Source of the DNA: Robiginitomaculum sp.
GTDB lineage: Bacteria > Pseudomonadota > Alphaproteobacteria > Caulobacterales > Maricaulaceae
Direction of reading: 5' to 3'
Assembly: GCA_015485335.1 (NCBI GenBank)
Contig: WFTT01000096.1
Span: 1-64,000, forward strand
Length of the DNA: 64,000 bases
The translations under genes were made by a program, and so were the position numbers. A model generated the notes under the pieces. It ran no database searches and was not told the origin of the DNA. It saw only the letters and a list, made by a program, of their open reading frames with translations. The first letter of the stretch is position 1. Every line of letters starts with the position of its first letter. Shown in pieces: positions 1 to 64,000 of the stretch.

Positions 1-447
1 CGATGAAAAACCATTGCCCAGCGGTTCTGGCCCCAAACCGGCGAGGAATTTGCTCTCCTCCAGTGCAGTAGTTTTGACCAAATCCATAAAGCCAAAGCGG
101 CGCGGGTCGTTATAAAGGATGCGGTGATCATTGCTAAGGTGCCATTCAACATGGTCATGGGCCACCTTAGTATCCTCTGGTGGATCATCGCCCGGGGGCA
201 CAATGGAAAACCGCCCGGACATGCCCAGATGGGAAATCAGGGTCTCGCCGCGGTTCAGATCAATCAACAGATATTTGGCGCGGCGGCGCACCTGCAAAAT
301 CTCTGTGCCGGTCAGTCGATCACAAAATGCAGGTGGAAAGGCAAAGCGCAGGTTTGGCCGGTTGATTTTGGCGCGCCTGATGGTCTGGCCCTCCATGACG
401 GGGGCAAGGCCGGATCGGACGGTTTCAACTTCGGGAAGCTCGGGCAT
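1..447 (-). CDS. mutM: Formamidopyrimidine-DNA glycosylase, N-terminal part (cut by window edge)
   Basis: Base-excision repair glycosylase/AP lyase that removes oxidised purines such as 8-oxoguanine. The visible 149 codons begin MPELPEVETVR, the family hallmark: Pro2 (after Met removal the N-terminal proline nucleophile) and Glu3 are the catalytic pair. The conserved basic segment RRRAKYLL (catalytic-domain Lys) and HLGMSGRF follow, as does the NDPRRFGF segment typical of Fpg/Nei proteins. The C-terminal helix-two-turn-helix and zinc finger lie outside the window. The start ATG is 38 bases from the divergent ubiE start, so both promoters must sit in or overlap that short gap. Confidence 0.95.
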   Translation of the reverse strand, partial: MPELPEVETVRSGLAPVMEGQTIRRAKINRPNLRFAFPPAFCDRLTGTEILQVRRRAKYLLIDLNRGETLISHLGMSGRFSIVPPGDDPPEDTKVAHDHVEWHLSNDHRILYNDPRRFGFMDLVKTTALEESKFLAGLGPEPLGNGFSS

Positions 448-485
448 AGTGTCTCATCCTATAGCGCGGCGCGACGAGGGGCGCT

Positions 486-1271
486 ATGGTCCGGCTCATG
501 ACTAGTACTGAACATAAAGACGATACCACCAGCTTTGGTTTTAAAACCGTGGAACGCGAGAAAAAGGCCTCGCTGGTACGCGGCGTTTTTGATCGTGTGG
601 CGGCTCGCTATGACCTGATGAATGATCTCATGTCCGGCGGGGTGCATCGGGTATGGAAAGATATGGTGATCACCCGCGCCAATCCACAGCCGGGCGAGGT
701 TTTGCTGGATGTGGCTGGCGGCACGGGGGATTTGTCGCGGCGGTTTGTGCGCCGGGCCGAAACGGTGCGCGCACGGCGTGGCGGCAATCCGGCGCGGGCC
801 ATGGTGTGTGATATCAATGCGCAAATGCTGATCGCAGGTCTGGAACGGGGCACGGACGAAAACCTAAGCTGGGTTTGCGGCGATGCCGAGGCCTTGCCAT
901 TGCCGGACCATTGCGTTGATGTGGTCACCATCAGCTTTGGCATTCGTAATGTCACCAACAAGGTCAAGGCCCTGTCTGATATGCGCCGGGTCTTGCGTCC
1001 GGGCGGGCGGTTTCTGTGTCTGGAATTTTCCAAGCCGGTGAATCAGGCACTGCAAAAGCCCTATGATTTGTGGTCGTTCCACGCCATTCCGCGTCTGGGG
1101 CAACTCTTTGCCAATGATCGAGACAGCTATCAGTATCTGGTGGAAAGCATTCGCAAATTTCCTGATCAGGAACGCTTTGCCGACATGATGCGCGCGGCCG
1201 GCTTTACCAATGTGGGCTATACCAATTTTTCCGGCGGCGTGGCCGCCATGCATACGGGCTGGGCAATTTAA
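486..1271 (+). CDS. ubiE: Ubiquinone/menaquinone biosynthesis C-methyltransferase UbiE (Coq5)
   Basis: SAM-dependent C-methyltransferase of the quinone pathway. The 261 residues match the family length. The SAM-binding motif I is [14 protein letters not shown] (about residues 77-90), followed by the acidic CDINAQML segment. The family signature around [10 protein letters not shown] and the C-terminal [15 protein letters not shown] are present. ATG at 486 is preferred because GAGGGG lies 4-5 bases upstream; an in-frame ATG at 498 is the alternative. The stop is 3 bases before ubiB, so the two quinone genes are almost certainly cotranscribed, a common alphaproteobacterial arrangement beside mutM. 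Confidence 0.96.
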
Positions 1272-1274
1272 GAC

Positions 1275-2828
1275 ATGAGTTTTGCAACGCTTTTTCGGCT
1301 GGCAAAGGCGGGGCTGGTGCTGGCCCGCCATGATGCGATTTTGCCCCGCGAATATCAGGCCATATTGCCGCTGCCGGCACGCCTTATGGGGCAATTGGCC
1401 CGCCTGTACAGCCAGAAAGGCGAGGGCGGTCCCGGCGAACGTCTGGCCCGGGCGCTGGAACAGCTTGGCCCTAGTTATGTAAAATTTGGCCAGTTCTTGG
1501 CCAGTCGGGGCGATATTCTGACCCCGGAAATTGCCGATGGTCTGGCAGGCCTGCGCGATAAAATGCCGCCCTTTTCCATGGACGAGGCTCGCACCGCCCT
1601 GGCCGAGGCCTTTGGCGAAGACAGCGAGGCGCGTTTTGCCGGCCTGCAAGAACCCGTGGCGGCGGCCTCGGTGGCACAGGTGCATCCGCTGGTCCTACCG
1701 GATGGTACCCGGCTGGCGGTCAAAATCCTGCGCCCGGGCATTGAAGAGCGCATCCAGAAAGATATAGAGGCCATGGCGCTGGGCGCACGTCTGATCGAGC
1801 GGTTCCTGCCCGCCGCCCGTCGTCTAGAGCCGTGCAAATTTGTCCGCACTCTGTCGCGTTCACTAAGTCTGGAAATGGATTTGCGTATGGAGGCCGCCGG
1901 GGCCTCGGAACTGGCCGAGATTATGGACAGCCAAAGCGGTGTGGCCATTCCCGAGGTAGACTGGTCACGCACCCGTTTACGGGTGTTTACCATGCAATGG
2001 CTGGATGGGGTGCCGCTCAGCGATCCGGCGGCCTTGCAACAGAGCAAAATTGACAAGATTGCATTGGGCAAGGCCATTACGAGCAGCTTTTTGCAAAGCG
2101 CGCTGGACCATGGCGTGTTTCATGCGGACATGCACGAGGGCAATCTGTTTGCCCTTGATGATGGCCGCCTCGGCATGGTGGATTTTGGCATTATCGGGCG
2201 TATTGGCCCGGCACAAAGGCGCTATCTGGCCGAAATTCTTTATGGGTTTTTGCGCCGGGATTATCGCCGGGTGGCCGAAGTGCACTTTGAGGCCGGTTAT
2301 GTACCGGACGATTATGGGGTTGATGACTTTTCCCAGGCCCTGCGCGCCGTGGGTGAGCCGATCTTTGGCAAAACCGCCAAGGATGTCTCCATGAGCCATC
2401 TTTTATTGCAGCTTTTTGATGTTACGGCGCAATTTGACATGCATTTACGCCCTGAGCTGGTCTTGCTGCAAAAAACCATGGTGCAGGTCGAGGGCGTGGC
2501 CCGTATGTTGGATCCGGACCACGATCTGTGGGGGACGGCTGCACCGGTGGTGGAAAACTGGATCCGCCGGGAGCTTGGCCCCGAAGGCATGGTAAACGAT
2601 GCCTATGACACGTTGCGGGAACTACACCGGGTGCTGGTAGACCTACCTGCGGCCATTGAAAGCGGTACACAGATCATCACCGATGCGCGCAAGAACGGCC
2701 TGAAGCTTAGCGAAGAGAGCGTTGCGCATCTGGCCGAGGCCCAGGCCCACCGCACCCGCTGGACCCGCCGTTCGTTGGTGGTGCTGGCGCTGGCATCTCT
2801 GGGCATTGCGCTGCATTTGTGGCTTTAA
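1275..2828 (+). CDS. ubiB: Ubiquinone biosynthesis regulatory kinase-like protein UbiB
   Basis: Atypical ABC1/ADCK kinase-like protein needed for aerobic ubiquinone synthesis. It is 517 aa, normal for UbiB. The KxGQ motif appears in YVKFGQFLASRGDI (about residues 70-83). The nucleotide-binding lysine lies in LAVKILRPG (about 152), and the catalytic-loop-like segment is FHADMHEGNLF followed by MVDFGIIG. The C-terminus ends in a hydrophobic segment (SLVVLALASLGIALHLWL) that should anchor it in the inner membrane. It follows ubiE by 3 bases and probably uses translational coupling, since no strong ribosome-binding site is visible before the ATG. Confidence 0.95.
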   Translation: MSFATLFRLAKAGLVLARHDAILPREYQAILPLPARLMGQLARLYSQKGEGGPGERLARALEQLGPSYVKFGQFLASRGDILTPEIADGLAGLRDKMPPFSMDEARTALAEAFGEDSEARFAGLQEPVAAASVAQVHPLVLPDGTRLAVKILRPGIEERIQKDIEAMALGARLIERFLPAARRLEPCKFVRTLSRSLSLEMDLRMEAAGASELAEIMDSQSGVAIPEVDWSRTRLRVFTMQWLDGVPLSDPAALQQSKIDKIALGKAITSSFLQSALDHGVFHADMHEGNLFALDDGRLGMVDFGIIGRIGPAQRRYLAEILYGFLRRDYRRVAEVHFEAGYVPDDYGVDDFSQALRAVGEPIFGKTAKDVSMSHLLLQLFDVTAQFDMHLRPELVLLQKTMVQVEGVARMLDPDHDLWGTAAPVVENWIRRELGPEGMVNDAYDTLRELHRVLVDLPAAIESGTQIITDARKNGLKLSEESVAHLAEAQAHRTRWTRRSLVVLALASLGIALHLWL

Positions 2829-2834
2829 GTAAGG

Positions 2835-2864
2835 CTGGATTACCCGCATGAATCGGGTAATGAC
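2835..2864. repeat. Short palindromic repeat, copy 1
   Basis: Hairpin-forming element just after ubiB. The arms are GGATTACCCG and CGGGTAATGAC around a 7-base loop. Its sequence layout (TGGATT-G/A-CC...GG-C/T-AATGAC) matches two copies between msrP and msrQ at 62948-62973 and 62995-63025. It may also end ubiAB-type transcripts, although no T-run follows. Confidence 0.6.
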
Positions 2865-2902
2865 TTTAACCACCATAATCCATGCAGCCCTGGGGGGATA
2901 TG

Positions 2903-3553
2903 ATGAACGTGAACGATCAAAGCATTGAGGGCGTTACCGTCGTCAATCACCCTTTGGTGCAACACAAGCTGAGCCTGATGCGCCGTCGGGAAAAAAGCAC
3001 CGCCGAATTTCGGGCATTGCTGGAAGAAACCGCCATGTTGCTGGGCTATGAGGCGATGAAGGATCTGCCCACGGAATTGCGCGAAATTGAAACGCCGATC
3101 TGTAAAACCAATGCGCCGGTACTGGCGGGCAAAAAACTGTGTTTTGTTTCCATCTTGCGCGCTGGCGAAGGGCTGCTCGGGGCAATGCTGCATCTGGTCC
3201 CCTCGGCCCGCGTGGGGCATGTGGGCCTTTATCGCGACGAAGAAACCTTACAGCCGGTGGAATATCTGGTGAAAATGCCCAAGGATATGGCCGAGCGCAC
3301 GGTGATCGCGCTGGACCCCATGCTGGCTACCGGCAATTCGGCTATTGCGGCCATTGACCGGATCAAGGAAGCCGGCGCGCGCGATGTGCGCTTTGTGTGC
3401 CTGTTATCGGCCCCGCCGGGGGTGGAAAATCTGCGCCGGGCACACCCCGATGTACCCATCATCACCGCTGCCATTGATGAAAAGCTGAATGAAAATGGCT
3501 TTATCGTGCCGGGCCTTGGGGATGCCGGGGATCGTTTGTTCGGTACCAAATAA
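2903..3553 (+). CDS. upp: Uracil phosphoribosyltransferase
   Basis: Pyrimidine salvage enzyme converting uracil and PRPP to UMP. The 216 residues match the family. The N-terminal [14 protein letters not shown] and the segment [13 protein letters not shown] are typical. The PRPP-binding loop is [15 protein letters not shown], and the uracil-binding C-terminal [13 protein letters not shown] is intact. The reading frame can be extended to 2882, but a GGGGGG run at 2892-2897 fits as ribosome-binding site for the ATG at 2903 (or the adjacent ATG at 2900). It is separated from ubiB by about 70 bases containing a hairpin repeat, so it is probably its own unit. Confidence 0.96.
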
Positions 3554-3567
3554 GGTTCGTTGCGGCG

Positions 3568-4269
3568 CTAATTACCGCTTTGATTGTTTTCATTACGCCG
3601 CAATGAGGCGACCAATGCCTGCAGATCCTGTTGGGCGCGCCGGGTAGCTTCGGCCATGCGGGCCTGGGCCTCGGGGGTAATGTCAAAGCTGCCATCGGCA
3701 TTGCGGGTTATGCCGGTGCTGCCCTGTGCCGGGGGGGTATCGGGGGTTTGCTCGGGAGCAGTCTTTGCATCTGTACCCACGACCAATTGCGCCCGCTTGT
3801 TCAGTAATGAAGCCACCCGTGTACCCTGTTCTTTTTCTTTCTGGGTCAGGGGCTTTTCCATTCTTTTGGCGGTTGGCAGTTTGCGGGGCGCCACCATGGG
3901 GCGGGCTTTGGAGGCCTTTCCCTTACGGCCCGACAAGACCACCAGACGGGTAATTTTGCGGGTGCCATCGGCCCGTGGCACCGTTTGGAAGGCATAATCG
4001 GAGTTTCGCAAAAGGCGGCGCAGTACCGTTTCCAGTGGGCCCTCATAGACGCCGGTGATCATGGGGTTTTCCACCAGTTTGGCGGTCCCACTGACTTTGA
4101 TGCCGGCGGTTTTGGAGATTGCGTTCAAAACACCGGTCAGGGGTTCGTTCTGGGCATCCACCTGCCAGCCGGTTTCCTGGGCGGTGATGTTTACCTTGGC
4201 CTGTACAGCAGTGTTCGCCAGCACGGCGCACAGCACGCCAAGGCCAATGGTCTTTAGCCGGTTTTGCAT
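3568..4269 (-). CDS. Periplasmic protein with secretin/TonB short N-terminal (STN-like) domain
   Basis: Secreted 233-aa protein. A signal peptide is visible (MQNRLKTIGLGVLCAVLANTAVQA). Residues about 30-100 resemble an STN domain: a stretch with NEPLTGVLNAISKTAGIKV and LETVLRRLLRNSDYAF, the beta-alpha-beta fold found before secretins and FecA-type receptors. The remainder is basic, Pro/Ala-rich and probably disordered, ending in a helical segment. There is no secretin or barrel domain. ATG at 4269 is chosen because GGAGGAAG lies 5 bases upstream; the longer frame to 4344 lacks this. It sits downstream of the metalloprotease gene near the secretion locus, so a role as an accessory to secretin assembly is possible but unproven. 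Confidence 0.7.
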   Translation of the reverse strand: MQNRLKTIGLGVLCAVLANTAVQAKVNITAQETGWQVDAQNEPLTGVLNAISKTAGIKVSGTAKLVENPMITGVYEGPLETVLRRLLRNSDYAFQTVPRADGTRKITRLVVLSGRKGKASKARPMVAPRKLPTAKRMEKPLTQKEKEQGTRVASLLNKRAQLVVGTDAKTAPEQTPDTPPAQGSTGITRNADGSFDITPEAQARMAEATRRAQQDLQALVASLRRNENNQSGN

Positions 4270-4299
4270 ACGTCTTCCTCCGCCTTGAGCGCTGTTATA

Positions 4300-4394
4300 A
4301 TGGTGCGTCACCCATAATGTGAGGTGTCGGCCTGTGAAATGCAAACCGGCACCACCATGATGATTACCATACCCTGTTAAGGTGACGCCACCAT
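4300..4394. repeat. Pair of inverted repeats in the gap before the STN-protein gene
   Basis: TGGTGCGTCACC at 4301-4312 and GGTGACGCCACCA at 4381-4393 are near-perfect inverted repeats about 68 bases apart. Together they span most of the gap between the metalloprotease stop and the STN-protein start. They could form a large stem-loop in the minus-strand leader or serve as a protein-binding dyad. No T-run marks a terminator. Confidence 0.35.
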
Positions 4395-4422
4395 GAACAC
4401 AAAACCGGAATGGTCTTGTGCC

Positions 4423-6510
4423 TTAGGGCGCACTGCGTACCGCCACGGATGTCGCCCCGCGCAAGACCGAGCCTTCCTTGAAGCGGGCAAAAATGCGCTT
4501 TTGGGCAAAATCAGCAATGATGGTGGCGGTTTCCGTCACAAAAAACGAAAAGGTTGCCGTTTCATCGGTAGCCAGGGTTTTGTTGACCGAGGCCGCCGGT
4601 GGTGCCTTACAGGCCGCGGTTACCGGGTCGGTTTCACAGACGCTCACCGTGGCGGTAACGCCCGCGCTGGGCTCGCCAGTAACCGTAACCGTGCCGGCGG
4701 TGCCGATATTACTGACTGAAACACTGAACGCGCCGGTGCCACCACCGGTTTCCACAATGCCCGGGGTGGGGGCGGCGGCCAGGGCAATCACGTCCATTAC
4801 CGGGCCGGTTTCGGCGACAAAGGACAATGTGTTCAGGCCCGGTATGGATTCTGCCGACTGACGATTATCACAGGAAAACTCAATCGCCAGATCCGCGCCG
4901 GTAAAGGTGTCCGACGTCAGTGTGGGGACAAAGCCCGCATAAGCCGCGCCCGGAGTGATGGCAAAGGTAAAGTTTTGCACCCCGCCGCCCGGTATGCTGA
5001 CCGGTGTATTGGCCGGTGCTGAACTGGGTGATGTGGCGGTATAGCTGAACTGGCCGGCGCTGGCGCCAGGCAGGGACAGCTTGCATCCGGTGGCTGTGCC
5101 GGTGCCGGCCGGATTGATGATCGTGGCAAAGGCGGTAGCCGTGGCATCGGACTTGATGGACCGGCTGACCGGCAATACAGACGAGACCAGACGTGCCGCC
5201 GGGGTGTTAAACGTGCCGACATTCTTGCCCTGTTCGCGCATGGAACGGGCCACATCCGCCTCTGCCGTGCCACAGGGAGTGCTGCCCTGACCAGACCCGC
5301 CGGGGTCGGTGCATTTGTTCAGGGACGGGTTGGAATAAAAGCCCAGACGGGTGTTCCCGCCGGTGGCCATAATGGTTTTAAAGTCGCTGCCGACCAGATA
5401 ACCGTGGGAATAGCTGAATACGCCGTCTTCGGGGCTGGTGGCGATGTCATGGGTATTGCCCATATTGTGGCCAATCTCATGGGCCAGGGTAAACACAGAA
5501 CACAGGGAAAATGAGCCCGAGGGGGGGGCATCAACATCAATGTTGTCGCTGACCGTATTAAATCCGAATGGCGAGGAAGACAGGCCAATGGTATTGGTGC
5601 CCCCCGTGCCCAGAACATAGCCGGTGCCACAGGAGATATGGGTGGATTCCTTAAACCGGCGAATATAGGTGACAATATCAATACCCTTGGCCGCCTTGAT
5701 GGCCGCAATGCCGGAAAAGTCACCATCGGCATTGTTGGCCCCGTCTTTAAGGTCCGTCAGGGTGTCGCCATTGGACTTTGTCTGTGTACCGGATACTTCG
5801 CTGATATGCACCAGATTGGCGCGAATGCCGGTCAGGCTGTCGGTCATGGCCGTGTCATAAAGCTGTACCAGAAATTGCAGGCGGGCAGACAGGCCCAGAC
5901 CCCAGCGGTCGCGCATGGAGGAATGATAGAATATACCCACATCCACGGTGCCGTTGCTGCCACTGGCGGCGGGGCGGGCAATGCCTTTGCCTTTGGGGCT
6001 GGCGCTGGCCCGAACAGCCCCCGGCGGCGGGGTGATGCTGTCATTGACCAGATCAATCTCTTTCAGGCCGGGCGCTGTGCTGGAATAAAGTACATATCCG
6101 GCGGCATTTTGCGCCGGTTCAATCAGATAAAGTCCATGGTCATAGGTGATGGCGGCAAAGGTGAAGCCATTGACTTCGGTCATCACAATGCGACCACGAT
6201 TTGTGCCTTTACCGGCCCAGCCAAGCCAGGATTTTCCACCCAGTGCATGTCCTTTTATGGTTTCCAGCGCTGCTGGGACCATCTTGCCATTGGGCAGGAA
6301 AATATCGGCCGTTTGCCCGGGTTGCATACTGAAAATAAGGTCGGCATTCAGATTGATATAGGCTTTGTCAAACCCGTTTATGCTGGTGCTTTGTGCCCGC
6401 TCTGAAGCAGAGACGCCTTTATGGTTTTGAATTTGCCACAGCGGGCTGGCCATAACGCTTTGGCTGCATAGCCATGACAATCCCACAATGATGAAAAAAA
6501 GACGACGCAT
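4423..6510 (-). CDS. Secreted reprolysin-like zinc metalloprotease with shared C-terminal domain
   Basis: Predicted extracellular endopeptidase of the metzincin group, 695 aa. A signal peptide occupies residues 1-21. An N-terminal domain, possibly a propeptide, runs to about 185. The catalytic domain holds HEIGHNMGNTHD, with zinc ligands His344, His348 and His354 and catalytic Glu345. A Met-turn TIMATGG is followed by the typical YSNP. Residues 441-695 are clearly related to the C-terminal region of the divergent subtilase: LPVSRS...ATAFATIIN, QNFTFAITP, CETDPVTAAC and RFKEGSVLRGATSVAVR. ATG at 6510 is chosen because AGGGGG precedes it and a signal peptide follows. Export through Sec and the adjacent type II system is inferred from context. 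Confidence 0.88.
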   Translation of the reverse strand: MRRLFFIIVGLSWLCSQSVMASPLWQIQNHKGVSASERAQSTSINGFDKAYINLNADLIFSMQPGQTADIFLPNGKMVPAALETIKGHALGGKSWLGWAGKGTNRGRIVMTEVNGFTFAAITYDHGLYLIEPAQNAAGYVLYSSTAPGLKEIDLVNDSITPPPGAVRASASPKGKGIARPAASGSNGTVDVGIFYHSSMRDRWGLGLSARLQFLVQLYDTAMTDSLTGIRANLVHISEVSGTQTKSNGDTLTDLKDGANNADGDFSGIAAIKAAKGIDIVTYIRRFKESTHISCGTGYVLGTGGTNTIGLSSSPFGFNTVSDNIDVDAPPSGSFSLCSVFTLAHEIGHNMGNTHDIATSPEDGVFSYSHGYLVGSDFKTIMATGGNTRLGFYSNPSLNKCTDPGGSGQGSTPCGTAEADVARSMREQGKNVGTFNTPAARLVSSVLPVSRSIKSDATATAFATIINPAGTGTATGCKLSLPGASAGQFSYTATSPSSAPANTPVSIPGGGVQNFTFAITPGAAYAGFVPTLTSDTFTGADLAIEFSCDNRQSAESIPGLNTLSFVAETGPVMDVIALAAAPTPGIVETGGGTGAFSVSVSNIGTAGTVTVTGEPSAGVTATVSVCETDPVTAACKAPPAASVNKTLATDETATFSFFVTETATIIADFAQKRIFARFKEGSVLRGATSVAVRSAP

Positions 6511-6785
6511 GATAACCCCCTGCCTCTCGTGACAACATATCTGCGCTCGTCTGAATGCAAAAACCGGAATGATCGGCGAGCACGGGACGTGTCTTAGCGC
6601 ATCATACATGAACGTCAGCTGAAACGCTAAGAATTTTTGTTTAGGACAAGGGTTGTTAACGCCATTTGCAAAAACCGCTTTGCATCTTTTATGCAGAGGG
6701 ATAGACTGGAAATGGTTGATACAAACGTTAGTAAGAATGTCTGCTCTGGCCGGAATACTTGTCAGGCCATGCAAAAGGAAATTTT
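6511..6785. promoter_or_regulatory. Divergent promoter region of the two protease genes
   Basis: 275 bases with no supported gene, more AT-rich than the flanking coding sequence. A 7-base inverted repeat, CTTAGCG at 6593-6599 and CGCTAAG at 6625-6631, sits near the middle. Both protease genes start from here, so a shared regulator is plausible. I could not assign -35/-10 boxes with confidence. Confidence 0.5.
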
Positions 6786-9700
6786 ATGTTTATTCGTGTT
6801 GTGCTTGCAGTTCTTTTTTTGTCATTTATGTCCACCGGCGTGTGGGCTGAATCGGGGAAAATAAAACTGGAAGGACGGTCCATGGAACGCGCGGCCGCGG
6901 GTGAGCGGGTGCGGGTGATTGTCGGATTCTCCTCGCCGCAGGGCGTGGCCTCTGGCGGGGACCTGGCGAATAATGTTCAAAAAGGCGAAAAACTGGCCAT
7001 TACCTATTCTTCGGTTCTAAGCAATGCGTTTGGCCAGGGATTTGTTGATGCCTCGGGCCTGTCGGGCATCAAAGTGGCCAAGGACAAGCCAACTGTCGTT
7101 CGCAAGTTTCGCAATGTGGCGGGCATGGCGCTGTATCTTACCCGTGATGAAATGGAAAAACTGGCCGCTGATGCCCGGGTAACGGGGATTGTTACCGACC
7201 GGCTAATGAAGCCCAGCCTGAATGAATCCACCGTGCTGATCGGTGCACCAGCGGTGTGGGCCACTGGCAGTGATGGTGCCGACTATGCGGTGGCTGTCCT
7301 GGATACCGGTTCTTCCCTGAACCATGTCATGATCAGTGGCAAAGTGGTTGGCTCGGCATGTTTTTCAACCACAGATGCGGCACAAAATGCCGTCTCCCTG
7401 TGTCCCGATGGCACCAACCAGCAAATTGACGCGGCGGCGGGGGATACCTGTCCCGTGGATGACCCGGCCACCAACGGCACTACCGAAGGCATAGACGGGT
7501 GCAGCCATGGCACCCATGTGGCTTCGACGGCCATGGGCGGAGCCTTTACCCTGTCTTCTGGCACCACGGTGCAGGGGGTTGCCAAGGGCGCCAAGCTGGT
7601 CGCGGTACAGGTGTTTACCAAATTTACCGAACCGGCCGATTGTGACCCGGACAACACCCCGCCGGATCCTTCTACGGCCCCATGTATCCTGTCGTTCAGT
7701 TCTGACCAGCGCTCAGGACTGGATTATGTCCTGACCAATGCCGACACCATGAAAATTGCGGCGGTCAATATGAGCCTGGGTGGCGGCAAGGCGACTGCGA
7801 TCTGTGATAATAATGACATTGATACCCAGCAAATGAAGCAATTGATTGATCAGTTGCGGGTGAAGGGTGTGGCCACCGTGATTGCCTCTGGCAATGAAAG
7901 CTTTTCCGACGGGGTCAGCAATCCGGGCTGTATTTCTACGGCCATTACCGTGGGGGCCACCACCAAACAGGACGCCGTGGCCAGTTTTTCAAATTCTTCG
8001 CCAATGGTGGACCTTCTGGCTCCGGGCGTTGCCATTTTGGCTGCCTATCCCAATATTGGCGGTACCAATTATGGCGCAACGCTTAGCGGCACCTCCATGG
8101 CAACGCCTCATGTGGCCGGTGCATTTGCCCTGTTGAAATCTGCCAACCCCACGGCCACCGTGCAGGAAATCGAAGATGCGCTTAAGGCCACGGGCAAGCC
8201 TGTTCTGGATGGTCGTAATCTGTTGTACAAACCGCGGATCCGTGTGGATCTGGCCAATGCCCTGTTGGGCAATGGCGGCGGCGCAGGCATTGGTCAATTG
8301 GCCATTGCGCCGGCGGATGGTTTTTTCAGCATTGGTAATCCTGGCGATTCCAACAGCTTTGGTTCCAAAACCTATACCCTGACCAACAATAACAGCGGCA
8401 GCATTAGCTGGAGCGTGGTTGCAGACAAGGCCTTTATTGTGCTGAGTAAATCAGGCGGAACCCTGGCTGCCGGTGCAACCGATACGGTCGTGGTCACCGT
8501 GGATGCCAGCAAACTAGCCGGTGGCGGCGTTGGGTCTGATGATGGCACCGTGACCTTCAGTGTGGGCACCGATACGGCCATACGTTCGGCCGGGGCGACG
8601 GCCAATTTCCTGGCCAATAACGATTTTGCCGATGCGTTGCCCCTGTCAGGGCTGGAACCCACGGTCAACGGCACCAGCATCGGGGCGACCAAAGAAAACG
8701 GAGAACCCAATCACATTGGTGGTACCAATGCCGGGGGCGCGTCGATCTGGTATAAATGGATTGCCCCGCTCAGCACGTCGGTCAAAGTGACCACGGCAGG
8801 CAGTGATTTTGATACGGTTTTGGGGGTATATACCGGCTCCAGCGTACAAACCCTTACTCCACTGGCCAATAATGATGATGAAGACAATCCCAATAATATC
8901 CTGACCTCACTGGTTACCTTCAGTGCCGTCAAAGGCACCACCTATTACTTTGGGGTGGATGGGTATAACGGGGCCAGCGGCAACGTCACCTTGTCGGTGC
9001 TGATGTCCGGGGCATCGGGCAATGACGGGTTTGCTACGGCTACCACGATTTCCGGTGCCGCCGGTAGCGTCCAGAGCCATACGGTCAACGCAACCGCTGA
9101 AACCAGCGAGCCGGCACATGGCGGCTTGCCTGCAGCAAAATCCATCTGGTTCGACTGGGTGGCACCCACTGATGGCAATTTCAATTTCAACACAGATGGT
9201 TCGGATTTTGACACTATCCTGGCGGTTTATACTGGGGCCAGTGTGGATGCACTGACCGAGGTGGCGTCAAACGATAATCAAGGTGTTTCTGGCACAGCGG
9301 CGGCCGGCCCGGCTTTCTCGTCCGGGGCCAGCCAGGTCAGCTTTACCGCGACTTCGGGCACCACCTATCACATTGCCGTTGACGGCAAATCCGGCGCGTC
9401 CGGTCTGGTGAAACTGGGCTGGGCATCGGCCAGCGCGGCCCTGCCCAATCTGGTGACTGCGGTGCTTCCCTATGCCCGTTCGGTAAAAATCGGCACCCAG
9501 GCCACGGCCTTTATGACGGTGATCAATGCCGGTACGGTCGATGGTACCAATTGCTTTATCTCGCTCAGCCCGGGCGCGTTTAAAGGTGGCTTCACCTATC
9601 AGAAAACCGATGCGGCCAATGCGGCGGTAGGATCACCCAATACGCCGGCCACCATTGCTGCCGGGGCTTCGCAAAACTTTGTCTTTGCCATCACCCCGTC

Positions 9701-10208
9701 ACAGGTCATGAACCAGCAGGAGCTGGGCATTCAGGCCCAATGTGACGAGGGGACATCCTCTAATGTGACCACCGGTGTGAACAGCTTTGTGCTGTCTGCC
9801 GCCGAGGTAACCCCTCCGGATATGCTGGCCATTGGTCTGACGTCCAGTGGTGATGGGGTATTGTCCATGCAAGGCACGTCCGGTGCAGCGGCCGCTTCTA
9901 TTGCCACATCGGCGCTTGGCGGTGACGGCATCCTGAAACTGAGTGCAGATGATGGCGGTAAGGGCCTGGCGGTATCGCTGTTTGTTTGTGAAACCGATCC
10001 GGCCACGGCGGCCTGTCTGGCCAATCCGGTGTCCGAGCTGACCATTACCTCGGTGAATGGGGAAACCAGAACCTTTTCCGTATTTGCCAATGCCACCGGG
10101 GACATCCCGTTTGATCCGGCGAACAACCGTGTGTTTGTACGCTTCAAGGATACGGCAGGGGTTGTCCGCGGCGCGACCAACTTTGCCGTGCGGACGGTTG
10201 CACCCTGA
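6786..10208 (+). CDS. Secreted subtilisin-like serine protease with two pre-peptidase-type domains and shared C-terminal domain
   Basis: Extracellular S8 peptidase, 1140 aa. It has a signal peptide (residues 1-21), then an I9-like propeptide (about 35-145). The catalytic domain has Asp173 (AVLDTGSS), His244 (SHGTHVAST), oxyanion Asn370 (ASGNES) and Ser437 (SGTSMATPHVAG). A BACON-like beta domain follows (about 505-590), then two related beta-sandwich repeats of the pre-peptidase C-terminal type (NNDFADA... and NDGFATA..., each with SDFDT-L-VYTG). The last 252 residues (889-1140) match the metalloprotease C-terminus and end RFKDTAGVVRGATNFAVRT. ATG at 6786 follows AAAGGAAA. It converges on the secretion operon, whose last gene ends 16 bases away. 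Confidence 0.92.
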   Translation: MFIRVVLAVLFLSFMSTGVWAESGKIKLEGRSMERAAAGERVRVIVGFSSPQGVASGGDLANNVQKGEKLAITYSSVLSNAFGQGFVDASGLSGIKVAKDKPTVVRKFRNVAGMALYLTRDEMEKLAADARVTGIVTDRLMKPSLNESTVLIGAPAVWATGSDGADYAVAVLDTGSSLNHVMISGKVVGSACFSTTDAAQNAVSLCPDGTNQQIDAAAGDTCPVDDPATNGTTEGIDGCSHGTHVASTAMGGAFTLSSGTTVQGVAKGAKLVAVQVFTKFTEPADCDPDNTPPDPSTAPCILSFSSDQRSGLDYVLTNADTMKIAAVNMSLGGGKATAICDNNDIDTQQMKQLIDQLRVKGVATVIASGNESFSDGVSNPGCISTAITVGATTKQDAVASFSNSSPMVDLLAPGVAILAAYPNIGGTNYGATLSGTSMATPHVAGAFALLKSANPTATVQEIEDALKATGKPVLDGRNLLYKPRIRVDLANALLGNGGGAGIGQLAIAPADGFFSIGNPGDSNSFGSKTYTLTNNNSGSISWSVVADKAFIVLSKSGGTLAAGATDTVVVTVDASKLAGGGVGSDDGTVTFSVGTDTAIRSAGATANFLANNDFADALPLSGLEPTVNGTSIGATKENGEPNHIGGTNAGGASIWYKWIAPLSTSVKVTTAGSDFDTVLGVYTGSSVQTLTPLANNDDEDNPNNILTSLVTFSAVKGTTYYFGVDGYNGASGNVTLSVLMSGASGNDGFATATTISGAAGSVQSHTVNATAETSEPAHGGLPAAKSIWFDWVAPTDGNFNFNTDGSDFDTILAVYTGASVDALTEVASNDNQGVSGTAAAGPAFSSGASQVSFTATSGTTYHIAVDGKSGASGLVKLGWASASAALPNLVTAVLPYARSVKIGTQATAFMTVINAGTVDGTNCFISLSPGAFKGGFTYQKTDAANAAVGSPNTPATIAAGASQNFVFAITPSQVMNQQELGIQAQCDEGTSSNVTTGVNSFVLSAAEVTPPDMLAIGLTSSGDGVLSMQGTSGAAAASIATSALGGDGILKLSADDGGKGLAVSLFVCETDPATAACLANPVSELTITSVNGETRTFSVFANATGDIPFDPANNRVFVRFKDTAGVVRGATNFAVRTVAP

Positions 10209-10224
10209 TAACGCTAAACGCGCG

Positions 10225-10725
10225 CTAGTTGGAGACCCCGACGGGTAATTGCCATCGATCACCGTTGCGTTTAACGGTGACGGTATCGGCCTTGATTTCT
10301 TCAACGGTCCAGCCGTTGATTTGTTCGCCGGTGAAATAGCGATTAATGGTGCGCCGGTCCGTACGGACCATTACGGCACTGTTGGTTGGCCCGATGGCAA
10401 CGCCAATAATATCAATGTTTGGTGGCTGATCACTGGGTGGTCCATCATCGATGCTGGTGGTGGGCGTGACGGCAATGGCGGCGGGCTGGCGCGAGGGTAC
10501 GAAGATTGGCCGTTGCCATATTTCCTCAAACTTTGCCAGCGGGTCCAGAAACAAGACCTTGTTGATTTGCGCCGCATCAACGGGGGCTGGTCGCGGGCGT
10601 TCGGTGCGCGCCACGGGCGCGGCCAGATTGTCCCCTCCTTGCGGGTTCAGGACAAACCGGTCCAGCACAAACAAAGAGCCCAACACCCCCACGGTGGAAA
10701 GCAGGATAATCATGCGGCGGTTCAT
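10225..10725 (-). CDS. Type II secretion GspC-like inner-membrane protein
   Basis: 166-aa bitopic protein with one N-terminal membrane segment (IILLSTVGVLGSLFVLDRFV) and a periplasmic part. WQRPIFVPSRQP followed by a small beta-rich region (NIDIIGVAIGP...AVMVRTD...INGWTVEEI...DTVTVKRNG) resembles the homology region of GspC/PilP proteins. These link the inner-membrane platform to the secretin. It lacks a PDZ or coiled-coil extension. It is the last gene of the operon and overlaps gspM by ATGA. Genes of this type are often labelled GspN in alphaproteobacteria. As no other gspC is present in the run, I infer that it takes that place. Confidence 0.65.
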   Translation of the reverse strand: MNRRMIILLSTVGVLGSLFVLDRFVLNPQGGDNLAAPVARTERPRPAPVDAAQINKVLFLDPLAKFEEIWQRPIFVPSRQPAAIAVTPTTSIDDGPPSDQPPNIDIIGVAIGPTNSAVMVRTDRRTINRYFTGEQINGWTVEEIKADTVTVKRNGDRWQLPVGVSN

Positions 10726-11213
10726 GGGGCGCTCCGTTCATATTGGGCGCGTGCAGAAACCAGAATATCAACCGAAACGGTCTTGCCATTATCGGTGCTT
10801 AATCTGGCTCGCTCGACGATCAGCGCCGGCGGTTTGGCCTCAATTTCATAGAGAAAAGCCGCAATCGCCCGGGTTGATCCGCTTGCCTGTGCCGAGATTT
10901 TGACGCTGGCCGGATCGGCGGGGTCCACTGGGCGCGGCTCGGCCCGTTGCAGCGAAACCCCGGCCAGACGCGCCCCGGCGCGCAACCGGGTCAGCAAAGC
11001 CGCCCCGGCGGCCCCATGCGAGGGCGCCCGCAACAGATAAAGCTGTGGCAGGGCATCTTGATCGCTCTGGTTTGCCTGGTCTGCAATGGCGGTATCAATC
11101 TGTTGGCGCAATTGCCAGGCATGCAGGCCTGCCTGCATGGCGGCACCAATGCTGAGTATCAGGGCCAGCGCCCCCACCCCCAGCGCCAGCCAGGTCATAT
11201 GGCGGGCATTCAT
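10722..11213 (-). CDS. gspM: Type II secretion protein GspM
   Basis: 163-aa inner-membrane platform component. A single N-terminal membrane helix (MTWLALGVGALALILSIGAAM) is followed by a helical linker and a ferredoxin-like periplasmic domain. RARLAGVSLQRAEP and the later VDILVSARAQYE fit the GspM type b family. GspM pairs with GspL. It overlaps gspL and the GspC-like gene by 4 bases each (ATGA), which argues for translational coupling. Assignment rests on topology, size and the position after gspL. Confidence 0.8.
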   Translation of the reverse strand: MNARHMTWLALGVGALALILSIGAAMQAGLHAWQLRQQIDTAIADQANQSDQDALPQLYLLRAPSHGAAGAALLTRLRAGARLAGVSLQRAEPRPVDPADPASVKISAQASGSTRAIAAFLYEIEAKPPALIVERARLSTDNGKTVSVDILVSARAQYERSAP

Positions 11214-12190
11214 GGCCTGGCCTCTTTATGAACCGTGGTGGTCAAATCAAAACTTTCCTTGCCGTCCTCTTCTTTTAGAGACGCTGCCGCAAAGGAAGTC
11301 TCTCTAAAGATTTTCTGTGATTCGATGGCGCTAACCAGCATAGCCGCATCCTTGGCCTTGCCGGCAAGACGCAATCGTCCTTTTTCATAAATCATGTATT
11401 CCGCATAGGCGTCATCGGGCAATGCCTTGGTGGCCGCTTTCCATATGTTCAACACAGAAGGGGCCTGGGCTTTGGCCTGTTTTTGCAACATGGCCTGGTC
11501 GGTGCCATCGGGCCGACGCTGATCCAACAGCGCCGCGGCCGTAGGGGCCAGGGTCAGCGACGACCAGATGTTGATGGAAACTGCTATGGCGATCAGCACG
11601 GCACAAAGCCCCAATACCAGTTTGGCCGCGCTTTTGCCGCCGCCGGCCTTTTCTCCGCTGACCAGATCCGCATTTACCGGATCGCGCGGATCTTCACCAA
11701 GGGCATCCACCACTTTGGGTATGATACCCACCGCCGCCGCATGGCGCAGTATCTCTTCTATGATTGAACGCCGTGCAAAGCTGACCGGGAACTGGCACTG
11801 ATTGGCACCATCCATCTGGCCGCTGCCATGGACGGCAAAGGCGGTATCTTCTTCGGGAAAGGGAAAATACTGTTTCATGGAAAGTGCAATGGTGGCCGTG
11901 GGGTCATGGCGCGCGGCCAAAGGCAGGGTAATGGTGCGCTGTTGGCCCAGCCCTTCGCCCAGGCGCAGGCAGATCCGTTTGTGTTTGGCCAATTGCTGTA
12001 ATTGCGTTTCGTCCAGCGGGCGTAAGGCGCCGGTGTCATCGACCATGGCATATTGGCCGTCGCGATTAACGACGATGATATCCCAATTGGGCCGAAACCA
12101 TGCGCCCAGGCCGGGTACCTGGGCCATGCCTTCGTCAAAGCGGCGCGACCATTGCGCCCATAATCCTGAAATTGTATTAGAAATTGACAT
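11210..12190 (-). CDS. gspL: Type II secretion protein GspL
   Basis: 326-aa bitopic protein. The cytoplasmic part (1-189) should bind the ATPase GspE. A membrane helix lies at about 190-210 (LVLGLCAVLIAIAVSINIW), followed by a periplasmic fimbrial-assembly-like domain that pairs with GspM. LSMKQYFPFPEEDTAF in the cytoplasmic part resembles the PilM/GspL group. ATG at 12190 is preferred; the frame stays open to 12292 but runs inside gspK. The start lies 14 bases inside the gspK 3' end. The cytoplasmic part is short for a GspL, so some actin-like subdomains may be reduced. Confidence 0.8.
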   Translation of the reverse strand: MSISNTISGLWAQWSRRFDEGMAQVPGLGAWFRPNWDIIVVNRDGQYAMVDDTGALRPLDETQLQQLAKHKRICLRLGEGLGQQRTITLPLAARHDPTATIALSMKQYFPFPEEDTAFAVHGSGQMDGANQCQFPVSFARRSIIEEILRHAAAVGIIPKVVDALGEDPRDPVNADLVSGEKAGGGKSAAKLVLGLCAVLIAIAVSINIWSSLTLAPTAAALLDQRRPDGTDQAMLQKQAKAQAPSVLNIWKAATKALPDDAYAEYMIYEKGRLRLAGKAKDAAMLVSAIESQKIFRETSFAAASLKEEDGKESFDLTTTVHKEARP

Positions 12191-13091
12191 CTTTGGCCCT
12201 GGTTTCATAAATTTGCGCCGCTTCCCCAAAGGGCAAAGTGCGCCTTGAAAGAATGGCATACTCACCCGGGCGTGGTCCAGTTGAGAAAACAAGGCGCATG
12301 GCCTGTTTTGTCCCGCTGGGCAGTTCGGCCTCGACCATCAAAAGGTATCGCCCTTCTGGTGTTTTGGGTTTGTCGGCATCGGCTTTTTCTTTTGTGTCGG
12401 CAAAGCTGTCCGGGGATAACGGGGTGCTGGCATTGCGCCGCCGGTCCAGTATTTCATCGCGCTCGGCGGCACTAAGGGGCAACAGTGCCAATACAGGTTC
12501 GGGGGCGCTTAGCGGATCTGGCTCGCTATTGCCCGGCCCGGCGGTCAAAAAGGGAGCCGCGGCCTGATACAGCTCTGCGGTCATGCCCAGAACACCGCGC
12601 AGTTCGCTGACATCAATAAACCGTCGATTGCCCGGCCCCGGCAGACCCGCATTCTGATAGGCGCGGGCCTCGGCCCCGCGGGGGCGTTCCTTGTCATTTT
12701 TATCGCGCCAGTCGGCAATGGTATCGGCCATGGATTCCGCATCCGGTGCATTCAGGCCCAACTGCATAAAAAACGCGGTCAGTAATTTTTTCTTGGCCCC
12801 GTTCAGGTCAATCAGCCCCCGGGTGTCTACCAGCCAATATGTGAGATTGATGCCATGAATTGCAAAATGATAAGGGCGACCATCGGCATAAAGCGGTGAG
12901 GCATCGTTCAGTTCCAGCACCGATCTGGCCAGCACTGCCTCGCTGGCGGCGCGGGCCTGGGCCAGGTCGATGGTAACCCCAACCTCCTTGGCACCCAGCC
13001 TTGCCGACAGGCTGGCTATGGCCAGGGCCGCCGATGCCGCCGTCAGCACCGCAATGACCATCAATAATATAAAGCCGTCCTGCTTTTTCAT
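12177..13091 (-). CDS. gspK: Type II secretion minor pseudopilin GspK
   Basis: 304-aa minor pseudopilin that, with GspI and GspJ, forms the tip of the pseudopilus. The prepilin cleavage region is KKQDG|FILLMVIAVLTAASA; as usual for GspK the mature protein lacks Glu5. The large alpha-domain insert that sets GspK apart is present (DTRGLIDLNGAKKKLL... with INDLN-like helices and a salt-bridge-rich region). ATG at 13091 overlaps the gspJ stop as ATGA and is preceded by GGTGGCGGG. The frame extends further upstream only inside gspJ. Confidence 0.9.
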   Translation of the reverse strand: MKKQDGFILLMVIAVLTAASAALAIASLSARLGAKEVGVTIDLAQARAASEAVLARSVLELNDASPLYADGRPYHFAIHGINLTYWLVDTRGLIDLNGAKKKLLTAFFMQLGLNAPDAESMADTIADWRDKNDKERPRGAEARAYQNAGLPGPGNRRFIDVSELRGVLGMTAELYQAAAPFLTAGPGNSEPDPLSAPEPVLALLPLSAAERDEILDRRRNASTPLSPDSFADTKEKADADKPKTPEGRYLLMVEAELPSGTKQAMRLVFSTGPRPGEYAILSRRTLPFGEAAQIYETRAKDVNF

Positions 13092-13750
13092 CCCGCCACC
13101 TTTGGTTTGGGGGCGGTTTTGTTTTTCTTTTTCTTTTTGTCTTTTTCTGTAACCACTTTGGCCAGGCGGGGCAGGGCAATGCTCAGGCTGGGCCAATGGT
13201 TCAGGCCAAAACTGACCATATTGGGCGGCACGTCCTTTTTCGCCCAGTCGGTTTGCCAGCCTTCATCGCTGCCATAGACAAAAACGGGGGGCTGGGTATC
13301 GGTATAAAGGTTCAGGCGTGCCGGGTTCTGCATGGTGCCAAATTCTGCCGGATCGCTCAGCAATTCACGTTCCAGATTAAAGGCCCACTGCCCATCCGGG
13401 GTTTTGACGCTGTACAGATAATACTGATAAATCCCAGCCCGGGATGGATAGCCCGGCTCGACCCGGACAAAGCGGACTGCATGTTGATTGCCCTCAAACA
13501 GGGCGATGGTATTGCCCTCGACCTTGTGGGTCATGGGCAAGGCATCGGCGAGCATTTTTTCGGCAAATTGATACAGGCCCACCGCCCTGGAATTATTTTC
13601 TTCGGCCTCTTTGAGCTGTCCCGTCCACCGGCGCACATTGGTCGAGGCCTGGGCCGTGATGATCAGGGTCATGCCGCCAATCACCAGGGCGATCAACAAT
13701 TCGGCCAGGGTCAGTCCGGCGCGGCGATCCATGGGCGTGATTCTGGTCAT
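13088..13750 (-). CDS. gspJ: Type II secretion minor pseudopilin GspJ
   Basis: 220-aa minor pseudopilin of the tip complex. Prepilin leader MTRITPMDRRAG is followed by LTLAELLIALVIGGMTLI, with Glu at mature position 5. The C-terminus is strongly basic (KDKKKKKNKTAPKPK), an unusual tail for a pseudopilin. It overlaps gspI and gspK by 4 bases each. The leader would be cut by the prepilin peptidase encoded upstream at 22721-23506. Confidence 0.88.
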   Translation of the reverse strand: MTRITPMDRRAGLTLAELLIALVIGGMTLIITAQASTNVRRWTGQLKEAEENNSRAVGLYQFAEKMLADALPMTHKVEGNTIALFEGNQHAVRFVRVEPGYPSRAGIYQYYLYSVKTPDGQWAFNLERELLSDPAEFGTMQNPARLNLYTDTQPPVFVYGSDEGWQTDWAKKDVPPNMVSFGLNHWPSLSIALPRLAKVVTEKDKKKKKNKTAPKPKVAG

Positions 13751-14103
13751 GGTGATGTCGTTCGTTCGGTAACCAGGCGCACTCGTCGCCCCGATGGCGC
13801 CTCGGCCAGCACGTCATAACGCAGCAGCTTAACCCCATCCTCGCGCTCGACCACCACATTGGCATTCAGGGTCCAGGCAATGCCGTCGGTAATGCCCTGG
13901 CTGTGTATTTCCACAGGTTTCAGCGTGTTTTCCGCCAATACGGATTTGGCCACCAGGACGGATCGTTCAGTTTCGGCACTGGCCTTGGTCAGGCGCACCG
14001 CCCCGCCCAGGCCCTGAAACACCAGCGCAAATCCCACCGAGGCCAGCGCCGTGGCAATGATGGTTTCGATCAGGGTAAAGCCCGCATTATCAGGATTGCG
14101 CAA
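13747..14103 (-). CDS. gspI: Type II secretion minor pseudopilin GspI
   Basis: 118-aa minor pseudopilin. The leader ends NAG, followed by FTLIETIIATALASVGFAL with the conserved Glu5. The start codon is TTG: GGGGAGG lies 6 bases upstream, which makes this unusual start convincing. The short globular domain and its place between gspH and gspJ fit GspI. It overlaps gspH by 14 bases and gspJ by 4. Confidence 0.88.
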   Translation of the reverse strand: MRNPDNAGFTLIETIIATALASVGFALVFQGLGGAVRLTKASAETERSVLVAKSVLAENTLKPVEIHSQGITDGIAWTLNANVVVEREDGVKLLRYDVLAEAPSGRRVRLVTERTTSP

Positions 14104-14569
14104 GACGGACCTCCCCGTTTGCCCAGATCACTTCGATTTTGTGCACCATGGTGCCAATGCCCAGCTCTATTTCTCCGCCGGTGCTCATGCCATCGGCAAA
14201 AAAGCGAATGCCAATGGTTTCGTCCGAGGATTCTATGTCTGCCCCGGTGGCCTTTAGCGACAGTTTGGGGTCAAGATCCAGACTTTTGTCCTGTCCCTCG
14301 ATCCAGATCTGTTTTTGTACCGGGTCGATCAATACCTTCGTTGACTGGCCTTCGCGTCGGGCGCTGATCTTGGCAAACCGCAATAAATTGACCAATTGCG
14401 CACTCTGGGTACGCATCAGGGCCGGGTCCGAACGCATGGTGATGCGCGGCGCCGCAATGGCGGTAACCAGGCCAAGAATCATCAACACCACCAGCAATTC
14501 CGCCAGAGTGTAGCCGCGCGTGCGGCTTTTATCAGATGTCGGCTGATGAAATGTCGGCGTTTTCGCCAT
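14090..14569 (-). CDS. gspH: Type II secretion minor pseudopilin GspH
   Basis: 159-aa minor pseudopilin. A long leader (MAKTPTFHQPTSDKSRTRG) precedes YTLAELLVVLMILGLVTAIAAP, with Glu5 present. The ATG at 14569 has AAGG about 8 bases upstream; a longer frame to 14623 runs inside gspG. It begins 38 bases before the gspG stop. The C-terminal beta-rich domain (VLIDPVQKQIWIEG) is typical of GspH/FimT proteins. Confidence 0.87.
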   Translation of the reverse strand: MAKTPTFHQPTSDKSRTRGYTLAELLVVLMILGLVTAIAAPRITMRSDPALMRTQSAQLVNLLRFAKISARREGQSTKVLIDPVQKQIWIEGQDKSLDLDPKLSLKATGADIESSDETIGIRFFADGMSTGGEIELGIGTMVHKIEVIWANGEVRLAQS

Positions 14570-14981
14570 CTCCGCCTTCCCGTTTGTCGGCCCCAAGGGT
14601 TTTGATGACAAAACTGCCGCCAATGCCGGGTTGATAGATATAGGGGTTACCCCAGGGATCCGTTGGCACCCGTTTGGTTTTCAGATACGGCCCATCCCAG
14701 TTCGGGGTGTTTGGTGGCGGACTGATCAGGGCTGACAGGCCCGTGGAGGCCGAGGGGTATTGCCCGGTATCCAGCTGATAATATTCCAGCGCCGTGGACA
14801 GATTGGAAATCTGCACCCGTGCGGTCTTGGTTTTGGCCTTGCCGATCTGACCCAGAAACCGGGGCGCAATCAGCCCGACCAGCAGGCCCAGAATGACCAG
14901 CACCACCAGCAATTCAGTCAGCGTATAGCCGTCGCGTCCGGTAGAGGTTTTTTCTTCGTTTTGCGGTTTTTCTTCTGACAT
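14532..14981 (-). CDS. gspG: Type II secretion major pseudopilin GspG
   Basis: 149-aa major pseudopilin that polymerises into the pseudopilus. Leader ending GRDG is followed by YTLTELLVVLVILGLLVGLIAP. The body has LEYYQLDTGQYPS and TDPWGNPY, both hallmarks of GspG; the aspartate-rich C-terminus probably binds calcium. ATG at 14981 is preceded by GGAA at a good distance, whereas the in-frame TTG at 14993 has no ribosome-binding site. It is the most conserved member of the cluster and fixes the system as a genuine type II secretion apparatus. Confidence 0.95.
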   Translation of the reverse strand: MSEEKPQNEEKTSTGRDGYTLTELLVVLVILGLLVGLIAPRFLGQIGKAKTKTARVQISNLSTALEYYQLDTGQYPSASTGLSALISPPPNTPNWDGPYLKTKRVPTDPWGNPYIYQPGIGGSFVIKTLGADKREGGDGENADISSADI

Positions 14982-14982
14982 T

Positions 14983-16179
14983 TCAAATTCCAATATCGTT
15001 GACGCTCACAAGAGCAAGAAGAATGGAGACAATAATAACACCAACGATCAGGCCAACAAAGCCGATCAGCGCCGGTTCGGCCAGGTGCAGGGCCGTGCGG
15101 GCGCCGCGCTCCAGCCGGTTTTCCAACAAGGTGGCCAGCCGGTCGGTGGCTTTGCCCAGCTCGCCGGTCTGTTCGCCCACCCGGATAATCTCGACGGCCA
15201 AAGGGGGCAGAACCCCCGTCTGTGCAACCTGGTCAGGCAGCGAGGCCCCGCGGCGCACTTGCGTCAGGGCTTCGTCCAACTTCATTTTGGCGTAATCATC
15301 GCTAAGGCTGGCACTGGCCAGCCGAAAGGCCGGCACCGCAGAGAGACCGTTTTGCAGCAAGACCGCCAGCACCCGGCAAAACCGGGCCGCCAACATGGAA
15401 CGCAATAACGGGCCGATGCCGGGCAGGCGGTGGGCAAAGGCATAGGCACTGCGCCGGGCTTCCTGCCCCCTAAGCCACAGACCCATCAAAAAGGTAGTAC
15501 CCGCCCCGATGACCAGAATAAACGGTGCGGCCTTGGCCAAGCCCCGGGCGGTGGCAAATACGCCGGCGGCAAAGGGCGGCGGTGCGGCCCCCATGTCGGC
15601 AAAAACCTGTTCAAAACGGGGTACCACAAAAACCAGCAAACCCGATACGGCGACAAAGGCCAGCACCAGAAGGATGATGGGATAGACCAGCGCGCCTTGT
15701 ATTTCGCCATCAAAATTGGCGCGACGTTCCTGCCAGTCGGCCAGATCATTCAGGGCGGCTGGCAAGGCGCCGGAAACCTCGCCGGCTTCGGCAATCTGGG
15801 GAAAGGGTGGTGGAAAAATTTCGGGCCGGGCGGCAAAGGCATCGGCCAGGCTCATCCCGGCGCGAATATCTTCGCGCAGCGACATGGCCACGTTTTGCAT
15901 TAATGACGAGCTGACATAACGCGACAGGCTGGATAAGGCCTGCTCGACCGTCAGGCCTGCGCCGGTCAGCGCGCCCAGTTCGCGCACAATGCGGCTGGCC
16001 GCCGCCGTTGCGCCGCGCGGCGGGCGTTTTTTGCGCGGTGGATTGCTGGGCTTGGCCGATATCGGGGTCAGGCCCCGGGCACGTACTTTGGAGGCGGCCT
16101 CAATGGACGAACTGGCCTCGATATAGATTTCGCTTTGCACCCCATCATTGGAGACCGCTTTGACGAGAAAGCCACTCAT
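14983..16179 (-). CDS. gspF: Type II secretion inner-membrane platform protein GspF
   Basis: 398-aa polytopic protein with two repeated GspF/PilC cytoplasmic domains (about 65-190 and 265-390) separated by membrane segments (PIILLVLAFVAVSGLLVFVV, and a final helix IGFVGLIVGVIIVSILLALV). FCRVLAVLLQNGLSAVPAF and the later ETGELGKATDRLA are typical. It couples the ATPase to pseudopilin extrusion. Its ATG overlaps the gspE stop as ATGA. Confidence 0.94.
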   Translation of the reverse strand: MSGFLVKAVSNDGVQSEIYIEASSSIEAASKVRARGLTPISAKPSNPPRKKRPPRGATAAASRIVRELGALTGAGLTVEQALSSLSRYVSSSLMQNVAMSLREDIRAGMSLADAFAARPEIFPPPFPQIAEAGEVSGALPAALNDLADWQERRANFDGEIQGALVYPIILLVLAFVAVSGLLVFVVPRFEQVFADMGAAPPPFAAGVFATARGLAKAAPFILVIGAGTTFLMGLWLRGQEARRSAYAFAHRLPGIGPLLRSMLAARFCRVLAVLLQNGLSAVPAFRLASASLSDDYAKMKLDEALTQVRRGASLPDQVAQTGVLPPLAVEIIRVGEQTGELGKATDRLATLLENRLERGARTALHLAEPALIGFVGLIVGVIIVSILLALVSVNDIGI

Positions 16180-17813
16180 GCAGATGGCCCCACATGCTCG
16201 CCAATGACGCGCCAGATTTCATTGGCATCGGTCAGGCCAGCGGCAATTTTGGCGCGGCCATCATCAGCCAGCGACAAGGCACCGGCCTTGCGCGCGGCCC
16301 GTTCAAATTCCAGCGCAGACAGGCCTGGCTGGATCATATCCAACAGTTCTGCGTTCAGCTCGATGCTCTCGTAAAGGCCGGTGCGTCGGTGATAACCGGT
16401 GTTGGCACAGGCATCACAACCAACGGCCGTCCATTGACCTTTGACTTTCTTTTTGCATTTAGGACATAACAGCCGGATCAGCCGTTGCGACAGGATCAGC
16501 CGCAAGGTTGAACGCAGCAGGGATGGATCTATGCCCATATCAATCAGGCGCGCCGGGGCACCGGCGGCGGTATTGGCGTGCAGGGTGGCCAGCACCAAAT
16601 GCCCGGTTAGCGCCGCATTAACCGCAATTTCTGCGGTTTCCTGATCGCGCAGTTCGCCCACCACTATGACGTCCGGATCCTGGCGCAAAACTGAACGCAA
16701 GGCGTTGGCAAAGGTCAGACCGACCGCGGGACGAACGGCAATCTGGGTAACCCCGTCGATCTGGTATTCCACCGGATCTTCGATGGAAATGACTTTGCGT
16801 TCAGGGGTGTTCAACGTGCTGATCGCACCGGCCAGCGTGGTGGTTTTACCCCCCCCGGTGGGGCCAACCACCAGGATCAGGCCAAACGGGGCAGCCAGCG
16901 TTTTCATCAACAGGGTTTCATCTTTTTCACTCAGGCCCAGATTGTGCAGATTGACCTCAGAATCGCGATCTTCCAACAGGCGGATGACTACGCTTTCACC
17001 ATGGGCACTGGGGGTGGTGGCCACCCGCAAATCCAGCGGCGTTCCCGAAATGCTGACCCGGGCGCGGCCATCCTGTGGCCGGCGGCGCTCGGCAATATCC
17101 AGATCGGCAATGATCTTGATGCGCGATACCACCAGTTGCGCCAATGAGGCACTGGGGGATTCGCGATCATGCAGCACTCCGTCAATACGAAGGCGTATGC
17201 GCAGGCGATCGCGATAAGGTTCGACATGAATATCCGAGGCGCGGTTCGCCAGGGCATCCTTGATCAGATCATTAACCAGACGCACCACCGGGGCTTCGCT
17301 GGCCAGATCGCGCAAATGTTCGGCATCGGCATCATCCGCGCTGGACGTATGCGTTGGATCGGTTGTGTCTTCGGGGGTGCCAAAATAACGGGCCAGGGCG
17401 GCCTCGATATCGGCAAGCGGGGCCAGCGCCAGGGTGACCGGTTTGCCCGTGGCCAGCGCCACCGCATCGGAAATATCTGGCACGGATGGGTCGGCCAGGG
17501 CCAACAGCACACCATCTTCATTAATCTGGGCAATACAGGCTTGGCTGGAATTCAGAAATTCCGGATTAATGGCCCCTTCGGCGGGATCTTCTTCGGCAAA
17601 ATCCTTGGCCGAAAGCCGGGTCAGACCATGGGCCTTGGCCAGGGCATCGGCGATGGCCATATCGCTTAGAAAGCCCAGACGCCGCACTACTGAGGCCAAC
17701 GGTTCGCCACTTTCCTGGGCCGCCCGAACGGCCCGTTGGGTATCGGCCGGGTTTAGCCCGGCAATTTCCAGCCAGCCTGTCGATTCCAGTGTATCCAGCA
17801 TTACATCAGCCAT
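16176..17813 (-). CDS. gspE: Type II secretion ATPase GspE
   Basis: 545-aa hexameric cytoplasmic ATPase. It has an N-terminal MshEN-like domain. The P-loop is GPTGGGKTTTLAG, the Asp box lies around VISIEDPVEYQIDGVTQ, Walker B is PDVIVVGELRDQETAE, and the His box is TGHLVLATLHANTA. A zinc-binding four-cysteine element follows (CPKC...CDAC), as in true GspE proteins. It starts only 2 bases after the rgpF-like stop, so the glycan module and the secretion core share a transcript. All catalytic motifs are intact. Confidence 0.96.
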   Translation of the reverse strand: MADVMLDTLESTGWLEIAGLNPADTQRAVRAAQESGEPLASVVRRLGFLSDMAIADALAKAHGLTRLSAKDFAEEDPAEGAINPEFLNSSQACIAQINEDGVLLALADPSVPDISDAVALATGKPVTLALAPLADIEAALARYFGTPEDTTDPTHTSSADDADAEHLRDLASEAPVVRLVNDLIKDALANRASDIHVEPYRDRLRIRLRIDGVLHDRESPSASLAQLVVSRIKIIADLDIAERRRPQDGRARVSISGTPLDLRVATTPSAHGESVVIRLLEDRDSEVNLHNLGLSEKDETLLMKTLAAPFGLILVVGPTGGGKTTTLAGAISTLNTPERKVISIEDPVEYQIDGVTQIAVRPAVGLTFANALRSVLRQDPDVIVVGELRDQETAEIAVNAALTGHLVLATLHANTAAGAPARLIDMGIDPSLLRSTLRLILSQRLIRLLCPKCKKKVKGQWTAVGCDACANTGYHRRTGLYESIELNAELLDMIQPGLSALEFERAARKAGALSLADDGRAKIAAGLTDANEIWRVIGEHVGPSA

Positions 17814-17815
17814 GT

Positions 17816-18865
17816 TTACATAAACCGTCCGCGCATCGTGAATTCCAGATGTCTGGTAATAAGATCAGTATCATAATCACTGACGCCACGGATCAGCTTT
17901 TCCCACAGGTACAAACTGGGTAAAGCCGAGGGATTGGACTGTAATATTTCCTTCTTGATGAAGGGAAACTGAAATTCAGTGATCAGGCGATCCCAGAAAA
18001 AGTGCGTGACATTAAGGGGCGCGCCATGTTCGGCGTGTTCGAATATCCGCTTTAAAAATTTTCTGGTGGACGGCAACAGGCTCTTGTCCTGCAGGATTGA
18101 GGCATCTCCAATATGGTCAAAAAAATCGGCCAGCAGAACCCGATACGGAAATACCGCCCGCGTTCGTAATCCGGCCTTGCGCATATCGCTGGACAAGCCA
18201 ATTTCATGTTTGCGGATCACCCATGATTTTGACGGCACATGGATATAATTATGCCAGCGTTTCTGGAATGCCGTATTGCCCAGTATGGCCTGATGAAATA
18301 CCAGAAAATAGCTCTGCATGTGGTGCGCCGAATCCCAGCTGTCGGTCAGGCCCCACATATCGGCAATGGCCGGGTCCATGGCCTGGTAAATTTTATCCAG
18401 CGGATATAGCGGGCCATAGGCACTGTCATTGCAAAGCGTGATTGAGTTATAGGCGGACAAATCCCCCAACAGCTTCATGCCATCGGCATAGGCACCAAAA
18501 TCATAACCCTTGTTCTTGCGCCACAAAACCGGCTCGCACAGCCCGTCGAGCTTGCGCCGTTCCTCATCGGGGAATTTAGGACTGTTGGTAATGAAAATGA
18601 CCGCGCGGCCTGCATCTCTTAGTGCTTTTATATATTGCAGCACATATCCGTGCACGCGCCCCTGTTTGTCATAATGGACAAAAATGGCGACATCCTTGTG
18701 CACATTGGCTTCGGGCAAATTCCCCCAGCGCTGGCGGATATAGGAGCCGCGGCCAAAGATCAGTGCCCAGCCAAACTTAGCGTATTGCACCACATAATCA
18801 TTACGCTCTCTGGCACCGAAAAACAGCATCCAGAAGCGTCGAAGCATGTTCCATATTTTTTTCAT
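17816..18865 (-). CDS. RgpF-family (rhamnan synthesis F-like) glycosyltransferase
   Basis: 349-aa cytoplasmic protein. The family features are visible: VAIFVHYDKQGRVHGYVLQY, FITNSPK, then KNKGYDFGAYADGMKLL and LCNDSAYGPLYPLDKI. These segments recur in RgpF-like transferases of rhamnan and O-antigen clusters. It probably adds sugar to a polysaccharide or decorates a glycan exported by the adjacent ABC transporter. There is no membrane segment beyond a weakly hydrophobic N-terminus. The start lies 6 bases after the methyltransferase stop. The sugar specificity cannot be read from the sequence. Confidence 0.82.
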   Translation of the reverse strand: MKKIWNMLRRFWMLFFGARERNDYVVQYAKFGWALIFGRGSYIRQRWGNLPEANVHKDVAIFVHYDKQGRVHGYVLQYIKALRDAGRAVIFITNSPKFPDEERRKLDGLCEPVLWRKNKGYDFGAYADGMKLLGDLSAYNSITLCNDSAYGPLYPLDKIYQAMDPAIADMWGLTDSWDSAHHMQSYFLVFHQAILGNTAFQKRWHNYIHVPSKSWVIRKHEIGLSSDMRKAGLRTRAVFPYRVLLADFFDHIGDASILQDKSLLPSTRKFLKRIFEHAEHGAPLNVTHFFWDRLITEFQFPFIKKEILQSNPSALPSLYLWEKLIRGVSDYDTDLITRHLEFTMRGRFM

Positions 18866-18871
18866 ACTCTT

Positions 18872-21172
18872 CTATGCTGCGGCGGCGATGGCGGCGTCAA
18901 GTTCTGCCTGCCGCTTGCCAACAAGCTGGGCAACCAGGGCGGCGTGCGGGTTGGCCTTGGAATAGAGTGTTTCAGCCGTTTTCTGTGCCTTGGAAATATT
19001 GCCTTTGCGGGCCTGGACCATGGCAAGGTGAAAGGCCCCCTGAACACGCAAGGACGGGTCACCCTGCTGATCGGCAACCAGGGCAAAGCGTTTGGCTGCT
19101 TCGTCCAGATCACAACGCCGGTTCAATGCATCCAGCCCCAGGGCAAAATGCAAACCTGGATCATGGCTGGCATTGGCATGTCCGGTGGCGGCGGCACAGG
19201 TCTTGTCCGCGTTTTGTGCATCACCGGCATTTACGGCCTTCAGGAAAATACGGGTTTGGGCATCGGCGATCCGTGCCTGGGTCACCCCCTGATGGTCTTC
19301 ATCGGCCAATGGCAGCGCCCTTTCCAGCCAGGCCAGGGCAGTGTGGGGCTGGTCCTCCATATAGGCCAGGCCCAGGGCTTCGGCGATGGCAAAGTCTTTG
19401 GGACTCAGTGTGGCATCTTGCAGGGCATCCCTGATGATGTCGCGTTTGCGGGTAAAGGCCGGTTGCCCCCCATGGACCAGCAATTCTGTGCCATAGGCGG
19501 CGGACTGGGTCTGCCATACCTTGCGCATGTTTTCCCATTGTGGCCCGGCTGGGGCATTGTCCAGCGCCTTTTGCAACCAGTACAGCCCGTCCGGGCGATC
19601 AAAGCGATAATTCAGGGCCATCATGGCCAGCCCCATGGCGGCGGCATGTTCGAAATCATCCTGACAGGGGCCGGATTTCAGGGCTGTCTCGACGGCAGGA
19701 CGCAAACGTTCGGCACTGGTATAATCCCCGGAATTGGCGGCCGCGGCAAAGACTTCCATACGGGTTTTTTCATACCGTTCGGCATAAGGCTGGATCAGCG
19801 CCGGATCCAGATTTTCAAAGGCCGCCACGGCCCTGGCCGGATCCGATTGTGTCAGCACACCGGCGGATAAAAGTGCCGCCTCGTGGGCCAGTTTCCGACT
19901 GTCCAGATCAGATGCATTTATGGCCGTCAGCATGGGCTCCATAAGCGCATAGCTGCGTTTGCAGGCGTTGAAATAAGCCAGGGCAAGATCCTGATCGCGG
20001 GATTCGTTTAACGCCAAAATCCCGGCGCAGTACAATACAGTGACCAGATTGAACGGGTGCGAAGCGGCATAGGGTACAAAACCCTGTTGTGCCTGTGCGT
20101 CCGGTTCAATGGTGTCCGGGGCATCCAGGTCCAGCGCGTATTGGGTTTTCCAATGTTTGCACAAAATGGCCAGGGTTTTTTGTGCCGCCGGATAGTCACC
20201 GGCATCGGTTTGCAACCGCAACAGGCGCCCGGCAAAACCGGTGCGCAAATGAGCGGGCATGTCTTTTGCGCGCAGCCGGCCCTGCATATAGCGGGACAGT
20301 ATCTGTCGATCGATGGGGGCGGAAAAGTCTACATTCAGGGTATTGTTTGAAGCAAACGCATACAGCGTATCGCCCGTGGAGGTGACTTCGATATTGGTAA
20401 AGCCAGCACGTTTCAGACAGGCGCGCAGCCCGTCGGCGCTGTAAAGAACCAGATGAGAGCCGGGGGAGAGTAACGGGATAATTTCTTCAACCGCCCGTTC
20501 GGCGCGCAGGCCGTCAATGTCCGGGGTGGTTAACAGCAAGGTGCCATCCGCCCCCGCGGCGCGGGCCAGGACATCCACAAACGGGTCCGGGTCGGCAATA
20601 TGCTCGATGACTTCTGAGGAAAACACCAGATCAAAAGGCATATTTTCCAGTTTGGTATCGGCCCCCAGATAACCATCCATGATTGGCAGGCCGAGTTCTT
20701 TGGCCCCGTGGCGGGCAATATGCGAGGGATCTATGCCTTCGGCCTTCCACCCCAGTGCACGGCCAGCAAAATCCAGGGAAAATCCATACCCGCATCCAAC
20801 TTCCAGCAGGGTTTTGATGGCAGGATTTCTGGCCCAGAAAAACGGGGCAATCATGGCCTCAAAACCGGCCCCCTGTTCGACATAAAACTTCTTGGGGGCG
20901 GTATATTCCTGTTCATCAACCCCATGGGACTGATCTTCATAGATAGGGGCCGCAATATCGGGAAAATGTGCCGTGCCGCAAAACGTGCAATCATAAAGGC
21001 GAAAACGGCGATGCGCGGAATAGGGCGACGCCACGGATCGTCGTGTCTGCATGGTCTGGGTTGTGTGGCAGGCGGGGCATTTTAACGTGCGTGCCAGTCC
21101 GGATTCCCACCGTATCCAGCCCTTTTTGTGTGCAAGCGGGCTAATCGTTTCAAGAAAATGCAATACGGTCAT
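18872..21172 (-). CDS. Zinc-ribbon SAM methyltransferase fused to a long helical-repeat region
   Basis: 766-aa protein. An N-terminal zinc ribbon has Cys32/Cys35 (CPAC) and a later CTFC pair. A class I methyltransferase follows, with motif I LLEVGCGYGFSLDFAG and VFSSEVIEHI. From about residue 290 to the end, alpha-helical TPR-like units rich in Ala and Leu recur (ALAYFNACKRSYALMEP, AIAEALGLAYMEDQPHTALAWLERAL and others). Such enzymes usually modify sugars or glycan ends in polysaccharide clusters, and chain-terminating methyltransferases work with Wzm/Wzt exporters. ATG at 21172 is used; the first frame codon at 21181 is TTG. It overlaps the ATPase gene by 23 bases. Confidence 0.75.
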   Translation of the reverse strand: MTVLHFLETISPLAHKKGWIRWESGLARTLKCPACHTTQTMQTRRSVASPYSAHRRFRLYDCTFCGTAHFPDIAAPIYEDQSHGVDEQEYTAPKKFYVEQGAGFEAMIAPFFWARNPAIKTLLEVGCGYGFSLDFAGRALGWKAEGIDPSHIARHGAKELGLPIMDGYLGADTKLENMPFDLVFSSEVIEHIADPDPFVDVLARAAGADGTLLLTTPDIDGLRAERAVEEIIPLLSPGSHLVLYSADGLRACLKRAGFTNIEVTSTGDTLYAFASNNTLNVDFSAPIDRQILSRYMQGRLRAKDMPAHLRTGFAGRLLRLQTDAGDYPAAQKTLAILCKHWKTQYALDLDAPDTIEPDAQAQQGFVPYAASHPFNLVTVLYCAGILALNESRDQDLALAYFNACKRSYALMEPMLTAINASDLDSRKLAHEAALLSAGVLTQSDPARAVAAFENLDPALIQPYAERYEKTRMEVFAAAANSGDYTSAERLRPAVETALKSGPCQDDFEHAAAMGLAMMALNYRFDRPDGLYWLQKALDNAPAGPQWENMRKVWQTQSAAYGTELLVHGGQPAFTRKRDIIRDALQDATLSPKDFAIAEALGLAYMEDQPHTALAWLERALPLADEDHQGVTQARIADAQTRIFLKAVNAGDAQNADKTCAAATGHANASHDPGLHFALGLDALNRRCDLDEAAKRFALVADQQGDPSLRVQGAFHLAMVQARKGNISKAQKTAETLYSKANPHAALVAQLVGKRQAELDAAIAAAA

Positions 21173-21884
21173 AATGTTCAATCGCCGAGGCTACGGGGCC
21201 AGTATAAACCGGTTGACCATTATTGAGAACCAGTCCGTCATCACATAAGTCACGTAATGCAGCGGTGGCATGACTGACCATGACAAAGGCGCGCCCCTGG
21301 GCCTTGGCCGCATAGAAAAAGTCAAAACACTTGAGCTGGAACGGGGCATCCCCGGCCCCCAGTGCCTCGTCGATCAGTAAGATATCGGTGGGGGCCATCG
21401 CCGCCATGGCAAAGCCCAAACGCGCATATTGCCCGGCCGAATACCAGCGCGTTGGCTCGTTCAGTTTTTCACCCAGCGCACAAAAAGAGGCGGCGCGGTC
21501 ATAATATTCTTCGCGATTGTCGGCGGGCACTTGCAGAAGGCGGGCCACCAGGCGCAAATTTTCCCAGCCCGTCAGGTCCGGATGTGCGCCCGCGCCAACT
21601 TCCAACAGGGCACCAACTTGGCCATGCAAAATGGCTTCGCCTTCAGTGGGATCCACAATACCGGCCAGAATTTTTAATAAAGTGCTTTTGCCCGATCCAT
21701 TACGCCCCATTACCGCCAGGGCTTTGCCGGGCTTAAGGGTGAAGCTGATATGGTCAAGCGCGGTACGGATTTTTTTGCGCTCACCGCCCAGGCGGTGATA
21801 CAGCGGGCGGTCTCCTCCCGTGCTGGCCAGGGCAAAGGTTTTGGTCAGCCCCTTGGCTTCGATGGCCAGTCTATCAGAGCTCAT
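21150..21884 (-). CDS. Polysaccharide ABC exporter, ATP-binding subunit (Wzt/KpsT/TagH type)
   Basis: 244-aa ATPase. Walker A is GRNGSGKSTLLKILAG, the Walker B region is MAPTDILLIDEALGAGDAPF, and the switch His lies in VMVSHATAAL. WYSAGQYARLGFAMA replaces the ABC signature in the way usual for O-antigen and capsule exporters (SSGMxxRLGF). GALLEVGAGAHPDLTGWENL is also diagnostic for this group. There is no C-terminal carbohydrate-binding domain, so substrate selection by that route is unlikely. The start ATG lies 11 bases within the permease gene end, ensuring coupled synthesis. Confidence 0.9.
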   Translation of the reverse strand: MSSDRLAIEAKGLTKTFALASTGGDRPLYHRLGGERKKIRTALDHISFTLKPGKALAVMGRNGSGKSTLLKILAGIVDPTEGEAILHGQVGALLEVGAGAHPDLTGWENLRLVARLLQVPADNREEYYDRAASFCALGEKLNEPTRWYSAGQYARLGFAMAAMAPTDILLIDEALGAGDAPFQLKCFDFFYAAKAQGRAFVMVSHATAALRDLCDDGLVLNNGQPVYTGPVASAIEHYDRIAFS

Positions 21885-22695
21885 CGGCGGCCCGTCCTTC
21901 CAGCGCAGAAAATATCCACAAGCCCAAGGCCCCCAGGGTAAAGGCACTGCCAACAGAAATCGCCAGATTGGTCCAATCTGGCGCCGGCGCACCCAATAGC
22001 GACCAGCGCAGCGCACTGATAATGCCCGAAAACGGGTTTAGCGCATAAAGCCTTTGCCATGCCGCCGGGATCAGCGAGGCCGGATAAATCACTGGCGAGG
22101 CAAACATCAGGACTTGCAGCCCCAAGGGCACCATTTGGCGCATATCACGCCAAACCCCGCACAGCGCCGCCAATATGCTGGCAATGCCAAACGAAGCCAT
22201 CAGCGCCACAAAAACAAATAGCGGCGCACTCAGTAAAGGCCAGCCTGGATGAGTGCCAAACAAAAGGCCCGCCAGGGCCGCCACCAACAGCGCGATAGAG
22301 GCATCCACACTGGCGCTAAGGGTTGAAGCCATGACCGGATATAATCTTGGCATGGGGGTCTGGCGTAATAAGGGGGCGGCCGAGATAAATGCATTGGCCC
22401 CTTCAGCGGCGCTGTGTTGTACCAGATACCACAGGGCAACGCCGGTAAACACCATGGCCGGATAGGGGGTGCCGTCGCTGGGTACACGCACCAGAACGCC
22501 AAAAAATAGTGAAAAAACAAGGGCCTGCAATGCCGGCTGGATGATCAGCCAGGTCAGACCAATGGCCGGTTTGGCAAAGCGTCCGCGAATTTGCCGAAAG
22601 GTTAGCGCCAACAGGGCTTCGCGTTGTACCCACAAGGTGCGCAGGCGGTGGGGCGGATGCGCCTTGCGAATGATGATTTGTTGGTTCCTGAGCAT
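21874..22695 (-). CDS. Polysaccharide ABC exporter, permease subunit (Wzm type, ABC-2)
   Basis: 273-aa inner-membrane protein with six predicted helices. The ABC-2 family segments LTFRQIRGRFAKPAIGLTWLIIQP and LFFGVLVRVPSDGTPYPAMVFTG are typical of O-antigen, capsule and teichoic-acid exporters. The C-terminal YALNPFSGIISALRW is also characteristic. With the neighbouring ATPase it would flip a lipid-linked glycan across the inner membrane. It begins 25 bases after gspO ends, in the middle of the type II secretion run. Confidence 0.9.
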   Translation of the reverse strand: MLRNQQIIIRKAHPPHRLRTLWVQREALLALTFRQIRGRFAKPAIGLTWLIIQPALQALVFSLFFGVLVRVPSDGTPYPAMVFTGVALWYLVQHSAAEGANAFISAAPLLRQTPMPRLYPVMASTLSASVDASIALLVAALAGLLFGTHPGWPLLSAPLFVFVALMASFGIASILAALCGVWRDMRQMVPLGLQVLMFASPVIYPASLIPAAWQRLYALNPFSGIISALRWSLLGAPAPDWTNLAISVGSAFTLGALGLWIFSALEGRAADEL

Positions 22696-22720
22696 AAAAC
22701 CTTTTGCCCCAGCACAGCCC

Positions 22721-23506
22721 TTACAGCAAGATCAAATTGGTGGGGTTGGTGGATGACCAAAGCCAGATCGCATAGATGGCAATGGCCAGGGCAGGGCCAA
22801 ACGGCAGTTCGGTTTCCCGGTGCAGGGATTTGCCTTTGCTGCCGACCAATAAGCCCACAATGGCGGTTGAGGCCGCCAACAGCACGATCCAGGGCAGGGC
22901 AAAGGGGCCCATCCAGGCCCCGCCGCCGGCCAACAGTTTGGCATCGCCCATGCCCAGCCCTTCGCGGCCACGAAGATGGCGATAGGCAAAGGCCACCAGC
23001 CAGAAAATCCCATAGCCGATAATGGCCCCGCCAAGGCCGGCCTTCAGGCCATCAACACCCTGCATAAAATATAGAACAAGAGGGCCAGAGCCGATCAGGG
23101 AAAAGGAGGCCCCGTCAGGGATCAGTCGGGTACGATAATCCACCAGCGCAATAAACAGCAACACCATGCCTAAGCCGGCGCTGGCCAGCATCAGCCAGCC
23201 ATCAAAGACCAGTACCGAACTGAGCGCGATAGTGGTGCTGGCCAGTTCGGCAATGATGTGCTGGCGTCGGATCGGGGTTTTGCAATGGCGGCATCGTCCG
23301 CGCAGCAGCAAAAAGCTGAACAGGGGCACCAGATCCGCCAGGGTTAGTTCGGCCCCGCATTGGGCGCACTGGGAACGCGACGTGCGTAAATTGGAGCGAT
23401 CCGGCCAGGTCAGGGCACTAGCGCTGATAAAACTGCCCAGAAATGGCCCGGTCAGCAAGAGAAACAGGGATAGCCAGCCATTGTTGAATATGGATAGTGC
23501 GCTCAT
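22721..23506 (-). CDS. gspO: Prepilin peptidase / N-methyltransferase (GspO, PilD-like)
   Basis: 261-aa polytopic aspartic protease that cuts the leader of GspG-K and methylates the new N-terminus. The zinc-binding cysteine pairs CAQC and CRHC are present. Catalytic aspartates lie in LVDYRTRLIPD and GMGDAKLLAGGGAWMG, both intact. About seven membrane segments are visible. Its ATG overlaps the gspD stop as ATGA. It is the only prepilin peptidase in the window. Confidence 0.94.
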   Translation of the reverse strand: MSALSIFNNGWLSLFLLLTGPFLGSFISASALTWPDRSNLRTSRSQCAQCGAELTLADLVPLFSFLLLRGRCRHCKTPIRRQHIIAELASTTIALSSVLVFDGWLMLASAGLGMVLLFIALVDYRTRLIPDGASFSLIGSGPLVLYFMQGVDGLKAGLGGAIIGYGIFWLVAFAYRHLRGREGLGMGDAKLLAGGGAWMGPFALPWIVLLAASTAIVGLLVGSKGKSLHRETELPFGPALAIAIYAIWLWSSTNPTNLILL

Positions 23507-25683
23507 TCCTGTTTTGAAAATATCGACTTAAAGCCCTTGTCCTTGTCTTCCTTGTTGGCCTCGCGGGAGATCAGGGTCATGCGTTCGCGTAATTCATCCA
23601 AAATCGCTTTGCTGCCCGTATCCGGATCAATAATGCGCGGGGTCAGAAAGACCAGAAGTTCGGTACGCTTTTTGGTGGTTTCATGGCCACCAAACGCATT
23701 GCCTACCCCGGGAATGCCGGAAAGGATGGGCAGCCCCTTGGTGCCGATCTGGCTGGAATCGCTGATCAGGCCGCCCAGCACAATGGTTTGCCCGCTGCGT
23801 GCTGAAATGGTGCTTTCCAGCACCCGTTTGGAGATGGTGGGGGTCAGATCGCCAGTGGAGGCAGCGGTCGAGACATTGCTGACTTCCTGTCTGACTTCCA
23901 TGGTGACCATGCCGGTGGAGCTGACCCGCGGGGTTACGTCCAGGATAACGCCGGTATCCAGAAATTCCACGGAATTGACCAGCGGCGCATTCACATTGAC
24001 CACATCGGTGGACTGGCGGGTGATGACCGGGACCTGATCGCCAACCTGTAAATGAGCGGCCTGATTATCCAGCACCACAACAGAGGGGGCCGATACCACT
24101 TTCAGATCCGTTATGCTGTCCAGCGCATCCAGGGCAAAGCGCGCACTATCGCCTTTTTTCAGCACAAAGTTGAAACCGGGGAATGAGGCCTGGACAGCCG
24201 AACTGTTGCCATTGGAGAAGCCGCCGCTGCCACCACCGCCGGTGGGGCCGTCGCCAATGCCCAAAATGCCACCGGTTTCAAAGAAATACTGTACGCCATA
24301 GCGCAAAACATCATTCAGTGTGACCTCGGCAATCACCATATCGATCAGCACCTGTGAAGGCGGATGATCGATTTCGCGCAGGGCCTGTGCCACCAGACGC
24401 TGTCCCTGTGGAGTAGCCAGCACCACCAGGGTGTTGTTGATGGGATCGCCAATAATGCGCGGCGCACTGGAAAGGCCACCGCCCAAAACCGCTCCGCCGG
24501 ATTTGCCGGTACGTCTGACCGGGGCGGTTGAACGGTTGGTGGTACTGCCATTGCTGGAGGCGCTGCGCTGAGCCAGGTTTGGTGACACCGAAGAGGAGCG
24601 GCTTGCAGAGCTGCTGCCACCAAAGAGCTGTTGCAATAGATCAGCGGTTTCCAGCGCTTTACCATTATCAATTTTATAGGTGCGCAGGCTGACATCGCTG
24701 GGGCCGCCAAGGTCCAGGCGATCAATCCAGGTTTTGGTGCGATCCAGAATTTTCATGCTGGGGGCAATGGCCAGAATCGCATTGATGCGTTCCATGGCCT
24801 GTAATTTCAACGCCCCGTCCAGACCGCCCCCCTGGCCGGTCTGCATGATCAGGTCCAGCTCGTTAATAACATCAGCGGCAGACGCATTGCGCAGGCGGAA
24901 AATGGCGGTGGACATACCGGCCAGCCAGTCCACATCAAATGAGGCAATGGCGGCAAGCGCGTTTTCACGTTCTGACGTGGTGCCGGTAATCAGGATCAGG
25001 TTGCGGGCCGTATCGGCGCGCAGCGCCCCCGGACGGCTGATGGTGTTTTCCAGCAGGGTGATCATATTGGTTGCCGAAATGTGGTTCAGCGGCATGATGG
25101 TCACGCCCAGCCCCGGGGTGGATGCCTTTGAGAAACGCGCCTGGCCACCGGATAACGCTTCGCCGGCCGGGCTGATCAGATAGCTGTTGCCTTCGTCAAT
25201 CAGGCGCGCCGAATTATTGCTGAGGATGGTTTCCAGCAAGATCAGTAATGCTTTTTTATCTACGGCACCGCCGGTAGCCGCAGTGACTTTGCCCTGGATA
25301 CGTGGATCCAGAATAAAGGGTACCTCCAGCAGGTCGCCCAAAATGGTTTGCACCACTTCGGGAAGGCTGGCGTCCTGGAAATTGACGTTATAGCCGCCTT
25401 GCGCCGTTTTGGAGCCTTGTTTGCGTACCGGGCCAATTCTCTTGCCGGTGCCGGGGAAGACCTGGGACTGATCTTCGGGTGGCAGTGATTCTTTATAGGG
25501 CTGCGGGTTTGCCGGTTCACCATCCGGGGTGGCAGGCCCTTCGGCGGTCTGGAAGACGCGAGCAAAAGGATTGGCCAGTCCATTGGTTTGCGAGCCGGTC
25601 TGGCAGGCCGACAATATCAGGGTGGCAATACCAAAAAGGCAGGTCACTCTCTTTGATCTACTGAAATTACTGTTGGTTTTCAC
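23503..25683 (-). CDS. gspD: Type II secretion outer-membrane secretin GspD, probable lipoprotein
   Basis: 726-aa secretin forming the outer-membrane channel. The N-terminus reads as a lipoprotein signal: a hydrophobic stretch followed by LSAC, with Cys27 as lipidation site. N-domains follow (NVNFQDASLPEVVQTILGD for N0; AATNMITLLENTI and NASAADVINELDLI for later repeats), with a Ser-rich linker before N3. The secretin core has VVSAPSVVVLDNQAAHLQVG, VILDVTPRVS and TIVLGGLISDS. GTG at 25683 is preferred over GTG at 25698 because GGAG lies 9 bases upstream of it. It heads the secretion genes, 79 bases after the GT39 stop. Confidence 0.92.
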   Translation of the reverse strand: MKTNSNFSRSKRVTCLFGIATLILSACQTGSQTNGLANPFARVFQTAEGPATPDGEPANPQPYKESLPPEDQSQVFPGTGKRIGPVRKQGSKTAQGGYNVNFQDASLPEVVQTILGDLLEVPFILDPRIQGKVTAATGGAVDKKALLILLETILSNNSARLIDEGNSYLISPAGEALSGGQARFSKASTPGLGVTIMPLNHISATNMITLLENTISRPGALRADTARNLILITGTTSERENALAAIASFDVDWLAGMSTAIFRLRNASAADVINELDLIMQTGQGGGLDGALKLQAMERINAILAIAPSMKILDRTKTWIDRLDLGGPSDVSLRTYKIDNGKALETADLLQQLFGGSSSASRSSSVSPNLAQRSASSNGSTTNRSTAPVRRTGKSGGAVLGGGLSSAPRIIGDPINNTLVVLATPQGQRLVAQALREIDHPPSQVLIDMVIAEVTLNDVLRYGVQYFFETGGILGIGDGPTGGGGSGGFSNGNSSAVQASFPGFNFVLKKGDSARFALDALDSITDLKVVSAPSVVVLDNQAAHLQVGDQVPVITRQSTDVVNVNAPLVNSVEFLDTGVILDVTPRVSSTGMVTMEVRQEVSNVSTAASTGDLTPTISKRVLESTISARSGQTIVLGGLISDSSQIGTKGLPILSGIPGVGNAFGGHETTKKRTELLVFLTPRIIDPDTGSKAILDELRERMTLISREANKEDKDKGFKSIFSKQE

Positions 25684-25762
25684 GTCACTATGCTCCACGG
25701 GTTCGACTGGTTAGCAGATCAATCCGTCTGACCCAAGCGTTCCCAGGTAAAAATACACCTCA

Positions 25763-27325
25763 TCACCAGGAAACATCATCAATCGGCCATTGGCGTTCAT
25801 AGGCTTCGTCCCGTACTAATGGCCTATAGCCCTGTGCCTCGAAAACTGCAAATTTGCGCTTTTTATTGCCGCCCAGGGGAACCACATAGGTGCCACGCCG
25901 GGAAAACCGCTCAAAGTCCGCCGCCATGCGCCGGACATAGGCGCGCCGGGCGCTGACCACCAGCAACCGCCCATCAAATCCCGGTGCCAACGGATTGACC
26001 AGTTCGGCATGGGAATGCGGCGTTGCAAACTGGGTCCAGATATACATTTTTGGCAAGTTCATGTGGCGCCCATAATAGTTGACGGCGTAATAAAAAAGAC
26101 GGTTGTCGATCACCAGGGCGTCATAGGGTTTGTGTTGGTCATCGCGACGGTTCAGCTCGGCAATGATTTGCGCACTGTGTTGCCAGCCATGGACCCGTTT
26201 AAAGGCATTTCCCAGACCCAGGCGGGCAACCAGCGCCGGAGAGAGAGCGATGGCGACTAGCGCAATCCCACTCAGCAGATTAACCAGCAGAACCCCGCCC
26301 AGTATGGCTCTTTTGCCGCGCGCGCCCCAACAGGCCAGCAATAGCGAGGCCGGGACATAGGCGCTGAACGCCCAATTGGCATTGGCGCGATTAAGGACGG
26401 CCTGGGTGGTGACGATCAGCAGGGGGATCAGCGTAAACACCGCCAGCCGTTTTACCGTGATGGGCGCGGCTTTGTCCAACAGGGCCCAATATAGAGAGGC
26501 CAGCAAGGCCGGAAAAGCCAACAGGCCAAACACCCCCAATTGTCCGCCCAGAAACTTTACGGCACTAAGCGGGGACAGGTGCAGATTTTCCCAGCCGGCA
26601 TTATTCACCGTGTGGGAAACCGTGGCGAACTGGTGCATGGCATTCCATAACAGGTTCGGGGTAATCAGTGCCAGCGCGATCATGGCGGCGATCAGGCCAT
26701 AACGACTGAAAACCAAGGTACGGGTGGCCGGATCGAGAAACAACAGAACCAGCAGGCCCAGACCAAAATAAATCATCGCATATTTTGCCAGAAATCCGGC
26801 CCCGATTGCCAGACCCAAACCCGCTGCTGCGAGCACGGTTGGCGCCCGCAAGAGTGAAAAATAGGCGACCAGCGCCCCGGCAATGGCGGGCAGTAAAACG
26901 GCATCTGTAGTCATGATGCCAGAGGAAAACCACACCCCGGGCATAAGCATATATATCAGGGCGGCCAAGGTACCCGCGCGTCTTCCGGGATTGCCTTCGC
27001 CCGATAACCGACCCGCATGAAAAAGGAGAAAGGCGGTCAGGGCATGGGCCATCGGGGCGGCCAGCCGTATTGCCCATTCGGCATCGCCAAATATGAATGT
27101 GCTGAGGCCAATGACCCAGGCAATCAGGGGCGGTTTGGAAAAATAACCAAAGGCCGGGGTCTGGCTCCAGGCCCAGTATTGGGCCTCGTCTCCGCCCAGT
27201 TCCAGCGGTGACCAGTACAGCGCCATCAGCCGTCCAACCGTAAGTAGAAACAGACCCGCCAATACGACCTTCGGAGAATTTTTTTTATTGGTCATGAAAG
27301 GCGCCATCATCCGAAAAAAGGCCAT
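25763..27325 (-). CDS. GT39-family (PMT/ArnT-like) membrane glycosyltransferase
   Basis: 520-aa integral membrane protein with about ten to twelve helices. The first periplasmic loop carries GGDEAQYWAW, with the catalytic Asp-Glu of the PMT/ArnT superfamily, and FGYFSKPPLIAW. These enzymes move a sugar from a polyprenyl phosphate to protein or lipid A on the periplasmic side. ATG at 27325 is chosen for GGAG six bases upstream; later in-frame ATGs at 27310, 27307 and 27295 are possible. It lies directly upstream of gspD on the same strand, and a role in modifying secreted proteins or surface lipid is an inference from position. Confidence 0.82.
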   Translation of the reverse strand: MAFFRMMAPFMTNKKNSPKVVLAGLFLLTVGRLMALYWSPLELGGDEAQYWAWSQTPAFGYFSKPPLIAWVIGLSTFIFGDAEWAIRLAAPMAHALTAFLLFHAGRLSGEGNPGRRAGTLAALIYMLMPGVWFSSGIMTTDAVLLPAIAGALVAYFSLLRAPTVLAAAGLGLAIGAGFLAKYAMIYFGLGLLVLLFLDPATRTLVFSRYGLIAAMIALALITPNLLWNAMHQFATVSHTVNNAGWENLHLSPLSAVKFLGGQLGVFGLLAFPALLASLYWALLDKAAPITVKRLAVFTLIPLLIVTTQAVLNRANANWAFSAYVPASLLLACWGARGKRAILGGVLLVNLLSGIALVAIALSPALVARLGLGNAFKRVHGWQHSAQIIAELNRRDDQHKPYDALVIDNRLFYYAVNYYGRHMNLPKMYIWTQFATPHSHAELVNPLAPGFDGRLLVVSARRAYVRRMAADFERFSRRGTYVVPLGGNKKRKFAVFEAQGYRPLVRDEAYERQWPIDDVSW

Positions 27326-27715
27326 GTGAGTCTCCGCACGAGGGGCGGCGCACAAATCCCCAGGGTGAGTCGATGAATAAGAAAAAAGTCTATGGTGATT
27401 CGATATGGCAATCGTTATTCGATCGTTTTTCACCACAAAATATGGTGTTATTCAGGGCTAGAATGTCACTAAAGGGACACAAACCTGATAAAAAGGTCAA
27501 GAATTCTTTCTCCTCACTGGATTTTCGGTTAAAGCGTGTGTATTCGAAGGTGGGGCACTCATCTAGAGGCTTCATACAGGCGTTTTTAGGGGCATAAAAA
27601 CCCTTGGCGCAAGGATTGGGTATCGATCAGACGGTAAGGGTAATTGCCAGATCGATGGTAGTTTGGCAGGGGGCAGATTGCACTCTGTCTGTCTTGGTTT
27701 CTGAGGGGAACTTTT
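27326..27715. promoter_or_regulatory. Long AT-rich intergenic region between GT39 and the Oar-like receptor
   Basis: 390 bases separating two divergently read genes. I see no credible gene: a 74-codon frame at 27373-27597 lacks a ribosome-binding site and a recognisable product. An inverted repeat TTTTTA/TAAAAA lies at 27583-27600. The strong GAGGGGAAC before 27716 is the receptor ribosome-binding site. The region must hold promoters for the secretion operon and the receptor, but I cannot fix them. Confidence 0.5.
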
Positions 27716-30700
27716 ATGATCAGTTTGAGACAACTAGCCGGCGGTGTTGCCGCCGTGGCGATTGTGGCTTCGTTTGCCGGTCAGGCAGCGGCGCAACAAA
27801 CAACGTCAAGCATTCGTGGTACGGTTACAGATTCAAAAGGTGTTGGGGTACAAAGTGCCCAGATCACCATTTTGCACGTACCGTCTGGTTCGGTTCGTCA
27901 ATTCACGACCGGTGCCAATGGGGTCTATACGGCCCGCGGCCTGCGTCCAGGTGGTCCGTACATTGTTACGGTAACTGCACCGGGCAACGCGCCTTATCGG
28001 GTTGAAGGCCTGTTTCTGAGCCTTGCCGATACCAAGCGCCTTAATATTGCACTGGATGATGTCATCCGTGAGGATGCCATTGTGGTAACCGCCAATTCTA
28101 TTGGTGCTGGCAATTTGACCATGGGTGCCGGTTCGCGCTTTGGTCTGGATACCATCGAAGGTGCGCCAACCGTTACACGGGATTTCAAAGATGTTTTGAA
28201 ATATGATCCCAGCGTGTATCTGGATCCTACCAACCAGAACGCCATCTCTATTGCCGGTGGCAACAGCCGTTATCTGTCTATCACGGTTGATGGCGTTCAG
28301 CAGAATGATGACTTTGGTCTTAACAATTCTGGTTTCCCAACCCTGCGTGCGCCGGTCTCTATTGATGCCATCGCCCAGTTGAATGTTGAAACCACACCAT
28401 TTGACGTTGAATTCTCCGGCTTCCAAAGTGGTAGCGTTAACGTGGTTACCAAATCCGGCACCAATGAGTTTCATGGTTCTGCTTTTGGGTATCGCCGCTC
28501 CAGCGGTCTGACCGGTGGTGGTCTGAACGTTGACGAATGGACCTATGGCGGCACCCTGGGTGGCCCGATCATCAAGGACAAGCTGTTCTTCTTTGCCAGC
28601 TATGACCGTTTTGAAGGTACCGGCGTTTTTGATACCGGTCCTATCGGTGGTGGCTTCGTAAACGAAGTGTCCGGCGTTACCGTTGATCAAGTCAACCAGA
28701 TCGCCCAGATTGCTCAGGACGTTTATGGCTTTGATACCCTGGGCTTCAATCCTAGCAATTTGTCAGAAATCGACGAAAAAATTCTGGCCAAGATTGACTG
28801 GAATATCAACGAAAACCATCGTGCCTCTTTCACCATGCAGCGTGACAAGGGCAACCAGCTTCGTCCGCAAAATACGGGCGGTAACCGTATTGGCCTGTTG
28901 TCTGACTGGTATAACAACACCCAGAAATTGCGTTCTTATTCCGGTCAATTGTTCTCCGACTGGACGGATAATCTGTCTACGGAAATCAAGGTGGCTTTCA
29001 AAAAGTCACCAACCTCTCAGGCTCCTCTGGGTGGTACGGACTTCGGTCTTTTCCGGGTTCGGGTTCCCGGTGGTGACGTCTTCTTCGGGCCGGACTTCTT
29101 CCGCCATGCTAATGCGTTGTCCAACAAAACGCTGAATATCAAGGCCAAGGCCGACTATACCTATGGTGCACATCTGTTCACCGCCGGTTACGAACATATG
29201 GAAACTGATGTTTTCAACCTGTTCGTGCCGGGTTCACGCGGCTCTTATACCTTTAACAGCATTGCTGATCTGGCGGCGCAAAATGCTTCTGGTGGTCTGT
29301 TCTACCAAAATGCAGTCACCAATAATTCAAATGATGGTGCCGCAAACTTTACGTTTAAAACAGACGCCCTTTACATTCAGGACCAATGGGATGTCAGCGA
29401 CACTGTGACCGTTCAGGCCGGTGTGCGTTACGAAGCGGTGAGTTCTACCAAGAACATTATCCAGAATCCAAACTTCCTGAACCGTTATGGCTTTGACAAT
29501 ACCGCCACCTTGAGTGGTCGGGATATCTTCCTGCCACGGATCGGTATTAACTGGACCGCGTCTGACCGTCTCTCCATCCACGGTGGGGTTGGCCTGTTCG
29601 CCGGTGGTAATCCGAATGTTTGGATTTCTAACAACTATTCCAATAACGGTGTCACCATTGACAGCATCTTCCTGCCTGGCTTCCTGTTGCCGCCGGTTGA
29701 TGGTTTCAATGTTCCTGATGTTGCGCAAAACGGCCTGGTTGCCGGTGATGGCAATGTGAATGCTCTGGATCCAAACTTTAAGATCCCATCACAGTGGAAA
29801 GCCTCTGTGGGTGCTGAGTTGAATACCGATATCGGCTTCCTGGGCAGCGCCCTTGGCGATGACTGGAACTTCAGCACAGATCTTATCCTGACCTCTGTGA
29901 AGGATGCACCCTACTGGAAAGAGCTCACCTGTGGTACGCCTACCGGCACGGCACCGGATGGTCGTCCGATCTATAGCTGTGATCCTTCGCGCTTTGATCT
30001 GATGCTGACCAATACCGGCATCGGTCATGGGCGGATCGTTTCGTTTGTGGCAGAGAAGACCTTCTTTGATGATCTGACCTTCCGGACCAGCTATTCAAAC
30101 CAGAACATTGTCGATGCCAACTCGGGCACCAGCTCTACAGCAACGTCAAACTATGGTAAGAGTGCAACATCTGATCCTCTGACCCCTACGGCGGCTACGT
30201 CAAATTACGAACGCAAACACCGCTTTACGTTCAACTTTGACTATCGTCACAAGTTCATCGGCGATAATGAAACGCGCTTCACCCTGTTTGGTGAAACCCG
30301 TTCCGGTCAGCCGTTCAGCTATACCTTCGATGATCCGGGTCAACGCGGCCAACTCAACATCTTTGGTGAAAACCGCGACTTTGCTCGCCGTGACCGCGCT
30401 CTGTTTTACGTACCAACCGGTGCCAATGATCCGAATGTTGATCTTTCCGGCATTGCTGATCAGGCGGCATTCTTTGCCTTCCTGGACAGCTCGGGCCTGA
30501 GCAAATATGCAGGTGGGATTGCTCCGCGTAATGCCTTCCGTAGCCCCTGGTCCACACGCTGGGATCTGAGCATCAAGCAAGAAGTGCCTGGCATCTTCCC
30601 GAATGATGCCAAGGGTATTTTCTCGATCGATATTCGCAATTTTGGCAATATGATCAAAAAGAGCTGGGGGCAATATCAGCAAACCCGCTTCCCGTACTTC

Positions 30701-30832
30701 CAGTCTGTGGTCAGAGCCGACATTCAAGGCGGCAAGTACGTCTATAGCGGCTATCCAAGATCCAGCCAGAATCGGGTCTTCAGTGAAGCCTCAACCTGGT
30801 CTGTCCAGGTTGGTTTGAAGTACAAGTTCTAA
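27716..30832 (+). CDS. Oar-like TonB-dependent outer-membrane receptor/transporter
   Basis: 1038-aa outer-membrane protein. A signal peptide (residues 1-26) is followed by a carboxypeptidase-regulatory-like domain (about 30-115; SIRGTVTDSKGVGVQSAQI). A TonB box DAIVVTA lies at 120-126, followed by a plug domain (YLSITVDGVQQNDDFG, SGSVNVVTKSGTNEFHG). A large beta-barrel ends in the aromatic VGLKYKF. The layout matches the Oar family, one member of which exports a protease in Myxococcus. Frequent CGT, GGT, AAC and TTC codons suggest a highly expressed gene. It is followed by a strong terminator. Its substrate here is unknown. Confidence 0.88.
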   Translation: MISLRQLAGGVAAVAIVASFAGQAAAQQTTSSIRGTVTDSKGVGVQSAQITILHVPSGSVRQFTTGANGVYTARGLRPGGPYIVTVTAPGNAPYRVEGLFLSLADTKRLNIALDDVIREDAIVVTANSIGAGNLTMGAGSRFGLDTIEGAPTVTRDFKDVLKYDPSVYLDPTNQNAISIAGGNSRYLSITVDGVQQNDDFGLNNSGFPTLRAPVSIDAIAQLNVETTPFDVEFSGFQSGSVNVVTKSGTNEFHGSAFGYRRSSGLTGGGLNVDEWTYGGTLGGPIIKDKLFFFASYDRFEGTGVFDTGPIGGGFVNEVSGVTVDQVNQIAQIAQDVYGFDTLGFNPSNLSEIDEKILAKIDWNINENHRASFTMQRDKGNQLRPQNTGGNRIGLLSDWYNNTQKLRSYSGQLFSDWTDNLSTEIKVAFKKSPTSQAPLGGTDFGLFRVRVPGGDVFFGPDFFRHANALSNKTLNIKAKADYTYGAHLFTAGYEHMETDVFNLFVPGSRGSYTFNSIADLAAQNASGGLFYQNAVTNNSNDGAANFTFKTDALYIQDQWDVSDTVTVQAGVRYEAVSSTKNIIQNPNFLNRYGFDNTATLSGRDIFLPRIGINWTASDRLSIHGGVGLFAGGNPNVWISNNYSNNGVTIDSIFLPGFLLPPVDGFNVPDVAQNGLVAGDGNVNALDPNFKIPSQWKASVGAELNTDIGFLGSALGDDWNFSTDLILTSVKDAPYWKELTCGTPTGTAPDGRPIYSCDPSRFDLMLTNTGIGHGRIVSFVAEKTFFDDLTFRTSYSNQNIVDANSGTSSTATSNYGKSATSDPLTPTAATSNYERKHRFTFNFDYRHKFIGDNETRFTLFGETRSGQPFSYTFDDPGQRGQLNIFGENRDFARRDRALFYVPTGANDPNVDLSGIADQAAFFAFLDSSGLSKYAGGIAPRNAFRSPWSTRWDLSIKQEVPGIFPNDAKGIFSIDIRNFGNMIKKSWGQYQQTRFPYFQSVVRADIQGGKYVYSGYPRSSQNRVFSEASTWSVQVGLKYKF

Positions 30833-30858
30833 GTCCTTCAACACTGGTAATAAAAATG

Positions 30859-30891
30859 GTGGGGCAGCCTGAGAGGCTGCCCCACTTTTTT
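30859..30891 (+). terminator. Rho-independent terminator of the Oar-like gene
   Basis: A perfect 11-bp stem (GTGGGGCAGCC / GGCTGCCCCAC) with a 5-base loop is followed by a run of T. It begins 26 bases after the receptor stop codon and separates this gene from phnC. Confidence 0.93.
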
Positions 30892-31029
30892 GTGACAGTT
30901 TTATGCGCAATGCATGCACACATGCATCATTTTCTAAATTCATCACTTGCTGGCAATTAAGGCCTTGCTCTTGGCGTCAAGAGCGTCAAACTCCCATCCC
31001 GAGTCGAGACGGCAAGGTTTTGCAAAAAT

Positions 31030-31054
31030 ACCGCCGTCATAGTTCCACGGCGGT
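31030..31054. promoter_or_regulatory. Inverted repeat upstream of phnC
   Basis: ACCGCCGT at 31030-31037 and ACGGCGGT at 31047-31054 form a perfect dyad with a 9-base spacer, 36 bases before the phnC start. It may be an operator or a leader hairpin. It does not match the 11-base direct-repeat layout of a PHO box. Confidence 0.4.
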
Positions 31055-31089
31055 GAATATACGCTTGTGAATGTGGTGGGGAGACCCGG

Positions 31090-31914
31090 ATGAACGCTAA
31101 GTCTAATCGTCAGATGCCTGACGCCAATGCGCCTGCTCTGGAGGTACAAAAAACCAGTGTGTCCTTTGGCAAGTTCAAGGCGCTGGACAGCATTGATTTT
31201 AAGGTTACGCCCGGGGAAATGGTTGCGCTGATCGGGGCATCCGGTTCGGGTAAATCTACCTTGTTGCGCACGATTGATGGCCTGCAACAGGCCGACGCCG
31301 GCTCGGGCCGGGTGGAAGTTTTTGGCCGCAAGCTGCAACGCGATGGGCGCCTGGCCAAGGGCCTGCGTTATCGGCGGCGCGATATCGGGTTTATTTTCCA
31401 ATCATTCAATCTGGTGGGGCGGCTGAACCTATTCAGCAATGTGCTGATTGGCTGTCTGGGGCGCATTAAAACCTGGCGCGGCATTTTTGGCATTTTCCCT
31501 GATGAAGACAAGGTTCGCGCCATGGCCGCGCTGGAGCGGGTGGGCGTGGCGGAATTTGCTGGCCGGCGCACTTCAAAACTTTCCGGTGGTCAGAAACAGC
31601 GCGCCGCCATTGCCCGGGCGCTGGTGCAGCGGGCCAAAATGGTGCTGGCGGACGAGCCAATTGCCTCGCTGGATCCGGTTTCAGCGCGCAAGGTTATGGA
31701 ATTGTTGCAGGAACTCAATGATCGTGATGGCCTGACCGTGGTCGTGTCCCTGCACCAGGTGGATTATGCTATGCGATACTGCCAGCGGGTGGTGGCGCTT
31801 AAAGCTGGCAAAATCGTGTTTGACGGGCCGGCCAAGGATTTGGACCGCAAAACCCTGATTAAAGTTTATGGCGAAGAGTATGAGGACGCTTTCTGGACGG
31901 CAGAGGCGGTATGA
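31090..31914 (+). CDS. phnC: Phosphonate/phosphate-type ABC transporter ATPase PhnC
   Basis: 274-aa ATP-binding subunit. Walker A is GASGSGKSTLLRTI, the signature LSGGQKQRAAIARAL, and Walker B VLADEPIASLDP, with the D-loop intact and switch His in VVVSLHQVDYAM. IDFKVTPGEMVALIG and RDIGFIFQSFNLVGRLNLFSNVL fit PhnC. It energises import of phosphonate, phosphite or phosphate esters; the substrate cannot be read from this subunit. The stop overlaps the ATG of the next gene, which encodes the rest of the transporter. Confidence 0.92.
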   Translation: MNAKSNRQMPDANAPALEVQKTSVSFGKFKALDSIDFKVTPGEMVALIGASGSGKSTLLRTIDGLQQADAGSGRVEVFGRKLQRDGRLAKGLRYRRRDIGFIFQSFNLVGRLNLFSNVLIGCLGRIKTWRGIFGIFPDEDKVRAMAALERVGVAEFAGRRTSKLSGGQKQRAAIARALVQRAKMVLADEPIASLDPVSARKVMELLQELNDRDGLTVVVSLHQVDYAMRYCQRVVALKAGKIVFDGPAKDLDRKTLIKVYGEEYEDAFWTAEAV

Positions 31915-33860
31915 TGATGAAAAACAGAATTTTTCTTCTCTTTGCGGTTCTTTTTCTGGCGCTTGGTGCGGTCAAGGCCCCGCCGGTTATGGCCCAGGAA
32001 AAGGCGGAAAAGGACAAACCCCTGCCGGAGTTGAACTTTGGCGTGCTGACCACCGAGGCCAGTGATAATCTCTCCATTCTCTGGACGCCATTTTTGGAAG
32101 ATATGGGCAAGATGACGGGCATGAAGGTCAATGCCTTTTTCTCTGCCGATTATTCCGGCCTGATCGAGGCCATGCGCTTTGGTAAAATCCAGGCCTCGTG
32201 GTTTTCCAACAAATCGGGCCTGGAGGCGGTGCGTCGTTCGAACGGCGAAGTCTTTGCCAAGGCGACCTATCCAGACGGTGCGCCGGGCTATTATTCGGTG
32301 TTGCTGGTGCCCGCCGACAGTCCCTATAAAACGCTGGATGATATTCTAAAGTGTGACAAGACCATCAATTTTGGCATGGGGGATCCCAATTCCACATCGG
32401 GAACCCTGTTCCCCATGGCCTATGTGTTTGCCCCGCGCGGTATTGTGCCCACCGAATGCTTCAAGAATGTCACCAACGCCACCCACGAGGCCAACGGCTA
32501 TGCGGTGGCGAACAAGCTGGTGGATGTGGCAACCAACAACACCACCAATCTGAAACGGCTGGCCCGTACCCAGCCTGAAATCCTGTCGCGTATCCGGGTA
32601 TTATGGAAATCCCCCCTGATCCAGACCGACCCGATTGTCTGGCGCAAGGATCTGGACCAGAGCGTCAAGGAAAAGCTGCTCTATTTCTTCATGACCTATG
32701 GGCGCCGTGCCGACAGTCCGGAAGAATTGCTGCGCCAGCGCAAAATTCTGGCCGAGCTGGACTTTGGCGCCTTTTTGCCTGCCTCCAATGCGCATCTGGA
32801 CCCTATCATCCGCCTGGAAATCATTCGGGATATGGCCGAGGTTCGCAATGACCCTTCTCTGAACGAGACGGATCGTAAAGCCAAACTGGACGAGCTTCGC
32901 CAGAAACTGAAAACCATCGGGGCCAGCGAGGCGCAAATCATCCAGGCCGAAGGCGTGGATTCCAAGGCCAAGAAAAGCTCGCGCAGTCATGCCATGGCCA
33001 TTCCGTGGAAACGCATTGCTTTCACCCTGAGTGTAGGGTTTGTCGCCTTTGGCCTCTTTTTCTGGAGCTCGGCCACCCGAGGTGCCGGTCCCGTCAAGCC
33101 GGTGCGCGAGCGCGTGTTTGATGCGGCCGTCTGGGCGATTTTCCTGGCCCTGCTGATCTGGGCCTATGTGGCTGCCGAAATTTATAAGACCCCGGACCTG
33201 GTCAATAATGCCGATAAAATGGGCGAATATGCGGCCGGCTTTATTCATCTGGACTGGAAAGAAGGCTGGCTGTATTTGCAGCAAATGTCGGTGACCATCC
33301 AGATCGCGCTTTGGGGGACTTTCCTGTCGATCCTGTTTGCCATCCCGTTTGGGTTGTTATCATCGCGCAATGTGGCCCCGGCACCGGTGGTGTTTTTCAC
33401 CCGCCGGATTATGGATGCCTTTCGCTCGATCAATGAACTGGTGGTGGGAACCATGTTTGTGGTCACCGTTGGCCTTGGACCGTTTGCCGGGGTGATGGCG
33501 CTGGCGGTGCATACCACCGGGGTGCTGGCCAAGCTATTTTCCGAGGCCGTCGAGGCCATGGATCCGGGCCCCGTCGAAGGGGTGCGTGCCACGGGGGGGC
33601 GGCGCATTCACGAAGTGATCTGGGGGGTGATTCCCCAGGTGGCGCCGCTCTGGACGTCCTATGCGCTGTATCGCTTTGAAACCAATACCCGTTCGGCCAC
33701 CATTTTGGGACTGATCGGTGCTGGCGGTATCGGCCAGCTCTTGTTCGAACAGATTCGTTCCTTCCAATATGGCAAGACCGCGGCGATTTTGTTGATCATT
33801 ATTGTGGCCGTTACCCTGGTTGATTTGCTCAGCCAGGTGTTGCGCAAGCGCCTGATGTAA
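31911..33860 (+). CDS. Fusion of phosphonate-type substrate-binding protein (PhnD) and permease (PhnE)
   Basis: 649-aa single reading frame. Residues 1-30 are a signal or anchor (FLLFAVLFLALGAV). About 35-355 match PhnD: LNFGVLTTEASDNL, KIQASWFSNKSGLEAV, and the anion-binding MGDPNSTSGTLFP. A charged linker (SKAKKSSRSHA) leads to a first helix at about 370-388. A PhnE permease follows, with six or so helices and the coupling EAA-type loop EGVRATGGRRIHEVIWGVIPQ. No stop or separate ribosome-binding site lies between the halves. Binding protein and channel would thus be tethered one-to-one. The start overlaps phnC (ATGA). Confidence 0.88.
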   Translation: MMMKNRIFLLFAVLFLALGAVKAPPVMAQEKAEKDKPLPELNFGVLTTEASDNLSILWTPFLEDMGKMTGMKVNAFFSADYSGLIEAMRFGKIQASWFSNKSGLEAVRRSNGEVFAKATYPDGAPGYYSVLLVPADSPYKTLDDILKCDKTINFGMGDPNSTSGTLFPMAYVFAPRGIVPTECFKNVTNATHEANGYAVANKLVDVATNNTTNLKRLARTQPEILSRIRVLWKSPLIQTDPIVWRKDLDQSVKEKLLYFFMTYGRRADSPEELLRQRKILAELDFGAFLPASNAHLDPIIRLEIIRDMAEVRNDPSLNETDRKAKLDELRQKLKTIGASEAQIIQAEGVDSKAKKSSRSHAMAIPWKRIAFTLSVGFVAFGLFFWSSATRGAGPVKPVRERVFDAAVWAIFLALLIWAYVAAEIYKTPDLVNNADKMGEYAAGFIHLDWKEGWLYLQQMSVTIQIALWGTFLSILFAIPFGLLSSRNVAPAPVVFFTRRIMDAFRSINELVVGTMFVVTVGLGPFAGVMALAVHTTGVLAKLFSEAVEAMDPGPVEGVRATGGRRIHEVIWGVIPQVAPLWTSYALYRFETNTRSATILGLIGAGGIGQLLFEQIRSFQYGKTAAILLIIIVAVTLVDLLSQVLRKRLM

Positions 33861-33914
33861 GCAATCTCAGCGATATCCGGTATCATCATACGCAGGTTAT
33901 CAAATGCCCGTGTG

Positions 33915-33932
33915 GTGTCATCGCGGTGTCAT
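33915..33932 (+). promoter_or_regulatory. PHO box (PhoB-type direct repeat) upstream of the porin gene
   Basis: GTGTCAT-CGCG-GTGTCAT: two identical 7-mers with a 4-base spacer, an 11-base period, as in the PhoB consensus CTGTCAT-N4-CTGTCAT (one mismatch per half, six of seven matching). It lies 67 bases before the chosen porin start. It implies phosphate-starvation induction of the porin and probably pstS. Confidence 0.75.
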
Positions 33933-33998
33933 ATTCCCTTTCTAGAGGAGGCCTGCCGGGCGCAGATTGTCCGGCAGCATTTTCCTGGAGGGGTAAAC

Positions 33999-35138
33999 GT
34001 GAGCAACATTTCTATCTATGCACTGGCCGCGGCGCTGGTCATGCCAGGGACGGCCATGGCCGCCAATGGCTTTACCATCAAACCGCGCGGGCGGGTTCTG
34101 CTTGATTTCGCCGATATTGATTACAATCTGGCCAATTTGAATTCATCCAATTCCACCAATGAATTTCGCACCGCACGCTTTGGTGTGTTTGGCAAAATGG
34201 GCAGCCGGTTCAAATATGTCGCCGAATTCGATTTCGTAAACAGCGGCAATATCAAATTTCATGATCCCAAGGCCAAGGATGTCAAACTGACATACAAGGT
34301 CAATGGCAATACCTCGATTGTCTTTGGCAACCAGAAAACACCAAATTCTCTGGAAGAACAGACCTCGGGCCGTTTCACCACCTTTTTGGAACGGGGCAGT
34401 GTAACCGATGCTTTTCGGCTGTCGCGTCGCGTAGGGGTGGTGATCAAAACCCATGGCGATAATTATTCGTTGGCCGCCGGCGCCTTTGGCAATGACATGA
34501 ATGCGGTCCTCTATAATAATGAGGGCTTGTTCTCGAACGAACACAGCTATGCAGCCCGGGCGACCTATACGCCCATCCATAATGACAAACAGACCGTCCA
34601 TCTGGGGGCCAGCGTGCGCCGCTTTACCGGTAATGCCGGGGATCAGTTGCGCATTCGCGCCCGGCCACGCATTCACCTTTCCCAGCGTCTGGTGGATGCC
34701 AAGAACCAGGGCAAGAACTCTACGGTTTATGGCATTGAGGCGGCCTATGTATCCGGGCCATTCCATATCGAAGGCGAATGGATGGCCGAAGATGCATTGC
34801 GCTCATCCGATGGCTTTTTTGTACAGGCCGGGTGGTTCCTGACCGGGGAAACTCGCAAATACAGTGTTAAGAAAGGTGCTTTTGGGCGCATGAAGCCTGC
34901 CCATGCCGTCGGGGAAGATGGCATCGGGGCCTGGGAAGTGGCGGCGCGTTTCGACACGCTGGATCTGACAAGCGCCAATGCGGGCAGAATGAACACTTGG
35001 ACTGCAGGGCTGAACTGGTATCCGCAAAGCCATGTGCGCGTCATGTTGGATGTGGTGCATGCCACCGCGCGTGGCACTGCCAAATTTGGCCCGGGCAATA
35101 CGGATGGCGTGCAAATGCGCCTGCAATATGACTGGTAA
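33999..35138 (+). CDS. OprP/OprO-type anion (phosphate/polyphosphate) selective porin
   Basis: 379-aa outer-membrane porin. A signal peptide (IYALAAALVMPGTAMA) is followed by the family opening GFTIKPRGRVLLDFADI and RTARFGVFGKMGSRFKYVAEFDF. Other family segments are GNQKTPNSLEEQTSGRFTTF, where OprP proteins have KxPFSLEExTSSxxxTF, and a C-terminal MRLQYDW. GTG at 33999 is chosen because GGAGGGG lies 5-6 bases upstream; the frame also opens at 33912 inside the PHO box. It should pass phosphate or polyphosphate into the periplasm for the binding proteins encoded on either side. Confidence 0.9.
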   Translation: MSNISIYALAAALVMPGTAMAANGFTIKPRGRVLLDFADIDYNLANLNSSNSTNEFRTARFGVFGKMGSRFKYVAEFDFVNSGNIKFHDPKAKDVKLTYKVNGNTSIVFGNQKTPNSLEEQTSGRFTTFLERGSVTDAFRLSRRVGVVIKTHGDNYSLAAGAFGNDMNAVLYNNEGLFSNEHSYAARATYTPIHNDKQTVHLGASVRRFTGNAGDQLRIRARPRIHLSQRLVDAKNQGKNSTVYGIEAAYVSGPFHIEGEWMAEDALRSSDGFFVQAGWFLTGETRKYSVKKGAFGRMKPAHAVGEDGIGAWEVAARFDTLDLTSANAGRMNTWTAGLNWYPQSHVRVMLDVVHATARGTAKFGPGNTDGVQMRLQYDW

Positions 35139-35183
35139 GGCGCGTTCCGTGCTTTGCTTTTTCGACAACAAAGGAATTCTATC

Positions 35184-36317
35184 ATGAAAACACGACATCT
35201 GATCCTCGCCGGTCTCGCCGTTGGGACCTGTGCCCTGGCGGCACCGGTACTGGCGCGCGACACCCTGCACATTGTGGGTTCTTCGACGGTTTATCCGTTT
35301 TCCACTGCGGTGGCTGAAAACTTTGGCGCTCAGACCAAATATCCAACCCCCATCGTTGAATCCACCGGTTCTGGTGGCGGCATGAAGCTGTTTTGCGCTG
35401 GCGTTGGTGAAAACACGCCAGACATTACCAATGCCTCACGGCGCATGAAGGCCAGCGAATGGAAAATCTGTCACAATAATGGGGTGACCCAGATTGTTGA
35501 GGTCAAGATTGGCTATGATGGCATCGTCATTGCCAATGGCATTCACGCCCCGGCTTTCAACCTGACCCTGAAACAGGTGTTTCTGGGCCTGGCCGCGCAA
35601 ATCCCGGTAGCCGATGATAATTGTGTCCTCAAAGATAATCCCTACACCAAATGGTCTCAGATCGATCCGTCTTTGCCGGATGAAAAAATCGAAGTTTATG
35701 GCCCGCCGCCAACTTCGGGCACCCGGGATGCCTTTGTCGAAGTGGCCATGGAAAAAGGGGCCAAACAGATTGCCTGTCTGAAAGCCCTGCGTGGTGCTAA
35801 ACCCGGTGATGCTGATTACCAGAAAATCGTGCCACTATTGCCCGAAGGGCTGGGCAAAAAGGCCGATGGCACGCCGCTGGCCGGCAAGAAAATTTTCAAG
35901 CATATCGCGCATTTGCTACGCGAAGATGGTGCCTGGATTGATGCCGGCGAAAATGACAATGCCATTGTGCAAACCCTGGAAAAAACCCCGGCGGCCCTTG
36001 GTATTTTCGGATTTTCCTATCTCGACCAGAATGGCGACCAGATCAAAGGTGCCGTGGTGGATGGCGAAGAACCAAGCTTTGAAAATATTGCCTCTGGTGC
36101 TTATCCGGTCTCTCGTGATCTGTTCTTTTATGTGAAAAAGCAACACACCGATCTGGTGCCCGGCATCCCCGAATTTGTTGCCGAATTCACATCCGAAGAC
36201 ACTTGGGGCGAGTTTGGTTATCTGGGCGACAAGGGTTTGATCCCGTTGCCCGAAGAAGATCGCATGCGCATTGGTGAAAATGCCCGGGCGCTCAAAGTGA
36301 TGACAGAAAGCCCCTGA
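35184..36317 (+). CDS. pstS: PstS-family phosphate-binding protein (no pstCAB nearby)
   Basis: 377-aa periplasmic protein. A signal peptide (HLILAGLAVGTCALAAPVLA) precedes the PBP-like opening DTLHIVGSSTVYPFSTAVAENF. Phosphate-ligand segments are ESTGSGGGMKLFCAGVG (SGGG), DITNASRRM and PPPTSGTRDAF. The start ATG follows AAAGGAATT. It sits 45 bases after the porin gene and so probably shares its PHO-box promoter. Normally pstC, pstA and pstB follow, but here the next gene reads towards it. The permease must be elsewhere, or this protein serves another transporter. Confidence 0.88.
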   Translation: MKTRHLILAGLAVGTCALAAPVLARDTLHIVGSSTVYPFSTAVAENFGAQTKYPTPIVESTGSGGGMKLFCAGVGENTPDITNASRRMKASEWKICHNNGVTQIVEVKIGYDGIVIANGIHAPAFNLTLKQVFLGLAAQIPVADDNCVLKDNPYTKWSQIDPSLPDEKIEVYGPPPTSGTRDAFVEVAMEKGAKQIACLKALRGAKPGDADYQKIVPLLPEGLGKKADGTPLAGKKIFKHIAHLLREDGAWIDAGENDNAIVQTLEKTPAALGIFGFSYLDQNGDQIKGAVVDGEEPSFENIASGAYPVSRDLFFYVKKQHTDLVPGIPEFVAEFTSEDTWGEFGYLGDKGLIPLPEEDRMRIGENARALKVMTESP

Positions 36318-36329
36318 GTAAAATGAGGC

Positions 36330-37469
36330 TCAGTCCGGGCGGGGGGCGTTTGTTTTTCCCCGCTTGGGCCGGCGCAGGCGTTTGGGCAGGCGAGGACGCA
36401 CCTTGCCCCCCAGACGCCTAAGCCGTTTCCAGAACCGCCGCCTTTCGGGTTGTGGCGGTACTTCCAGATTTTTGACAAAATCTTCGGCGCAGGCTTTCCA
36501 GGAAAAGGTTTCCGCATGGGCCCGCGCCTTTTCACGGTCCAGTTCCAGACAGGCCAGGCTGGCGGCGCACAAATCCTCATCAAAGACACCGGCCTCTGAC
36601 GTGCCGATTATGTCTCTGGGCCCCGGCACTGGAAAAGACGCCACCGGTGTGCCACAGGCCATGGCCTCCAGATTGACCAGACCAAAGGTGTCGGTACGGC
36701 TGGGAAAAACAAACACATCTGCATCGGCAAAGTGCCGGGCCAGTTCCTGATCATATTTGGCCCCGGTAAAGACGGCTTCGGGGTATTTCTGCTTCAGCTC
36801 TTCCAGTTGCGGGCCATCGCCCACCACCACCTTGGTGCCGGGCAGGTCGAGGTCTAGAAACCCCTCCATATTTTTTTCAACGGCGATGCGGCCGACATTG
36901 ACAAAGATCGGGCGTTGCAGGCCTGCATAGACACCATTTTCGACATCGCGCAGGTCCGGGTGGAACAGCTCGGTATCCACGCCGCGCGCCCAGGCGCTGA
37001 TATTGCGAAATCCCTTGGCCAGCAATTCATCGCGCATGCTGGGGGTGGTCACCATCATGCGGCCACCGGAATTGTGGAAACGGCGCATAAAGGCATAGCC
37101 AAAGGAAACGGGAATAAAGGGAAAACGCGCATGAATGTATTCTGGAAACTGGGTATGATAGCTGGTGGTAAAGGGCCAGTTCCATTTCAGGCACAGCGCC
37201 CGCGCCGTCTGGCCGATGGTGCCTTCGGTGGCAATGTGAATGGCATCGGGCTCAAATTTCTCAATCCGGCGGCGAATATCCTTTTTGGCAAAAAGCGCCA
37301 GTTTAATCTCCGGATAGGTTGGCAAAGGGAAGGTAAAATACCCATCATAAGGCGAGATTACCTCGACCTCATGGCCCATCAGGCGGCATTCATCCACGGT
37401 GCGGCTCAGGGTGCGCACCACGCCATTGACCTGTGGTTCCCAGGCATCGGTAACCAGTATGATGCGCAT
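36330..37469 (-). CDS. GT4-family glycolipid glycosyltransferase (Agt-like)
   Basis: 379-aa retaining glycosyltransferase. MRIILVTDAWEPQVNGVVRTL opens the acceptor domain. The donor domain has VGRIAVEKNMEGFL, VVGDGPQLEEL and FVFPSRTDTFGLVNLEAMACGTPVA with the EX7E-type pair. It resembles diacylglycerol glycosyltransferases such as SQD2 and the alphaproteobacterial Agt that make glycolipids when phosphate is short. A basic C-terminal tail (RRFWKRLRRLGGKVRPRLPKRLRR) should bind the membrane. AGGAGC precedes the ATG. It follows plcP by 80 bases on the same strand, matching the known plcP-agt pairing. Confidence 0.85.
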   Translation of the reverse strand: MRIILVTDAWEPQVNGVVRTLSRTVDECRLMGHEVEVISPYDGYFTFPLPTYPEIKLALFAKKDIRRRIEKFEPDAIHIATEGTIGQTARALCLKWNWPFTTSYHTQFPEYIHARFPFIPVSFGYAFMRRFHNSGGRMMVTTPSMRDELLAKGFRNISAWARGVDTELFHPDLRDVENGVYAGLQRPIFVNVGRIAVEKNMEGFLDLDLPGTKVVVGDGPQLEELKQKYPEAVFTGAKYDQELARHFADADVFVFPSRTDTFGLVNLEAMACGTPVASFPVPGPRDIIGTSEAGVFDEDLCAASLACLELDREKARAHAETFSWKACAEDFVKNLEVPPQPERRRFWKRLRRLGGKVRPRLPKRLRRPKRGKTNAPRPD

Positions 37470-37549
37470 GTTTTGCTCCTAAGACCGTATAAATAATGCT
37501 TTAGCGTGCCATTACCGGCTTGGCGAGAGCAATATCATGTTGGTGGTTT

Positions 37550-38341
37550 TCACGCCGGCTTAACGGCGAAGTTATCTTCGGCGGTCAGGCTTTGGGCGGC
37601 CCAATGGATCAGCTCGAAACGCCCATCCATATGCTCAACCAGGGCCGTGGCGCTCTCTACCCAATCACCATCGTTAAGATACAGCATATTGCCGATTTTG
37701 CGAATTTCCGCCTTGTGAATATGGCCGCATATCACCCCGTCCACATTACGGCGGCGCGCCTCTTGGCTAAGGGCATTTTCATAATCATCAATATAATGCA
37801 AAGCGTTTTTGACCTTCACTTTGATATAGGCGCTTAGCGACCAATAGCCAAAACCAAACCGACGACGCCAGCGATTAAAACTGGTGTTCAGTGACAACAA
37901 GGCGCGATAGCCATAATCGCCCAATATGGCCAGCCATTTGGCATAGCGGATGACGCCGTCAAATTCGTCGCCATGCACCACTAAAAACCGGCGGCCATCG
38001 GCGGCGGTGTGGATGACCTCTCGTTGTACCTGCACACCGCCAAAATGGGTGCCGCAATACTGGCGCAGGGGTTCATCATGATTGCCGGGGATCAAAATAA
38101 CCTCCGCCCCCTTGCGGGCCTTGCGCAGAAATTTCTGCACCACATCATTATGGGATTGCGGCCAATACCAACGCCGGCGCAATCGCCAGGTGTCGATAAT
38201 ATCGCCCACCAGATACCAGGTTTGCGCTTCATGGTGCCGAATGAAATCCAGCAACAGTTCTGCCTGACACCCCTTGGTTCCCAGATGGATGTCAGACACG
38301 AATATGGACCGAAACGTTTGAACGGGTTTTTCATGCATCAT
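37550..38341 (-). CDS. plcP: PlcP-type metallophosphoesterase (phospholipase C for lipid remodelling)
   Basis: 263-aa calcineurin-like phosphoesterase. The metal-binding set is SDIHLG, GDIID, GNHDE, HGDEFD and CGHIHKAEI. Family members are often labelled UDP-2,3-diacylglucosamine hydrolase (LpxH-like). The segment LVGDIID-W...WYWPQSHNDVVQKFLRKARKG is one I associate with Sinorhizobium PlcP, which splits phosphatidylcholine to diacylglycerol during phosphate limitation. The neighbouring Agt-like gene supplies the next step. ATG at 38341 is used: the longer start at 38371 falls within a candidate PHO box. The functional call is inferred from similarity and context. Confidence 0.82.
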   Translation of the reverse strand: MMHEKPVQTFRSIFVSDIHLGTKGCQAELLLDFIRHHEAQTWYLVGDIIDTWRLRRRWYWPQSHNDVVQKFLRKARKGAEVILIPGNHDEPLRQYCGTHFGGVQVQREVIHTAADGRRFLVVHGDEFDGVIRYAKWLAILGDYGYRALLSLNTSFNRWRRRFGFGYWSLSAYIKVKVKNALHYIDDYENALSQEARRRNVDGVICGHIHKAEIRKIGNMLYLNDGDWVESATALVEHMDGRFELIHWAAQSLTAEDNFAVKPA

Positions 38342-38364
38342 GCTCTTGCACCTACCCTTTGCAG

Positions 38365-38382
38365 ATAACATTTTGATGACGT
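38365..38382 (-). promoter_or_regulatory. Degenerate PHO-box candidate upstream of plcP
   Basis: Read on the minus strand: ACGTCAT-CAAA-ATGTTAT, two half-sites with the correct 4-base spacer and 11-base period, each matching five of seven consensus positions. It lies 24 bases before the plcP ATG. Weak alone, but it agrees with the expected phosphate control of plcP-agt. Confidence 0.45.
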
Positions 38383-38484
38383 TTCAGGGGCAATGTATCT
38401 AGGGCGGCTCCGGCCCTTGCCAGCACTGCCCTGTGGGGTCAATCTTGGGGCGGAACTAAAAAGGCACTTCGGTGGACGGCTTGC

Positions 38485-40182
38485 ATGAATAATCCATCAC
38501 CAGCAGACGGGCAAAAAGGCGCGCATCACCACCCCCACCATCCACACCACCACCATTCTCTGGCGGTGTGGATGCGCTGGATAGTGCGCCGCATCCGTTA
38601 CCATGCCGACCACCCGGTCTGGCTGTGGCTGACGGCGGCCCTGATCGGCACGCTAGCCGGTTTTGCCACCTTGGGGTTTCGCCTTTCCATATTGGCGGTA
38701 CAGGGATTGTTTTATGGCAGTTCCAAAGAACGACTTGCCAGTACCGCCGCTGACCTGCATTGGAGCCATGTTTGGCTGGCCCCGGTCATTGGCGGCATGG
38801 TGGTGGGGGCCTTGCTGTTTCTGGCCGAGCGCACAAAGGCACTTAACGAGGTGCGGGCGCAAAGTGTTGCCGAAGTGATCGAGGCCCGCGCCGTGGGCAA
38901 GGGCAATATCGGCTTTTGGCCCGGGGTCTATTCCGCGCTGATCACCATTGTATCGCTGGGATCCGGGGCCAGTGCCGGCCGGGAAGGCCCGGCGGTGCAC
39001 CTTGGCGGGGCGTTGGCCTCGCTCACATCGCGCATTTTGAACCTTGGGGCGCGAAACGCGCGCACGCTTCTGGCTTGCGGTGTTGCCGGGGCGGTGGCGG
39101 CCTCGTTCAATGCGCCGCTGGCGGGCCTGTTATTCGCGCTGGAGGTGGTGCTGGGCCATTATGCCTTGCGGGTGATTGCGCCCACGGCGGTGGCGGCCAC
39201 CGCCGGGGCGGTGGTGGCACGGTCGTTTTTGGGGGCCCAGCCCGCATTCTTGCTGCCCCCGGTGCCCAGCGCCAGCCTGATTGATTTTCCGGCCGCCGCG
39301 CTGTTGGGACTGATTTGTGCCGCCCTGGCCATCATCTTTGTGACCCTGATGGTCAAAGGGCCATACCATGTGGAAAAGCTGGCAGGCCGTCTTGGTCTGC
39401 CCTTATGGGCGCTGCCCCCCATTGGCGGGGTGCTGGTGGGCATGATCGGCATTGCCTTTCCCCAGGTGCTGGGCATCGGCTATGAGGCCACCAGCACCGC
39501 CCTGCATGGCGGCTATGGCCTGTCTTTATTATTGTTTCTGGTGGCTGCTAAACTCCTGGCGACCATGCTGACCCTATCCTTTCGTTTTGGCGGGGGCATG
39601 TTTTCACCCTCGATTTATCTGGGGGCCATGGCCGGGGCGGCCTTTGGGGCGCTGGCCGGGACTGTGTTGGGCGAAGGGGCGGCGGCGCCTGCGTTTTTTG
39701 CCATTGTCGGCATGGGGGCGCTTTCCGGGGCGGTTTTGGGCGCGCCCATATCCACCACCTTGATCGTGTTCGAACTGACCCAATCTTACGAGGCCTCGGT
39801 GGCGGTCTTGCTGGCGGTGTCGCTGGCTACGGTGGTGACGCAAGCCATCACCCGGGGCAATGTGTTCCAGAAACAGATCGAACTGCGTGGTTATACTTTG
39901 CGAGAAGGACCACAGCGTCTGATTTTGCAAACCGTGCGGGTGCGCGATTTCATGACCCCCATCAGCCGCCTGAACAAGGAAATCAGCATGGCGGGCGCGG
40001 TGCTTTATGCCGATGACACCCTGGGCAAGGCGTTGGGGCTGTTAAAGGCGGAAAATCTGGATGGGGCACCGGTAAAATCCCGCTATGGGGAGCAAAAGGT
40101 CATTGGCTATATCTCCCGCGAAGATGCGCTTCTTGCCTATAACCAGCGTCTGGTGGAAGAACATGAAGAACGCAGCGGCTAA
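38485..40182 (+). CDS. CLC-family chloride channel/antiporter with C-terminal CBS region
   Basis: 565-aa membrane protein. It begins with a histidine-rich tail (HHHPHHPHHHH, residues 14-24), then the CLC core. The ion-path motifs are GSGASAGREGP (GSGxP-like and the gating Glu), FNAPLAGLLFALEVVLG, and GGGMFSPSIYLGAM. The position of the inner proton glutamate of antiporters seems to be Val (ALEVV where E. coli ClcA has IIEEM). Residues about 485-555 form part of a CBS region (VRDFMTPI...DDTLGKALGLLKAENLDGAPV). It stands alone, divergent from plcP. Confidence 0.88.
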   Translation: MNNPSPADGQKGAHHHPHHPHHHHSLAVWMRWIVRRIRYHADHPVWLWLTAALIGTLAGFATLGFRLSILAVQGLFYGSSKERLASTAADLHWSHVWLAPVIGGMVVGALLFLAERTKALNEVRAQSVAEVIEARAVGKGNIGFWPGVYSALITIVSLGSGASAGREGPAVHLGGALASLTSRILNLGARNARTLLACGVAGAVAASFNAPLAGLLFALEVVLGHYALRVIAPTAVAATAGAVVARSFLGAQPAFLLPPVPSASLIDFPAAALLGLICAALAIIFVTLMVKGPYHVEKLAGRLGLPLWALPPIGGVLVGMIGIAFPQVLGIGYEATSTALHGGYGLSLLLFLVAAKLLATMLTLSFRFGGGMFSPSIYLGAMAGAAFGALAGTVLGEGAAAPAFFAIVGMGALSGAVLGAPISTTLIVFELTQSYEASVAVLLAVSLATVVTQAITRGNVFQKQIELRGYTLREGPQRLILQTVRVRDFMTPISRLNKEISMAGAVLYADDTLGKALGLLKAENLDGAPVKSRYGEQKVIGYISREDALLAYNQRLVEEHEERSG

Positions 40183-40246
40183 AGCGCTCGCGATACGGCG
40201 GCGTTGATGGCATAAAGCCTGATCCACACACTTGTATGATTCGCAA

Positions 40247-40852
40247 ATGCCACATTCTTCTGCCGGTCCGCAAATTGAACGTTTGATCACCCTGCTGGCA
40301 CGCCTGCCGGGGCTGGGGCCGCGCTCGGCGCGCCGCGCCGCCTTGCATCTGATCCGCAAAAAAGAAGTCCTGATGGCTCCGCTGGCCGAGGCTCTGGGCG
40401 AGGCGGCCCAGCGCATTATTGCCTGTACCGAGTGCGGCAATATTGATGTCAGCGACCCATGCGCCATTTGTGCGGCCCGCGGGCGTAATCAGAGCAGTAT
40501 TTGCGTGGTTGAGCAGGTGGGCGATCTGTGGGCGCTGGAACGGGCCGGGGCCTATCGCGGGCGCTATCATGTGCTGGGCGGTGTCTTGTCGGCGCTGGAT
40601 GGGGTACGACCCGAGGACTTGCACATTGGCAAGCTGGTATCGCGGGCCGCGGCGGATGATGTGACCGAAATTATTCTGGCCCTAAACGCCAATGTGGATG
40701 GTCAGACCACGGCCCATTATATTCATGACGCCTTGAAAGATACCAATGTACAGATCACTTCGATCGCCCGGGGCGTGCCGGTGGGCGGGGATCTGGATTA
40801 TCTGGATGATGGTACGTTGACCGCGGCCCTGAAGGCCAGAAAAACCCTGTAG
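40247..40852 (+). CDS. recR: Recombination mediator RecR
   Basis: 201-aa protein of the RecFOR pathway that helps load RecA onto gaps. The helix-hairpin-helix [20 protein letters not shown], the four-cysteine zinc finger (CTECGN...CAIC) and the Toprim domain ([26 protein letters not shown]) are all present. ATG at 40247 is preferred over TTG at 40232. Usually recR follows dnaX and the YbaB gene, but here it lies between clc and an AceE-like gene, so it has lost those neighbours. Confidence 0.95.
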
Positions 40853-40878
40853 CCATATCAGAAAGACTGGCAGGATTG

Positions 40879-43197
40879 ATGCAAACCGATGAACACACGC
40901 TGGATACACTGACGGCCATAGAGCGCAAGGTGCGCTGGTTATCGGCCTGGATGATCCATAATGCCAACCATATCCGGCCCAATCGCGATGGGTTGAAAGT
41001 CGGTGGGCATCAGGCCAGTTGCACGTCAATCTCGACCATTATGACGGCGCTCTATATGCAGGTCTTGCGGCCACAGGACCGGGTGGCGGTCAAGCCTCAT
41101 GCGGCCCCGGTCATGCACGCCATCGAATATCTGTTTGGCAATCAGAGCCGCGAAAAGCTGGAAAATTTTCGCGCCCTTGGCGGCGCCCAATCCTATCCCT
41201 CGCGCACCAAAGATGGGGCCATGGTGGATTTTTCCACCGGTTCGGTGGGGCTTGGCGCGGCGATGACCAATTTTGCTGCTCTGACGCAATCCTATTTGCG
41301 CCACAAGGATCTGTTGCCAGCGGGGCAGGAGCCAGGCCGCATGGTGGCCCTGGTCGGCGATGCGGAACTGGACGAGGGCAATGTCTATGAGGCCCTGCTG
41401 GACACCTGGAAGCATGATGTGCGCAATCTGTGGTGGGTGATTGATTATAACCGCCAGAGCCTGGATGGCACGGTGAATGAACGCCTGTTTCGCATTATCG
41501 GCCGGTTTTTCCGAGCCGTTGGCTGGAATGTTATCACTCTTAAATATGGCAAAACCCTGTTTGAGGCCTTCAAGCAAAGCGGCGGCGGGTCGTTAAAACG
41601 CTGGTTCAACCAATGTCCCAACGATCTTTATTGCGTGCTGACCTATAAGGGCGGCGCGGCGTGGCGGGCACAGATCAAGGCCGATATGGGGGATGATGCA
41701 GAGCTGATGGGCTTGCTGGATCGTTATGATGATGCGGCGTTGCACGATCTGCTGACTGATCTTGGCGGGCATTGCATGGAGGCGGTGCTGGACGCCTTTG
41801 CCCAGGTGCAAAACGACAAGCCGACCCTGTTTCTGTGTTATACCATCAAAGGCCATGGCCTGCCCTTGCAGGGGCATAAGGATAATCATGCGGGCCTGAT
41901 GACACCCAAACAGATGGAGGGGTTCCAGCAAAGCATGGGCGTGCGTTCAGGGCATGAATGGGAACGCCACGAAGCCATCGGCCTGGAAACCGCGCGTTTT
42001 GACGCGGCTTTGCAAAATGCGCCGTTCAATCAGCCATTATCACAGCGGGTGAAACAGGCCGCGCCGATTAAAATCCCCGATGCCCTGCCTACCGACAGCG
42101 TTGATAAAGGCAGTACCCAGGAAAGCTTTGGGCGTATTTTGAACGCCATTGCCAAAGCGGGCGGGCCGCTGGCCGATCGTATTGTTACCACCTCGCCAGA
42201 TGTGACCGTGTCGACCAATCTGGGTGGCTGGGTGAACCAGCGCGGGCTTTTCCATCGGCGCGAAAAGCCAGATACCTTTCGGGAAAACAAGGTGGCCTCC
42301 ATTCAAAAATGGGGACGCGCGCCTTCGGGCCAGCATATCGAGCTGGGCATTGCCGAAAACAATCTGTTTATCAATCTGGCCGCTTTGGGCCTGTCGCACA
42401 GCCTGTTTGGCCAGCGGCTGTTTCCCATTGGCACCCTGTATGATCCGTTCATTGCGCGGGGGCTGGATGCTCTGAATTACGCCTGTTATCAGGATGCGCG
42501 CTTTATGCTGGTGGCGACGCCGTCAGGCATATCCTTAAGCCCCGAAGGGGGCGCGCACCAGTCCATCTCCTCGCCGCTAATCGGGCTGGGACAGCCGGGG
42601 CTGACATCGTTCGAGCCGGCCTATGCGGACGAACTGGCCCTGATCATGCGCTGGTGCTTTGCCCATATGCAGGACGAGGCGGCGGGCGGCTCGGTCTATC
42701 TGCGCCTGTCCACCCGGGCGCTGGAACAACCAAAGCGGACGTTAAGCCCCGAGCAACAGGCCGATATTCTCAATGGCGGCTATTGGCTGCACCGGCCGGA
42801 TGGGGACGTGGATCAGGTGATTATCTATAGCGGTGCGGTGGCCCCGGAGGCCCAGGCCGCCTATGAGACCCTGAAAAGTGACTATAAAGGGCTGGGGGTG
42901 TTGGCCATCACGTCGGCCGATCGGCTTTATCATGATTGGCAAAGCGGTGCGCATGACGTATCTCATATCGAGCACTTACTGGCCCCGTTAACGGCACAGG
43001 CACAACTGTTCACAGTACAGGATGGCCACCCGGCGGCGCTTTCCTGGCTGGGGGGTGTTAATGGTCATAAACTGCGCGCGCTGGGGGTCAGCGAATTTGG
43101 CCAGTGCGGCGATCTGAATGATCTTTACCGCCATTATCAGATTGACGAGGCCGCCCTGGTTCGCGCCATACGTGCTTCCGCATCTGGCAAGGCGTAA
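40879..43197 (+). CDS. Thiamine-diphosphate 2-oxoacid dehydrogenase E1-like protein (AceE/MdeB type)
   Basis: 772-aa transketolase-fold enzyme of the homodimeric pyruvate dehydrogenase E1 group. GGHQASCTSISTIMTALYM and the thiamine-diphosphate motif ALVGDAELDEGNVYEAL...YNRQSLDG match AceE. The middle domain has HIELGIAENNLF, with the catalytic Glu, and PEGGAHQSI. At 772 residues it is shorter than E. coli AceE (about 890). No E2 or E3 gene is nearby, so it may act as a stand-alone or specialised E1, like MdeB of Pseudomonas on 2-oxobutyrate. AGGA precedes the ATG at 40879; the frame's TTG at 40876 is less likely. Confidence 0.78.
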   Translation: MQTDEHTLDTLTAIERKVRWLSAWMIHNANHIRPNRDGLKVGGHQASCTSISTIMTALYMQVLRPQDRVAVKPHAAPVMHAIEYLFGNQSREKLENFRALGGAQSYPSRTKDGAMVDFSTGSVGLGAAMTNFAALTQSYLRHKDLLPAGQEPGRMVALVGDAELDEGNVYEALLDTWKHDVRNLWWVIDYNRQSLDGTVNERLFRIIGRFFRAVGWNVITLKYGKTLFEAFKQSGGGSLKRWFNQCPNDLYCVLTYKGGAAWRAQIKADMGDDAELMGLLDRYDDAALHDLLTDLGGHCMEAVLDAFAQVQNDKPTLFLCYTIKGHGLPLQGHKDNHAGLMTPKQMEGFQQSMGVRSGHEWERHEAIGLETARFDAALQNAPFNQPLSQRVKQAAPIKIPDALPTDSVDKGSTQESFGRILNAIAKAGGPLADRIVTTSPDVTVSTNLGGWVNQRGLFHRREKPDTFRENKVASIQKWGRAPSGQHIELGIAENNLFINLAALGLSHSLFGQRLFPIGTLYDPFIARGLDALNYACYQDARFMLVATPSGISLSPEGGAHQSISSPLIGLGQPGLTSFEPAYADELALIMRWCFAHMQDEAAGGSVYLRLSTRALEQPKRTLSPEQQADILNGGYWLHRPDGDVDQVIIYSGAVAPEAQAAYETLKSDYKGLGVLAITSADRLYHDWQSGAHDVSHIEHLLAPLTAQAQLFTVQDGHPAALSWLGGVNGHKLRALGVSEFGQCGDLNDLYRHYQIDEAALVRAIRASASGKA

Positions 43198-43226
43198 CCG
43201 GGGCGGGCTTTCCTGCAGATCGGCGC

Positions 43227-43255
43227 TTGCGCTTGCCGCGAACTTCGCCTATAGA
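43227..43255 (+). promoter_or_regulatory. Candidate housekeeping promoter of rplY
   Basis: TTGCGC at 43227-43232 and TATAGA at 43250-43255 are separated by 17 bases, followed by a GC-rich discriminator as common in promoters of translation genes. It implies a leader of about 85 bases before the rplY ATG. No experiment or alignment backs this. Confidence 0.45.
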
Positions 43256-43346
43256 CCGCGCTCGAATTTACGCAGCGTTTTACACGCGCGGCGTGCCTGT
43301 GCGCGCGTGCCGATTGTAGGACATTTGAAATTTAAGGACCGGACCG

Positions 43347-44018
43347 ATGGCCGATATTCTTCTTTCTGTTGACGTGCGCGAACGCACCGGCACTGGTGGC
43401 GCCCGCCAAACCCGCCGCGAAGGCATGATCCCGGGCATCCTTTATGGTGGCAAGTTGGGCAATGTGGCCATCAGCCTGAAAGAAAATGAAGTCCGCAAGG
43501 CTTTGAATTCAGGCGATTTTATTGCCCAGACCGTGACCATTGAACACAAGGGTGAAAAGCAATTGGTGCTGACTCGCGATGTTCAATATCATCCGGTTAC
43601 TGATGCGCCCATGCATGTGGACCTTTATCGCGTTGACGCCGATCAGATGATTGAAGTCGAAGTGGCCGTACGCTTTATCAATGAAGAAGAATCACCTGGC
43701 CTGAAACGTGGCGGCGTTCTGAACGTTGTGCGCCACGAACTGGCTCTGCTTTGCCCGGCCGGCAATATCCCTGATGCCATCGAAATTGACCTTACCGGGT
43801 ATGAAATTGGCGATTCGGCTCACATTTCTTCGGTAAGCCTGCCCGAGGGCGTTACCTCGGCCATTACTGATCGTGACTTTACCATCGTGACCGTGGTTGG
43901 CTCGCGTGCCGCCATCTCGGAGGCCGAAGAAGAGGCCGAAGCAGAAGCAGCCGCCGAGGCTCTGGCCGAAGCTGCTGAGGGCGAAGAAGGCGAAGCCGGC
44001 GAAGGTGGCGAGGAATAA
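43347..44018 (+). CDS. rplY: 50S ribosomal protein L25 (Ctc long form)
   Basis: 223-aa 5S-rRNA-binding protein. The L25 domain (ILLSVDVRERTGTGGARQTRREGMIPGILYGG) is followed by the TL5/Ctc C-terminal beta domain (VEVAVRFINEEESPGLKRGGVLN). The tail is very acidic (EEAEAEAAAEALAEAAEGEEGEAG). AAGGA lies 8 bases before the ATG. rplY followed by pth is a standard pair in alphaproteobacteria. Confidence 0.96.
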   Translation: MADILLSVDVRERTGTGGARQTRREGMIPGILYGGKLGNVAISLKENEVRKALNSGDFIAQTVTIEHKGEKQLVLTRDVQYHPVTDAPMHVDLYRVDADQMIEVEVAVRFINEEESPGLKRGGVLNVVRHELALLCPAGNIPDAIEIDLTGYEIGDSAHISSVSLPEGVTSAITDRDFTIVTVVGSRAAISEAEEEAEAEAAAEALAEAAEGEEGEAGEGGEE

Positions 44019-44030
44019 TTTTTCCCGCCC

Positions 44031-44054
44031 CTGTCATCTGACAGCCTGTTTTTT
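44031..44054 (+). terminator. Possible weak terminator after rplY
   Basis: A 14-base perfect palindrome, CTGTCATCTGACAG, is followed four bases later by six T. The stem is short, so termination would be partial and pth could still be read through. Confidence 0.4.
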
Positions 44055-44090
44055 CTGACGCACTCTGTTTTACGCTAACCGGAGAACGTC

Positions 44091-44678
44091 ATGCTGTTGA
44101 TTGTTGGGCTTGGTAATCCAGATCCAAAATACCGTCTGAACCGGCATAATGCGGGCTTTCTGGCGGTGAATGCGCTGGCGCGCGCCCATGGCTTTGGGCC
44201 GTGGCGGGCCAAATTTGGCGCACTGGTTGCCGATGGCTTTATCGATACGGATGAAGGGCGCATCAAAACCCTGTTGATGAAGCCGCAAACCTATTACAAC
44301 GAATCCGGGCGTGCAGTGCAGGCCGCAGCAAAGTTCTATAAAATCCCCTTGAAAGACATTGTGGTTTTTCATGACGAGCTGGATCTGGCACCGGGCAAGT
44401 TCCGGGTAAAAACCGGCGGCGGCGCGGCGGGCAATAATGGGATTAAATCCATCACCGCCGCCCTGGGGCCAGACTTTCGCCGCGCCCGCATCGGCATCGG
44501 CCATCCAGGTGATAAAGCCTTGGTCACCCATTATGTATTGCATGACTTTGCCAAAGAAGATGCAGGGTGGCTGGACCCGCTACTCGATGCCATCACCGAT
44601 GCCGCGCCTTTATTGGCGATGGGCAAGGATGATGCCTTTCAGACGGCGGTGACCCACAAGGCCCCCACCCCAAAATAA
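44091..44678 (+). CDS. pth: Peptidyl-tRNA hydrolase
   Basis: 195-aa enzyme that frees tRNA from prematurely released peptidyl-tRNA. VGLGNPDPKYRLNRHNAGF contains the conserved Asn and catalytic His (RHNAG). KPQTYYNESG, VVFHDELDLAPG with the catalytic Asp, and GGGAAGNNGIKSI are all intact. GGAGA lies about 6 bases before the ATG. It follows rplY by 72 bases. Length and motifs are normal. Confidence 0.96.
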   Translation: MLLIVGLGNPDPKYRLNRHNAGFLAVNALARAHGFGPWRAKFGALVADGFIDTDEGRIKTLLMKPQTYYNESGRAVQAAAKFYKIPLKDIVVFHDELDLAPGKFRVKTGGGAAGNNGIKSITAALGPDFRRARIGIGHPGDKALVTHYVLHDFAKEDAGWLDPLLDAITDAAPLLAMGKDDAFQTAVTHKAPTPK

Positions 44679-44750
44679 CCGCTTTGGTGTTGGTTTCGCC
44701 TCGCGGTCTTTGAACCTGCGGGCAAGCCGTATTTGCTTCACAGCCATCCG

Positions 44751-44778
44751 TTGACTTGAACATTCAGAGGCGTAACGT
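44751..44778 (+). promoter_or_regulatory. Candidate promoter of the sdhCDAB operon
   Basis: TTGACT at 44751-44756 and TAACGT at 44773-44778, with a 16-base spacer, lie 60 bases before the sdhC ATG. The -35 is good; the -10 is poor. It is the best candidate in the gap after pth. Confidence 0.35.
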
Positions 44779-44838
44779 CCTTTTTCAATGGGTGGCGGTG
44801 GCTGCCCTGAGTCGTCTGCAAGGAATAAGGGGCAGGGC

Positions 44839-45255
44839 ATGAGTACAGGCTGGTCAGATCCACGGCCGTTATCGCCATTCACATCTGTTTGGCGTTGGCA
44901 TGTCACCATGGTGACGTCGATATTACACCGCGCCTCGGGCGTGGCGCTTTATGGTGGTGTGTTTGTATTGGTGGCCTGGCTGGCCGCTGCTGCCGAGGGC
45001 CCAAAGGCCTATATGAAGCTGATGTCCATCATGGCGTCCTGGCCGGGCCGGGCGCTGCTCTTTGGCTTTACCCTGGCGCTTAGCTTTCACCTGCTTAATG
45101 GCGTGCGCTATCTCTTGTGGGACAAGGGCATCGGTTATGACAAGGAAACCGCCGATCGCACCGCCTGGGTGGTGATTGTACTGGCCGCCATTCTGACACT
45201 GGCCATATGGGTGACCGCCTATTGGAGCCTTGATCTTTTGAAGGTGGGGGGCTGA
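44839..45255 (+). CDS. sdhC: Succinate dehydrogenase cytochrome b556 subunit SdhC
   Basis: 138-aa membrane anchor with three helices. RPLSPFTSVWRWHVTMVTSILHRASGVAL is split between the quinone-binding Ser/Arg region and helix I; SFHLLNGVRYLLWD carries the heme-ligand His. ATG at 44839 follows GGGGCAGGGC; the longer frame to 44788 has no start signal. It begins the operon sdhC-D-A-B of respiratory complex II, with sdhD three bases on. Confidence 0.93.
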   Translation: MSTGWSDPRPLSPFTSVWRWHVTMVTSILHRASGVALYGGVFVLVAWLAAAAEGPKAYMKLMSIMASWPGRALLFGFTLALSFHLLNGVRYLLWDKGIGYDKETADRTAWVVIVLAAILTLAIWVTAYWSLDLLKVGG

Positions 45256-45258
45256 ACC

Positions 45259-45630
45259 ATGCGTACATCCTATAAGAATGTAACCGGCCTGGGCGCTGCC
45301 CACAAAGGCGTTGGCCATTTTATCAAGCAACGGGTGACGGCGCTGGCTTTGCTGGTCCTGATCCCACTGTTTTTGTTTCAATTTCTGTCCAGTTTTACTT
45401 CTGGCTATAATGGCGTGATGGCCTGGCTGGGATCGCCCTTTGGGGCGGCGGTGACGTTTTTGGTGATCAGCGCCATGGTGGTGCATATGCGTCTGGGCGT
45501 GCAGACCGCGATCGAGGATTATTTTGGCGGCACGGTGCGGACCATCGCTCTGTTGCTCAATGGACTTTTTGCGTTGGCGCTGTGGCTGATTGCCGTTTAT
45601 GCGCTCATAAAAATCAACTTTGGGGGTTAA
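45259..45630 (+). CDS. sdhD: Succinate dehydrogenase membrane anchor subunit SdhD
   Basis: 123-aa three-helix anchor. [22 protein letters not shown] opens the protein and [17 protein letters not shown] contains the second heme ligand His and the Asp-Tyr pair near the quinone. GGTGGGGGG upstream serves as ribosome-binding site. It forms the quinone pocket with SdhC and SdhB. Confidence 0.94.
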
Positions 45631-45634
45631 GGCC

Positions 45635-47416
45635 TTGGCAAGTGAATGGATTGACCACACCTATGATGTGGTGGTCGTGGGCGCCGGTGGCGCGGGCTTA
45701 CGTGCAGCACTGGGCGCGGCACAAGGCGGCCTGAAAACAGCCTGTATTTCAAAGGTTTTCCCAACACGCAGCCACACCGTGGCCGCACAGGGCGGTATTG
45801 CGGCCTCGCTTGGCAATATGTCGGACGACAGCTGGCAGTGGCATATGTATGACACGGTCAAAGGCTCGGACTGGCTGGGTGATCAGGACGCGATTGAGTA
45901 TATGTGCCGCGAAGCGCCACAAACGGTGTATGAGCTGGAACATTGGGGCCTGCCCTTTTCGCGCACTGAAGAGGGCAAGATTTATCAGCGTCCCTTTGGC
46001 GGCCATATGAAAGAGTTCGGCAAAACCCCGGCCCAGCGCGCCTGCGCCGCCGCGGACCGTACCGGCCACACGCTGATCCACACGCTTTATGGCGAATGCG
46101 TGCGCGAGGAAACCAGCTTTTTTATCGAATATTTCGTCCTTGATCTGATCATGGAAGACGGGGTTTGCCGCGGCGTTCTGGCATGGAAGCTGGATGATGG
46201 CACGCTGCACCGTTTCAAGGCCCAGGCGGTTATTCTGGCCACCGGTGGTTTTGGCCGCTCATACTTCTCATGCACCTCGGCGCACACCTGCACAGGCGAT
46301 GGTGGCGGCATGGTGCTGCGCGCGGGTCTGCCCTTGCAGGATCTGGAATTTATCCAGTTCCACCCCACCGGCATTTATGGTGGCGGGATGTTGATCACCG
46401 AAGGGGCCAGAGGCGAGGGCGGATATCTCGTCAATTCCGAGGGCGAGCGCTTTATGGAGCGCTATGCCCCCACCGCCAAGGATCTGGCCAGCCGCGATGT
46501 GGTCAGCCGGGCCATGACCATTGAAATTCGCGAAGGGCGCGGGGTTGGTCCCAAGAAAGATCATATTTATCTGCACCTTGATCATTTGCCGGCGGATTTG
46601 TTGCACAAGCGTCTGCCGGGCATATCGGAAAGTGCCAAAATCTTTGCCGGTGTGGATGTGACCAAGGAACCGATCCCGGTCCTGCCCACCGTGCACTATA
46701 ATATGGGCGGCATTCCGACCAATTTCCATGGCGAAGTGGTCTGCCCCAAAGATGGCGACCAGGATGCCATTGTGCCGGGCCTTTTTGCCGCCGGCGAAGC
46801 GGCCTCGGCCTCGGTGCACGGGGCCAATCGTCTGGGTTGTAACTCTTTGCTGGACATTGTGGTGTTTGGTCGCTCGGCCGGGCAGCGCTGTGTCGAAATC
46901 CTCAAACCCGGCGCGCGACAGCGCGATCTGCCAAAGGATGCGGGCGATGAGTCGCTGGCAAACTTTAACGCCATACGTAATGCCAATGGCAAAACCTCTA
47001 CCGCGGATCTGCGCCTGCATTTACAGGAAACTATGCAGAATTATGCCGCCGTCTTCCGTACGGGCGAAACGCTGGCCGAAGGCACTAAAGAGGTCGCCAA
47101 AATCTGGGATATGGCCAAGGACATGAAGGTTTCGGATCATTCCATGATCTGGAATTCGGACCTCGTTGAAAGTCTTGAATTTTATAATTTGCTCAGCCAG
47201 GCTACGGTGCTGATCAATGGCGCCTTGGCCCGCGAGGAAAGCCGCGGCGCCCATGCCCGCGAAGACTTTGCCGATCGTGATGATAAAAAATGGATGAAGC
47301 ACACATTGGGAACGATTGATGCAGGCGGCAAGGTGACGCTCGATTATCGGCCCGTGCATACCTATACCATGACCGACGAAATTGATTATATCCAACCAGC
47401 CGTACGGGTGTATTGA
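45635..47416 (+). CDS. sdhA: Succinate dehydrogenase flavoprotein subunit SdhA
   Basis: 593-aa catalytic subunit. The FAD-binding [21 protein letters not shown] and the covalent-FAD histidine in [12 protein letters not shown] are present. Substrate and proton-transfer residues lie in [12 protein letters not shown] and GARGEGG, and HTYTMTDE lies at the end. The start codon appears to be TTG at 45635, just after the sdhD stop, with GGGGGTTAAGG upstream. It gives [16 protein letters not shown], which matches the usual alphaproteobacterial N-terminus. No ATG fits. Confidence 0.95.
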
Positions 47417-47417
47417 T

Positions 47418-48206
47418 ATGGTTCAGCTAACCCTACCCAAAAATTCCACCATTCAAAAAGGCAAGCACTGGCCAGCTCCCCAGGGCGCGGACCCCAAAAA
47501 TGTGCGTCAGTTTCGGGTTTATCGGTATGATCCAGACAGCGGCGAAAATCCGCGCTGGGATACCTATGATCTGGACACCAGCCAGTTTGGCCCCATGGCC
47601 CTGCACGCGATTATTTATATCAAGGATAATGTGGATTCGACACTGACCTTTCGTCGTTCCTGCCGCGAAGGGGTGTGCGGATCCTGCGCCATGAATATTG
47701 ATGGGCGCAATACCATTGCCTGTACCAAACCGCTGGATGAGATTAAATCCAAGGTCATTTCCATTTCGCCATTGCCACATCAGGCGGTGATCAAGGATCT
47801 GGTGCCGGATCTGAACAATTTTTATGCCCAGCATGCGGCCATGCAACCCTATTTGAAAACCACTACGGCGGCCCCGGACAAAGAATGGAAACAGTCCATT
47901 GAAGACCGGGAAAAACTGGATGGTCTGTACGAATGTATTTTGTGCGCATCCTGCTCGACCGCTTGCCCCAGTTATTGGTGGAATGGCGATAAATATCTTG
48001 GCCCGGCGGCGCTCTTGCAGGCCTATCGCTGGCTGATTGACAGCCGCGATGAAGCCACCGGCGAGCGCCTCGATGCGTTGGAAGACCCCTTCCGGCTTTA
48101 TCGCTGTCACACCATTATGAATTGTACGCAAGTTTGCCCCAAAGGCTTGAACCCGGCCAAGGCCATTGGTGAGATCAAGCAAATGCTGGTTGAGCGAGCG
48201 GTTTAG
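47418..48206 (+). CDS. sdhB: Succinate dehydrogenase iron-sulfur subunit SdhB
   Basis: 262-aa electron-transfer subunit. The 2Fe-2S ligands lie in [15 protein letters not shown] and TIAC. The 4Fe-4S and 3Fe-4S ligands lie in [16 protein letters not shown] and [12 protein letters not shown] at 47418, one base after the sdhA stop, is used; the longer frame lies inside sdhA. The stop codon is the edge of a palindromic repeat that may end the operon. Confidence 0.96.
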
Positions 48207-48341
48207 CCCCCTTCGACCACTACGTGGCCACTTCCCCCGTAAACGGAGGAAGAAAAATATAGGAACTTGCCCCAACTATTGTCCTCCCCTGTTTACGGGG
48301 GAGGTGCCTCGCCAAGGTCTTTGGCGGGGCGGAGGGGGGGC
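48205..48341. repeat. Composite palindromic intergenic repeat, possible bidirectional terminator
   Basis: About 135 bases bounded by AGCCCCC and GGGGGGCT, an inverted pair. Inside are three hairpins: CTTCCCCCGTAAACGGAGGAAG is split around GTAAAC; CCTCCCC...GGGGGAGG; and CCTCGCCAAG...CTTTGGCGGGG. The layout matches intergenic repeats I recall from other alphaproteobacterial genomes. It sits between the convergent sdhB and histidine-kinase genes and so could end both transcripts. Confidence 0.6.
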
Positions 48342-48357
48342 TTAAGCACCGATGATT

Positions 48358-49956
48358 TCAGCCCGTCCCACCCGGTACACTCAATATCGCGCGTAAGCCG
48401 CCGTCTTTTCGGTTTTCCAACACCACATCGCCGCCATGGGAGCGGGCGATAGTGCGCGCAATGCTAAGACCAAGGCCGGTGCCGCCAGTATCGGTGTTGC
48501 GCGAATTTTCCAGCCGTACAAAGGGCGAAAAGACGTCGCCTAATTGGGTTTCATCAATGCCGGGACCATCATCATCAATGATGATGCGGATTGCGCTTTT
48601 GCTTTGTTGAAGGGAAAGCCGTGCGCATTTTCCATACCGTACAGCGTTATCGATCAAATTACGGACTGCCCGGCGCATGGCGGCGGGGCGAATACGCGCC
48701 ATTATCGGCGGTGTGCCATCTTGCAAACAGGCATCCTTGCCCATGGAATTAGCCTCGTCACAAAGCTCTAAAAGAAAGGCATTCAGGTCTATATTTTCGG
48801 TGTTTTCGCTATCGTCTTCTTCGCGGGCAAAACTGAGGCTGGCTTGGGTGATGCGGTGCATTTCTTCAATCGTCTCGATCAGTTTTTCACGCGTTTCCGG
48901 CTCATCAATCATTTCTGCGCGCAGACGCAGCGTCGTTAGCGGCGTGCGTAAATCGTGGGACATGGCGGCCAGCATGCGGGTGCGATCCTGCATATAGCGG
49001 GCAAGGCGACTACCCATGACATTAAAAGCCTTAACCGCAGTGCGAACCTCAAAGGGGCCGTTTTCATCCAAGGGTGGCATATGCTCACCACGCCCCAAGG
49101 CCTCAGCCGAGGCGGCAAGACGTTGCATGGGGCGGGTTTCATGGCGAATAACCAGAATAATTACGCCGCCAATGGCCACGGCCAGAAGGCCAAGAAATAA
49201 GAGGCTGTTCCCGGTCCAAAGTGGCAAAGCTTGTGGCATATAAGCGGCATTTAACCAGCGCCCATCATCCAGTTTAATCACCATGTCTATGGTCTGGTTT
49301 TCTTCGGCGGGCGCGTCAATATCGAAAGATTTAATCGCAAGAGGGGGAAGTGGTGGCGGCGCGGGGAGGAAAAAAGAGCTGATACTTTCCTTTCCGCTTA
49401 GCAAATGCGGCACGCGTTCTTTTGGAATCTCGCCAACATCATCAATGGTAATGGTTTGATAGCCTAGGTCAAAAGAGGGGCGAGCATCTTTTTTTCTGCT
49501 TATGTTTAAGGCGCGTTTGCTGGCGCGTTCAATCACCAATAGCCTCTTGCCCGTTTCCACATTTTGATTGCGGCGCAATACCCTTCTAAGCCCCTGAGGT
49601 GGAAATGGCGGTCTATTTTTCAACGACTTTACAGGCATGGTCGTTGACGATGTTACGGTGATTTTTCGTTTTTCCTTGTTTTTATCAAATTCAAAAACGT
49701 TCTCACGAATACTGAAACGCAGATCCTTTGATGTCGCCGCGTGCAAGGTTTCATTCCATTGGTCTTGGCCGCCTTGGTCAAGAATGCGCGATAACATGGT
49801 GGCGCGGGTAACCGCATCTTCTTTGGCCATCTGCGCAAGAAGACGCTCATTACTGTTTCGTTGTATCAACAGCGCCGTTATCAGCGCCAGACCGAGCACC
49901 AACATCAGCCAAATAATCAGGCGCCCGGCCAGGCTTTGCGGCCAAAAGGCTCTCAT
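48358..49956 (-). CDS. EnvZ-type sensor histidine kinase
   Basis: 532-aa inner-membrane kinase. A first helix (LAGRLIIWLMLVLGLALITALLI) and a second (LLFLGLLAVAIGGVIILVI, about 253-272) frame a large periplasmic sensor rich in basic and proline residues. HAMP is followed by the H-box MSHDLRTPLTTLRLRAE. The catalytic part has NLIDNAVRYG, DDGPGID and TGGTGLGLSIAR. ATG at 49956 overlaps the regulator stop (ATGA). The partner regulator and the divergent EF-hand gene suggest that it senses an envelope signal, perhaps cations; this is inferred. Confidence 0.92.
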   Translation of the reverse strand: MRAFWPQSLAGRLIIWLMLVLGLALITALLIQRNSNERLLAQMAKEDAVTRATMLSRILDQGGQDQWNETLHAATSKDLRFSIRENVFEFDKNKEKRKITVTSSTTMPVKSLKNRPPFPPQGLRRVLRRNQNVETGKRLLVIERASKRALNISRKKDARPSFDLGYQTITIDDVGEIPKERVPHLLSGKESISSFFLPAPPPLPPLAIKSFDIDAPAEENQTIDMVIKLDDGRWLNAAYMPQALPLWTGNSLLFLGLLAVAIGGVIILVIRHETRPMQRLAASAEALGRGEHMPPLDENGPFEVRTAVKAFNVMGSRLARYMQDRTRMLAAMSHDLRTPLTTLRLRAEMIDEPETREKLIETIEEMHRITQASLSFAREEDDSENTENIDLNAFLLELCDEANSMGKDACLQDGTPPIMARIRPAAMRRAVRNLIDNAVRYGKCARLSLQQSKSAIRIIIDDDGPGIDETQLGDVFSPFVRLENSRNTDTGGTGLGLSIARTIARSHGGDVVLENRKDGGLRAILSVPGGTG

Positions 49957-50696
49957 GATGCGCTCTCTTTTGTGCTTTGCGTGCTCACTTGTGCGCACAG
50001 CATATATCCATCGCCCCAAATGGTCTGAACCAAAGTGGGGTGCGCGGGATCGTGTTCAATTTTTTGTCTCAAGCGGCTGATCTGGTTATCAATGGCCCGG
50101 TCAAAGGCCTTGGCGGCGCGCCCCTGCGTTAGGTCCAGTAATTGGTCACGGTTAAGCACTTGGTTCGGGCGGTTGAGCAAAACCCTGAGCAGGCGAAATT
50201 CGCCGCTTGATAATGGGGTTTTGTTACCGGCTTCATCAAACAGCGCCCGCTCAGCCGCACGCAAGGTCCAGCGATCAAAATGCCAATGGGCTTGGGCCTC
50301 ATCCTGTTCCAAACGGACATGACCTTCTTGGCTGCGGCGCAAAATGGCACGGATGCGGGCCAGCAATTCGCGCGGGTTAAACGGCTTGGTCAGATAATCA
50401 TCGGCACCGATTTCCAGCCCGACAATGCGGTCAGTCTCTTCGGCCATGGCGCTCAGCAGGATCACCGGCGGGCCTTTGCTTTCACGTAAAAACCGACACA
50501 GGGACAGGCCGTCCTCGCCGGGCATCATAATGTCTAAAATGACCAGTTCAAAAACACCGGCGGCAATATGGTTTCTGGCCTCAACAGCGTTTTTGGCTTC
50601 GGTCGTGCGAAAGCCTTGGCGGCGCAAATAGCGGCTGACCAAATTGCGAATGTCATGATGGTCATCAACCACCAGAATGTGTGCGCTGTTACTCAT
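49953..50696 (-). CDS. OmpR/PhoB-family response regulator
   Basis: 247-aa regulator. The receiver has DDHHD (acid pocket), the phospho-acceptor Asp in ILDIMMPGEDG, and the switch Lys in YLTKPFNPRELLARI. The winged-helix domain contains LSSGEFRLLRVLLNRPNQVLNRDQL, split by a turn, and VQTIWGDGYML. ATG at 50696 is preferred over the upstream start at 50720. The kinase gene overlaps its end. A direct repeat at 50770-50785 in the divergent gap is a good candidate binding site. Confidence 0.93.
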   Translation of the reverse strand: MSNSAHILVVDDHHDIRNLVSRYLRRQGFRTTEAKNAVEARNHIAAGVFELVILDIMMPGEDGLSLCRFLRESKGPPVILLSAMAEETDRIVGLEIGADDYLTKPFNPRELLARIRAILRRSQEGHVRLEQDEAQAHWHFDRWTLRAAERALFDEAGNKTPLSSGEFRLLRVLLNRPNQVLNRDQLLDLTQGRAAKAFDRAIDNQISRLRQKIEHDPAHPTLVQTIWGDGYMLCAQVSTQSTKESAS

Positions 50697-50769
50697 GGGC
50701 GCACTATAACAAAAGCGCATGAAATTTTTGATGAAAACTTGTCAAGATTTATTGCAAACGACGGTGTTC

Positions 50770-50785
50770 GCGACATTTTGCGACA
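50770..50785. promoter_or_regulatory. Direct repeat, candidate response-regulator binding site
   Basis: GCGACA-TTTT-GCGACA, two identical hexamers with a 10-base period, the spacing used by OmpR-family dimers. It lies between the regulator gene and the divergent EF-hand gene, so it could control both. Confidence 0.45.
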
Positions 50786-50877
50786 AATACAGACACCCTT
50801 GAGTGCGACCTTTGGGGTTTTCTGGCGCATGGTCTGGTGATGCACGGTTGTGTGCCTAATAAATTGGGAGACCCAAA

Positions 50878-51723
50878 ATGAGCGTAAAGATAGCTCTAAA
50901 TGCCAGCCTTGGCGTATTAGCGATAAGCTTGCTGGCCATGCCAGTTCAGGCTGCTGGAAAGTCGAAAAAAGGCGAAAAGAAAATTGAATGTAATGTCAAT
51001 GTTGAAGATGGCGATGTGCGCATTACGAAAACGGTAAATGGCAAGACGGTTAAAACCGACGAGGATGACAAGGATTGCGCCGTTGTGATCAACGATTCCA
51101 TGTCTTGGGGTGGATCTAATGGTTTCTTCCTGAAAAAACTGGATGGCGGCGATGGAGAAATCAAAATCATCACCATGGAAGGCGATGATGGCCCTCGGCA
51201 TGGCTTTTTTAACAAAGGTGGTCGAGGAAAAAAACGTATTGTTGTTAAGATGGATGACGATAGGGGGGGCTTGCATGAATGGTCCGGCGATATGGACTTT
51301 GATATGATGCGCTTTGGCCCGGACATGCCCGCTCACCCAAGAATGCCTTTTGCTATGGGCAACAGTTTTCAATTCATGTTTATGGATGACGACAATAAAG
51401 ACCTGGATCTGGACAAGGATGGCACGGTCACTGAAGCCGAGGCCAAAAAGGCCCGCGATGCGAAGCTGAAAGCCTATGATAGCAATCGCGATGGGATGCT
51501 GAGCCTGGAGGAATATCAGGCCTATTGGGTATCCAGGCTTCATGCTCAAATGGTCGATGCGTTTCAGGATCTGGATGAAGACGGGGATGCCAGGGTAACC
51601 GCCGAAGAGTTTGCCGCCCCGGCGGTAAAGCGCGCCGAAATGAATGCCCGCATTCTGAAAATGCTGGAAAACCATCACGACGAAAAAGAAGACCGCAAGA
51701 ACAGGAAGAAAAAGCGCAAATAG
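50878..51723 (+). CDS. Secreted EF-hand calcium-binding protein
   Basis: 281-aa exported protein with a signal peptide (residues 1-25, ending MPVQAA). The central region is rich in Asp, Gly, Met and Phe with no family I recognise. Three EF-hand loops lie in the C-terminal half: DLDKDGTVTEAE (about 180), DSNRDGMLSLEE and DEDGDARVTAEE. The tail is very basic (RKNRKKKRK). GGGAG precedes the ATG. It is divergent from an OmpR/EnvZ pair, which suggests that it is their regulated product or part of the signal. Its cellular role is unknown. Confidence 0.82.
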   Translation: MSVKIALNASLGVLAISLLAMPVQAAGKSKKGEKKIECNVNVEDGDVRITKTVNGKTVKTDEDDKDCAVVINDSMSWGGSNGFFLKKLDGGDGEIKIITMEGDDGPRHGFFNKGGRGKKRIVVKMDDDRGGLHEWSGDMDFDMMRFGPDMPAHPRMPFAMGNSFQFMFMDDDNKDLDLDKDGTVTEAEAKKARDAKLKAYDSNRDGMLSLEEYQAYWVSRLHAQMVDAFQDLDEDGDARVTAEEFAAPAVKRAEMNARILKMLENHHDEKEDRKNRKKKRK

Positions 51724-51782
51724 GCTTTTCCCTCCGCCCATCGTTTCACACGCAACACCCTAAAACCCCCGTGTGAAACCGG

Positions 51783-51816
51783 CCCCGGGCACCATACCAT
51801 GGTGCCCGGGGTTTTC
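51783..51816. terminator. Bidirectional terminator between the EF-hand and tricorn genes
   Basis: A perfect 13-bp stem, CCCCGGGCACCAT / ATGGTGCCCGGGG, with a 3-base loop is followed by TTTT. The convergent gene ends lie on each side. The T-run favours the plus-strand transcript; the stem may also serve the tricorn transcript. Confidence 0.88.
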
Positions 51817-51817
51817 C

Positions 51818-54800
51818 TTAATGACCTAGTCTGGTGGGATAGGGCGGTGCGGTTTTACGATCCACCGGGCGATAACTGCGCAGGTCTTTCATGACGTCGG
51901 CCAGTGCCCGCTCCAGCTGTGCATCCCGCCCCTGGTTAAAGGCTATGGGATCCAGCGCCACCTCGATATCCGGGGCCACACCTTCGTTCTCCACGCTCCA
52001 TTTTCCTTCTGGTGTAAAGAAACGGAAGAACGGCACTGTCAGGAACCCGCCATCAATCAATGGTGGATTGGCGGAGATGCCGATCAGCCCACCCCAGGTT
52101 CGCGTGCCGATCAGTTTGCCAATATTGGTATAGCGAAAGGCATAGGGCATATAGTCACCGCCCGAGCCGGCATCCTGGTCAATCAGCATTACTTTGGGGC
52201 CATAAATGGCACCACCGGGCGTGTTATAGACCTTGCCGTCGCGATCTTTCCAGCCAGATAGATAAACCCGGCGCAAGACATCAATTATATAGTTGGCCGC
52301 CTGGCCGCCACCATTGGAGCGTTCATCGAAAATCATCGCGTCGCGATCAGTCTGGGCAAACATCATGCGGTTGAAATAGGTATAACCGGCACCGGCGGTG
52401 TTGGGCAGATAGACATAGCCAACCCTGCCATCGCTTTGTTCGGCCACCCATTTGCGGTTGCGTTCCACCCAGGCCCAATGGCGCAATTGGCGTTCAGACC
52501 GGGTGGGCTCGACGATGACGGTACGAGCATCAGATGCATTGCCGGTTGCACTGATTTTCAGGCTCAGTTGCGTGCCGGCGCTGCCTTCCAGAAAGGCGAA
52601 GATATTATCATTTGCACCGAGCGCCCGGCCATTGATCGCCAGAATATAATCACCTTCATGGACGCCCAGACCAGGTTCGGCCAGCGGTGCTTCTATGAAG
52701 GGATTCCAGTGCTCGCCGGTATAAATGGTCTTAATCCGGTAATGACCATTTTCAATGCGCAAATCGGCACCCAACAGGCCGGTCTTGGTGCTCTTTTCAG
52801 AGTGCACATCGCCCCGGCCGACCCGGTTGTGTCCGACCTGCATTTCCGCAATCATTTCGGTAAGCAGGGTATTCAAATCCTCTCGGCGCCCCACATGGGC
52901 CAAAAGAGGTTTATAGCGGTCATGGATGGCCTGCCAGTCCAGCCCGTGCATGTTGGGATCATAGAAGAAGTCGCGTTCCATGCGCCAGACTTCTTCGAAT
53001 ATCTGTTCCCATTCATGGCGCGGATCAATAAAGGCCCGCACCCCGTCAAGCTTAAGCACTTCCGGCTTGAGTTTTTCGGCTGCCTTGGCGGTAACGATGG
53101 TATTGTTCACCTTGCGGATGATCAAATGGGTGCCATCAGCACTCATGGAATAGGTGCCAATCTTGTGAGCTACGGTTTTTGATTTTTTCTCTTCAAAATC
53201 AAAACGTTTCAACACATTCGCCGCTTGCGGATTTTTACCCTGCGGCTCTACGGTAATGCCCGGCTGTGTGCGCTCGATATAATACAGCGCCCCCTTTTTG
53301 GACGTGGCCAGCGTATCGTAATTACGTTCCGGCAGGGGCAGGGCGACGATCCGGTCCCCAAGACCGTTTATATCGACTTTGGTAATCGGGGTTTTATCTT
53401 CGTCCTTGTCATTTGAGGTTTTGTCTTTCTTGCCCTTTTTGCTCTTGGTTTCGGGCTTGGCTTTCTTTTTGGGCTCTTCATCGCCGGTTTTTGGTAATAA
53501 CGGGGATTTGCCTTTGGCGCTCAGCACCAGGGCATAAATTCCGGCCCGATAGGGGCGTTCCTGTGAACTCATATCCAGGCCAACCTGGGTCGGCCCTGAA
53601 TTGGTCGAAGCGGTGAAATACAGGATTTTGCCATCCCGGCTAAAGGTGGGTGAGCCGGTATCGCTCATGCCATCGGAAACCCGGGTGGATTGAGCCGTAG
53701 CAAAATTATACAACATCAGATCCGCCAGAAAATTGGGCCTCTCCAATGTATAGGCCAGCCAGGACCCATCGGGGGATACGGCGGTGGCAAAGCTGGCCCG
53801 TCGGGTGTTGGTGGCTATTTTTGTGCGAATACCATTGCGCAGATCTATGGCATAGAGGTTCAGATGGTTGTCCTGATAGAGGATGCGTTTGCCCTGGCCA
53901 CCCCATTCCAACAGGGTGTAAAAGGCCTTGGCATGATCCGGGCCTAGGGCCAGTCGCCGACTTTCTTTTTCGCCGCGCTGGTCCGTAATGACCAGGCGAT
54001 AAAGGCCGTCCTGGTCATCCATATAGGCAATCTGGTCACCTTTGGGAGACCACAGGGCATCAAATTCGCGCACCCCATCCGTACCGGTCAGATTGCGTGT
54101 GGAGCCATCTTCCAGAGGGACAGTAAACACTTCGCCGCGGGCGGTCAGTACCGCCCGTTTGGCCGTTGGCGACAGACCGATGCGGGTTGTCTGGCCACCA
54201 ACATTTTTCCATTTGGGACGCAATTGTTCCAGATCCGGATGGATGGAAATCTTGATTTCGGTTGTCTTGTCGGTGGCCGGATCAAACAATTTCAACCGTC
54301 CCCCGGCTTCAAAAATGATGCGCTGGCCATCGCTGCCGGCGGCCCGAATATCCCAGGGGCCTTCATGGGTATGCTGGGTGATGGCCTTACTGGCAGGATC
54401 ATAACTGAAAAGATTAAGCGATTGGTTGTCCCGGTCCGAAATGAACCAGACCTTGCCGTTGATCCACATGGGGTTCAGATCATTAACCCGGTCGCCGGGA
54501 ATGTGCACTACGGATTGTGCCTGGGGGGAATAGATGTTGATCGAGGGCGAGGCCCCGCCACGATATTGTCGCCACCCCGACGAGCCGCCATAAAGACCGT
54601 TATAGGCTGGGCCGTTGGGAATATAGGCCAGAGATTTGCCATCGGGTGACCATGCCCCGGCAAAAAACCGGGTTTCCATTTGCTTGACCGGCAAACCGCC
54701 TTTGATACTGACATGATAGAGTTGGCCAGAGCGGCCAAAACTGTTTTCGCGCCGCGAAGAAAACACCACGGCGCTGCCATCGGCTGTCCAGCCGGTCACC

Positions 54801-55153
54801 CGGTCATAGTCCGGGTGAAAGGTCAGGCGTTTGGGCTGGCCGCCACTGACGGGCATGACATAGACATCGCCATTGCCATCATAACGGGCCGTAAAGGCCA
54901 GCATTTTACCGTCCGGCGAAAATTTGACACTGCCTTCATTGGCCGGATGCGATGTTAATCGTTGGGGGTGGGCCCCATCACGATCCGCAATCCAGATATC
55001 GCCGGCATAGACAAAGGCAATGTGGTCGCCAGAGAGATCCGGCTGGCTTAATAACAGGGTCTGTTCCTGTGCCGATGCAGAGCCGGCCATAAGAACCGTG
55101 CTGATAAACAAACCTGCAATGGCAGAATAAAGGGGTGACTTGATGGTGGTCAT
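51818..55153 (-). CDS. Tricorn-type protease (S41 family) with signal peptide
   Basis: 1111-aa exported protease. A signal peptide (about 1-28) precedes beta-propeller regions with WD40-like repeats (IWIADRDGAHPQRLTSH, VKFSPDGKMLAFTA, VYVMPVSGGQPKRLTFH). A lysine-rich linker lies at about 545-590. The C-terminal part has the tricorn core helix region, a PDZ domain (GLGVHEGDYILAINGRAL) and the S41 catalytic domain: IFDERSNGGGQ and DAGSGGD, with nucleophile Ser997. It should degrade oligopeptides in the periplasm or outside. GAGGAAATGCC precedes the ATG. It lies alone between convergent neighbours. Confidence 0.92.
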   Translation of the reverse strand: MTTIKSPLYSAIAGLFISTVLMAGSASAQEQTLLLSQPDLSGDHIAFVYAGDIWIADRDGAHPQRLTSHPANEGSVKFSPDGKMLAFTARYDGNGDVYVMPVSGGQPKRLTFHPDYDRVTGWTADGSAVVFSSRRENSFGRSGQLYHVSIKGGLPVKQMETRFFAGAWSPDGKSLAYIPNGPAYNGLYGGSSGWRQYRGGASPSINIYSPQAQSVVHIPGDRVNDLNPMWINGKVWFISDRDNQSLNLFSYDPASKAITQHTHEGPWDIRAAGSDGQRIIFEAGGRLKLFDPATDKTTEIKISIHPDLEQLRPKWKNVGGQTTRIGLSPTAKRAVLTARGEVFTVPLEDGSTRNLTGTDGVREFDALWSPKGDQIAYMDDQDGLYRLVITDQRGEKESRRLALGPDHAKAFYTLLEWGGQGKRILYQDNHLNLYAIDLRNGIRTKIATNTRRASFATAVSPDGSWLAYTLERPNFLADLMLYNFATAQSTRVSDGMSDTGSPTFSRDGKILYFTASTNSGPTQVGLDMSSQERPYRAGIYALVLSAKGKSPLLPKTGDEEPKKKAKPETKSKKGKKDKTSNDKDEDKTPITKVDINGLGDRIVALPLPERNYDTLATSKKGALYYIERTQPGITVEPQGKNPQAANVLKRFDFEEKKSKTVAHKIGTYSMSADGTHLIIRKVNNTIVTAKAAEKLKPEVLKLDGVRAFIDPRHEWEQIFEEVWRMERDFFYDPNMHGLDWQAIHDRYKPLLAHVGRREDLNTLLTEMIAEMQVGHNRVGRGDVHSEKSTKTGLLGADLRIENGHYRIKTIYTGEHWNPFIEAPLAEPGLGVHEGDYILAINGRALGANDNIFAFLEGSAGTQLSLKISATGNASDARTVIVEPTRSERQLRHWAWVERNRKWVAEQSDGRVGYVYLPNTAGAGYTYFNRMMFAQTDRDAMIFDERSNGGGQAANYIIDVLRRVYLSGWKDRDGKVYNTPGGAIYGPKVMLIDQDAGSGGDYMPYAFRYTNIGKLIGTRTWGGLIGISANPPLIDGGFLTVPFFRFFTPEGKWSVENEGVAPDIEVALDPIAFNQGRDAQLERALADVMKDLRSYRPVDRKTAPPYPTRLGH

Positions 55154-55266
55154 GGCATTTCCTCATATGGCGCTTTGCACGCTTTACGAGAAAATCTTAA
55201 CCGGGAAATTGTCTTGCCGCCAGTAGCGATCTAGGCTCGCCGGGCAATTATGATGGCGTGTTGCCT

Positions 55267-55758
55267 TTATGCCTTCGCCAGAAATTCGGTTGCCCGATCG
55301 GATAATTCCTTCAACAGTGCCTGACCCACCGGATTGTTAGCAGTCTTGATATGACCACGCACCACAGCGCGGATGCTATCGACATGGGCGCTGACCAGGG
55401 CGATGGAAGCCTTGGCGCGAATTTCTTTTTCCAGCGTGATCTTGCAAAGCGAATCCGCCATGCCGCTGACAAAGGGATAGCCATAGGTGGTACCCAGGCC
55501 CTTCAGATCATGGGCAGCGTTGAAAAGATCCTGTCCGGCGTCGCCGCCCAGTCCTTCTTCCAGAACTGCCTTGCGGGCGACTTCCAGCTTGTCGACTTCA
55601 TCGCAAATCCAGGTGTCGAAGTTTTCCGAAAGATTGGAAAGGGCCGCTTCGGCCTTGGCGATGGCTTCCATATTGGCGGGCCCTAATTTGCCGCCAACTT
55701 TTTTGCGCAAAGTATCTGGCGGGGAAATCAATTCGCCTTCAGCCTGATTTTTTCTCAT
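55267..55758 (-). CDS. Histidine phosphotransfer (Hpt) domain protein
   Basis: 163-aa small cytoplasmic protein. The Hpt motif FNAAHDLKGLGTTYGY has the phospho-accepting His in AHDLKG. The rest is helical, as expected for a four-helix phosphotransfer domain. There is no kinase or receiver part. It lies downstream of motE at the end of the flagellar minus-strand block, so it may relay phosphate for chemotaxis or flagellar control. ATG at 55758 is used with GGGGAG upstream; the preceding GTG at 55770 is less likely. Confidence 0.8.
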   Translation of the reverse strand: MRKNQAEGELISPPDTLRKKVGGKLGPANMEAIAKAEAALSNLSENFDTWICDEVDKLEVARKAVLEEGLGGDAGQDLFNAAHDLKGLGTTYGYPFVSGMADSLCKITLEKEIRAKASIALVSAHVDSIRAVVRGHIKTANNPVGQALLKELSDRATEFLAKA

Positions 55759-55851
55759 TTTACTCCCCACTGATACGTTCGTAACTGGTATTGAAAATAG
55801 ACATACGGGTTACACCCTAACGTGGACCTCTTAATGGGCTGTAAAATCCGG

Positions 55852-56607
55852 TTATTTTTGACCGCTAGAGGCAAAACCGGGCAAATCCTTGGTCATTTCC
55901 GGCAACCGGTTACTCGCAGCCAGGGCTACGGTCAGTTCCGCCGCTTTGCCTGCCGGCATGGCCGCCATGATTTTTGCCAGATTTTCAGATTTGATTCGGC
56001 TGGCCACTCGTAACAGGACATCTTTATCCAGGCCGGTGAAAATTTTTGCCGCGGCCTTGGGCTTCATGGTATCGTAAAGTTTGATCAGTGTCTGGATCTG
56101 TTTTTCTTCTTTTTCATCAAGTTTGCCAAGCAGGCCATTGATATCGGACTTCAGGGATTCCAGCTTGGCAATGCGTTCGTCAATTTGCTGTTGGGTAACT
56201 TTTAACAAGCCTTCGCGGGTGGCAATTTCATTTTCCCGCTCGTTCAATAACCGGTTGCGTTGCCCCAGGGTAAGATAAACATTCAGTTCCTGTTCGCTCA
56301 AACCAGCCTGTTCGGCGGGACTGGGTCCCTCACAAACCGGGGTCGCGGCGGCCTCTTGATGTTCGGGTGCGGGGTCTGGTTCTGGTACCAGGGCCGGTAC
56401 CGATGGTTTCTCCTCCCCAGGCTTGGCCGGCTTTTCGTGTCCACCCTTTTTCTTTTTTTCTTTTTTCTTGCCACCGGACAAGGCCCAGGCGGGGGTGGCC
56501 GGGTCCAGGAAACTAAGGACATCCGAAGTGATGGTCAGAGATTTAAGGCCAAACAGCCCCAAAGCAATGACAGAGACAAAGGCCAGTATGCGGGTGGAGC
56601 GTGCCAT
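55852..56607 (-). CDS. motE: MotE-like flagellar motor chaperone
   Basis: 251-aa membrane-anchored periplasmic protein. One N-terminal helix (ILAFVSVIALGLFGLKSL) is followed by a Lys- then Pro-rich linker. A coiled-coil runs at about 115-165 (LLNERENEIATREGLLKVTQQ and on), then an MgtE-N-like domain (LYDTMKPKAAAKIFTGLDKDVLL). This is the MotE arrangement, in which the protein keeps MotC folded. It lies 4 bases after the DUF6468 gene, in the usual alphaproteobacterial flagellar order. Confidence 0.85.
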   Translation of the reverse strand: MARSTRILAFVSVIALGLFGLKSLTITSDVLSFLDPATPAWALSGGKKKEKKKKGGHEKPAKPGEEKPSVPALVPEPDPAPEHQEAAATPVCEGPSPAEQAGLSEQELNVYLTLGQRNRLLNERENEIATREGLLKVTQQQIDERIAKLESLKSDINGLLGKLDEKEEKQIQTLIKLYDTMKPKAAAKIFTGLDKDVLLRVASRIKSENLAKIMAAMPAGKAAELTVALAASNRLPEMTKDLPGFASSGQK

Positions 56608-56611
56608 GATT

Positions 56612-56989
56612 TTAACCGGCTTCGCGCAGGCGATCCATCAGGCCGGGTGTACGCGGCGCGGCACTGGTATTACTGGCCCGTGGAACGGGTTTGATCGATG
56701 GGTCGGCCAAACGGCTTTGTCGGCTCAGCCGTTGTAAATCGGCGGCCAGTTTCTGGGCCTTGGTAATGCGTGCATCCAGCTCAACACTGCTTTGCCCGGC
56801 GGTGTCCCGCAGACCCTGAATACAGGCCTCGGCCTGGCTGGTGGCCTTGATCAGGTCGGTGACCGCCTCGCGCATGCCATCCTGGCCGTTGCGCAATGCA
56901 TTCAGGCGCCGGTCCAGTCGCCAGCAGTAAAACACCGTAACCAGTAACAGAAAGGCGAGTAAAATCTCAAATCCCAGTGCCAGTGTCAT
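56612..56989 (-). CDS. DUF6468-family flagellar-cluster membrane protein
   Basis: 125-aa protein. One N-terminal helix (LGFEILLAFLLLVTVFYCW) is followed by a heptad-like helical region and a basic Pro-rich tail. This matches a short unnamed family (DUF6468) that I recall between fliM and motE in alphaproteobacterial flagellar loci. The start overlaps the fliM stop by one base (TAATG). Its function is unknown; a stator- or switch-associated role is only suggested by position. Confidence 0.75.
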   Translation of the reverse strand: MTLALGFEILLAFLLLVTVFYCWRLDRRLNALRNGQDGMREAVTDLIKATSQAEACIQGLRDTAGQSSVELDARITKAQKLAADLQRLSRQSRLADPSIKPVPRASNTSAAPRTPGLMDRLREAG

Positions 56990-58161
56990 TACATTTGCTC
57001 CTCTAATTGGCGACGCAAGGCTGGCTTGATGCCTTCCTGTACGCGGATCGCCATTTTTTTGCCCAAACGTCCCATGCGTCCATTGGCCAGCATAATATTG
57101 CCACAGCGCAACATGATGTCGCTGTTCGGGCTGGTATTCATCATGATGGTGTCCCCCACTTTGAGGTTCATCATCTTGTGCAGGGGCACTTCGTGCTCAT
57201 CCAGAACCGCGCTGACTTCCATGGCGGTTGACCACAGCTCGGATGCCAGATGGCTTTCCCAGATGTTATCGCGGCCAAATTTTTCGCCCATGAATTGCTG
57301 TAACAGCATTTTGCGAATGGGCTCCAGGGTGGCGTAAGGCAGCATCAGTTCAATGCGGCCGCCACGGTCTTCCATATCAATACGCAGGCGAACCAGAATG
57401 GCGGCATTGGCCGGGCGGGCAATGGCGGCAAAACGCGGATTGGTTTCCACCCGGTCCAGGGCAAAATCGATTTCGGTCAGGGGTTTGAAGGCCGCCTGGG
57501 CATCTTGCAGCACCACTTCGATCATCCGCTGCACCAATTGGCGTTCAATGGTGGTATAGGGCCGCCCCTCGACCCGCATGGCGGCGGTGCCGCGGCGACC
57601 ACCCAGCAACACATCCACAATGGAATAAATCAGGTTGGAATCAACGGTCAACAGGCCGTAATTATCCAATTGCTTGGCTCGGAAAACCGCCAAAATGGCG
57701 GGCAGGGGGATAGAGTTCAGATAATCGCCAAACCGGATAGAAGAAATATTGTCCAGGCTGACCTCGACATTGTCCGAGGTAAAATTGCGCAAGGATGTGG
57801 TCATCAACCGCACAAGACGGTCAAAGACGATTTCCAGCATGGGTAGGCGTTCATAAGAGACCAGGGCAGTGTTGATGATCGACCGAATGCCCGAACTGTC
57901 CTGATCATCATCTTCGCCGCCTTCAAAGCCCAGAAGGTTATCAATTTCGTCCTGGTTCAGAATACGCTCTGCGCCGGGGCCATCTTCGGTCCCGGCAATG
58001 GTGGCACTGTCGCCACCTTCGGCCATTGCCGCCCATTCGGCGGCCATGGCATCCTGATCTTCATCCATACCGCCATCGGCAGATTTAGCCGGCGCGCTTT
58101 CTTCTTCGGCCATTGCCGCCCATTCGGCGGCCATTGCATCCTGGTCTGTTTCGTCACTCAT
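56989..58161 (-). CDS. fliM: Flagellar motor switch protein FliM with duplicated N-terminal motif
   Basis: 390-aa C-ring protein. The CheY-binding type motif ILNQDEIDNLLGF lies at residues 67-79, not at the very N-terminus. The middle CheC-like domain (LEIVFDRLVRLMTTSLRNF...) and the C-terminal SpoA domain (VGDTIMMNTSPNSDIML) are complete. In front of the CheY motif, DQDAMAAEWAAMAE occurs twice, at residues 6-19 and 35-48, joined by an acidic linker. The copies are also almost identical in DNA, so the duplication looks recent. It follows fliL by 4 bases. Confidence 0.95.
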   Translation of the reverse strand: MSDETDQDAMAAEWAAMAEEESAPAKSADGGMDEDQDAMAAEWAAMAEGGDSATIAGTEDGPGAERILNQDEIDNLLGFEGGEDDDQDSSGIRSIINTALVSYERLPMLEIVFDRLVRLMTTSLRNFTSDNVEVSLDNISSIRFGDYLNSIPLPAILAVFRAKQLDNYGLLTVDSNLIYSIVDVLLGGRRGTAAMRVEGRPYTTIERQLVQRMIEVVLQDAQAAFKPLTEIDFALDRVETNPRFAAIARPANAAILVRLRIDMEDRGGRIELMLPYATLEPIRKMLLQQFMGEKFGRDNIWESHLASELWSTAMEVSAVLDEHEVPLHKMMNLKVGDTIMMNTSPNSDIMLRCGNIMLANGRMGRLGKKMAIRVQEGIKPALRRQLEEQM

Positions 58162-58165
58162 CGCG

Positions 58166-58723
58166 TCAGTTCACCAAAAGAGTATCAATGGTCAGATCAT
58201 TGACCTGGACCGGGGCAACGGCCTGGTTGACCCGGCGCAACAGTTCCAGTTTCAGCCGGTAATACCCGGCCGATCCCTTCACGTCCTCCATGCGCAATTC
58301 GCGCAGAAAGCCCTGGTACCGATCAACAATCCGAGGGAGTAAAGGTTCGATTTTCTTGATGGTTTCCTCGTCATCCACCTCCAGCAAGACAATCAGTTTC
58401 AAAACCGAGGTTTCGCCTTCATCATCAATAATGTTGGCGTAAATTTCGGGCAGTTCATAAAAAACCGGGTCTGCCCCATGTTCTTCTTCGGCGGCGGCCT
58501 CATGGCCTTCGCCGCCCGCACCGGCTTCGGCACTGGCATGTTCGGCATCATCTTTCTTGCCGCCACCCAGAAACATCAGGGCACCCACGGTACCCAACAG
58601 CAAAACCAGCACAATCGGCAGGCCGATAAAGAGTAGTTTTTTCTTTAATCCGGCTTTTTTGCCGCCACCTTCTTCGTCGTCTTCGCTGACGTCGTCGTCC
58701 GGTTCGTCGTCTTCATCGGCCAT
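58166..58723 (-). CDS. fliL: Flagellar basal-body-associated protein FliL
   Basis: 185-aa inner-membrane protein. A very acidic cytoplasmic tail is followed by one helix (LLFIGLPIVLVLLLGTVGALMFL), an Ala/Glu/His-rich linker and the FliL periplasmic domain (LKLIVLLEVDDEETIKKIEPLLPRI is split across the beta-alpha unit; ending LTIDTLLVN). It supports the stator. ATG at 58723 follows GGAG at six bases; the first frame codon (TTG, 58738) has no signal. It heads the fliL-fliM-DUF6468-motE run. Confidence 0.92.
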   Translation of the reverse strand: MADEDDEPDDDVSEDDEEGGGKKAGLKKKLLFIGLPIVLVLLLGTVGALMFLGGGKKDDAEHASAEAGAGGEGHEAAAEEEHGADPVFYELPEIYANIIDDEGETSVLKLIVLLEVDDEETIKKIEPLLPRIVDRYQGFLRELRMEDVKGSAGYYRLKLELLRRVNQAVAPVQVNDLTIDTLLVN

Positions 58724-58926
58724 GAAAAGCTCCACCAAAAATCATTCTCTAATAATAGGGGTAATTATGGTTAAGGAGATATTGCCAGAACCGGCTTAGG
58801 TGGCATGTTTTTGCTGCGCAGACACCACGGCATTTCCTGCCGGTTTGTGGGCAGAAGTGTTCTATCTGCCTTGCCTACTTTGTGCTTGTATACAATCAAC
58901 CAATTGAAAATAAACATAAAAATATG
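58724..58926. promoter_or_regulatory. Divergent flagellar control region upstream of fliL
   Basis: About 200 bases before fliL, on the side away from the flgF promoter. I see no gene. There is no GG-N10-GC match on the minus strand, so the fliL operon probably uses another type of promoter. The stretch could hold enhancer sites for the sigma-54 promoter. Confidence 0.4.
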
Positions 58927-58942
58927 TGGCATGGAATGTGCA
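58927..58942 (+). promoter_or_regulatory. Sigma-54 promoter upstream of flgF
   Basis: TGGCATGGAATGTGCA matches the -24/-12 consensus TGGCACGRNNNTTGCW in all but two specified positions, with the invariant GG and GC exactly ten bases apart. It lies 55 bases before the flgF ATG. Flagellar rod and hook genes of Caulobacter and relatives commonly use sigma-54. Confidence 0.75.
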
Positions 58943-58997
58943 AAGTGTGGAGCACAGGTCGCTGAATGCGCCCTTTACGGCAGAAGCAGGTGGTAAA

Positions 58998-59735
58998 ATG
59001 AATAACGCTCTTATGGTTGGGCTGACGCGACAGATGGTTCTTCGTCGCCAAATGGATGTTACCGCCAACAATATTGCCAACATGTCCACCGCGGGTTTCA
59101 AGGTTGAAAAACTGCTGCTTCGCAATGTTTCGGCGGGCCCGGCTACGGCCCTTGGCGGCACGTCCCCCATCAGTTTTGTTCAGGATACCGGTGTCTCCCG
59201 CCGTTTTTCGGATGGCCAGATAGAAAAAACTGGACGGGCGCTGGATTTGGCGCTTAGCGGCCCGGGCTTTTTTGTAATCGAAACCCCCAATGGTGAGCGC
59301 TATACCCGGGATGGGCGTTTTGCCGTCAATGATGTTGGTGTTCTGACCACCGCAGATGGTATGGCGGTGCTGGATGATGGTGGCGCCCAGATCACTCTGG
59401 ATGTAAACGGCGAGCCCCCCATCATCACCAAAGAAGGCTCGGTACAGGTCGGCGGCCTGGAGGTTGCCCGGCTGGATATCGCCAATTTTGAGAACTTGAA
59501 TTCCCTGATCAAAGAAGGTGAAGGGCGTTTTAGAGCGCCGGCCAACGCGGCTGTACAGGCCGTAGATAAGCCGGTGATCATGCAGCACCATCTGGAGCGG
59601 TCCAATGTGGTGGCGATTGTGGAAATGAGTCGTCTGATCGAGACCACGCGGGCCTATCAGTCGGTCAGCAATATGCTCAGCAAAGCCGAAACCCTTTCCC
59701 AGCAAACCATACAGCGCCTTGGCACGGTGCGTTAA
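58998..59735 (+). CDS. flgF: Flagellar basal-body rod protein FlgF
   Basis: 245-aa proximal-rod protein. NALMVGLTRQMVLRRQMDVTANNIANMSTAGFK is split at the axial-family motif (ANNIAN), and the C-terminal EMSRLIETTRAYQSVSNML is also family-typical. ATG at 58998 follows AGGTGGTAAA; the longer frame from GTG at 58926 overlaps the sigma-54 promoter and is rejected. It is the first gene of flgF-G-A-H. Confidence 0.94.
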   Translation: MNNALMVGLTRQMVLRRQMDVTANNIANMSTAGFKVEKLLLRNVSAGPATALGGTSPISFVQDTGVSRRFSDGQIEKTGRALDLALSGPGFFVIETPNGERYTRDGRFAVNDVGVLTTADGMAVLDDGGAQITLDVNGEPPIITKEGSVQVGGLEVARLDIANFENLNSLIKEGEGRFRAPANAAVQAVDKPVIMQHHLERSNVVAIVEMSRLIETTRAYQSVSNMLSKAETLSQQTIQRLGTVR

Positions 59736-59762
59736 CGAATGTGATTGAAGTAGGAGACGAAA

Positions 59763-60551
59763 ATGCGTGCACTTAATACAGCGGCGACCGGCATGTTGGC
59801 ACAACAGCTCAATGTTGAGGTGATCTCGAATAACATTGCCAATATGAATACCACCGCGTTCAAGCGTCAGCGCGCCGAATTTCAGGATCTGCTCTACCAG
59901 ACCATAGAGCGCCAGGGGGCCAGCTCGTCGGCCTCCGGGACCATCGTGCCCACCGGGGTTCAGATCGGTCTGGGGGTTAAGGCCGGGTCGGTTTATCGCA
60001 TTACTGATCAGGGCAATCTGGCCCAGACCGGCAACAAGTTTGACGTGGCCATCAGTGGCAAAGGGTATTTTCGTATCCAGTTGCCTTCGGGCGATGATGC
60101 CTATACCCGCGCTGGCAACTTTGCGGTCAATGGAGATGGCCAATTGACCACCGAAGATGGTTATACGGTCTCGCCGGGTATTACCCTGCCACAGGATGCC
60201 ACCGATGTGATTATCAACCAACAGGGCCAGATACAGGCCCTGACCCCCGGTAACCCGGTCCCGGCGGTTGTCGGGCAATTGGAAATTGTAACCTTTTTCA
60301 ACGAAGGCGGCTTGGATCCGCAAGGGGACAACCTGTACCTGGAATCGGCGGCCTCTGGCCCTGCCAATGCCGGCACGCCAGGCTCTCCCGGGTTTGGCAC
60401 TATTGTTCAGGGGTTCATTGAGACCTCAAACGTGAATGCCGTACAGGAAATCACCGCCCTGATTGCGGCCCAGCGCGCCTATGAAATGAATTCAAAGGTG
60501 ATTACCGCCTCTGACGAAATGCTCTCCACCAGTGCAAACCTGCGCCGCTAA
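59763..60551 (+). CDS. flgG: Flagellar distal-rod protein FlgG
   Basis: 262-aa rod protein. MRALNTAATGMLAQQLNVEVISNNIANMNT opens with the axial motif, and the C-terminal NVNAVQEITALIAAQRAYEMNSKVI matches FlgG closely. The length is the usual 260-262. AGGAGACGAAA precedes the ATG. It follows flgF by 27 bases, and the flgA frame begins just after its end. Confidence 0.96.
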   Translation: MRALNTAATGMLAQQLNVEVISNNIANMNTTAFKRQRAEFQDLLYQTIERQGASSSASGTIVPTGVQIGLGVKAGSVYRITDQGNLAQTGNKFDVAISGKGYFRIQLPSGDDAYTRAGNFAVNGDGQLTTEDGYTVSPGITLPQDATDVIINQQGQIQALTPGNPVPAVVGQLEIVTFFNEGGLDPQGDNLYLESAASGPANAGTPGSPGFGTIVQGFIETSNVNAVQEITALIAAQRAYEMNSKVITASDEMLSTSANLRR

Positions 60552-60558
60552 TAAAGGG

Positions 60559-61560
60559 ATGAATGCTCAGATGAATATTTTCTTCGGACATACCCGTATC
60601 CGACGAACGATCATGGCCATTGCCCTGATATTACTGTTCTTTGCGGCCAGTGCCGCTCTGGTGCTGGGGGAGGAGACCGCGCCCAACGAGCCTTTGCACC
60701 TGCGTGCCCAGATTGAAAGCCAGGATGCCATGTTGCGCTTTGGCGATGTGTTTTCCAATGCTGGCGGACTGGCAAAAATTGTGCTGACCCGCGCGCCAGA
60801 GCCTGGCCGTATGATGTCCATTGATCCGGCATGGCTATCTTCCAAGGCGGCACAGCAAAACCGGGTTTGGCGCAACCCTTCTTCTTTGAAACGGGTAACC
60901 GTACGCCGGGCAGGGCATCGCATCGGCACCGGCGTGCTGAGCCAGTTGATCAAGGATGAACTGGCCTTAAAAGATGAGGGTATTCGTTATGAAATCGCCT
61001 TGGCCAATCGGGGCCAGACCTTGTTTGTTCCGCTGGATGCCGAAGGACAGGCGCGCATTGTTTCATTGGATGTTACGCGGCAAAACGGCGTCTTTAGCGC
61101 GCAAATTTCACCCTATGACAATGCCCCCAGCGTCGAAGTGCGCGGGCGCTTATGGCGTCTGGTACAGGTGCCGGCCTTGACGCGGGCGTATCTGGCTGGC
61201 GAGGAAATTCTGCCCGAAGACGTGCAATGGATTGATGTGCGCGAGACCACCTTGCGCCCTGGCACTGTGCTTGATCCTGAAAATTTCACCGGTCAGGCCG
61301 CGCGGCGGGCTTTGCGGGCTGGCAAGCCAATACGTGTGAGCGATCTGAAACGCGTAACCGCGGTTAGCCGCGGCGAGATCATTACGGTTGTCTATGAAGT
61401 GCCCGGTATTCGTCTGACGGCCAAGGCCCGAGCGCTGGGCGAAGCGGCGCTGGGCGAGTCCCTGCGGGTCGTTAATCTGCAATCCAGCCGTACCATCGAT
61501 GTGGTGGTGACGGCCCCCGGTTATGCCAGTGCCAGTTTTGGCCCCGTTGTTGGTGGTTAG
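60559..61560 (+). CDS. flgA: Flagellar P-ring assembly chaperone FlgA
   Basis: 333-aa periplasmic chaperone. A signal peptide (MAIALILLFFAASAALVLG) precedes a region starting LHLRAQIESQDAMLRFGDVFSN. The SAF-type C-terminal domain is clear: LTRAYLAGEEILPEDVQWIDV, AARRALRAGKPIRVSDLK and ESLRVVNLQSSRTIDVVV. The exact start is uncertain: ATG at 60559, 60571 or 60613, with AAAGGG at 60553-60558 being close to the first. It needs flgI to make a P ring; flgI is not in the window. Confidence 0.88.
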   Translation: MNAQMNIFFGHTRIRRTIMAIALILLFFAASAALVLGEETAPNEPLHLRAQIESQDAMLRFGDVFSNAGGLAKIVLTRAPEPGRMMSIDPAWLSSKAAQQNRVWRNPSSLKRVTVRRAGHRIGTGVLSQLIKDELALKDEGIRYEIALANRGQTLFVPLDAEGQARIVSLDVTRQNGVFSAQISPYDNAPSVEVRGRLWRLVQVPALTRAYLAGEEILPEDVQWIDVRETTLRPGTVLDPENFTGQAARRALRAGKPIRVSDLKRVTAVSRGEIITVVYEVPGIRLTAKARALGEAALGESLRVVNLQSSRTIDVVVTAPGYASASFGPVVGG

Positions 61561-61569
61561 GAAAAGATC

Positions 61570-62292
61570 ATGAAAAAAGTTATTTTTATTTTGATTGGGG
61601 TGATGTCGCTGTCGGCATGTGGGACAATCGACCGGGTTAAACGGGTTGGCAAAACCCCCAAAATGACGCCGATTGAAAACCCGGCCAATGTGTATGGACG
61701 CAAACCTATTGTCATGCCCATGCCGGCCAAGGCCTATGAAGGGGATCGCAGTAATTCGCTCTGGCGCACAGGCGCGCGGACATTCTTTAATGATCAAAGA
61801 GCACAGCAGGTCGGCGATATCCTGACCGTCTCCATCAAGATTGATGACAAGGCCAAGATCAAAAACTCGACGGAAAGCACACGCACGTCTGGCGAAGATT
61901 CCGACCTGACCAATTTGTTTGGGCTGGAACGCAAATTAGGTCAGATCAACCCGGCATCCCTGACCAGTTTTGGTTCCACCAGCAGCAATAAAGGGGCCGG
62001 TTCCGTGGACCGGGCAGAATCGATAAACCTGACGGTGGCCGCCGTGGTGACCCAGGTGCTGCCCAATGGCAATCTGGTGATTGCCGGGCGTCAGGAAGTG
62101 CGGATCAATCGCGAAGTGCGCGAATTGCTGGTTTCCGGTGTGGTGCGTCCCGAAGACATTGCCTCAGATAATGTCATTGAACATACGCAAATCGCCGAAG
62201 CACGCATTTCCTATGGTGGCCGGGGTACACTCTCGGATGTACAAAACCCGCGCTATGGTCAGGAATTGTTTGATATCCTGTTTCCCTTCTGA
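61570..62292 (+). CDS. flgH: Flagellar L-ring protein FlgH
   Basis: 240-aa outer-membrane lipoprotein. The signal ends LSAC (Cys17). NSLWRTGARTFFNDQRAQQVGDILTV is split across the family N-terminal block, and GNLVIAGRQEVRINREVREL and RISYGGRGTLSDVQNPRYGQEL are typical. AGGAAAAG precedes the ATG. Its 3' end overlaps the convergent msrQ gene by 34 bases, which may limit expression of either when both are active. Confidence 0.94.
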   Translation: MKKVIFILIGVMSLSACGTIDRVKRVGKTPKMTPIENPANVYGRKPIVMPMPAKAYEGDRSNSLWRTGARTFFNDQRAQQVGDILTVSIKIDDKAKIKNSTESTRTSGEDSDLTNLFGLERKLGQINPASLTSFGSTSSNKGAGSVDRAESINLTVAAVVTQVLPNGNLVIAGRQEVRINREVRELLVSGVVRPEDIASDNVIEHTQIAEARISYGGRGTLSDVQNPRYGQELFDILFPF

Positions 62293-62909
62293 GCCGCGTT
62301 TTTACGTTGCCATTTGACCAGTCGCCATCCCAGCAAAAAGAACAGGATGGCCCCATGGACCAAGGGCATGATCTGAAAGCCCTTGGCCATGAAAACATGG
62401 TGCACCACCGCCAAAATGGCCGCCGGGTAAATCAGGCTGTGCAAACGGGCCCAGCGCCGGGGACCAAGGCGTTGCAACGCTCCCCGGGTTGAGGTCAGTG
62501 CCAGAGGAACGAGCAGCGCAAAGGCACTCATGCCCAAGGTGATATAGGTGCGCTTGACGATATCTTTCCACAATTTGGCCAGGTTGAAAAACAGGTCCAG
62601 ACCCAGATAACTGGTAAGGTGCAGACACACATAAAAAAACGCAAACAGGCCGGCCATGCGCCGCAGGCGGCTCAGCGGGGCATAGCCGGTCAGATCGCGC
62701 AAGGGCGTAATCGCCAGGGTAATAAGAAGGACGCGCAAGGCCGTATCACCCAAAAAGCGATTGGTCATCTCAACCGGATTAACCCCTAGGTTGTGGGGGT
62801 GAGCCCCCAACAGCAAGACCCATTGCCAGCCTAGCCACAGTGCCGGCAGGCTGAGCGCCAAAAAGAAGATGGCTTTCAGGTGAGTGAGAGAAATAGATTT
62901 GGGGACCAT
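62259..62909 (-). CDS. msrQ: MsrQ heme-binding membrane subunit of periplasmic methionine sulfoxide reductase
   Basis: 216-aa integral membrane protein with six helices of the ferric-reductase-like fold. Heme-ligand histidines are visible in YVCLHLTSYLG and LHSLIYPAAILAVVHHVF. It carries electrons from quinol or flavin to MsrP for repair of oxidised proteins in the periplasm. It lies 141 bases downstream of msrP on the same strand, with two palindromic repeats in between. Confidence 0.92.
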   Translation of the reverse strand: MVPKSISLTHLKAIFFLALSLPALWLGWQWVLLLGAHPHNLGVNPVEMTNRFLGDTALRVLLITLAITPLRDLTGYAPLSRLRRMAGLFAFFYVCLHLTSYLGLDLFFNLAKLWKDIVKRTYITLGMSAFALLVPLALTSTRGALQRLGPRRWARLHSLIYPAAILAVVHHVFMAKGFQIMPLVHGAILFFLLGWRLVKWQRKNAAQKGNRISNNS

Positions 62910-62947
62910 TAAGTTATGACTGCTCGTGTCGATTATGTAAGTGAAGT

Positions 62948-62973
62948 GTCATTGCCCGGTTTATTCGGGTAAT
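62948..62973. repeat. Short palindromic repeat, copy 2
   Basis: GTCATTGCCCG-N-CGGGTAAT hairpin, inverted relative to copies at 2835-2864 and 62995-63025. It lies in the msrP-msrQ gap and may shape relative expression of the two genes. Confidence 0.55.
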
Positions 62974-62994
62974 TCGGTTATGAGTTTGATAAAA

Positions 62995-63025
62995 CCTGGA
63001 TTGCCGTCACCCGTCCGGCAATGAC
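62995..63025. repeat. Short palindromic repeat, copy 3
   Basis: CCTGGATTGCCG-N8-CCGGCAATGAC, with clear arms ATTGCCG/CGGCAAT. With copy 2 it forms a face-to-face pair, a layout common for REP-like elements. Confidence 0.6.
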
Positions 63026-63050
63026 AATGAAGATATTTTTGAGAAACGAT

Positions 63051-64000
63051 CTAATGGTTTTTGCGTAAATCCATGCCTGCATAGAGCGAGGCCACGGCAT
63101 CGCCATAGCCATTGAACATTTCCGTATCACGCCGCGCCAGTGCCCCGGCAAAGCCGGTTTGCGGGCCAATGACGCGCTCGCTTGCCTGGCTCCAGCGGGG
63201 GTGCTCCACCAACGGATTTACATTGGAATAAAAGCCGTACTCGCGGGCATTGGACTGGTTCCACGAGGTTTCGGGCATGGTTTGGGTAAAACGGATTCGT
63301 TCGATCGATTTGATGGATTTATAGCCATATTTCCATGGCACCACGAGGCGCAAAGGCGCGCCGTTCTGGTTTGGCAAGACCCGCCCGTAAACCCCTACGG
63401 CCAGAAACGGCAGCGGGTTTAAGGCCTCGTCCATACGCAGGCCTTCGCGATAGGGCCATTTGAGCACCGGCCAGAAGGTGCCGGGCATTTCCTTGCGGCT
63501 GTATTTGGTAAAAAACTGTACGTATTTTGCCCGGGAATTGGGCTCAAATTTTTTCAGAACACCGGCCAGGGGAACCCCAACCCAGGGGATCACCATGGAC
63601 CAGGCCTCGACGCACCGATGGCGGTAAATGCGCTCTTCCAGCGCATTATAATCAATCAGGTCTTCCAGGGCATAGGTACCAGTCTTGTCGGCCTCACCCT
63701 CCACGGTCACGGTCCAGGGTTTGGTGATCAATTTATGGGCCTTTTTGGCCGGATCATCCTTGCCGGTACCAAATTCATAATAGTTATTATAGCTGGTGAG
63801 GGCATCCCAGGGGGTGAGGGGATCATTGACCGTATAGTCGGTCTTGGCGGCTGCAAGCGGCGCATAGTCGCGTTTGGCGGCTTGTTTGGCCAACGTAGCA
63901 TTGGGCAGGGCCAGTGTGCCACCGGCGGCAATAAAGGCGGCCAGAAACTCCCGCCGGCGCAGATAGGCAGACGGCGAGGTGACCTCGCTTTCTTTGAGGG
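63051..64000 (-). CDS. msrP: MsrP molybdopterin methionine sulfoxide reductase, start cut by window edge
   Basis: Periplasmic catalytic subunit that reduces methionine sulfoxide in proteins. The visible part has a twin-arginine signal (YLRRREFLAAF, near 63950), so it is exported folded with its cofactor. The catalytic segment YRHRCVEAWSMVIPWVGVPLA includes the molybdenum-ligand Cys. PLRLVVPWKYGYKSIKSI and the C-terminal FNGY are also typical. The true start lies beyond base 64000; TTG or other codons near 63893 are internal. Partner msrQ is downstream. Confidence 0.93.
   Translation of the reverse strand, partial: LKESEVTSPSAYLRRREFLAAFIAAGGTLALPNATLAKQAAKRDYAPLAAAKTDYTVNDPLTPWDALTSYNNYYEFGTGKDDPAKKAHKLITKPWTVTVEGEADKTGTYALEDLIDYNALEERIYRHRCVEAWSMVIPWVGVPLAGVLKKFEPNSRAKYVQFFTKYSRKEMPGTFWPVLKWPYREGLRMDEALNPLPFLAVGVYGRVLPNQNGAPLRLVVPWKYGYKSIKSIERIRFTQTMPETSWNQSNAREYGFYSNVNPLVEHPRWSQASERVIGPQTGFAGALARRDTEMFNGYGDAVASLYAGMDLRKNH

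Follow-up and report, generated by a model that had tools for sequence, protein, structure and literature searches.

Why should two secreted proteases with unrelated catalytic parts, encoded beside a type II secretion system (T2SS) operon, end in the same domain? This arrangement was found in a Robiginitomaculum-like genome, within a stretch of 64,000 nucleotides that we refer to in full as the window (Table 1). By BLASTP, the metzincin and subtilase tails shared 39% identity over 263 columns (125 bits, E 2e-39), and the two are homologous, as the initial annotation had claimed in aligning them along their whole length. Its coordinates for the pair were right, with the first tail on the minus strand (unstated there) and the second on the plus strand; its sequence landmarks were all present, except that "LP-x-R-S" should read LP-x-x-R-S. 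The catalytic parts did prove unrelated, one being a Reprolysin-like metzincin (HEIGHNMGNTH) and the other a Peptidase_S8 subtilase (GTSMA). We infer start codons at the ATGs at 6510 (695 aa) and 6786 (1140 aa), respectively. The metzincin matched NCBIfam Mep72 (1.8e-26) and CpaA (1.2e-7) far under the cut-offs, and the BACON_2 and PPC matches of the subtilase in Pfam were also under theirs. Sixteen bases separate the subtilase stop codon from the 3' end of gspC, the gene with which the T2SS operon closes.

Table 1. Features of the window discussed in the text, with the basis for each assignment.
Feature	Position	Strand	Basis
lp3568, small signal-peptide protein, STN/secretin-N0-like, candidate periplasmic adaptor	3568..4269	-	Linkage to domain genes
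Secreted metzincin, signal peptide, shared domain at C-terminus	4423..6510	-	Pfam Reprolysin_3 3.1e-10; HEIGHNMGNTH
Shared domain, metzincin C-terminus	4426..5190	-	39% identity to subtilase tail; profile match in own genome
Secreted subtilase, BACON-like and two PPC-like stretches, then shared domain	6786..10208	+	Pfam Peptidase_S8 7.8e-35
Shared domain, subtilase C-terminus	9450..10205	+	BLASTP; landmarks; own-genome profile; AF2 pLDDT 96.2, pTM 0.90
gspC-like	10225..10725	-	Pfam T2SSC 4e-4, under cut-off; conserved operon place
gspM	10722..11213	-	Pfam T2SSM_b 2.3e-11
gspL-like	11210..12292	-	Pfam PilN 1.7e-5; conserved place
gspK	12177..13196	-	Pfam T2SSK_1st 1.1e-20
Pseudopilin genes gspJ, gspI, gspH, gspG	13088..14993	-	Sequence and order; same order in other genomes
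gspF	14983..16179	-	Named from sequence and order
gspE	16176..17813	-	Conserved place; tree
RgpF-type glycosyltransferase within T2SS operon	17816..18865	-	Pfam RgpF 1.5e-35; same place in other operons
Methyltransferase (MT769, Methyltransf_23), long C-terminal part	18872..21181	-	Pfam 2.7e-21; conserved
Wzt-like ABC ATPase	21150..22016	-	Pfam ABC_tran 1.5e-19
Wzm-like ABC-2 permease	21874..22695	-	Pfam ABC2_membrane 2.8e-18
Prepilin peptidase	22721..23506	-	Pfam A24_N_bact 9.7e-22, Peptidase_A24 1.6e-14
gspD secretin	23503..25698	-	TIGR02517, 430.8 bits, cut-off 351.35
PMT_2-family membrane glycosyltransferase	25763..27436	-	Pfam PMT_2 3.6e-22

No known Pfam or NCBIfam family was found for the shared domain: neither window tail matched one over cut-off, in line with the earlier statement that no named family was recognised, and the subtilase tail scored 15.2 against the ASH cut-off of 27. 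Among 39 diverse members, NCBIfam gave 0 matches and the sole Pfam match was again ASH (Ig-like; 3 members, best E 0.0019). Sequence searches of the PDB reached a best E of 0.11, plasmid records yielded no match, and the 18 pattern matches in viral contigs included no relative. Judged by these sequence comparisons, the domain is a new, undescribed family of about 250 residues. The AlphaFold (AF2) model of the subtilase tail comprises two Ig-like sandwiches with 18 strands and has the two-sheet architecture that defines an Ig-like beta-sandwich. It superposed on a region of a bacterial sialidase (VIA Z 10.4, 95 residues, rmsd 2.2), which we take to be the Ig-like linker domain of that enzyme, and Vibrio VesC was among its Foldseek matches. 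The Ig-like fold is widespread and tells nothing of function. Internal duplication of the two halves was detectable only weakly (hhalign P 0.019, probability 2.4%). Cys, Pro, Arg and Asp residues, together with a single Thr in C-x-T, make up the invariant positions, and disulphides probably form at 35-98 and 180-189 (subtilase-tail numbering).

The protease pair belongs to a larger family than first described, with 8 copies in the window genome and up to 35 in others. We examined 107 complete proteins, orthologues included, drawn from 136 distinct domains in fetched loci, leaving out 29 that were truncated at the end of a locus. Each carried exactly one copy, never in tandem; the domain was C-terminal in 67, just past the signal peptide in 26 and internal in 14. 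The proposal of a C-terminal tag thus fails in its strict form, the domain lying elsewhere in 40 of the 107, and cleavage at the protein end, as in a processing tag, is unlikely because of these same N-terminal and internal positions. Likewise, the always C-terminal placement of Type IX CTDs does not apply to the 26 N-terminal and 14 internal cases. In the 67 C-terminal carriers, the domain ends within 8 residues of the C-terminus and therefore leaves no room for a hydrophobic sorting helix; the lack of a hydrophobic CTERM-like stretch had been correctly noted for both window tails. The short motif, hydrophobic helix and basic end of GlyGly-CTERM, MYXO-CTERM and PEP-CTERM tags were not found in the shared domain. 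Its partners vary and include protease, GH114, di-haem peroxidase, M23, esterase, DUF1800 and FG-GAP modules. By a crude home-made rule, signal peptides were scored in 103 of the 107 proteins versus 194 of 468 control ORFs, which agrees with the expectation that the domain would occur on many signal-peptide proteins. Two genomes (G011 and G015) had a single copy, on a subtilase adjoining T2SS genes.

The T2SS operon is a hybrid, with genes for an RgpF-type glycosyltransferase and a methyltransferase between gspD and gspE. These glycan genes inside the operon, like the small STN-like partner gene, were absent from the first reading of the sequence. Gene order was the same in 5 genera, and RgpF and the methyltransferase were present in every hybrid operon compared. 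The long C-terminal part of the methyltransferase (MT769) was read by eye as TPR-like. The Wzt-like ATPase and Wzm-like permease were not found in the compared g7, g5, f2 and f4 operons; the PMT_2 gene adjoins gspD in the g7 operons too, but none was observed in the stretches compared from g5, f2 and f4. In a GspE tree where long branches meet (control and Rhodospirillales rows, with one long row, L136), the window protein and homologues from eight other hybrid operons fell on one side of a branch (100/99). The cassette is repeated in two Rhodospirillales genomes on a different GspE lineage, with domain genes inside it in one. In the Rhodospirillales genome G766, whose GspE lies outside the hybrid group, the order is gspF-gspE-pilD-RgpF-domain-domain-RgpF-MT-STN-metzincin+domain. 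The fetched stretch of G687 held RgpF, the methyltransferase, the STN-like gene and gspE/F and no domain gene.

Across 398 genomes of the order, the domain and operon-type RgpF (above 480 bits) occurred in the same 16, from 5 genera and 3 families, and RgpF passed this threshold in 0 of the other 382. Since members of the same genus do not count as independent observations, we also counted by genus, which gave 5/5 versus 0/54. The scans for the domain and for RgpF appear to have covered the same genomes; scoring was limited to the top 5 to 7 first-look candidates of each genome, and a weak copy could be missed. The RgpF model was built from 10 sequences, 8 of them from the 16 positives, chosen for a domain near GspD, and the other 8 positives lay outside the training set. 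Among 21 further genomes, RgpF was found in 14: G077, G136, two Rhodospirillales and every one of the 10 additional genus mates that carry the domain; G1174, G1175 and G1176 were dropped as repeats of G077, G082 and G766 (identical listings). One genus mate, G009 (81% complete), had neither the domain nor RgpF nor GspD over cut-off. By coordinate subtraction, 19 genomes from 5 genera had a domain no more than 15 kb away from a full GspD gene. Coupling of the domain to the hybrid operon in alphaproteobacteria is well supported.

Plain T2SS presence was rejected as a predictor. Among 61 relatives, GspD scored over the cut-off in 15 of 18 with the domain versus 34 of 43 without it (Fisher p = 1). 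G038, included in an initial count of 19/61, was here treated as domain-less, having a marginal match (E 3.7e-4) with a two-sequence profile and nothing with a larger one. The proposed linkage to the secretion operon therefore holds for the operon with its RgpF (16/16 order genomes), not for T2SS as such. The domain was not widespread in genomes lacking T2SS, a result that the earlier proposal had named as refuting it: of 36 domain genomes, 31 had GspD over the curated cut-off, four (G001, G004, G005 and G082) had partial or lower matches, and one, G080, a 69%-complete MAG with 20 domain copies, had no GspD, RgpF or STN-like match. Confinement to genomes with this operon, also predicted, did not hold, as five non-alphaproteobacterial genomes carry the domain without operon-type RgpF, three of them also without the STN-like gene. 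In four of these five, a domain gene adjoins other glycan genes (Wzt/Wzm, rhamnosyl O-methyltransferase, or (sulfotransferase-)methyltransferase-glycosyltransferase genes). With the models applied, most dispersed copies had no nearby glycan gene; the methyltransferase model matched at 3 of 27 non-operon-linked loci, some of which had short flanks.

The STN-like gene was detected in 32 of the 36 domain genomes, one of them weakly (E 2.4e-9), versus 0 of 43 domain-less genomes, using a model of 18 training sequences that left 14 of the 32 positive genomes outside training. For the 31 strong matches, subtraction of listed coordinates placed it within 260 bp of a domain gene in 24 and within 4 kb in 30. 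Its assignment to STN is weak: Pfam STN matched 5 of 18 lp3568-like proteins (best 0.011), and the window protein matched weakly, under cut-off. The AF2 model of lp3568 had a mean pLDDT of 70, with residues 31-110 in blocks of 81-90. In Foldseek, this model gave no significant match (best E 0.1, a putative anti-sigma factor; PilQ N0, E 0.35), and the best PDB match by sequence had an E of 0.17.

We propose that the shared domain is a portable folded cargo or anchor module of a specialised, glycan-coupled T2SS pathway, a reading to which we give a probability of about 0.5. It builds on the existence of the domain family, its single copy and free position, the signal peptides scored by the crude rule, gene linkage, and co-occurrence with the operon and STN-like gene. 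Domain proteins would leave the cytoplasm via the signal peptide and fold in the periplasm, and would then be handed to the T2SS of the hybrid operon, perhaps via the small STN-like protein encoded alongside. A glycan, possibly built or modified by the RgpF-type glycosyltransferase and the methyltransferase, would retain the cargo at the cell surface; in the window genus, the Wzm/Wzt pair may export it. Linkage and co-occurrence suggest that these proteins are T2SS cargo, and the adaptor role, glycan binding and surface retention are likewise putative. Counterpoints to this module are the non-alphaproteobacterial genomes without operon-type RgpF, G080, G687, the dispersed copies, the variable presence of Wzm/Wzt and PMT, the commonness of the Ig-like fold, and the weakness of the STN assignment.

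The best-surviving alternative, though an improbable one, is that the domain is an export ticket only, recognised in the periplasm by the T2SS or the STN-like adaptor, with the cargo then released and the glycan genes otherwise used. A single copy at a free chain position is what a folded recognition module would be expected to show, T2SS and STN-like genes are linked to the domain, and, with no sequence or structural feature said to be common to the known substrates, how T2SS recognises cargo is still unsettled (PMC10128026). However, the glycan genes are present in every hybrid operon compared, and domain genes adjoin glycan genes in four genomes that lack operon-type RgpF.

Somewhat less probable still is an ordinary Ig-like adhesion or stabilising module, whose link to the operon would reflect shared islands and lineage rather than function. 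Usual adhesion modules occur as tandem repeats, whereas none of the 107 complete proteins had one. The fold class and the five non-alphaproteobacterial genomes would fit such a module, but the co-occurrence (16/16 versus 0/382) and the recurrence of the cassette with a second GspE lineage argue against it. Least probable of all is that the domain is a glycosylation acceptor, modified in the periplasm by a PMT-like or other transferase so that the glycan serves as anchor or protective coat: RgpF, methyltransferase, ABC exporter and PMT_2 enzyme do stand together in the window operon and T9SS cargo is anchored via a sugar (PMC7468200), but PMT went undetected in the compared g5, f2 and f4 stretches, the invariant residues include no recognisable acceptor motif, and there is no terminal processing site.

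If the cargo or anchor reading is true, this would be a shared, portable, folded T2SS cargo domain for which titles and abstract openings of the open-licence PMC literature gave no description; they mentioned no shared T2SS cargo domain beyond the GlyGly-CTERM and MYXO-CTERM tags, and no RgpF inside a T2SS operon among the matches listed. Up to 35 proteins per genome carry one domain that, in alphaproteobacteria, accompanies a single type of T2SS operon. Recognition could then be approached by domain swap, T2SS cargo could be predicted from sequence in these bacteria, and protein secretion may be connected with the synthesis of surface glycans. Tentatively, and with less confidence than in the module itself, we suggest a second Gram-negative display pathway comparable to T9SS, in which a T2SS with glycan genes, a dedicated STN-like adaptor and a position-independent tandem-Ig domain would export many unrelated enzymes and fix them at the surface.

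The T9SS CTD is Ig-like in fold and, as far as is known, always C-terminal and removed, whereas the shared domain is linked to a T2SS and free in position. Common to both is that unrelated cargo bears one domain, with surface fixation in T9SS via a sugar anchor (PMC7468200). In the GlyGly-CTERM/rhombosortase system, T2SS cargo that ends at the cell surface, such as Vibrio VesB, likewise shares a C-terminal tag, and VesB also has an Ig-fold domain (PMC6219818). There, however, a rhomboid protease cleaves a short tail with glycine, hydrophobic and basic parts, in place of which the shared domain has 250 folded residues and may stand anywhere in the chain. MYXO-CTERM/myxosortase similarly marks dozens of proteins per genome with a common sorting tag for T2SS passage to the surface (PMC11980579), although its tail is short, lipidated and cleaved, and no cleavage site was seen in our folded domain. 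A precedent for the proposed pathway comes from Aeromonas, whose O-antigen cluster includes vapA and the genes of the S-layer T2SS (Sps), adjoining Wzm/Wzt, and whose S-layer is LPS-tethered (PMC4413209, PMC4483657); T2SS, cargo and Wzm/Wzt genes are thus in one cluster, a likeness at the level of gene clusters, with one cargo (VapA) instead of a domain common to many. The Caulobacter T2SS and ElpS are the subject of PMC2996285. CpaA-CpaB also pairs a metallopeptidase cargo with a dedicated adjoining partner gene (PMC4713064), but CpaB is a membrane-anchored SRPBCC protein serving one cargo, in contrast to an STN-like signal-peptide protein with many; the window metzincin itself matches CpaA weakly.

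We compared the C-terminal tails of the two proteases in the window. Over 263 aligned columns, the metzincin and subtilase tails were 39% identical (E 2e-39), while their catalytic parts, Reprolysin-like and Peptidase_S8, respectively, were unrelated, as the initial annotation had described. Neither tail matched a Pfam or NCBIfam model above its cut-off. Among 39 diverse members of this ~250-residue shared domain, an NCBIfam scan returned no matches, and a Pfam scan gave a weak match to Ig-like ASH in three (best E 0.0019).

Features of the window, by position
Feature	Position	Strand	Content or basis
STN-like gene	3568-4269	minus	small signal-peptide protein
Shared domain, metzincin tail	4426-5190	minus	alignment with subtilase tail
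Shared domain, subtilase tail	9450-10205	plus	alignment with metzincin tail
T2SS operon adjoining the protease pair	10225-27436	minus	Pfam scan
Outer-membrane beta-barrel protein	27716-30832		carboxypeptidase-regulatory domain
Phosphonate/phosphate uptake cluster	31090-36317		ABC ATPase, phosphonate-binding protein fused to permease, porin O/P, phosphate-binding-like protein
Tricorn-like protease	51818-55153		PD40, Tricorn C1, PDZ, S41

An AlphaFold2 model of the subtilase tail, built with 39 sequences (pLDDT 96.2, pTM 0.90), contained 18 strands and no helices. Cys 35, 98, 180, and 189 were invariant across these 39 sequences, which suggests two disulphides. The two halves (about residues 1-120 and 121-252) grouped with Ig-like domains (Foldseek, VIA). 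Structural matches of the model included a bacterial sialidase region (Z 10.4, 95 residues, rmsd 2.2), the biofilm protein RbmA (Z 8.0, 202 residues, rmsd 9.0), and CEP192 SPD-2; VesC was among the Foldseek rows. The predicted Ig-like fold class is common, and the fold names no function.

By a profile built from the two tails, the genome that contains the window (98.97% complete) has eight copies, spread over seven contigs; among its relatives, the count per genome reaches 20. A Pseudomonadales MAG carried 35 copies. Across 34 loci, the named alphaproteobacterial carriers were Robiginitomaculum sp. MAGs, Maricaulis sp. IN14, Hyphobacterium sp., and Rhodospirillales MAGs, and the others were MAGs of Gammaproteobacteria, Burkholderiales, Methylomirabilota, Pseudomonadales, and Deltaproteobacteria. 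Occurrence was patchy: 27/137 genomes (3/19 genera) within the family, 16/398 (5/59 genera) within the order, 3/385 within the class, own genome included, and 1/398 within the phylum, namely the own genome. One 3.6 kb contig (L098), binned as Lysobacterales, matched the tail of the window subtilase at 100% identity; its binning is probably wrong, the contig being a fragment of the window organism or of a close relative. Another copy (G766:C50:20033-20779) contained one in-frame TAA stop and is possibly a decaying gene.

Between gspE and gspD, the window operon contains genes for an RgpF-type glycosyltransferase and for a methyltransferase whose C-terminal part is long; the same interval also encodes a pair of Wzm/Wzt-like ABC proteins and the prepilin peptidase. 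A PMT_2 glycosyltransferase gene lies upstream of gspD. The order gspD-methyltransferase-RgpF-gspE recurred within the same family in genera g7 and g5, and outside it in families f2 and f4, with a weak methyltransferase match and several unrecognised gsp genes in f4. Protease genes with the shared domain stood at one end of this hybrid operon in all five genera, adjoined by the STN-like gene, which encodes a candidate periplasmic adaptor; in the g5 genome G136 they were on a different contig from the operon. By coordinate subtraction, 19 genomes (5 genera in 3 families) have a shared domain no more than 15 kb from a full GspD gene. In three domain-less relatives (G021, G025, and G029), the fetched stretches of the second T2SS locus contained neither an RgpF nor the methyltransferase gene. 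Homologues of the window beta-barrel protein also adjoin PMT-gspD in g7 operons.

Operon-type RgpF, defined in the order sample as a match above 480 bits, was present in exactly 16/398 genomes, the same 16 that carry the shared domain. RgpF matched less well, at 83 to 259 bits, in six other genomes, all without the domain. For the association, Fisher p was 7e-29 by genome and 2e-7 by genus (5/5 vs 0/54), both uncorrected for kinship. Among 21 further genomes, RgpF matched in 14, comprising 10 genus mates, G077, G136, and two Rhodospirillales (347 and 373 bits); the seven misses were G009, which lacks the domain, G080, and five non-alphaproteobacterial genomes. G080, a MAG with 20 shared-domain copies, gave no GspD, RgpF, or STN-like match, and as it is only 69% complete, the operon may simply be absent from the assembly. 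The STN-like gene was found in 32/36 shared-domain genomes (one weakly) vs 0/43 domain-less genomes, within 260 bp of the domain in 24 of the 31 strong matches and within 4 kb in 30. T2SS presence in general was uninformative (15/18 shared-domain genomes vs 34/43 others, p = 1). The tie to the secretion system proposed in the initial annotation was partly borne out: the glycan-containing T2SS operon, and not T2SS at large, is the predictor.

In the Rhodospirillales genome G766, a single contig carries a pseudopilin-like gene, gspF, gspE, pilD, RgpF, two shared-domain genes (one short), a second RgpF, a methyltransferase, the STN-like gene, and a metzincin with the shared domain; gspD, gspK, and gspG are on a separate contig. 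Its genus mate G687 has the STN-like gene, methyltransferase, two RgpF genes, gspE, and gspF together, with no shared-domain gene in the fetched stretch. In a GspE tree subject to a long-branch warning, nine Caulobacterales hybrid operons fell on one side of a branch (support 100/99), with G766 and G687 outside. From this placement, the RgpF-methyltransferase cassette appears to have become attached to T2SS genes of two lineages, a pattern that argues for function, and not just common descent.

A further correction to the initial annotation comes from outside Alphaproteobacteria, where five shared-domain genomes lacked operon-type RgpF; GspD exceeded its cut-off in all five. Glycan genes adjoined a shared-domain gene in four: Wzt, Wzm, epimerase, and STN-like genes plus a sulfotransferase/methyltransferase/glycosyltransferase protein in Pseudomonadales (L196); Wzt and methyltransferase-glycosyltransferase genes in Methylomirabilota (L107); rhamnosyl O-methyltransferase and methyltransferase-glycosyltransferase in Burkholderiales (L106); and a sulfotransferase-methyltransferase-glycosyltransferase in Deltaproteobacteria (L127). 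On the short gammaproteobacterial contig (L105), read without a Pfam scan, no glycan gene was recognised. This neighbourhood is suggestive only; most dispersed copies had no methyltransferase-model match nearby.

From linkage and co-occurrence, the shared domain is most likely a portable cargo or anchor module. Proteins bearing it would be exported by the hybrid-operon T2SS, perhaps via the STN-like protein, and retained by the operon's surface glycan, to which we infer binding. The gene layout has a precedent in Aeromonas, whose O-antigen cluster includes, next to Wzm/Wzt, both T2SS genes and vapA, the gene for the S-layer protein, with LPS as the S-layer tether (PMC4413209, PMC4483657). GlyGly-CTERM and MYXO-CTERM are examples of sorting tags that different T2SS cargo proteins can have in common (PMC6219818, PMC11980579), but both are short processed tails.

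Among 107 complete shared-domain proteins, all from fetched loci, the domain was C-terminal in 67 (≤8 residues remaining), immediately followed the signal peptide in 26, and was internal in 14, so the C-terminal position first assigned to it is not a rule. None contained two copies. A crude rule detected a signal peptide or lipobox in 103/107, vs 194/468 control ORFs, and the four missed appeared signal-peptide-like by eye. Partners included metzincins, subtilases, GH114, di-haem cytochrome c peroxidase, M23, esterase, DUF1800, DUF5666, and FG-GAP proteins. In 6 of the 14 internal cases, all long proteins of 1225-1948 residues (L063, L065, L071, L072, L073, and L076), a 114-116-residue tail followed the domain; the two tails read (L063 and L076) were similar, both with P-x-G-x-W, and this tail may be another unnamed module. 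In G011 (L238) and G015 (L237), the single copy was on the subtilase adjoining the T2SS operon, with a short Ser-rich extension of ~20 residues behind the domain.
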